Of a stretch of 29,078 bases of DNA, positions 1 through 29,078 are shown one piece after another. The translations under genes and the position numbers were made by a program. Origin of the DNA: a virus. Location: positions 1-29,078 of the IMG/VR virus record IMGVR_UViG_3300047460_000101; one strand, 5' to 3'. Positions within the stretch are counted from its first letter, which is position 1; every line of letters starts with the position of its first letter. The notes beneath the pieces are model-generated. The model was not told where the DNA came from. It saw only the letters and a program-made list of their open reading frames with translations, and searched no databases.

Positions 1-1
1 T

Positions 2-589
2 GCTAATGATCATCCACCTTCCAAAGGTGCTACTATCAATGACTTCAAGAGGCGTTTGAACGGACATATTTCCTTGTATTTGACCGAGAATGATGTACTT
101 CCTTCTACTGGTTACTGCATTGATTGGATAAACAACATTCCCCATTCATTTTTCCAGAAACAAGTTATTGATATAGCTGACGAATGCCTTAAGAAGCATC
201 GTTGTTCTGCTAGTGTTGTTGCTATTGATTCTCCAAAGGCAAATGCTTTTGCTGCTAGGCATTGTCCAAACAACCTGAAGGTAGTTCCTCTCAATGTTTC
301 TGCTCAGAAGGGTGGAGGAATCAAAACAACTTACTTTGATCGTGCTTTCATTAGTGCATTTTATGGAGCAGGAGAACTATCTTTCATTGGTTATACTCAA
401 GGTATCGAAGCTGATGAGGTTCCTTACTTCCGTGAAAAAGCACAGGAAAAAGTAGATTCTGCCAATGGTGCATTTGAAGCAGCATTCCAAAAGCGTTTGG
501 AAGAAGGTAAGAACTTTAAGATGTTTAAATTAGAGGGATTCATTCCTCAAATCATCGGTGAAGAAGACTCTACTGAACTAGTTAAGTAA
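2..589 (+). CDS. 3' part of an unrecognised phage protein
   Basis: The reading frame is open from the first codon of the window (base 2), so the gene starts upstream and only its last 195 residues are visible. A TTG at 56 could act as a start, but the codons before it are equally protein-like (A-N-D-H-P-P-S-K-G), so truncation at the window edge is the better reading. The protein is soluble-looking, with alternating hydrophobic and charged stretches, no membrane segment and no motif I recognise. The central part has a KGGG turn followed by an aromatic and aliphatic segment, and the C-terminus is charged and helical-looking. It ends at TAA just before a strong hairpin and a tRNA gene, so it is probably the last gene of its transcription unit. 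I do not assign a function. That it is coding is well supported by length and composition. Confidence 0.75.
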   Translation, partial: ANDHPPSKGATINDFKRRLNGHISLYLTENDVLPSTGYCIDWINNIPHSFFQKQVIDIADECLKKHRCSASVVAIDSPKANAFAARHCPNNLKVVPLNVSAQKGGGIKTTYFDRAFISAFYGAGELSFIGYTQGIEADEVPYFREKAQEKVDSANGAFEAAFQKRLEEGKNFKMFKLEGFIPQIIGEEDSTELVK

Positions 590-597
590 TAATTTAA

Positions 598-613
598 GGG
601 GACTTCGGTCCCC
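598..613 (+). terminator. GGGGAC-UUCG-GUCCCC hairpin after the first gene
   Basis: Six perfect base pairs (GGGGAC 598-603 with GTCCCC 608-613) close a TTCG tetraloop, the very stable C(UUCG)G type. It starts nine bases after the TAA stop of the preceding gene and ends three bases before the tRNA. No T-run follows (CAATCCTC), so it is not a classic intrinsic terminator. It could instead protect the mRNA 3' end or help tRNA 5' processing. The hairpin is clear; its role is inferred. Confidence 0.6.
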
Positions 614-616
614 CAA

Positions 617-688
617 TCCTCTTTAGCTCAGCGGTAGAGCGGTTGACTGTTAATCAATTTGTCCCTGGTTCGATCCCAGGAAGGGGAG
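617..688 (+). tRNA. trnN: tRNA-Asn (anticodon GTT)
   Basis: A full cloverleaf can be folded by hand. The acceptor stem TCCTCTT/AAGGGGA has one G-U pair, with discriminator G at 688. The D stem is GCTC/GAGC. The anticodon stem GTTGA/TCAAT encloses the loop CTGTTAA with anticodon GTT. A five-base variable loop follows, then T stem CCTGG/CCAGG around TTCGATC. CCA is not encoded (TTA follows), so the host must add it. tRNAs are common in T4-like cyanophages and usually explained as codon supplementation; Asn codons AAC and AAT are frequent in the giant tail protein downstream. A strong hairpin lies just upstream and an HNH-type gene just downstream. Confidence 0.95.
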
Positions 689-752
689 TTATGATAACAT
701 ACAAAGAACAACTAGAATACATCTACATATGTTTTAGAGAAGTGTTTTTGAT

Positions 753-1103
753 ATGCCTTACAAAGATAAAGAAGAAAATCGTAAGTATCAGCGCGAGTGG
801 GCGAAAAAGAATTCAAAAACTATTAAATCAAATCAAATTGGTTCTCAGAGGAGAAAGCAGATAGTAGAGGATGCAAAGAAGCATTCATGTATCATCTGTA
901 ATAAAGATTTTCATCCTATACAAATGGATCTTATTCATGTAGATCCATCACCAAAAAAACACAGCGTATCGAAATTATTACAGATAGCTAGTTACAAGAC
1001 ATTACAAGAAGAAATTGATAAATGTGCCCCAATATGTGCAAACTGTAATAGACTATTACAGAATGGTTACGTAGATCTACCTGAACTCATTGTTATGCCA
1101 TAA
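753..1103 (+). CDS. Small HNH-family protein, metal site apparently degraded
   Basis: 116 residues. The highly charged N-terminus (MPYKDKEENRKYQREW) is typical of small free-standing phage and bacterial HNH proteins and supports the 753 start. A zinc-knuckle pair is visible: C46-x2-C49 and C95-x2-C98. Between them lies MDLIHVDPS, matching the family pattern D-x-H-H-x-D-P, and the end matches the family pattern C-A-N-C-H-R-x-x-H. By eye the first H of the pair is I61, and the two C-terminal His are N99 and Q103. Only H62, equivalent to the general base, remains, so it may be inactive as a nuclease while still folding around structural zinc. Intact relatives are often homing-type endonucleases, and its place beside a tRNA fits that. 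There is no clear Shine-Dalgarno sequence. The family call is fairly sure; the loss of activity is inferred. Confidence 0.72.
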   Translation: MPYKDKEENRKYQREWAKKNSKTIKSNQIGSQRRKQIVEDAKKHSCIICNKDFHPIQMDLIHVDPSPKKHSVSKLLQIASYKTLQEEIDKCAPICANCNRLLQNGYVDLPELIVMP

Positions 1104-1163
1104 GGTTCAAATCTCACTACTTCTAAATCTTAGAACCCAACAGTATTTTCAGTCTTCTACTGG

Positions 1164-1171
1164 TATAAATA
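1164..1171 (+). promoter_or_regulatory. T4-type late promoter box TATAAATA
   Basis: The octamer TATAAATA is an exact match to the late promoter consensus read by the phage sigma factor gp55 in T4-like phages. These promoters have no -35 element. It lies in the only sizeable intergenic gap before the virion genes, 40 bases ahead of the ATG at 1211, so transcription would start about 10 bases downstream and leave a leader of roughly 30 bases. No other copy was seen in an intergenic position, so it may serve the whole tail block to about 25.2 kb. Confidence 0.8.
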
Positions 1172-1210
1172 AACCCGAGGACAAAGTATCACCGCAGGGT
1201 CAGAGTAATC

Positions 1211-4200
1211 ATGCCATTAACACGTTTAGATAACCTTATTAGTTCAAAAACTGGTAAGTATCTTTATGTTTCGCCAGACGATTTTAACGCAACAGATGCG
1301 TTATCGAACCGAGGCAATTCACCAGTAACACCTTTTAAGAGTATTCAGAGAGCATTCTTAGAGATTGCTAGATATTCTTATCTACCTGGTTTCCAGAACG
1401 ATAGGTTCGACCAGTTCAGCATTATGCTGATGCCTGGTATTCACTATATTGATAACCGTCCTGGTCTTGTTGACACTAGCGGTATTGATGTATTTGGATT
1501 TGATCAAGCTACTAACGCTTGGACTGATGATAGTATCCTTGACATCTCTAACCCAGATAACATTTTCTATAAGTACAACAACACTGAGGGTGGTGCAATC
1601 ATCCCTAGAGGTTCTTCTCTCGTAGGTTATGACCTAAGAAGAACTGTTGTTCGTCCAATGTACGTTCCCGACCCTGCAACAACGGAACGTGAAATTCCTC
1701 GCTCTGCAATCTTTAACGTAACTGGTGGTTGTTACTTCTGGCAGTTCACCATTAAAGATGGACAAACTACATCTGAATCTCCTCTTTATGATAACTCTGA
1801 AGGAAGTGGTTTAGTTTATTATGATCCTAAGGATTTCGCAAAAAAATCCGCACCAAATTTTTCTCACCACAAGCTAACTGTATTTGAATATGCTGATACA
1901 GAAGAGTTAAGTCTTTTCTATAGAAAAATTGCAAAAGGTTTCTCTGCATATCAACCTACAATTGATGATCCTGGTGAATTTGATTTCAGAGTCCAAGAGA
2001 ACAGAATTGTTGGTCCTTTATCTGACTCTAGAGTTATTGAGTCTTTAACTCTTGCAGATGCTACAACTGATCCTAGTATTCCTGCATCCACTGCAGAAAT
2101 TACAGTAACAACTAAAGTTGACCATGGATATTTTGCTGGTCAGTTTGTTGCTATTGCTAATACACAAATTGATGATGTATTAGAAGGTATCTTCCAGATC
2201 AAAGAGATTGATCAGAATGATGCTCGTAAATTTAAGTACGAAGTTCCATTCGTTGTAAGTGGAATTGGTAGTAATATTGTATCTGGTCAGACAGTTAGTG
2301 TTGACACTACTCCTGCACTAGGACAGAATGCACAGACATTAGCAGAGGTTGACTCTGTTGAATCTGCATCTCCATATGTCTTTAACGTATCGATTAGATC
2401 TACGTGGGGTATTTGTGGTATCTGGGCGAATGGTTTAAAAGCCACTGGATTTAAATCCATGGTTATCGCTCAGTATACGGGCGTATCGTTGCAGAAGGAT
2501 GACAGAGCATTCATTCGTTATGATGAATATACTAACACATGGAACCAAGCATCACTAGTAGATGCATTTGCTACTGTTCCTTATCACACCAAGGGTGATA
2601 GCTATTGGAAGGATGAGTGGAGAAACTTCCACGTTCGTGCTTCGGATGATGCTTTCATTCAGAACGTTTCTATCTTCGCTGTTGGTTTCGCTGATCACTT
2701 CCTAATGGAAAGTGGTGGTGACATGTCCATCACGAACTCAAACTCCAACTTTGGTAATACATCACTTCATGCTATTGGTTTCAAAGGATTTGCCTTTAAC
2801 CAAGATAAAGGTGGTTTCATTACTGACATCATTCCACCTGAAGCAGTTATTGATAATACTGCTAGTACCAAGAAGATCAATTATTATACAATTGATATTC
2901 AAGGAACTCTACAAACTTCTCAGAATTACACCAAACTATTCCTTGGTAATGATGACATCGTAGATCCTCTGGTAAGACCAGCTGCGACCATCAATGGTTA
3001 TAGACTTGGTGCTAAATCTGATGATAAATTATATGTTAAATTAGATAATGCTCCTGGCACAGATGAATTCTTTAATGCACAACTAGAACCAACTGGTTTT
3101 GTTAAGTATGTTGCTAAGGGTTCTATTCTCAATCCTTCTGGTGGTGTAGTTAATAGTGTCTATGCAGATGCTGCTAACTTAATCGAATCTAACCGTCGTA
3201 TGATTCAGGAGGAAGTCTTCGGATATATCTTAGAGAAGTATCCTAGACTCCAGAATATTCCTTATGTTAATCCTGGTCTAAATCCTGCAGGCAACAGATA
3301 CTTTGATGCTCGTAATCTAATTGCTGCTAACCGTCAACAGATTGTTGATACAGCATTCGATGATATGATCACAACCTATGGATCTAGTGTGATCCAAGGT
3401 ATTGGTGATGGTAAGTGTAAGAGAGATATTGGTCTGATTGTTGACGCTGTTGCAGAAGATCTTAAGGATGGTGGTAACTCTAACGTTATTGCTGCAACCA
3501 GAACTTACTTCGATGGTGATGGCAATCCACTAACTAATGGTTTAGTTGGTGAGGAAGACTATGCAACTTATGCATTCCGTAGAGCTCGTGATCTATGTAA
3601 ACTTGCTATTGCTAACCTACTAACTGTACAGGCAGATCTATATGATCCTGATCCTAACAGTAACCTTGCTCCTTATGGTATCAACCTCGGTAAGACAGGT
3701 TCTCAGGCAGAACTAGATGGTGATACAACTAACGGTGTAACGATTGACCTTGCACTCAAGGCAGATCCTGCATCCCGTTATAAGGACGCACGTAACAGAA
3801 TTGTCGCCAATAGAGAGTTCATCCTAGATGCAGCACTTGCTGAGGTAAGTGTATATCATCCTGACTTCTACATTCCTGGCGACACACAAACCAATTCACA
3901 GTCTAGACTTGCTGATGGATTTAGAATGATCCGTCGTAACTCTTCTGAGATTAGAGATAAGGCACTTGCAGCTATTGCTGTTGCTCATCCTAATTTCTAT
4001 ATTGATGGTGATAATCAGACTGATGAAGGATCTAGATATGCATCTGCATATCGTTTGATTGCAAACAATAGAAACCAGATTATTGATGTTGCATTGGCAG
4101 AAACAACTGTACAACATCCAGACTATTACTTTGTTGGTGATCAACAGACTGATGCACGTTCAAGATATGCTGATGGTTATCGTTTAATCCAGCAAAACAA

Positions 4201-7200
4201 AACTGAGATTGTCAACACTGCATGGACAAATACACTAGGACAGTATGCAGGCGCTGCAGCTACTGAAGTTAAGTGTAAGCGTGACATGGGCATCTTCGTT
4301 GATTCTGTATCTCTTGACCTCTTCGTTGGTGGTAACAAGTACGCACGTAAGTTTATTCAAGAATACTTTAATGCTGCTGGTAATGCTTGGATCTCTGGTG
4401 GTCTACAAGGTGAAGAGACTGAAAGTATCTACGCATTTAACCAAGCAAGAGATTTAATGAAATCTGCTGTAGCTAACCAACTTTCTATTCAAGATCCTAC
4501 AGTTACACCAGGTCCTGCACAATATGGTGGAGGTGGTGGAGACATTGCTAACACTAACGCTGGTGCATGTGATGATGTACAATCTGCAATCACAACTCTA
4601 GTTGATATTGTTACGACACAGATTGCTGCTGGTGACCTATCCGCTCTACCTGCCGAGACAGCATATATCGCAGGTCCTGGCGAAGAGAAATGCCGTAGAG
4701 ATATTGGTATCTTTGTTGATAGTATCGCACTTGACTTGTTCTGTAAAGGTAATGTTTACACTCACAGATTTGGAGCAGAGTTCTTTACAGATGCTTCAAC
4801 TCCTGAGTTCTCATTCAACTCAGGGGTATACAATACCAACTTCAATAAAGCTGCTGAGACGATCAAGAAAGCGATCACTAATCAGCTTTACGAAAAAGAT
4901 CTATTCAGAACAGCAGACAATGCACCTGGCTCAGCATATGGTCAGGTATCTAAAAATTACACACCACATGGTGCAACTTATAATGCAGCAACTGGTGATA
5001 TGGTTCTTAGTATCGCTAACCATGGTTTAAGTAATGGCGACCGTGTTAAGATTGCAGATTCTGGAGTTGTATTTACATGTACTATGGATAGCAATGGTAG
5101 TAACCATGCATATCCACGTAATACAGACCCTGCATCTGGACAGTACCTTGAGATTACTGCATCTACGACAGATAGTATCACAGTTAATGTTGGTGCATCT
5201 CCTGCTGGACAGCAATACGATCATACATTTGTAAGTGCTGTTGCTAATTGTGTAAACTTTGCTGGTAACACTGCAAATCAACTAATCGATGCTCAGACTG
5301 CTCTATGCTCTGACGTTCAATCTGCTGTTGACTCATTAACAAGTATTGTAACTACAATTCTTTCTAATGGTAACCTCAGCACCATGCCTATTGAGGTTAA
5401 CTATGGTAGTGGTAGAGGTCCTGGCGAACTTAAGTGTGCTCGTGACATCGGTTACTTTATCGATGCTATCTCTGTTGATATGTTCTGTGAAGGTAATAAG
5501 CATACTAGAACATTCACTGAGCAATACTTCACTAATGCTACTACACCTCTAAACAACGGTCTTGTTGGTGAAGAAGCAGAAAGTGTTACTGCTTTCAACA
5601 CTGCTCTTAATGAAATGAAGAGAGCAGTTACTAACCAACTATACTATAAAGATCTCACTGTAACTGAAGGTGAGAGTCAATATGGAGATGGCAATGGCAC
5701 TGTTGCTAGAAATTCTTCTACTGCATGTGCTGATGTTCAGAATGCTATCACTACACTAGGAACTATTGCTACTGATGCAATCACTGCTGGTAATATTACT
5801 GGTGGTATCTGGAACTCTGCTGCTAATGCTGGAACATTCATCACTGGCGAAGCTAAGTGTCGTAGAGATCTTGGTATCGTTGTTGATGCTGTTGCACAGG
5901 ATCTCTGGTTTGGTGGTAACGAGTTTACTATCGCTGCAACTAAAGAATACTTTAATAATAATGCATTAATTGCTAACGGTGTTGATGCTGAAGTTGCACC
6001 TTCTATCACTGCATTCAAGCGTGCTGAAGATTTAATGCAGCGTGCATTAAATAACGTTTACTATGATCGTGACCTTAATATCACACTAGATCAGACAGGT
6101 GATCCACCAATCGTAGGTGACATCGAGTGTGATGCACATGACATGGTAACTTCTAACCTAGACTTCATTGCAGAAGAAGCATATCTTCGTATGATTGCTG
6201 CATATCCTGCTTACACACCACAGGCAAATAACACTGCACAGGATTGTAAGGATGATGTTATTACTGTCCTTAAAGAAGTTATGTGGGACGTTAAGTTTGG
6301 TGGTAACTATAAGACATATGATGCTGCTAAGATCTATGTCACTAACTACGATTATCAAACTGGTACTAACATCTCAACGTTCCTTGATGCTGAACGTGAT
6401 GAAGCTGCTAAGGTAATGCTTGAGGCGAAGAACATCGCCATGCAGGTTATCAAGAATGAAACTGTAACCACTGATGTTTCTAATACTAAAACTCAAGTCA
6501 TCGACACTACAATTGTTGATGATTGGGATGCTGATGAACTACTACCTAAGTGTGGTTCAGCTGTCGCTGCTGTTGATACTTTGTTTGGTATCGTTATTCA
6601 AGCAATTGGTAATGATGGTGGCGTAGGTAATCTTGATGGTGTAGTTAGAACTACTCTTGATGGTCCTGATCCTGCATGGAACAAGGCACTCAATGTTATC
6701 AGCACTACTGCTACTTCTGTTACACTTAACGTTGGTGCATCTGCATCACAAGATCAATATCCACACACATTTATCGCAGCAGCTACTGGTGCTTTAGTAT
6801 CTGGTGGTGCTTATGCTCATACATTTGTAAGTGCATCTGCTGACGCTGTTAACGTGGTTAACGGTAGTCCATTAACACCAATTAATGCAACATACGATGC
6901 TGCAAGTGGTGATCTAACTCTATACTTTGGAACTGCACATGGTGTAACCACTAGTGATCAACTATCTCTGGACAATAACTCACTCACATTCTCTTGTGAT
7001 ATGGGTAGAGATTCAACAACTAAGACTTATCCTCGTGCTGGATCTGATCCTGTTGCTGGTCAAAATGTTAACCCAACTGCTGTAACTGCAACCTCTATTA
7101 CAATTAATGTTGGTGCATCTCCTCTAGTTGAGCACAATGTATCGAACGCTGTTTATGATCCTGCTACTGGTTCTGTTGCTCTTACGATTGGTTCTCACAC

Positions 7201-10200
7201 AATAACCTCTGGTACTAGTGTCAAACTTAAGGAAGAATCTTTAATCTTCAAGTGTACTAAGGATCAGAATGTTATGACACATTCTTATCCTAGAGCATCT
7301 GGTAAGTATAGACCTGCTGCATATGCAGATGGTAACTGTTCTGATGTTCTAGCTACTGTTAACGCACTGATTGATATTACATGTAACTCCCTTAATGATG
7401 GTAACCTTAACAACTTACCACCTCTAAACAATGGTGAGTGGGATTGTGCAAACGTTCGTAGTTCTATCGAAGTTCTCTTTGATATTCTACAAGATGCAAT
7501 CGTTGGTGGTACACTTGCTGGTTTACCTCCTCTTAACACTGGAGACTTCACAATCAATAACGAAGCATCCAAGTGTTTCCGTGATGTTACTTACATCGTT
7601 GATGCTGTTGTTAATGACTTACGACTTGGTGGTAACATTAACAGTATCCAAGCTGGTGAGGCATACTATGTTGGTAACAACCTAGAGTATATTGACGGTG
7701 AGAAGACTGAAACTCTAGATGCATGGAACTATGTTGGAGAGATGGCAACTGCTGCCATGAGAAACTTCGATGTTCTCGCATTCAACTGTTCTACAACTAC
7801 TGGTTCTGCAATCGTTGATGTTAACGATACTCGTGGCATCATTATTGGTATGAGTGTCAAGGAATATGATGACACTGATCCAACTGCACCAGCATATGTC
7901 AATGGATTGCTACAAAGTGGAGCAACTCAACTAGTATCTAATATCCCTGCTGGTACATATGTCAAGAACATTGTAAGTAATACACAAATTGAACTTGGTG
8001 TTAATGGTTCTAGACTAACTGAAGGCAACACAGTCAACGCCTTACAGACTAGCACTACAACTGAACTATACTTTGTATATGAAAGTGGTATTTGGGCGGA
8101 TACATTACCCACAACTAAGATTGTCGGTCCTGCAGGAACTGGTGAAGAGGTCATTCAAGACACCACAGTTTCTTCAACAAATAGAGAGTGTTCTGGTACT
8201 GCTAATGCTATTGAAACATTAGTCGGTAACATCACTACTATTATTAATAGTGGTCTTGGCACAGTTACTAGACAAGAGCAGACAGTTAACACTGCACTTC
8301 TTGCATCTAGAGCTACAGTATTTACGATTGACGTTTCTGGTAGTGGTCCTTCTAACCCACATGACTTTGAAACTGGTACAGCAGTTAGATTAGTTCCACG
8401 TCCACGTTTCGATCAAGTAACTGGTAAGTATGTTGATGTTGATAAGCGTCTTGTTAGACTACCTAATGGTTTTGATACTAACAGAACATACTATGTCATT
8501 GCACCAGGTAGAGTAACACAACCAGAGAATTACGGTGGTACATCATTCTTCGATGGTAGTGATCAAACTAGATTGATGCTTGCAACCTCTAGAGAGAACG
8601 CAGCATCTGGTATTTACATTTATGCATCTGAAACTGATGCAATTGATAAGGATGTTGAGATCGATCTCTATCAGTTTGTCTTAGATGACAAGTATGATCT
8701 ACACAATTATACTGGTGTACTAAGTACATCAGTTAACGCTGGTATTCAAACAGATGTATCTCACATCTTTGATGCTCCTAATGCTGGTACTACACCTCAG
8801 AAAGCATTCATCAGAGCTGTTGAGGGTGGTGTTCTACCTCTAATCTCACAGACCTATGTTAACGATCCTCAGGTTGCAGTAACTGATTCACAGAACTCTG
8901 CTATCGGTAGAATCAATCCTAACATTGAGTTCTTCACTCGTTATCAGAACAATAAGACACTTACATTACACAAGACACATGCTGATGCAATTAACAATGT
9001 AAATCCAATTACATTTGCATCTGGTCAATCTGGTCTTGAGTTTAATGTTTATGCTAACAAGAGTCGTTCGCCAATGCGCTTCGATCCTGGTTTCACTGAT
9101 GCTACTGCAACTAATGGTAAGTGGTACATCCAGTGTAAGGATGAGGTAACTGGTAGTGGTGATCCTACAGATAATATCTTCTGGAGAATTTCTCAGTCTG
9201 ATTACGCTGATAGGCAGAGATCCACTGATATGTGGTATCAACGTCTAGAGGATAATCGTGACAAGGATGATAGAACATACAAATTACGTATGGTCATTCC
9301 TAAGTATCTTGAGAATGCAAGAGATCCTATTAATGGATTTGTTGTTAAGACAAGAACTGATGACACACGTAAGTTAGTACCTCAGAAGATTGTATTAAAA
9401 CCAGTTGTAGGTACAGTATATGGTGCTCGTTTTGAAAACCCAGTACAAGCTGGTGAATATATTGGATACGATTCTGCTGATTTCAATACTAATAGTCTTA
9501 ATTTAGATGCACAGTATGATCCATTTAAAAAGGATCAAACAGGTGCAGGCATTGAGTACAGAGCATTTGCAAGATTCACCTCTGGTATTCAAGCAACTAT
9601 TCAATCTGGTCGTTATGTAGAAGATGTTTTAGATCCTTCTATCAAGTATCTTGAGTTAAATCTATATGATCATGCTGTTGATACTAGAAACTTCCCTGGA
9701 TTAAGGAACGAGACATTTACTACAATTAAGATTACTGCTCCTCAAGGTGGTAACTTCGTAACTAGTAAGGTAGATAATACTTCTGGATCTCCTAATGCTA
9801 TTAGTTTTACTGGTAATTCTTCTGGTTTAGCTAACGTTCATGCATATTATACTGTAAATGGTGAACATTACTTAATCATCAAGAACGTTCGCAGTGGTGA
9901 TTTAGAGTACAGTGAATATGCCAATACAAGATTTACTCAAGGAACTGTCTTTGCTGACATGCTTGAGGATCAGGACATGGGCAAATCGCTTCCTCTAAAA
10001 ACTCAAATCAGAAAAAATAATCCCCAGTTTTTCTACAAGCAAAACGGCGCTAACGTTTATACTATCACACCTGGCGACAGAATTCAAGATGACGCTGGTG
10101 TTGAATACTATGTTGATAGTGTTGAAGATGCAGGAGTTATCGAAGATACATTCTATATCTTCGGATATGACACTCTACAAAAGAGAATTTCTGGACAGCA

Positions 10201-13200
10201 AGATGGTATCTACTATCTAACTGCTCTCCGTGGTAACGTTTCACCATTCCCAACTGGTGCTGGTGTAACTAACAACTTCAAGAAGTTTAAGTTCTCTCAA
10301 CCAGTCAGTAAGCTATATCCTCTTAACTATAGAAACGATCCTCTTTGGTTTAAGAAGTCTGGTACTTCACAAGAAGAAAAAGATCTATATGCTGCATTAA
10401 TTGACCCACCACAGGTATACTCTGCTGCTGACAACTATGTACATGGTCTTGTCACAGTTAACGACTTTAAGAACTCTACAACCAGAGAGATGGTTGCAGA
10501 CCTTACAGAACAACCTGCATTCTTGCTTAACACCTACACTGGTGTCAATGCAATTCAAGCACAAAGTGGTAATGCAACTTCTGGTTCTGAAGATCGCAGG
10601 ATTCCAATTTCTGGTGATAGCACAGTTCTATCTGATCAGAGATATTATGTTGAACTTAGACGACCATCTATCGCTCGTGCTGGTAACCATACGTTTGAAT
10701 ATCTTGGTTTTGGTCCAGGTAACTACTCAACTGGTCTACCAGCTAGACAGGAAGTTGTACTAACACCTGAAGAAGACTTCTACGCACAGTCTAAGAAACA
10801 AGATGGTGGTATCGTATTCTATACAGGTATTAACTCACAAGGTGATCTATACATTGGTAACAGAAGAATTAATGCTATCACTGGTGAAGAGACATTTATA
10901 GACACTGCTACATTAGCAGATGATGGAGATGAGGATGACACAATTGGTGGTCTAGTTACTACCTTCGATACACCTGTAACATTCAACCAGAATATTACAG
11001 TTGTTGGTGGTGACGGACAGCTAGTCAACACATTTGAATCACCAATTACTATCGCTGTTCAAGATTCTGATCTAACACAGGCAAGACATGCATTAATCAT
11101 TCGTTCTAACGTATCTTCTGTTGATCCTGTAACTCAGTTACAACAAGATGAAGGTCTAGACAGAACTGCATTTGCTCCTCCAACTGAAGGTGACATCAGA
11201 CTAAGCAAGAACAGAATTCGTTCTGCTATCTTCCAGTTCAATGCTAGAGGAAATGGTCAGAGTTACATGTTCCAGACTCACACCATTAGCGGTGTTGCAT
11301 CGAACATTACTCCTAATCAATCTCCATTAATTGCTTCTGGTGGTTCTAGAATTGATGCATCTCAATTTGTTACTTATGGTGGTGTTCTTGCTGCTCCTGG
11401 CGATGTTCTATTCAAAGGATCTGAGATTGGTAAGAATGGATCTATTGCATGGGTCTTATCTAACTACTTCTCTCAGATTGCAGATAATCAGATTGATAAC
11501 ATTGAGTTTGATGGTACTAACGTTGTTAAGATCTCCTTCAGAGACTTTAACAGTGGTGTTACTCTTTCTAACACTGATATTGGAATTACTTCTGCTTCTC
11601 AGATTAGAATCAAGAACTTCTACTATGATCCTAGATTGAATCTAACTTGGGTAGTATATGCTGCTAAACCAGGCGATGCATTCTCTCCAAGCAATAACTA
11701 CTGTCACTTCCAAGTTATTGATCAGATCCCACAGGCAACTGAACCATGGGAAAATATTATTGCTGGAACTTCAGCAGGTGCAGATCAACCAACTATTGAG
11801 TTCTCTAATGCTAACTTCAAGGAAGTTGGTGTTCTAGGTGCTGAAGCACTGAGAACTGAAACTGAGACTATTGGTGAGTACAAGCTAGGCATCAACACTG
11901 TTGCTCGTGCTCCACATAGTGCATATACAAATGCATGGGTTGATACTCTAACAACTGATCCTCGTGCAAACCTTGATGTTGTTGGTAACACATTCATTAG
12001 CGGTAGAATTACAGGTGACTTCTTAGATCACACTAACTTCGCTGATCGTGACAAGACAGCAATCGACAATGCACTGTTAGTTGGTGGTGATAGTTCTGCT
12101 CCTAATGATGAGGCAGTCTTACGTGTTGCTACTACAAATAGTGGTCGTGTTGGTATTAATGTAGATAACTCTCAACTAGACAGAGCTCTGGTTGTTGACG
12201 GCACATCTAGATTTACTGATGATGTTCGCTTTGAACATGATATTGAAGTCAATGGTGATGATGGTGTAATTGCTGAGATTAGAACTTCTCAGACAACTGG
12301 CACATTTAATCTAATTGATGATACCACATTTACTGGAACAGTCAACTTCGGTAGCGAAGTTACTTATCTCAACATGTTGAATGATAGTGTTGATGATCAA
12401 TTCATTAACATCGGTAGAGGATCTGCACATAGCAACATCTGGTTGGGTGCTACACCTGATAGCTCTGGTGTTGGTATCTCCAAGGTAGAAATTGGTGGTG
12501 CATATCTCAACTCTAATGAAGATCTATCTTACACCAAGATCAATACCAGAAACTTCAGAGTTGATGGTGATATGTGGCTCGGATTCCGTAGAGGAATTGG
12601 TGAGACTGTTGAACTTAAGTCTCAAGCATCACAAGTTGAATTCTTCTCTAACTCTGGTGGTCCTTCGATCCTTAACTTCGCACTAAATGCATCTGAGATT
12701 AACATCGCAGGTCAAGGTGGTAAGACTACGATTAACAACCAACTAGAGGTTGTTGCATCTGCTAAGTTCCTTGGTGATATGCATATGTGTGGTGGTGTTG
12801 CCTCCTTCGCATTTGAAGGTGGTAGAGCACAACTTGGCACAGATATTAGCGCACACGAAGATGGAATCTTAAGTGATACTCTCTTTAATAAGAATATTGA
12901 TATCCTCAACATATTAGTTGTAGGAACTACAGAGGAAGGATATAACCAAGTTGATACCGCAGGTAGTGGAACTTGGGGTGGTGCAGCTTATCAGCAGGCA
13001 GTAAACATCGGTGGTGTAATTGAACCAACAGATCTATCCGCTCTATCTGGTGATCAGTTCTATCTACCACTTAAGAATCAACCAGTCAAAGCAAATGGTG
13101 ATCCATACTTTGGAACTAATGATTATATCATTATTAATAGTGCTGTTGTTGGATCTGGTTCTTCTGCAACCAGTCACCCAGAAATTCTACAGATTGTAGA

Positions 13201-15490
13201 ACTAACTAGAATCAACGCTGCTCCTTACTATGTTAAGGTTAAGCGTCGTCCATTCGGTGCATTTGGCGGTATCCTAGAAAATCATGCTGATACAACTCCT
13301 ATCTTTAAGGTTAATGTACAGTTTGATGCTACATGGACTGAGCAAGCACTTGATAGCGATAGTAGTGCAACTGACAATGTATATCTCTCTGAGTTTGGTG
13401 GGTCACTTACTAATAACGATTACGTTATCGTTGATAGAGATGACTCTCCTAAAGTCCCAGAATATGTCAAGGTTGTTTCTCCATTAGATCAGCAAGTTCA
13501 GAAGTTTAGAGTTTCTAACTGTAGTGATCCTGATGAGGATGTATTCGTAGTCAACTCTGTAACTGGTGAGGTACAGATTGGTAATCCAAATATTCCTGGA
13601 TCTGTTCTTACTATCAACTCTAGCTTAGCATTTGATGGTGGTTGTGGCACTCTAAATCAAGTTGAGTTTACTGGTAATATTGAATCTCGTTCTAGAGTTA
13701 TTTCTAACGTTACTATTACAACTGCTAATAAGACACTCGCAGACATTAAACCAGGCGATTCTCTGAAGATTCTTACAGACTCCTGTCCTGTTAAGACTTT
13801 ACAAGATACCAAAGTTGATTTCATCTTTGGTGGTGCTATCTATCTAAATCAATCATTCATTGGTGGTTCTTCTGCTACTGGTATAAGCATGAAGGCAGAG
13901 AGAGATGAACTCTTTACTGTCAAAGATGGTGGTGAAAATAGAACGTTTGAAATTAACTCTTGTTCTGGAACTACTGATATTGGATCTTACGTTGGCAGAC
14001 TTGATGTAGGAATAGCATGGTCTAGCAATTCTTCTTATACTACTACTGCTTCTCTTGAGAGTGTAGTTGATCTAGATGATGTAGTTGCTTACAGTTACTA
14101 TGTTGATCCACAGACTATTCAGTCAAATGGTCCTTCAACTACTATTTCTGCAGCAACTGCAACTGGAAATGATGCAACACTACTACAGATTCCTGTACAA
14201 AGTCTTGGTGAAGGTTCTGGTGCATTCGTTGTTGGTGATCTAATTGCTATTGGTCCTACTGCTTCCTTCGCTACTTCTGGACAACTTGAATTCCTTGAGA
14301 TTGATGGTGTTATCACTGGTGCAATTCCTACTCTAATCGCAAAACGTGCTCAGGAAGGAACAGTTGAGATGACTCACAACGTTGGTGATTCTGTAAGAAG
14401 ACTCATCAAACATAAAGATTGGTCTCGTGTTAATGATGCTGAGATCAGACAAAGACAGTCTGGCGGAGCTCCTGTTGATTATCTCTCTGTAATTATTGAG
14501 AGAGGATACATTGTACAACAGAAACTAGATTATAAGCAATGGATAAGATTTAGTAATAAGTCTAACAGTGAAGAGGTTCTAGCTGTTGTAAACGGTAGAT
14601 TGGATGGAAAGATTCACACAACTGTGATGAATGAACAACTTGGTGATGGTGCCAAGTCTTATAGACAAGGTAGTCTACACGTTACCAACAATCTAACGTT
14701 GGGTGGCGGTGACTTTATCATCTATGATTCTGTTAGACAGACTGAACTATTCAAGTTAACCAACGATGATGGTCATGCTGATCACCAAGGTTTACTTAAC
14801 TGGGATGCTGGTGTTGTTGCTAGAGGTGACTTCTTCTTATATCCATCATCTTGTCCAGAAAACGTTATTCAATCACTAGATTGTACTCCATCGTTCTCTA
14901 TTGATAACCTTGGAAATGGCACAGTTAAAACTTCCCTAACTATTACGGGGGTATCGACTACTACACCTACCGAGACAAATGTATTCTCTGTACAAAATCT
15001 TGGAGTTAATGGTGCAGATCAATTTGAAGTCAAGCAAGATCGTTCTATTGATGCCTTTGGTATTAATAACTACTACACTAGCAATGGTGCAAGACACACC
15101 AGATATATTTCTGCTGCATCACCTGAAGCAGATCTAACTCTGGTTCCAAATATTGTTTACATGGCAAATATTCAATCAACACAAACCTTGATTGTAACTT
15201 TACCAGATGGAGCAAAAACTGGCGATGTTGTTAGATTGATTGACGTTGGTGGCAATCTTAAATATGATACCACACTTGTTATTAGAACCCCTGAAACCAG
15301 TGGAACTCCAATTCAAGGAGATTCTACAGGTACACTGTTTGGCGATAGAATTACACCATATCCTTCTGGTGAACTCGTTGTACAAACAGCAAATGCAGCA
15401 TTTGCTTTGATCTATCTCGGTTCTACTGATAGTAATAATCAAATCGGAATTCCAACCAGTGTACAAGGTTGGTGGCTAATGGAGGTCTGA
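1211..15490 (+). CDS. Giant modular virion structural/tail fibre protein (4,759 residues)
   Basis: A single uninterrupted frame. Residues about 17-60 (YVSPDDF, then NSPVTPFKSIQRA) resemble the start of pectate-lyase-like beta-helix proteins, where G-x-SPxxPFxSIQxA is common. Residues about 650-2350 form a mosaic of helical modules with conserved K-C-x-R-D-(I/L/M)-G and GGN motifs, C-x-DVQxAI modules, a 43-residue tandem repeat and beta modules ending in VNVGAS. Residues about 2350-3570 are beta-rich without a recognised domain. From about 3580 the text is fibre-like (GRVGIN, VDGTSRFTDDV) and the C-terminus is hydrophobic (GWWLMEV). No signal peptide or membrane segment is visible. The late promoter is just upstream, and three collar proteins follow, the first starting nine bases after the stop. 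I infer a virion protein, probably a long fibre or baseplate-attached appendage, by analogy with large structural proteins of T4-like cyanophages. Its exact place in the tail cannot be read from sequence. Confidence 0.85.
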   Translation: MPLTRLDNLISSKTGKYLYVSPDDFNATDALSNRGNSPVTPFKSIQRAFLEIARYSYLPGFQNDRFDQFSIMLMPGIHYIDNRPGLVDTSGIDVFGFDQATNAWTDDSILDISNPDNIFYKYNNTEGGAIIPRGSSLVGYDLRRTVVRPMYVPDPATTEREIPRSAIFNVTGGCYFWQFTIKDGQTTSESPLYDNSEGSGLVYYDPKDFAKKSAPNFSHHKLTVFEYADTEELSLFYRKIAKGFSAYQPTIDDPGEFDFRVQENRIVGPLSDSRVIESLTLADATTDPSIPASTAEITVTTKVDHGYFAGQFVAIANTQIDDVLEGIFQIKEIDQNDARKFKYEVPFVVSGIGSNIVSGQTVSVDTTPALGQNAQTLAEVDSVESASPYVFNVSIRSTWGICGIWANGLKATGFKSMVIAQYTGVSLQKDDRAFIRYDEYTNTWNQASLVDAFATVPYHTKGDSYWKDEWRNFHVRASDDAFIQNVSIFAVGFADHFLMESGGDMSITNSNSNFGNTSLHAIGFKGFAFNQDKGGFITDIIPPEAVIDNTASTKKINYYTIDIQGTLQTSQNYTKLFLGNDDIVDPLVRPAATINGYRLGAKSDDKLYVKLDNAPGTDEFFNAQLEPTGFVKYVAKGSILNPSGGVVNSVYADAANLIESNRRMIQEEVFGYILEKYPRLQNIPYVNPGLNPAGNRYFDARNLIAANRQQIVDTAFDDMITTYGSSVIQGIGDGKCKRDIGLIVDAVAEDLKDGGNSNVIAATRTYFDGDGNPLTNGLVGEEDYATYAFRRARDLCKLAIANLLTVQADLYDPDPNSNLAPYGINLGKTGSQAELDGDTTNGVTIDLALKADPASRYKDARNRIVANREFILDAALAEVSVYHPDFYIPGDTQTNSQSRLADGFRMIRRNSSEIRDKALAAIAVAHPNFYIDGDNQTDEGSRYASAYRLIANNRNQIIDVALAETTVQHPDYYFVGDQQTDARSRYADGYRLIQQNKTEIVNTAWTNTLGQYAGAAATEVKCKRDMGIFVDSVSLDLFVGGNKYARKFIQEYFNAAGNAWISGGLQGEETESIYAFNQARDLMKSAVANQLSIQDPTVTPGPAQYGGGGGDIANTNAGACDDVQSAITTLVDIVTTQIAAGDLSALPAETAYIAGPGEEKCRRDIGIFVDSIALDLFCKGNVYTHRFGAEFFTDASTPEFSFNSGVYNTNFNKAAETIKKAITNQLYEKDLFRTADNAPGSAYGQVSKNYTPHGATYNAATGDMVLSIANHGLSNGDRVKIADSGVVFTCTMDSNGSNHAYPRNTDPASGQYLEITASTTDSITVNVGASPAGQQYDHTFVSAVANCVNFAGNTANQLIDAQTALCSDVQSAVDSLTSIVTTILSNGNLSTMPIEVNYGSGRGPGELKCARDIGYFIDAISVDMFCEGNKHTRTFTEQYFTNATTPLNNGLVGEEAESVTAFNTALNEMKRAVTNQLYYKDLTVTEGESQYGDGNGTVARNSSTACADVQNAITTLGTIATDAITAGNITGGIWNSAANAGTFITGEAKCRRDLGIVVDAVAQDLWFGGNEFTIAATKEYFNNNALIANGVDAEVAPSITAFKRAEDLMQRALNNVYYDRDLNITLDQTGDPPIVGDIECDAHDMVTSNLDFIAEEAYLRMIAAYPAYTPQANNTAQDCKDDVITVLKEVMWDVKFGGNYKTYDAAKIYVTNYDYQTGTNISTFLDAERDEAAKVMLEAKNIAMQVIKNETVTTDVSNTKTQVIDTTIVDDWDADELLPKCGSAVAAVDTLFGIVIQAIGNDGGVGNLDGVVRTTLDGPDPAWNKALNVISTTATSVTLNVGASASQDQYPHTFIAAATGALVSGGAYAHTFVSASADAVNVVNGSPLTPINATYDAASGDLTLYFGTAHGVTTSDQLSLDNNSLTFSCDMGRDSTTKTYPRAGSDPVAGQNVNPTAVTATSITINVGASPLVEHNVSNAVYDPATGSVALTIGSHTITSGTSVKLKEESLIFKCTKDQNVMTHSYPRASGKYRPAAYADGNCSDVLATVNALIDITCNSLNDGNLNNLPPLNNGEWDCANVRSSIEVLFDILQDAIVGGTLAGLPPLNTGDFTINNEASKCFRDVTYIVDAVVNDLRLGGNINSIQAGEAYYVGNNLEYIDGEKTETLDAWNYVGEMATAAMRNFDVLAFNCSTTTGSAIVDVNDTRGIIIGMSVKEYDDTDPTAPAYVNGLLQSGATQLVSNIPAGTYVKNIVSNTQIELGVNGSRLTEGNTVNALQTSTTTELYFVYESGIWADTLPTTKIVGPAGTGEEVIQDTTVSSTNRECSGTANAIETLVGNITTIINSGLGTVTRQEQTVNTALLASRATVFTIDVSGSGPSNPHDFETGTAVRLVPRPRFDQVTGKYVDVDKRLVRLPNGFDTNRTYYVIAPGRVTQPENYGGTSFFDGSDQTRLMLATSRENAASGIYIYASETDAIDKDVEIDLYQFVLDDKYDLHNYTGVLSTSVNAGIQTDVSHIFDAPNAGTTPQKAFIRAVEGGVLPLISQTYVNDPQVAVTDSQNSAIGRINPNIEFFTRYQNNKTLTLHKTHADAINNVNPITFASGQSGLEFNVYANKSRSPMRFDPGFTDATATNGKWYIQCKDEVTGSGDPTDNIFWRISQSDYADRQRSTDMWYQRLEDNRDKDDRTYKLRMVIPKYLENARDPINGFVVKTRTDDTRKLVPQKIVLKPVVGTVYGARFENPVQAGEYIGYDSADFNTNSLNLDAQYDPFKKDQTGAGIEYRAFARFTSGIQATIQSGRYVEDVLDPSIKYLELNLYDHAVDTRNFPGLRNETFTTIKITAPQGGNFVTSKVDNTSGSPNAISFTGNSSGLANVHAYYTVNGEHYLIIKNVRSGDLEYSEYANTRFTQGTVFADMLEDQDMGKSLPLKTQIRKNNPQFFYKQNGANVYTITPGDRIQDDAGVEYYVDSVEDAGVIEDTFYIFGYDTLQKRISGQQDGIYYLTALRGNVSPFPTGAGVTNNFKKFKFSQPVSKLYPLNYRNDPLWFKKSGTSQEEKDLYAALIDPPQVYSAADNYVHGLVTVNDFKNSTTREMVADLTEQPAFLLNTYTGVNAIQAQSGNATSGSEDRRIPISGDSTVLSDQRYYVELRRPSIARAGNHTFEYLGFGPGNYSTGLPARQEVVLTPEEDFYAQSKKQDGGIVFYTGINSQGDLYIGNRRINAITGEETFIDTATLADDGDEDDTIGGLVTTFDTPVTFNQNITVVGGDGQLVNTFESPITIAVQDSDLTQARHALIIRSNVSSVDPVTQLQQDEGLDRTAFAPPTEGDIRLSKNRIRSAIFQFNARGNGQSYMFQTHTISGVASNITPNQSPLIASGGSRIDASQFVTYGGVLAAPGDVLFKGSEIGKNGSIAWVLSNYFSQIADNQIDNIEFDGTNVVKISFRDFNSGVTLSNTDIGITSASQIRIKNFYYDPRLNLTWVVYAAKPGDAFSPSNNYCHFQVIDQIPQATEPWENIIAGTSAGADQPTIEFSNANFKEVGVLGAEALRTETETIGEYKLGINTVARAPHSAYTNAWVDTLTTDPRANLDVVGNTFISGRITGDFLDHTNFADRDKTAIDNALLVGGDSSAPNDEAVLRVATTNSGRVGINVDNSQLDRALVVDGTSRFTDDVRFEHDIEVNGDDGVIAEIRTSQTTGTFNLIDDTTFTGTVNFGSEVTYLNMLNDSVDDQFINIGRGSAHSNIWLGATPDSSGVGISKVEIGGAYLNSNEDLSYTKINTRNFRVDGDMWLGFRRGIGETVELKSQASQVEFFSNSGGPSILNFALNASEINIAGQGGKTTINNQLEVVASAKFLGDMHMCGGVASFAFEGGRAQLGTDISAHEDGILSDTLFNKNIDILNILVVGTTEEGYNQVDTAGSGTWGGAAYQQAVNIGGVIEPTDLSALSGDQFYLPLKNQPVKANGDPYFGTNDYIIINSAVVGSGSSATSHPEILQIVELTRINAAPYYVKVKRRPFGAFGGILENHADTTPIFKVNVQFDATWTEQALDSDSSATDNVYLSEFGGSLTNNDYVIVDRDDSPKVPEYVKVVSPLDQQVQKFRVSNCSDPDEDVFVVNSVTGEVQIGNPNIPGSVLTINSSLAFDGGCGTLNQVEFTGNIESRSRVISNVTITTANKTLADIKPGDSLKILTDSCPVKTLQDTKVDFIFGGAIYLNQSFIGGSSATGISMKAERDELFTVKDGGENRTFEINSCSGTTDIGSYVGRLDVGIAWSSNSSYTTTASLESVVDLDDVVAYSYYVDPQTIQSNGPSTTISAATATGNDATLLQIPVQSLGEGSGAFVVGDLIAIGPTASFATSGQLEFLEIDGVITGAIPTLIAKRAQEGTVEMTHNVGDSVRRLIKHKDWSRVNDAEIRQRQSGGAPVDYLSVIIERGYIVQQKLDYKQWIRFSNKSNSEEVLAVVNGRLDGKIHTTVMNEQLGDGAKSYRQGSLHVTNNLTLGGGDFIIYDSVRQTELFKLTNDDGHADHQGLLNWDAGVVARGDFFLYPSSCPENVIQSLDCTPSFSIDNLGNGTVKTSLTITGVSTTTPTETNVFSVQNLGVNGADQFEVKQDRSIDAFGINNYYTSNGARHTRYISAASPEADLTLVPNIVYMANIQSTQTLIVTLPDGAKTGDVVRLIDVGGNLKYDTTLVIRTPETSGTPIQGDSTGTLFGDRITPYPSGELVVQTANAAFALIYLGSTDSNNQIGIPTSVQGWWLMEV
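3776..4250 (+). repeat. Tandem 129-base (43-residue) coding repeat
   Basis: Inside the giant gene, equivalent Arg codons fall at 3776, 3905, 4034 and 4163, an exact 129-base spacing. The consensus is about R-x-x-D-x-x-R-x-I-x-x-N-x-x-x-I-x-D-x-A-L-A-x-x-x-x-x-H-P-x-F/Y-Y-x-x-G-D-x-Q-T-D/N. There are three full copies and a fourth that breaks off after about 29 residues, where a KCKRD module begins. Two looser copies precede it at about 3158 and 3296. The pattern suggests a helical hairpin plus an acidic turn (GDxQTD) that might bind a cation. Confidence 0.85.
4964..7310 (+). repeat. Recurring beta module (FxCxMD, YPR, VNVGAS) in the giant protein
   Basis: A module of about 80-90 residues recurs. 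It opens with A-T-Y-N/D-A-A-(T/S)-G-D, has F-T/S-C-T/D-M then Y-P-R, and ends T-x-x-S-I-T-(V/I)-N-V-G-A-S. Full copies lie at about 4964-5240 and 6880-7115. A copy at about 7120-7300 lacks its end, and a loose tail fragment (SVTLNVGAS, HTFVSA) lies at 6690-6860. A 19-base stretch ending in ATTTGTAAGTGC is near-identical at about 5222 and 6818. I recall similar modules in large marine phage proteins; that recollection was not checked. Confidence 0.7.
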
Positions 15491-15499
15491 TAAAAAAAG

Positions 15500-18151
15500 A
15501 TGGCAAGTTACAACAGAATCAAAGCACAAAAAATCAGTCCTATCGGCACAATCATGCCATGGACTGGTAGCTCTAGTACATCCTCTCTTGTCCCTGATGC
15601 AATCCCTAAGGGGTGGGTTGTATTAAGGGGACAGCAACTAAGAGCAAGAGATTATCCTCTACTTGCACAGGTAGTTGGAAATTTATATGGTCCATTTAAT
15701 GAACCAGGACAACCCTTTATTGGCATTTCTAATAGCTATCCAGTATACAATGATGATGATGTGTTTAATCTACCAACACTCAGTGAAGTATCTTTGATTG
15801 ACTTGGAGAGTTCTGCATTAACTCCTGCAGAAGCATTTGTCGTTGGACAATATGTTTCTTTAAATGGTGTTGATTCTGCACAACAACCATTAACTAATGT
15901 TCTATCTTATATTGACATTAACTTCAGTGTTGATGTTAGTAGTGAACTGGCAGGAAAAATCAAAGGTATTGACTTTGAAGAACCAGCATACTTTGATACT
16001 CTTAGAATTATTCCTAGAAAATTAGGTGTAGAACACACTGCATCTCATACACACTCTAAACCTACTGATGGTTTCTATCCATCTGTAGAACTAGGTGGTG
16101 GTTATCTCGGATTGTTTGAAGCAGGTTTATTTGATGTACAAGATAGTGAATTCACTACTGGTGGTGATATTGGTTTAAACCCTCAAGAATCACAAGCAGA
16201 TAGATTTAATCCTGGAACATTGACATGGACGGCATATGATCCTCAGGCAAATAGTCTTCCAACGATGTCTACATTCAGAAACTATTCTGATGATTCTGAT
16301 GTTATTCCTATTGTACCAACAGTAAACAGAACTGTAGCACAGTATGCTAATACTGTTGAATATCAAGATGATAATAGCTGTATTACAAACGTACAACAAC
16401 CAGCAGTTACTGCTCCATTCCCACCACCAGGAATCTATTTGGGACAAAGAAATTACTATCAATCTAGTGATGTTCCTGGTCCTAGAAGAGGAGAGGGTGT
16501 AACCTTTGTACCTCCTGCAGGTGCAACAAATGCGTTCCTATTGAAAGAAGATCTTACTGTATCTTCTGGATTTTATTCAAAGAGCGTGGGAGAGTGGACA
16601 TACCTTTCTGGATCTATGGGATGGAATTCCATGGATGACCAAATAGTTAATAACTTCCCATTATCTGGTGGTGATGGTACTGGGATAATTGTCAACGCTA
16701 CATTTGAACCATGGCCTGATCCTGCATTAGCAACAGGTGGATTCTCTGCCGCTCAAGGTGACTTTGCGATTTACGAGGATAGTCTCGGTAATTCAGAAGT
16801 ACCAAACCCAAACAGTGAAGTAACTAGTTCTGGATATTACGCTGCTGCTATTAATAGATGGGCGTATAATAATGATGGAGCAAATGCTCAGCTTTGGAAT
16901 GATGGAAGTGATTTTGTAGAAGAAGAATTTACCATGACTGGTGGTTCTGGAACTGGTATGGTTTTGAGAATTAGATGTGAAGCATGGCCACAACCATTCA
17001 TTTCAGGTGCAGCAATTGATGTTGCTACATTACAAGGTTATCATAATGAAATTGATTCTGTTGAAAATGATCCCGCTTGGACAAATGGACCAGGACCTGA
17101 TGGTTGGTACAACAGTAACAACATGGGTAATAATGATTGGTTCTATTCTCTTGATGGTTCTGCTGCACAATATTGGAATGGTTTTGGTGACTTTTTAGTT
17201 GCTACTTGTAAGACTAGTGATGGTACATTAGTATCATCTGATGGTAATGGTGTTGGTGCTGAAGTTAGAATTAGACTTGAACCAGTAAGAGGTTCAGGTA
17301 ATAATCCTGCTTATCCTCCCAACTCAAGGTGGAAATTATTAGAAGTTGTAGATCCTGGTACTGGATTTACTGCTGGAGCAGAGCTACAGTGTTACTTTAA
17401 TACTGATAGAAGACTTGCACTAGGACTTCCTAATACTTCTATGCAATCAATGGGTCCATTTGGTATCCTAAAAATTGGACAAGTATCTTCTGGTCAATCT
17501 TATCCATATAATAGTAGATTGAGAGTTGAATCTGTTATTGAAGCTGGAACAGGATATTCAGTTGGAGATATATTAAATTTCTCATTTAATACATCTAGAA
17601 GAATTAATCTTGGTCTTGGCAATTATTCATTCACTCCACAATCAATTAGATTGGATGGTATTGTCGTGAATGGTGGTAGTCCTATCAATACTAGATACAA
17701 GATTAATACTATTAATAATCAAGGAGAAGGTTATAATACTGGCAACACACTAACTTTCCCAACAGCTCAGTTTAGTCCATTTAGTCCTGCTATTAGTACA
17801 GAATTGTTTAGAGTTGATACAATTTTCTCTGGTCCTACTGGTGGTGGATCTGGTGTTGATACAGATGAGGAAGATTATTATGGTGCTATTGGTGAAGGTA
17901 GAGATACTCCTTACCCAGTTACATTGAATCATGGTGCTGATGCATTTACATCTAACTCGCTTGGATCTCATAATCACTTTACTGTTGATTTAACAATGAC
18001 TAAGGGACAGATGGATTTGCCTGGTACTATTCTGATAAATAATATGACGACTGGAAATGTTGAACCTATCAATGTTGACAGAGGATTGAGCGTACAGATT
18101 AATCCTAATACACCATCCCTAACTGTACTGTATATTATCAGAGCATATTAA
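15500..18151 (+). CDS. Tail-collar fibre protein, gp12-like (883 residues)
   Basis: Residues about 12-95 carry a phage tail collar domain: P-x-G-T-I-M-P-W-T-G, PKGWVVLRGQ, RDYPLLAQVVGNLYG and FNLPTL. His clusters follow at H179/H183/H185 (HTASHTH) and H824/H826 (GSHNHF), like the HxH metal site in the trimeric receptor-binding tip of T4 gp12. The last 60 residues (DLPGTILINN, then NTPSLTVLYIIRAY) also fit that type. The middle holds two internal repeat families: three Trp-rich units at residues about 357-410, 445-500 and 534-598 (W-x-Y, GGxGTG, EPWPxP-like) and three G-x-G-Y-x-x-G-x-x-L units at about 609-755, two of them with a TxRRxxLGL tail. It is far longer than T4 gp12 (527 residues). 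GGAGGT, overlapping the end of the giant gene, lies 13 bases before the ATG. It is probably a short tail fibre or adhesin binding the cyanobacterial surface. Confidence 0.85.
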   Translation: MASYNRIKAQKISPIGTIMPWTGSSSTSSLVPDAIPKGWVVLRGQQLRARDYPLLAQVVGNLYGPFNEPGQPFIGISNSYPVYNDDDVFNLPTLSEVSLIDLESSALTPAEAFVVGQYVSLNGVDSAQQPLTNVLSYIDINFSVDVSSELAGKIKGIDFEEPAYFDTLRIIPRKLGVEHTASHTHSKPTDGFYPSVELGGGYLGLFEAGLFDVQDSEFTTGGDIGLNPQESQADRFNPGTLTWTAYDPQANSLPTMSTFRNYSDDSDVIPIVPTVNRTVAQYANTVEYQDDNSCITNVQQPAVTAPFPPPGIYLGQRNYYQSSDVPGPRRGEGVTFVPPAGATNAFLLKEDLTVSSGFYSKSVGEWTYLSGSMGWNSMDDQIVNNFPLSGGDGTGIIVNATFEPWPDPALATGGFSAAQGDFAIYEDSLGNSEVPNPNSEVTSSGYYAAAINRWAYNNDGANAQLWNDGSDFVEEEFTMTGGSGTGMVLRIRCEAWPQPFISGAAIDVATLQGYHNEIDSVENDPAWTNGPGPDGWYNSNNMGNNDWFYSLDGSAAQYWNGFGDFLVATCKTSDGTLVSSDGNGVGAEVRIRLEPVRGSGNNPAYPPNSRWKLLEVVDPGTGFTAGAELQCYFNTDRRLALGLPNTSMQSMGPFGILKIGQVSSGQSYPYNSRLRVESVIEAGTGYSVGDILNFSFNTSRRINLGLGNYSFTPQSIRLDGIVVNGGSPINTRYKINTINNQGEGYNTGNTLTFPTAQFSPFSPAISTELFRVDTIFSGPTGGGSGVDTDEEDYYGAIGEGRDTPYPVTLNHGADAFTSNSLGSHNHFTVDLTMTKGQMDLPGTILINNMTTGNVEPINVDRGLSVQINPNTPSLTVLYIIRAY

Positions 18152-18152
18152 T

Positions 18153-19475
18153 ATGGCAGTATTTTATAGCAGAGAAAAAGCAAAGTTAGGAACACTAACT
18201 GGATCTATTATTAATTGGTCAGACCAATTAACATCAACTGATCCAGAAGATCCTAACACTCTGGCAGATCTACCAGCAGGTTATCTTAGATGTGATGGTT
18301 CTGTATATCAAGCAGAAGTTTTTCCACAGTTAGCAGAAGTTTTGGGAGTTGGCACTAGCTGTAGGTATAAAAAACCTGATACTGATTTGTTATCTAATCA
18401 ATTTCAGGTCCCTGATCTAGGTGCCAAGAGTATCAGAGCATCAAACTCTGCAAACTTAGGTGATTATGTTGATACTTACTTACAGAATGATTCTGGTCAA
18501 ACTATCACCAAATCTGGTGTTGGACTAGAAGTTAGTTCAAACATTGGTTCAGTATTTGAAGTTCAATATCAAGGAAATTTCTTCATTCCATCTCAGTCTC
18601 TAACAATTACTGGTCAACCAGGATTTACAAGATCTACTGGTAACTATACAGAAGAATCTGAAGTATTGTCAACTGCTTTCCAACCACATGCTCACTTCCA
18701 TGATGGTAAGAGAGCAAGGACTGCTGCTTCTAATAATAATGAGTTTGGTATTTTTGGTAGAAACTCATATACTTCCAAATCTACTCTATGCATTATGCCA
18801 TGGGCAAACAATACTGCTCAACCATTATGTCAAGCAGTAGCTTCTATTGAGAAAGCATCTCAGACACAAAGAGTTAATGGTCCTGCTGGATGTATTTTCG
18901 GTGGTAACAAAAGAATTTATTATGGTGCATGTTGGTCTGGTTGTACTTTTGATCAACAAAGTAAGTGTTTGATTCCTGGAAATATTCCTGATCAAGGTAC
19001 ATTTGGTTGTGCTACTGGTGGATCCCAAGGTGGATTTGCTGTTTGGAATGAAGACAGCGGACAATGTGGTAATATCAATTACAGTGGTCTTATGGGATGT
19101 ACTGTTGAAGACCCATGTATTATTGGTCCTATTTACTGTAATGATAAAGATGGTTTAGTGCAAGTAGATGCTAACTATACACCATCAACTGTCAGTCAAG
19201 CAACTCAACTTCCTTTTGATTCTCAACCAAACGTAGCAACTTTTGGTGCAGTTAATAATGTAGTTAATGATGTAGAATCATTTGGTAATGAATGTAATCA
19301 CAGACACTTTGTTCCTTTTGAACAAGATGATCATACCTATGAGGTAAAAACAAATGCGGTAAACGTTCCTGCTACAGACATTGTATCTATTATTCAGATA
19401 GATATCAATGAAGAAAATAAAGCAGATGGTTATATTCAACCATTTTTAGTTCAAGAGTTTTTGATTAAGTATTAA
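18153..19475 (+). CDS. Second tail-collar protein, Cys-rich (440 residues)
   Basis: This starts two bases after the previous stop. Residues about 12-100 fit a divergent collar domain: L-T-G-S-I-I-N-W, DLPAGYLRCDGS, a Y-Q-A-E-V-F-P-Q-L-A-E-V-L-G segment and F-Q-V-P-D-L. His groups at H179/H181/H183 (PHAHFH) and H383/H385 (CNHRHF) parallel the two His sites of the preceding protein, suggesting a shared metal-bound tip. It holds 14 Cys, 11 of them between residues 213 and 329, which is unusual for a phage fibre. The C-terminus (Q-P-F-L-V-Q-E-F-L-I-K-Y) matches the hydrophobic ends of its neighbours. I infer a virion protein assembling with, or as an alternative to, the flanking collar proteins. 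The collar call is good; its place in the particle is unknown. Confidence 0.8.
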   Translation: MAVFYSREKAKLGTLTGSIINWSDQLTSTDPEDPNTLADLPAGYLRCDGSVYQAEVFPQLAEVLGVGTSCRYKKPDTDLLSNQFQVPDLGAKSIRASNSANLGDYVDTYLQNDSGQTITKSGVGLEVSSNIGSVFEVQYQGNFFIPSQSLTITGQPGFTRSTGNYTEESEVLSTAFQPHAHFHDGKRARTAASNNNEFGIFGRNSYTSKSTLCIMPWANNTAQPLCQAVASIEKASQTQRVNGPAGCIFGGNKRIYYGACWSGCTFDQQSKCLIPGNIPDQGTFGCATGGSQGGFAVWNEDSGQCGNINYSGLMGCTVEDPCIIGPIYCNDKDGLVQVDANYTPSTVSQATQLPFDSQPNVATFGAVNNVVNDVESFGNECNHRHFVPFEQDDHTYEVKTNAVNVPATDIVSIIQIDINEENKADGYIQPFLVQEFLIKY

Positions 19476-19479
19476 ACAG

Positions 19480-22400
19480 ATGGCATCATATAGGGATTCA
19501 TACGCTAATTACTTGTCTGATAAGGGTGGAAAACACACCCCTGTTGGTACGATTCTTCCTGTGTTTGTTGGTACTGATCAACAGACTGATGGTGAGAATC
19601 CAGAATATAGTTATCAAAGTCATCTATATTGTGATGGCAGTGAAGTAAATATCAGAGACTATCCAGAATTATATTCTATCATCAGAAATAGATATGGTGG
19701 CGCAGCTGCGGTAACTATTACTCAATCTGCAAATCCTGGTGGATTAAGAAGATCATATATTATTAACAATAAAGTATTCTTTCAGTTTTATAAGGATGCT
19801 ACTAATGATAAGGTAAACGTACAGATGCCTTATCCTTATAACTCTGCAATGAGATTTGAGTTATTGGGACAGTTTCCCACAGCTAATGGCATTTTTAATA
19901 CAACTACTTTTTATTCATTAAAAGAACCAACTGAAGATGTAAGTGGTCAGGCACAAACAGATGAGTTTGCATATGAAGTAGTAGTTCCTGATACTGTTGA
20001 TGTATCTACATTCCCAACATCACAATATACATGGTCATTTGTTACTCCATCTTCTGCATTACATCCACAAATTGTAATTCAAAAATCATTTTCTATTAGA
20101 GATTATCCTTATAATATTGGTACTTTCAAGTTACCAGATTATAGAAATAGGAAGATTTTAGGATTTGGTAATGTTAATGGTGCTGGTACAGCAACACCAC
20201 AAAATGCTATTAATAACTTTGTAGGACAAACTGGTGGACAGTGGTACATTGCTAAGAACACACTGATTGATAGTGGAGAATTTTTTAACGTTGGTGACGT
20301 AAAAACAACAGGATACAGTGATATTGTTGCTGACATTACTGCATACACTGTTGGTAGTGTTAAGTATAGAGTGGGTCCAATGGACGACTATACATTCCCA
20401 TTCCCACCTGAGCATAACCATAGAATCCTATCGGTAGAGGTTGATGAAACCAAACAAGCAGAGCTAGGACCATCTGAAGTAGATAAATTTGCTGTTAACT
20501 ATATTAATGGTAGAGCAAACATCAGTCTGTTTGAACCAGAAGGTGCTTCTGGATCTGCATTAGGACACTCTCATGGTATTATTGGAACAGCACTACCAAG
20601 TGCTGCCATGGCAACATATGGAAACGTTCCTGGAATTGGTGATAGAGATGCATCTTACAACTATTCTGTATCAGAATCTGCAGCTTTGAATCTATTGACA
20701 ATGACATATGATTCTGGTACTGGTTATATTACTATCAATACTGATGGAAATCATGGATTTGGTGTAGGTGATAACATTTCTGTTAGTGGAGCAACTCCAC
20801 TTACATATAGTGGCACCTTTACTGTTATTGCTCCTGGATTAGGTGGAGCGAATTTTAATGTATTACCTAGAACAGGAGAAATTCCTGGTATTAGTCCAGC
20901 TACACTTGGAGCAGGTGCAAATGTAAAATTAGCAAATGGATATTTTGTAGAGACTGAAACTACTCAAGCACCAAGAGTATATGTTGTTGATGGTAACACA
21001 TTAGTTGGTGGTAAGCAAGCAGAGTTTGAAATTCCAGGAAATGCTACTACTCTAAAGGAAGATATTATCACATCACCAGAAAGTAGAACTATTAGTGTTC
21101 CTTCACCATCATTAGGTGATGTTATTGGAATTGAAGCAGTAATGACCGCACCTGGTGGTGGCGGTGCTGATAGTGATAACGATGGTTCAGATGGTGGATC
21201 CGCTTCACTTACTCTTGACGTTGATGGTCAATTGTATACTATCACTGCATTTGGTGGTAAAGGTGGACAAGCTGGAAATAGTGGTGGTGCAGCTGGAGAT
21301 GGTGGAACATTATCAATCCCTGCTTCATTAGCAACAGATAGTAGATTTAATATTACAATTACAGAAGGTATTGATGGTGAACAAGGCGGTGGTGGTGGAT
21401 CTTCCACGTCTTTCACTCTTGGTGGTGGTGGAGGTCAAAGTCCACAAGCTTTCAACAAAGGTGGCAATGGTCAAGCAACTGGATTCCAAGCTACAATTAA
21501 TGAACCAGAACAAACATTTACTAGCAATGGTTCTTGGAGTGTCCCTGTTGCAGCTGCAGGAGAGCAAAGTAGAAGTATTAGCATTCAAGTAGGTGGCGGT
21601 GGTGGTGGTTCTGGCAACCCAAATGCTAACTCTGGATGTAGTGCATCATGGCCAGGTTGGCCAACATCAACTGGTGGCAAGACTGGTGCTAGTGGTGGTT
21701 ATGGTGGTAGAGGTGCAAGATTAATAGGATCATTACAACAGCAAGGAGGAACACTAAATTGGGAAATTGGTCAAGGTGGTGGAGCTGGATTTAACAATGT
21801 AGATGGTAACAATGGAACTGGTTCTGAAGCAGGTTCTGCTGGTGGAGGAAATGGTGCTGGTGGAACCCAAGGTGGATCTTCTGGTGTTGGTGCATGGGGT
21901 AACGGCGCAACTGGTGGCGGTGGCGGTGGTGTTACAGGTTTATTTTATGATGGTGTTGCTATTGCTGGAGCTGGCGGTGGAGGCGGCGGCGGTGGATCAG
22001 GTGGTGGTTTCAACGGTGGTGGTACTACTGATGGTTGCTATCCTGGTGGAGACAATCAAGCTTCTTCTCAAGGTCTAATCGCATCTAGTAGTGCTCTTGA
22101 CTTTACTGATGGTGCTAACGGATCTTCTGGTAGTTGTACCGCAGGATCTGGTGCAGGTGGTGGTTGTGGTTGTGGTGTCACTGGACAAGCATCGGGTGGT
22201 GTAGGTGGTCAGGCAGGTGTCGGTCACAATGGTAATGGTGGCGGTACAGGTGGTCGTCGTGGTGCTTCAGCATATAGAACTGATTTCTGGTCTGGTGCTG
22301 TAAGTTTGGATTCTGTAGGTGCTCTCCCATCATCAAATGGTTTTGTTAAAATTCAATTCAGTAGAACAACACTACAATATGATCCTGTTGGTGGTGCTGG

Positions 22401-23418
22401 TGGTCAAGGTGCAACAATTTCTATTGAAATTAATGACATTGTTGCTCCTGTTGTTGCAACATTACAAGCTGCTGGTAATGGTGGTGGACTAGCACAAGAT
22501 GGTGGTAATGGTCAAGTTTATGTGAGATATGCTGGTCAAGAAGCAGGTACTACACTACCAGGTGAAACTACAATTCCAACTGGTAAGTATTATGATGGAT
22601 CTGCAAATGGTACACCAAGTGGTGCTCCTAAAGATGGAAATATTTGGCAATCTTCTACTGATGATAATCTAAAACAAATTGGTTTTGGTATTGGTACTGG
22701 TAACAGTGCTGGATTCTCATCCGCAAATATTCCTTTTGCAGGACAAAATAAAATCACACAGTATATTAAATTTACTGGTGCTGCAACTGCAGCAAGTGGT
22801 GATAGACAATTAGTAGTAGGAACACTTGCATTATCAACTGTAAATGCAATAAGGTTTACTATTATTAGGGGTAATTCAGTTAATGGTGGTGAAACACCAG
22901 ATGAAGCGATAAATTTATACTATCAAAAACAAGGATCAACAAACACTACACTGTTCCAAGAAATCTTACTTGCTTCTAGTAGTGAATCTGGATGGCAAGC
23001 AATTGATATACCATTAGCAGAAGGTTCTCCCATCAGAGACGATGGCATGACACTTATATTATCACAAGATAGACCAAATGGTGCAAATGACAATGCTACA
23101 GCTGGTGCTGATAACTATGGTCTTGCTGCTATTACATTATTCTATGCTCCAACAACACAAAATACTTTTATATCTACTGGCGGCGCATCTCTACAAGGTA
23201 ACTTAGATGATGCTGGAGCTCCAATTAACTCGGATGTAGGTATCAGTCAAGTAAGACGTGAGGTTACTGCAAGAGATGCAGCCTTGACAGTTACGGATGG
23301 AACGTTTACAATGTCATCATCTACACCTATTGTTACTACAGCAACGGTTGTATCAGAAAGTGATATTCCGCTAATTACTAAGTATCATAGAGTAAAATAT
23401 TTGATCAAGGCAATCTAA
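19480..23418 (+). CDS. Collar protein with glycine-rich adhesin domain (1,312 residues)
   Basis: The N-terminus MASYRDSYANYLS resembles MASYNRIKAQ two genes upstream. A collar domain follows: P-V-G-T-I-L-P-V-F, LYCDGSEVNIRDYPELYSII-like text, and G-T-F-K-L-P-D-Y-R at about residue 210-220. His groups EHNH (near 312) and GHSH (near 365) recall the neighbours' metal sites. Residues 558-928 are extremely rich in Gly, with a segment near 680 (FTSNGSWSVP followed by GGGGGG) typical of glycine-rich phage and bacterial domains. In Salmonella phage S16, glycine-rich loops of gp38 form packed polyglycine-II helices at the fibre tip; a similar fold is inferred here. A smoother C-terminal region of about 300 residues ends in Y-H-R-V-K-Y-L-I-K-A-I. 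It is the best candidate in the window for a host-range determinant. Confidence 0.82.
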   Translation: MASYRDSYANYLSDKGGKHTPVGTILPVFVGTDQQTDGENPEYSYQSHLYCDGSEVNIRDYPELYSIIRNRYGGAAAVTITQSANPGGLRRSYIINNKVFFQFYKDATNDKVNVQMPYPYNSAMRFELLGQFPTANGIFNTTTFYSLKEPTEDVSGQAQTDEFAYEVVVPDTVDVSTFPTSQYTWSFVTPSSALHPQIVIQKSFSIRDYPYNIGTFKLPDYRNRKILGFGNVNGAGTATPQNAINNFVGQTGGQWYIAKNTLIDSGEFFNVGDVKTTGYSDIVADITAYTVGSVKYRVGPMDDYTFPFPPEHNHRILSVEVDETKQAELGPSEVDKFAVNYINGRANISLFEPEGASGSALGHSHGIIGTALPSAAMATYGNVPGIGDRDASYNYSVSESAALNLLTMTYDSGTGYITINTDGNHGFGVGDNISVSGATPLTYSGTFTVIAPGLGGANFNVLPRTGEIPGISPATLGAGANVKLANGYFVETETTQAPRVYVVDGNTLVGGKQAEFEIPGNATTLKEDIITSPESRTISVPSPSLGDVIGIEAVMTAPGGGGADSDNDGSDGGSASLTLDVDGQLYTITAFGGKGGQAGNSGGAAGDGGTLSIPASLATDSRFNITITEGIDGEQGGGGGSSTSFTLGGGGGQSPQAFNKGGNGQATGFQATINEPEQTFTSNGSWSVPVAAAGEQSRSISIQVGGGGGGSGNPNANSGCSASWPGWPTSTGGKTGASGGYGGRGARLIGSLQQQGGTLNWEIGQGGGAGFNNVDGNNGTGSEAGSAGGGNGAGGTQGGSSGVGAWGNGATGGGGGGVTGLFYDGVAIAGAGGGGGGGGSGGGFNGGGTTDGCYPGGDNQASSQGLIASSSALDFTDGANGSSGSCTAGSGAGGGCGCGVTGQASGGVGGQAGVGHNGNGGGTGGRRGASAYRTDFWSGAVSLDSVGALPSSNGFVKIQFSRTTLQYDPVGGAGGQGATISIEINDIVAPVVATLQAAGNGGGLAQDGGNGQVYVRYAGQEAGTTLPGETTIPTGKYYDGSANGTPSGAPKDGNIWQSSTDDNLKQIGFGIGTGNSAGFSSANIPFAGQNKITQYIKFTGAATAASGDRQLVVGTLALSTVNAIRFTIIRGNSVNGGETPDEAINLYYQKQGSTNTTLFQEILLASSSESGWQAIDIPLAEGSPIRDDGMTLILSQDRPNGANDNATAGADNYGLAAITLFYAPTTQNTFISTGGASLQGNLDDAGAPINSDVGISQVRREVTARDAALTVTDGTFTMSSSTPIVTTATVVSESDIPLITKYHRVKYLIKAI
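21151..22263 (+). other. Glycine-rich coding tract
   Basis: GGT and GGA codons dominate residues 558-928 of the 1,312-residue protein, in runs of three to six Gly separated by Ala, Ser, Asn or short loops. The GGTGGT-like DNA is locally repetitive and could favour recombination or slippage. A non-repetitive segment between about 21480 and 21580 splits it into two glycine blocks. Confidence 0.85.
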
Positions 23419-23422
23419 AATA

Positions 23423-24034
23423 ATGGCAGAACAATTTATATTTCCTCCAGAGAAACTGGTTGGTGATTTTCGTGACTTTATCGGTGTATGGGATGGTTTC
23501 ATGCCAAAAGAAATGTGTGATGATATCATTCGTAAATGTCTAGAGGCAAGACACAATAATGGTTGGATGAATGTAGACAATGGTTCTACACAGTTTCCAA
23601 GTGCTAAGTTAGGTCGTAGTGACTTTCAATACTTGTTTAATGAGCACGAGAGTCATTTATCTAATCAAGTAAGAGAATATCTAAAATGTTGTGTCTCAAG
23701 CTATGTCATTGAGTATGCTGCATTGAAACCAACAAAGATGCTTACAAATATTATTAAGTTTCAACTAACACCTCCTCGTGGTGGTTATCATGAATGGCAT
23801 TACGAAACATCATCTTATTTTGCTGCTAGTCGTGAGTTAGTATGGACAATCTATCTTAATGATATGCCTGATGGTGAAGCAGAAACAGAGTTTATCTATC
23901 AAAAACGTAGGATTCAACCGAAGAAAGGTAGGATTGTAATCTGGCCAGCAGGATTTACTCATACACACAGAGGAAATACTGTGTTCTCACAAGATAAATA
24001 CATCTTGACAGGATGGATTCATAAAACAGTATAG
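23423..24034 (+). CDS. 2-oxoglutarate/Fe(II)-dependent oxygenase
   Basis: 203 residues, four bases after the previous stop. The double-stranded beta-helix signature is visible: G-G-Y-H-E-W-H-Y-E around residues 120-128, giving H126-x-E128 as iron ligands, and F-T-H-T-H-R-G at 178-184 giving the distal His (H180 or H182). K192, in D-K-Y-I-L-T-G-W, sits where the 2-oxoglutarate carboxylate binder is expected. Enzymes of this type couple 2OG decarboxylation to hydroxylation or a related oxidation, and the family includes prolyl hydroxylases. Acidic Glu replaces the more usual Asp of HxD. I recall the THTHRG pattern from cyanophage oxygenases. Its place between tail genes suggests late expression and possibly a virion protein as substrate, which is inference. 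The substrate cannot be read from sequence. Confidence 0.85.
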   Translation: MAEQFIFPPEKLVGDFRDFIGVWDGFMPKEMCDDIIRKCLEARHNNGWMNVDNGSTQFPSAKLGRSDFQYLFNEHESHLSNQVREYLKCCVSSYVIEYAALKPTKMLTNIIKFQLTPPRGGYHEWHYETSSYFAASRELVWTIYLNDMPDGEAETEFIYQKRRIQPKKGRIVIWPAGFTHTHRGNTVFSQDKYILTGWIHKTV

Positions 24035-24036
24035 AC

Positions 24037-24858
24037 ATGGAAATCGCATCACCAGCAAAAACAGCATTATACTTGAATGCATTTGATAAGAACATTCAAG
24101 TAGACGGTGTTATCAAAACATTTGACGATGAATATTGGGTAGCAAACATTGTTCCTATCCTGTATCCTCTATGGGATTCTGATAAAGATAAGTTAGAAGT
24201 CTTTGTTAAGTACAAGGATGGTACTACAAAAATGAACAAGACCAAGTATCAACGTCAGCAAAAGACTGGTGTATACAAGTGGGTCTCTTATCAGTTTGAC
24301 TTATCACCTTTCCCCAGTGAAGTAGATACTCTATGTACTCGTCTCATGGAGAAGTATACAGAGTATAGAGTAGGACAAGAGAATGATCTAGAGAGATCAC
24401 TAGCAGGTCAGTTTGCTAAGTCTGCTATTCTTAACTGGAATAAGGTATCACTAATTAGAAACTTCTTACTTAGTGACAGTGATTGGACACAACTAGGTGA
24501 TGCACCACTCACTGATGATCAAAAAACAAATTGGAGAGCATATCGTGCGAAGCTAAGAGATATGCCAGACGAACAAAAAGAGATTGCTGCTAACATGGTT
24601 GTGTTCCCAGTAACACCATCTAAGCATGAAGCAATGGCAGATGGCAAGGAGTATCTATCTGATCAAAATGATCATTTTTATAGAATGAATCAGGTAGTAT
24701 ACAGTAAGTTTGCGGATAGAATTACTAATTATCTTGCAATTGCAATCTCTACAGCAGCAATCGATGACATGCCTGTTACCAAGGTATACAAACCAGCAAC
24801 AGGTGATGCTTCCCTTGATACTGTTCTAGAAATGATTGAAGACGGAGAGATCGGGTAA
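24037..24858 (+). CDS. Tail assembly chaperone-like protein
   Basis: 273 residues, starting two bases after the oxygenase stop. Residues 139-176 contain I-R-N-F-L-L-S-D-S-D-W-T-Q-L-G-D-A, K-T-N-W-R-A-Y-R and L-R-D-M-P, the pattern R-x-x-L-L-x-x-(S/T)-D-W then W-x-x-Y-R-x-x-L-R of phage tail assembly chaperone families (XkdW-like / Phage_tail_APC). Such proteins sit beside fibre genes and help fibre folding or attachment. The first 135 residues, beta-rich then helical, and the last 90 are not recognised, so the chaperone-like motif is embedded in a longer protein than usual. It overlaps the next gene by one base (TAATG). The motif call is good; the exact client fibre is unknown. Confidence 0.7.
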   Translation: MEIASPAKTALYLNAFDKNIQVDGVIKTFDDEYWVANIVPILYPLWDSDKDKLEVFVKYKDGTTKMNKTKYQRQQKTGVYKWVSYQFDLSPFPSEVDTLCTRLMEKYTEYRVGQENDLERSLAGQFAKSAILNWNKVSLIRNFLLSDSDWTQLGDAPLTDDQKTNWRAYRAKLRDMPDEQKEIAANMVVFPVTPSKHEAMADGKEYLSDQNDHFYRMNQVVYSKFADRITNYLAIAISTAAIDDMPVTKVYKPATGDASLDTVLEMIEDGEIG

Positions 24859-25220
24859 TGTTAATTTCATTTAATCCCAAAACAGAAGCAATGCTAGTAG
24901 CAGACTATGCTGCTGTAGCTAATAAGTGTGTTATTGTTGTTGATAATAGTAAGTATCACACACTGTCTACTACAAAGAAAGCAGAAGTCTTTACGTGGTA
25001 TGAGGATATCATGCCAGAAGCAGAGATCGATAGGATCTTTGAACTAAAGACAGTATACTATTATTTCCCCAATGAGCAGACTGCAGTGGACAGTTGTTAC
25101 GACTGGTTCCCACAACCACAGAATTGCCCTGATGCTGACCATCACATTCCAGCATATGTGATCAAACCTAATGGTGGCATCCCATACGTTAACGCAGATC
25201 CAACACCACCTGCAGGTTGA
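24858..25220 (+). CDS. Hypothetical protein at the end of the tail block
   Basis: 120 residues, with its ATG overlapping the upstream stop (TAATG), so translation is probably coupled. A compact start with alternating hydrophobics (CVIVVD) is followed by a helical middle (E-V-F-T-W-Y-E-D-I-M-P-E-A-E-I-D-R-I-F) and a Tyr/Cys/Pro-rich end (C-Y-D-W-F-P-Q-P-Q-N-C). The C-terminus is Pro-rich and probably flexible. No family is recognised. Its place after a chaperone-like gene suggests a virion-assembly or minor tail role, but nothing in the protein proves it. Its stop codon lies inside the -35 box of the promoter at 25217. Confidence 0.75.
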   Translation: MLISFNPKTEAMLVADYAAVANKCVIVVDNSKYHTLSTTKKAEVFTWYEDIMPEAEIDRIFELKTVYYYFPNEQTAVDSCYDWFPQPQNCPDADHHIPAYVIKPNGGIPYVNADPTPPAG

Positions 25221-25245
25221 CACGCCATTGATGGTGTGGTAGTAT
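25217..25245 (+). promoter_or_regulatory. Sigma70-like promoter TTGACA-N17-TGGTAGTAT
   Basis: A perfect TTGACA (25217-25222) is spaced 17 bases from TAGTAT (25240-25245), which matches TATAAT at four of six positions and carries an extended -10 TGG just before it. The -35 box covers the TGA stop of the preceding gene. The expected start near 25252 leaves about 15 bases before the ATG at 25267. It marks the switch from the late tail block to the small-gene block. Confidence 0.65.
25221..25238 (+). repeat. Inverted repeat in the promoter spacer
   Basis: CACGCCA and TGGTGTG flank TTGA, giving seven pairs with one G-T wobble. As RNA it would form a hairpin directly after the upstream stop codon, without a following T-run. 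As DNA it lies between the -35 and -10 boxes, where a repressor or activator could bind. Both roles are inferred. Confidence 0.55.
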
Positions 25246-25266
25246 GTCTTCATCCAGCATTAAACT

Positions 25267-25551
25267 ATGAAGGTTCCTAACAAACCAGAACTCACACATA
25301 TGCAGATCCAAGCTATTCTGAGGGAAAATTCAATCCCTGAGGATCAGATCAAATATATTGGTGATAAAGAATACACAACACATTATGCTGCTCATCCTGA
25401 ATACCATGGAGATATTATGCCATGGTATTTGATTGGTGGTGAGCATGAGGTGCCAGTTTGTGACATTGGATCAATTGATCAGGTAGACGAAGACGATTGT
25501 GTGCCTGAAGATGATGGTTGGGGTCCTGCTGGTCCTCCAACTGTAAATTAA
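25267..25551 (+). CDS. Hypothetical acidic protein (94 residues)
   Basis: The first gene after the promoter at 25217. The N-terminus (K-P-E-L-T-H-M-Q-I-Q-A-I-L-R-E-N) looks like a short helix, and the C-terminal third is very acidic (D-Q-V-D-E-D-D-C-V-P-E-D-D) and ends in Gly/Pro. His and Tyr residues cluster in the middle (TTHYAAHPEYHGD). No family is recognised. The coding call rests on length, sensible amino-acid content, and a start about 15 bases after the predicted transcription start. An acidic tail of this kind can mimic DNA or bind basic host proteins, but that is speculation. Confidence 0.7.
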   Translation: MKVPNKPELTHMQIQAILRENSIPEDQIKYIGDKEYTTHYAAHPEYHGDIMPWYLIGGEHEVPVCDIGSIDQVDEDDCVPEDDGWGPAGPPTVN

Positions 25552-25604
25552 TTTGTTTCGATTTCCCCTTAAAACACTGTAAACCACTAGAAACCGAGTA
25601 TAAT

Positions 25605-25793
25605 ATGGACTGGGACACTACTAAGGAAGAAAAACGCAAAGATTCATTCTTTATTTTTTATGAGAGTGTTCTAAAACCAGATCATAAGCTACGTGAAGCT
25701 GCACATGATCAGCAATGCTATCATGAACTGCTAGAATGGCGTGGAGAGATCATTGAATACTTAGACCGTCGTCGTAATGAGGAACTTTTATGA
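25605..25793 (+). CDS. Small helical hypothetical protein (62 residues)
   Basis: The ATG at 25605 (MDWDTTKEEKRKDS) is preferred over an in-frame ATG at 25518, because the earlier start would overlap the preceding gene and add an unconvincing Cys-rich stretch. The protein is strongly charged and probably all-helical (E-L-L-E-W-R-G-E-I-I-E-Y-L-D-R-R-R). Its stop overlaps the next start as ATGA, implying coupled translation. A TATAAT directly abuts the ATG but is too close to serve this start. The function is unknown. Confidence 0.72.
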   Translation: MDWDTTKEEKRKDSFFIFYESVLKPDHKLREAAHDQQCYHELLEWRGEIIEYLDRRRNEELL

Positions 25794-26032
25794 GCACACC
25801 TATTGTTGGTGCTGATACCACCTATGAAGAACATCGTAGGGATCGATTACAAGAATGTATCGAAGACTATCTTCAAGATGGTTTTGGAGACAATACTGAT
25901 CCACGATACGTATACGAAGAAATGCTGGTAGTTATTCAACAGCTAGCAGACTATCATGAAAAACATCGAGCACGTTACATAGAACTAAAAAGTTACATGC
26001 TTGGTTATAGTCCTCTTCCTGATAGATTTTGA
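25790..26032 (+). CDS. Small helical hypothetical protein (80 residues)
   Basis: Coupled to its neighbours by ATGA upstream and TGATG downstream. The charged helical sequence includes T-Y-E-E-H-R-R-D-R-L-Q-E-C-I-E-D-Y-L-Q-D-G-F-G-D and a second helix E-M-L-V-V-I-Q-Q-L-A-D-Y-H-E-K-H-R. There is a single Cys and no membrane segment. No family is recognised. Size, charge and packing match the small-protein cassettes common in early regions of T4-like cyanophages. Confidence 0.78.
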   Translation: MSTPIVGADTTYEEHRRDRLQECIEDYLQDGFGDNTDPRYVYEEMLVVIQQLADYHEKHRARYIELKSYMLGYSPLPDRF

Positions 26033-26292
26033 TGGACAAAAAAGAGAGAATCCTGCTTGCATTACAGGATATACATACTGTGACCAAACTGATTGATGGC
26101 ATTGACTATCACGGTTACATGATTAATAAACTTATCATGGTTGAGGTCGAACTAGAACGGCAACTTACTAATTTGATTCACAATGAACGAAGAGGAATTC
26201 AAAGCAGCACTTCAGAATATGCTGCAGATGCAAAATTCAGTACAGAACAACAACGATCAGAATTTTCAGATTCTGCAGGCACAAATCGATAG
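26032..26292 (+). CDS. Small hypothetical protein with tail overlapping the next gene
   Basis: 86 residues from the ATG at 26032 (TGATG overlap with the preceding stop); a TTG one codon earlier is possible but less likely. Residues 1-55 read as a natural helical protein (D-K-K-E-R-I-L-L-A-L-Q-D-I-H, then V-E-V-E-L-E-R-Q-L). From about residue 52 the frame runs 110 bases into the next gene and turns into low-complexity Ser/Thr/Gln-rich text, as expected of a secondary frame. The tail may be the result of a lost stop codon. The function is unknown. Confidence 0.65.
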   Translation: MDKKERILLALQDIHTVTKLIDGIDYHGYMINKLIMVEVELERQLTNLIHNERRGIQSSTSEYAADAKFSTEQQRSEFSDSAGTNR

Positions 26293-26392
26293 ACTGCAGA
26301 CACAACTGAATGAACTGAATGATCTCAAAGAGATGTTCAGATTACCAAAACCACAGAACAAAGATCGTAAGTTGTTTGATGAAAAAGAGTGA
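26183..26392 (+). CDS. Small coiled-coil protein (69 residues)
   Basis: M-N-E-E-E-F-K-A-A-L-Q-N-M-L-Q-M then Q-I-D-R-L-Q-T-Q-L-N-E-L-N-D-L-K shows heptad-like Leu/Ile spacing at residues about 28-53, so an oligomeric coiled coil is likely. The end is basic (K-P-Q-N-K-D-R-K). The text is rich in Gln and Asn. It overlaps the preceding frame by 110 bases and the following one by 14. Of the two frames in the upstream overlap this one looks more natural. No Shine-Dalgarno sequence is evident. The function is unknown. Confidence 0.72.
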   Translation: MNEEEFKAALQNMLQMQNSVQNNNDQNFQILQAQIDRLQTQLNELNDLKEMFRLPKPQNKDRKLFDEKE

Positions 26393-26690
26393 CTTTGCAT
26401 TACTTCAACCTGTACAATGGCGTGACATTACAGGTTACATTTCTTTCATCGATGATGCTTATCTAACGATTTGCTTCAGAGACATCCCACTGCCTGAGTC
26501 AGCAAACTCGCGGTGGGGTCGTCATTATGTTAACATTTTAGTATACCCTCCTTATTGGCATGAAATACGCTGTTGTATGGATGAGAACAAAAAAGAAGGG
26601 CACGTCCCGCCAGCAAGCGATCTTTTACAATTTGGACGATGCCGCAGCGTGGGAACAGCACATAAACAGAACGGTACACGCAAAAACTGA
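26379..26690 (+). CDS. Small hypothetical protein, 103 residues, overlapping downstream gene
   Basis: The start at 26379 (MKKSDFALLQPVQW) is preferred to the in-frame ATG at 26319, which would lie deep inside the previous gene. Residues 1-62 look like a compact beta protein (D-I-T-G-Y-I-S-F-I-D-D-A-Y-L-T-I-C-F, then Y-V-N-I-L-V-Y-P-P-Y-W). I recall similar sequences in cyanophages, unverified. The last 43 residues lie in the body of the next gene in another frame and look unconstrained, so the ancestral stop may have been near 26560. It overlaps the next frame by 131 bases. The function is unknown. Confidence 0.7.
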   Translation: MKKSDFALLQPVQWRDITGYISFIDDAYLTICFRDIPLPESANSRWGRHYVNILVYPPYWHEIRCCMDENKKEGHVPPASDLLQFGRCRSVGTAHKQNGTRKN

Positions 26691-26718
26691 CATCATTCCT
26701 ATTTTCAATGACAATTGA
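26560..26718 (+). CDS. Very small conserved-looking protein (52 residues)
   Basis: The ATG at 26560 opens M-K-Y-A-V-V-W-M-R-T-K-K-K-G-T-S, then A-I-F-Y-N-L-D-D-A-A-A-W-E-Q-H, and ends I-I-P-I-F-N-D-N at the TGA 26716-26718. This reads as a complete beta-alpha-beta mini-domain: a basic first strand, a helix with a Trp, and a last strand. That is far more natural than the frame overlapping it. It lies in the +1 frame of the upstream gene, and the next gene starts 11 bases before its stop. It is short enough to be missed by length-filtered gene callers. The function is unknown. Confidence 0.72.
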   Translation: MKYAVVWMRTKKKGTSRQQAIFYNLDDAAAWEQHINRTVHAKTDIIPIFNDN

Positions 26719-26923
26719 GCTAATGACTTACACCAAAGAACAATTGATTGATGCACTCGTTCATGAATGGGAGTATCTCTGCCATGATGATTATGATCCA
26801 GAAGATGATACACCAGAGGAGTATCGTTTGAAGATGGAGTTTCTCAATATTGAAGAACTGATTGAAGAAACATCAACTGGTGAAGGTTACACACTCGATG
26901 AGTTTATGGACAACCATGGGTGA
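26708..26923 (+). CDS. Small acidic hypothetical protein (71 residues)
   Basis: M-T-I-E-L-M-T-Y-T-K-E-Q-L-I-D-A-L-V-H-E-W-E-Y-L is followed by an acidic segment (D-D-Y-D-P-E-D-D-T-P-E-E-Y). The second Met, at 26723, is an alternative start with a similar helix. It overlaps the preceding gene by 11 bases. The protein is strongly acidic and predicted helical, with no Cys-rich or membrane parts except one Cys. I recall alike proteins in cyanophage early regions, unverified. It ends just before a C-rich intergenic stretch with the next promoter. The function is unknown. Confidence 0.78.
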   Translation: MTIELMTYTKEQLIDALVHEWEYLCHDDYDPEDDTPEEYRLKMEFLNIEELIEETSTGEGYTLDEFMDNHG

Positions 26924-26971
26924 CAGTTGAGCTAGTGTCCACTCGACCCTCCGCATGACCCCCGCACCCCT

Positions 26972-26996
26972 TATAATAAAGAGGTCATCAAGGGAG
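26972..26996 (+). promoter_or_regulatory. TATAAT -10 box with leader and ribosome site
   Basis: A perfect TATAAT (26972-26977) follows a C-rich stretch that has no good -35 box. AGGGAG (26991-26996) lies six bases before the ATG at 27003 and is the best Shine-Dalgarno sequence in the window. The leader shares the order TATAATAA ... CATCAAG ... GGA/GGGA ... CACC with the site at 27699. Confidence 0.6.
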
Positions 26997-27002
26997 CACC
27001 CA

Positions 27003-27281
27003 ATGCAACTCACTAACTCTGTCTGTATCGTTGACTTCTTCCCTGAAGCATTCATTGCTGAAGCATGTGATGTTCATGGTATTAAAACATGTGTTAAGCG
27101 TTTTGTCAAGCGTGTGACCTTCCCTTCCGATTATGGTAAGGACATGGTATCATGGTCAACTATTACAGCACTGACTTTCTCTCATGAGGTCAACTCACGT
27201 ATCGCTGGTGGTGCAGATGTTACTGCATTTCACACTGATAAGTGTCCTGACCGTTACTCTGGTTTCTCCTGTGTCTGCTGA
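27003..27281 (+). CDS. Hypothetical protein (92 residues)
   Basis: The start at 27003 is chosen because AGGGAG lies at the right distance; an in-frame ATG at 26955 would precede the promoter -10 box. The N-terminus is M-Q-L-T-N-S-V-C-I-V-D-F-F, and the middle is basic (C-V-K-R-F-V-K-R-V). Five Cys occur in 92 residues, three of them near the end (K-C-P-D and S-C-V-C). No zinc-finger spacing can be defined with confidence. The function is unknown. It is probably an early gene with its own promoter. Confidence 0.75.
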   Translation: MQLTNSVCIVDFFPEAFIAEACDVHGIKTCVKRFVKRVTFPSDYGKDMVSWSTITALTFSHEVNSRIAGGADVTAFHTDKCPDRYSGFSCVC

Positions 27282-27327
27282 GAGGCATCTAGGAGCGACT
27301 GCAACGCCCCTTTAACCTATTATTGCT

Positions 27328-27504
27328 ATGAATACCCGTTCTATGGAACTGACCGTTAATCAGGTCAATTTCATTATTGATATGATGTGGGATACAGATC
27401 CCAAAGTTAGCGAGAAACTTGCGAGGCAGAATCATGTAGATGATATTCAATTACACGATCAACTTCAACACCAACTTCACAACAATCCTAGAACAAATGA
27501 CTAG
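27328..27504 (+). CDS. Very small hypothetical protein (58 residues)
   Basis: ATG 27328 to TAG 27504. M-N-T-R-S-M-E-L-T-V-N-Q-V-N-F-I-I-D-M-M-W-D-T-D-P is followed by a His/Gln-rich helix (Q-L-H-D-Q-L-Q-H-Q-L-H). The Met at 27343 is an alternative start, and TATTAT at 27319-27324 is placed to favour a transcript beginning near the first ATG. The stop overlaps the next ATG by eight bases, a normal spacing in this cluster. Its body occupies the DNA upstream of the next gene, which rules out a longer start there. The function is unknown. Confidence 0.65.
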   Translation: MNTRSMELTVNQVNFIIDMMWDTDPKVSEKLARQNHVDDIQLHDQLQHQLHNNPRTND

Positions 27505-27691
27505 CTTCGACACCTTTATTGAAAAAATGGCATCACAACCTGATGTTATCGCCGCTGTTGCTAAGAGCAACCGAGAATGGGAGGAAGCAGCAGCAGCAGA
27601 ATTAGAAATCACTGTAGACGAACTCCTGTCTCAGTTGAACAGTCGTGTGACAAATGGCAAACTGCCACACCAGAGGATGCACGGTCACTGA
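27497..27691 (+). CDS. Small hypothetical protein (64 residues)
   Basis: The start at 27497 (MTSFDTFIEKMASQPDVIAA) is chosen over an ATG at 27440 because the preceding gene fills that DNA in another frame. The protein is mostly helical and acidic in the middle (E-W-E-E-A-A-A-A-E-L-E-I-T-V-D-E-L-L-S-Q-L) with a basic, His-rich tail. It resembles small phage proteins with a helix bundle, but no family is recognised. It ends eight bases before the next -10 box. Confidence 0.7.
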   Translation: MTSFDTFIEKMASQPDVIAAVAKSNREWEEAAAAELEITVDELLSQLNSRVTNGKLPHQRMHGH

Positions 27692-27698
27692 TTGACCC

Positions 27699-27720
27699 TA
27701 TAATAAGGACATCAAGAGGA
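27699..27720 (+). promoter_or_regulatory. TATAAT -10 box with conserved leader
   Basis: A perfect TATAAT (27699-27704) is followed by AAGGACATCAAG and a purine-rich AAGAGGA (27714-27720), which can act as ribosome site for the ATG at 27729. A TTGACC just upstream is only one base away and cannot be the -35 box. The sequence closely parallels the leaders at 26972 and 27961. Confidence 0.6.
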
Positions 27721-27728
27721 CACCACCC

Positions 27729-27944
27729 ATGCCTAACGCTTACGAGATCAGCATCTGCAACGAAGATCTGACCACTAGCATTTTCTATATCACTCGCCGT
27801 CCTACCAAGTCACTGCGCGGTCTCAACCGTCAGCACAACAATGTGGTGAATGATGTGGTTAATTCTATTCGTGAAGTGCGTGGATGGCGTCGTCTCACTG
27901 TTAAGCGTGTGCCACTTGCAGAAGTTGCACAAGGTAGCGTGTAA
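27729..27944 (+). CDS. Small basic hypothetical protein (71 residues)
   Basis: M-P-N-A-Y-E-I-S-I-C-N-E-D-L-T-T-S-I-F-Y-I-T-R-R is followed by a basic helix region (S-L-R-G-L-N-R-Q-H-N-N-V-V-N-D-V-V-N-S-I-R-E) and V-R-G-W-R-R-L-T-V-K-R-V. The net positive charge contrasts with its acidic neighbours and would suit nucleic-acid or host-protein binding, an inference only. It has its own promoter and leader. No family is recognised. Confidence 0.75.
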   Translation: MPNAYEISICNEDLTTSIFYITRRPTKSLRGLNRQHNNVVNDVVNSIREVRGWRRLTVKRVPLAEVAQGSV

Positions 27945-27957
27945 TCGCTTCCTACCT

Positions 27958-27966
27958 TGCTATACT
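27958..27966 (+). promoter_or_regulatory. Extended -10 promoter TGCTATACT
   Basis: TGC (27958-27960) directly before TATACT (27961-27966) makes an extended -10 element, which can work without a strong -35 box; none is seen. The leader AAGTACATCAA matches AAGGACATCAA of the preceding promoter. The ATG follows at 27990. Confidence 0.6.
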
Positions 27967-27989
27967 AAGTACATCAACACAAAAGACAC

Positions 27990-28442
27990 ATGACCACATC
28001 TTCCTTCGCTGACTTCGCTGCCACTGCTCAAGATAGAGCAGACGACGCGGCAAATGTATATCATTACACTGAGATTCTCTGTGAAGCACTCGTTCAAAAC
28101 TTCATTGAGTACAATACACACTCTATGAAGCGCAGCGCCCTCACTGCAGAAACAAAATCAGAAGCAGAATACTACACTAATCGCGCTAAGGAGATTGCTG
28201 AGAAACCTGACTACAGCTTCACCATTGAAACTGGACGTAAGTATCTCAAGGTCATCATGAATGATTGTACTGGTAGCAGTAGTGTCCATGCATTTGTTGA
28301 CAAAAAGACTGGTGAACTCTACAAACCAGCAGGATGGCGTGCTCCTGCAAAGCATGTCCGTGGTAATCTGCTAGATTCCGCTAGTAGGGAAGATGTTTTG
28401 AGTCGCTGCGACTGGGCGGGTGGGTATCTCTACTTGCGTTGA
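27990..28442 (+). CDS. Hypothetical protein (150 residues), phage-typical
   Basis: The largest product of the small-gene block. An Ala-rich helical N-terminus (F-A-A-T-A-Q-D-R-A-D-D-A-A) precedes a beta-rich C-terminal half: F-T-I-E-T-G-R-K-Y-L-K-V-I, S-V-H-A-F-V-D-K-K-T-G-E-L-Y-K-P-A-G-W-R and D-W-A-G-G-Y-L-Y-L-R at the end. The F-V-D-x-K-T-G-x-x-Y-K-P-A pattern is one I recall from many cyanophage and other phage hypothetical proteins, where it is conserved without known function. The start has no strong ribosome site (AAAAGACAC). Its stop codon lies inside the -35 box of the next promoter. Confidence 0.82.
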   Translation: MTTSSFADFAATAQDRADDAANVYHYTEILCEALVQNFIEYNTHSMKRSALTAETKSEAEYYTNRAKEIAEKPDYSFTIETGRKYLKVIMNDCTGSSSVHAFVDKKTGELYKPAGWRAPAKHVRGNLLDSASREDVLSRCDWAGGYLYLR

Positions 28443-28467
28443 CACCCAACCCATTATACATTATACT
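28439..28467 (+). promoter_or_regulatory. Sigma70 promoter TTGACA-N17-TATACT
   Basis: A perfect TTGACA (28439-28444) and TATACT (28462-28467, five of six matches) are separated by exactly 17 bases. This is the best sigma70-type promoter in the window. The -35 box covers the TGA stop of the upstream gene. Transcription should start near 28474, leaving about 20 bases before the ATG at 28494. Confidence 0.75.
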
Positions 28468-28493
28468 ACATAGGTCACCCTGCTTTTAATCTC

Positions 28494-28724
28494 ATGTCTT
28501 CTCCTAATTTCTATCTCGTTGCCGAAGGTAACGCTTATGCATTAGATGATGACGGCACTCCATATGGTGCTGCTGTATTCCAAGATGGTTCTGTCGATTG
28601 GGACAACTCCTTCGATCTAGAACCAGATGAGGATGATATTGAGTATGTTGCACACATGTGCCAACTCCTTGTACAAGCACAAGGATTAACTATTGAACAC
28701 AACAACGAGGTCTTTGTTAAATGA
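28494..28724 (+). CDS. Small acidic hypothetical protein (76 residues)
   Basis: The first gene behind the strong promoter at 28439. The N-terminal half looks like beta strands with hairpins (F-Y-L-V-A-E-G-N-A-Y-A-L-D-D-D-G-T-P-Y-G-A-A-V-F). An acidic linker (D-L-E-P-D-E-D-D-I-E) and a C-terminal helix (C-Q-L-L-V-Q-A-Q-G-L) follow. It overlaps the next gene as ATGA. No family is recognised. Confidence 0.75.
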   Translation: MSSPNFYLVAEGNAYALDDDGTPYGAAVFQDGSVDWDNSFDLEPDEDDIEYVAHMCQLLVQAQGLTIEHNNEVFVK

Positions 28725-28978
28725 GTAAACCAAACCCACTAGCTGAGTATATCACCACGCTAGTTGAACCATTCTCGAATCGTCACACACGAGGTGAGTA
28801 TACTATTTCAGTTGCTCCTCGTGCTGATCTGGATGATGAAGGTGTCGAACGGTATTGGCGAGCATTCTCTAAGTTTCCTAACGATTTTGCCTCAGCACTC
28901 AACCGTATGCTGCCTAAGGATGTAGAATTCATCCAGTACGATCACCTGTCAAACACACTTACTCTCATCAAAAAATGA
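28721..28978 (+). CDS. Small hypothetical protein (85 residues)
   Basis: Coupled by ATGA to the gene before and by ATGA to the gene after. It reads as a mixed alpha/beta protein: N-P-L-A-E-Y-I-T-T-L-V-E-P-F helix, G-E-Y-T-I-S-V-A-P-R strand, R-Y-W-R-A-F-S-K-F helix and a last strand H-L-S-N-T-L-T-L-I-K-K. There are no Cys, no membrane segment and no recognised family. Confidence 0.75.
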   Translation: MSKPNPLAEYITTLVEPFSNRHTRGEYTISVAPRADLDDEGVERYWRAFSKFPNDFASALNRMLPKDVEFIQYDHLSNTLTLIKK

Positions 28979-29078
28979 ACAACGAAGACGTACTCCGCAT
29001 TTCCCAGCAACGTGATGACATTTATGATTGGGTAGTAGAACGTTTCAGGTATTTCATGGAGAACGATGAAATTGACAA
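28975..29078 (+). CDS. 5' part of a hypothetical protein, cut by the window end
   Basis: The ATG at 28975 overlaps the preceding TGA. Thirty-four codons are visible without a stop: M-N-N-E-D-V-L-R-I-S-Q-Q-R-D-D-I-Y-D-W-V, then E-R-F-R-Y-F-M-E-N-D-E. The pattern is helical and charged like its neighbours. The rest lies beyond the window. Confidence 0.65.
   Translation, partial: MNNEDVLRISQQRDDIYDWVVERFRYFMENDEID

Follow-up and report, generated by a model that had tools for sequence, protein, structure and literature searches.

Features of the Locus

The window (the whole stretch of 29,078 bases analyzed here) has its best DNA matches among myoviruses of Synechococcus and Prochlorococcus, and is a fragment of a T4-like cyanomyovirus. 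Its tail-fiber open reading frame at 1211–15490 is a single gene of very large size, which matches other tail-fiber families in addition to the one given below; on its 3' side the tail block continues with more tail genes and with 2OG-oxygenase-like genes. A search for a PHROG match to the last gene on the tail side (24858–25220) returned none. Short genes take over from 25267 on; several of them have matches to PHROG families without an assigned function, and no obvious Shine–Dalgarno sequence precedes the ATG at 25267. The features referred to throughout are as follows.

617–688: tRNA-Asn (gtt), shortly before the late motif at 1164 and the tail-fiber open reading frame
1164–1171, + strand: TATAAATA, a T4-type late promoter motif, 47 nt before the giant tail-fiber open reading frame at 1211
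1211–15490, + strand: tail-fiber open reading frame, 4759 aa, short tail fiber family phrog_4527 (4628 bits)
24858–25220, + strand: last tail-side gene, conserved in cyanophages, C-terminus ...DPTPPG
25217–25222, + strand: -35 hexamer TTGACA, kept at the orthologous position in relatives
25218–25220, + strand: TGA stop of gene 24858–25220, embedded in the -35 hexamer
25221–25238, no strand assigned: inverted repeat CACGCCA-TTGA-TGGTGTG, 7 pairs, reaching from the last bases of the -35 as far as the TG of the extended -10
25228–25231, + strand: TTGA, forming the loop of the inverted repeat; relatives have a second TTGAC(A) at this offset (+11 from the -35)
25237–25245, + strand: extended -10, TG-G-TAGTAT (TG at 25237–25238, TAGTAT at 25240–25245)
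25252, + strand: putative transcription start, placed by promoter geometry about 7 nt downstream of TAGTAT
25267–25551, + strand: gene that opens the small-gene block, a member of the phrog_2020 family (PHROG match 6e-26)
27990–28442: DUF7717/phrog_818 protein, directly before the second promoter
28439–28467, + strand: second promoter, laid out like that at 25217–25245, with TTGACA across the TGA stop of 27990–28442, 17-bp spacer, TATACT

A Conserved Extended -10 Promoter at a Module Boundary

The elements of the original prediction, a TTGACA on a stop codon, an inverted repeat, and an extended -10, can all be read directly from the sequence at 25217–25245. The two hexamers are separated by a 17-bp spacer and agree with the consensus at 10 of 12 positions (TAGTAT on its own at 4 of 6), with the TG in addition. 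What characterizes a sigma-70 extended -10 promoter, namely a TTGACA-like hexamer, a TAnnnT, 16–18 bp between the two, and a TG one base before the -10, is found here as TTGACA-17-TAGTAT with TGG. It should be noted that promoter-like sites are at chance level in this part of the window, with 28 in positions 20000–29078 against 25.6 ± 5.6 in shuffled sequences; the predicted promoter is validated by its conservation, and not by its consensus score.

This conservation was observed directly in the relatives. Among the matches listed, 31 of 67 distinct relatives carry TTGACA-N13..15-TGnTAnnnT within 110 nt upstream of a phrog_2020-family gene; among control segments drawn from these loci, 24 of 2305 do. 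The phrog_2020 relatives in viral contigs were the best 80 of 330, and pattern matches further up that resembled the coding sequence of an upstream gene (TTGACTTyATwGArGG..., TTGACACATCAGTG...) were removed before the statistics. A site without promoter function, matching by chance in a compact AT-rich genome, would agree with the match count at chance level, but is very improbable in view of an orthologous conservation about 45-fold over the control segments.

Where it is present ahead of phrog_2020-family genes, the promoter in most cases lies 20–25 nt before the start codon, and the isolates with the promoter ahead of such a gene include S-WAM2, S-RSM4, S-CAM4, ACG-2014e, and ACG-2014j. About half of the relatives have no promoter immediately upstream; several of these have one further up, before an extra gene, and in S-H9-1 the same element sits one gene further upstream. 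In relatives of the upstream gene 24858–25220 (L028–L049) the downstream gene is swapped and the promoter retained, and it is likewise retained where the upstream gene differs (L011–L016); the promoter thus behaves like an element tied to the boundary between modules. The proposed position, where the tail module ends and the small genes begin, is borne out, and many relatives keep the promoter as well as its overlap with the stop. Counts of extended -10 TTGACA promoters in seven isolate genomes are 37 on the coding strand and 0 on the other strand; the S-RSM4 genome (FM207411.1) has six such sites, all on the coding strand and one of them at this locus.

The -35 Hexamer and the Upstream Stop Codon

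The overlap of the -35 hexamer with a stop codon is directly visible in the orthologous promoters as well: in 18 of 28 distinct ones, an open frame of 60 codons or more ends on the TGA of TTGACA. When all TTGACA hexamers of four isolate genomes and the window were considered, a TAnnnT at 16–18 bp was present for 14 of the 19 placed on a stop and for 86 of the 803 others (Fisher p = 5e-10), counts that rest on simple ORF calls and are not fully independent, because the isolates include close relatives and the pieces in which the genomes were read overlap slightly. The window itself has a second promoter of this kind at 28439–28467, with 11 of 12 consensus matches; 26 nt separate it from the gene at 28494. 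Placing TTGACA on the upstream stop is a recurrent layout in these phages and no special device; the -35 hexamer would come to lie over the stop because TTGACA contains TGA and such genomes are compact.

A Second TGAC in the Spacer

Comparison of the spacers revealed a recurrent element at the position of the window's loop. TGAC occurs at offset 12, often as a full TTGACA at offset 11, in 12 of 37 representative spacers, sites found only via the tandem pattern being left out of this count, whereas the maximum for any tetramer at any offset was 5 in 1000 shuffles. The distance of this second repeat to the -35 is constant in 17-bp and 18-bp spacers. An exact TTGACA-N5-TTGACA is present at this locus in six of seven isolate genomes and is the sole exact copy in five; ACG-2014j (W06) has a second one elsewhere, on the other strand.

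One explanation for this pattern is that a regulator or RNA polymerase recognizes a second TTGACA 11 bp, or one helical turn, further on, in which case the TTGA of the window would be a degenerate copy and its palindrome secondary. The excess over shuffles, the fixed distance to the -35 irrespective of spacer length, and the isolate genomes with the exact repeat all favor this. The relatives share ancestry, however, and the signal weakens at 75% clustering (7 of 23, shuffle maximum 4) and is no longer above shuffles at 70% clustering, with 3 of 16 in the comparison set of 17-bp and 18-bp spacers; the window, moreover, retains TTGA only. In viral contigs at large, the matches listed for a 10-bp control were as many as those for the 11-bp tandem and show no preference for 11 bp; the tandem TTGACA as a trait of viral promoters in general was rejected on this basis. 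We consider recognition of the second repeat unlikely; the loop TTGA may be a remnant of a second TTGACA. A dedicated single-site control element used by cyanophages of this group, in which TTGACA-N5-TTGACA would be bound in tandem by a regulator or the polymerase and would time the first small-gene block, with the window's lineage having remodeled it into a dyad, seems to us rather doubtful.

Tandem TTGACA-N5-TTGACA ahead of phrog_2020-family genes was also seen upstream of position 4001 in L051–L055 and in contigs L126, L136, L153, and L155, where it is followed by TGC-TA(TGG/GGG)T and often by AGCRRAGC. The -10 region of relatives with the tandem often reads GCTAnnnTAGC, which is a small dyad.

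The Inverted Repeat Is Specific to the Window's Lineage

One of the seven pairs of the inverted repeat is G/T, which counts as a mismatch in DNA and pairs as G-U in RNA. With wobble pairs allowed and loops of 3–8, the window contains 360 seven-pair hairpins, against 241.5 ± 19.6 in shuffles, so that such hairpins are commonplace in it; within its own spacer the repeat is uncommon under shuffling (p ~0.02, TCGA variant). Pairing in the window's register is complete (7 of 7) in two variants only, with TTGA or TCGA at the center and both from the window's lineage, and reaches 2–5 of 7 pairs in the 35 other variants with a 17-bp spacer. Its loss is directly observed in L010, a relative with a downstream protein 88% identical, which has TTGACACCTTCATAGCAGTGTGGTAGGAT at the site. 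Exact and mismatch searches found no second copy in the window, TTGACA with the exact palindrome occurs in only eight viral contigs, all at this site, and among 84,980 bacterial and archaeal genomes there were 63 exact matches, none in a cyanobacterium by title.

The original prediction regarded the palindrome as a possible operator that might recur elsewhere in the genome, and took its loss in close relatives as a refutation; such loss is what the comparison shows. On the evidence of the window, the viral contigs, the 84,980 genomes, and the pairing in register, the palindrome was rejected as a shared operator: it is limited to the window's lineage and occurs once in the window. As a general switch between transcription programs it probably does not serve, and it carries little general meaning. 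Within the window's lineage, 1 change in 24 positions in the palindrome region compared with 6 among the 28 positions that follow (Fisher p = 0.11) gives a weak hint of possible constraint on the palindrome.

The outer CAC...GTG is for the most part supplied by the promoter itself (TTGACAC...GTGTG), because of 62 sites 28 have a C after TTGACA and 37 a TG in front of the TGn. A broader motif, TTGACAC...GTGTGnTAGnATG, is present in many unrelated-looking viral contigs, and the CAC/GTG symmetry is therefore not peculiar to this site. The promoter elements give a short CAC...GTG symmetry, which the inverted repeat would extend in this one lineage.

A phage or host repressor could nevertheless bind the CACGCCA/TGGTGTG dyad and silence the small-gene promoter during part of the infection. 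The dyad lies where a repressor would block the polymerase and stands above spacer shuffles as noted; spacers overall are mildly enriched in inverted repeats (summed score 131 versus 116.7 ± 5.4, p = 0.013), and the change of TTGA to TCGA in sister phages leaves the center self-complementary. Against this stand the restricted distribution of the dyad and the absence of a cyanobacterium from its bacterial and archaeal matches, the other inverted repeats of the relatives, which differ in sequence and register, and the ten small-block proteins examined, in which no DNA-binding family was recognized. A palindromic operator is expected to be conserved in relatives or repeated in its regulon, and the dyad was found to be neither. 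We regard silencing by such a repressor as quite unlikely, and an operator in the window's lineage has an equally low probability. A regulator gene within the small block was also considered and rejected, Pfam giving DUF7717 only.

The same bases had further been proposed to terminate or stabilize the late RNA. Directly after the stop codon, a hairpin could indeed end late transcripts or protect their 3' ends, and the 18-mer taken by itself forms one of -8.1 kcal/mol (z = -3.2); in context, however, the fold is no better than in shuffles (z = 0.28), and the hairpin is lost in relatives of identical gene order. An intrinsic terminator has a G+C-rich stem followed by a U-tract, whereas here the stem is followed by GTAGTATG with no U-tract, no terminator was called at the site, and an Rfam search there gave no family match. 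A terminator or structured RNA was rejected on these grounds and is a highly improbable function of the repeat, although in the window's lineage a hairpin may stabilize the 3' end of the late RNA.

Proposed Transcription of the Locus

An exact TATAAATA was found on the + strand of the window at 1164 only, before the tail genes, and none was found on this strand at or near 25217, which makes a late-to-early boundary at 25217 plausible. The reading we favor, with a probability of about 0.8, is that 25217–25245 serves as an extended -10 promoter of the host type (sigma-70/SigA), which would start transcription near 25252 and drive the small-gene block from 25267. The late promoter at 1164 would serve the tail fiber genes (1211 to 25220); at 25217 this late unit would be succeeded by one that the unmodified RNA polymerase of the host transcribes. 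We infer the start, its timing, and the use of a host sigma factor. Counting against this reading are the 4 of 6 consensus bases of TAGTAT, a score at chance level, the absence of an obvious Shine–Dalgarno sequence ahead of the ATG, and the relatives with no promoter immediately upstream. The site is an ordinary, well-conserved promoter, economically placed, with a lineage-specific palindrome.

Comparison with Known Promoters

Operators in the spacer between -35 and -10 exist, for example in TetR/tetO, and the site resembles these in having a dyad between its boxes; it differs in that its dyad is not conserved, is present as a single copy, and comes without a candidate regulator. The promoters of the MerR type also have a dyad in the spacer, which is 19–20 bp long in their case, whereas the spacer in the window is 17 bp and falls outside this type. 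PhoB/OmpR-type boxes are 11-bp direct repeats, a period shared by the tandem TTGACA-N5-TTGACA of the relatives. From the cyanobacterial Pho box, CTTAN7CTTA (PMC3037559), this tandem repeat differs in sequence, and the window has a partial second repeat only.

With respect to the promoter classes of T4, the gp55-dependent late type (TATAAATA) is present in the window at 1164 and not at 25217, where the sequence thus falls outside this class. The middle type has a MotA box, TTGCTT-like near -30, and the window has TTGACA in this place and does not belong to this class either. Cyanomyoviruses are reported to be without motA, and their early genes are believed to be transcribed by the host polymerase in its unmodified state; their early and middle transcription has been described as unclear, with T4's own early and middle regulators missing (PMC2984593). 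Sigma-70-type early promoters have been reported for the T4-like cyanophages S-PM2 and Syn9 (reviewed in PMC2984593). The promoter described here is like these in its host-type TTGACA/TAnnnT boxes and in its position ahead of genes other than late tail genes, and unlike them in its TG extension and its place on the upstream stop. In S-RSM4, where sigma-70-like early motifs were not found according to the same review of 2010 (PMC2984593), we find the six extended -10 TTGACA sites described above. The promoter at 25217–25245 is therefore a good example of a promoter kind that is already known; as a conserved and precisely placed element, with a stop-codon layout that can be counted and a recurrent repeat in the spacer, it points to concrete candidate start sites in isolates such as S-CAM4, S-WAM2, and S-RSM4.
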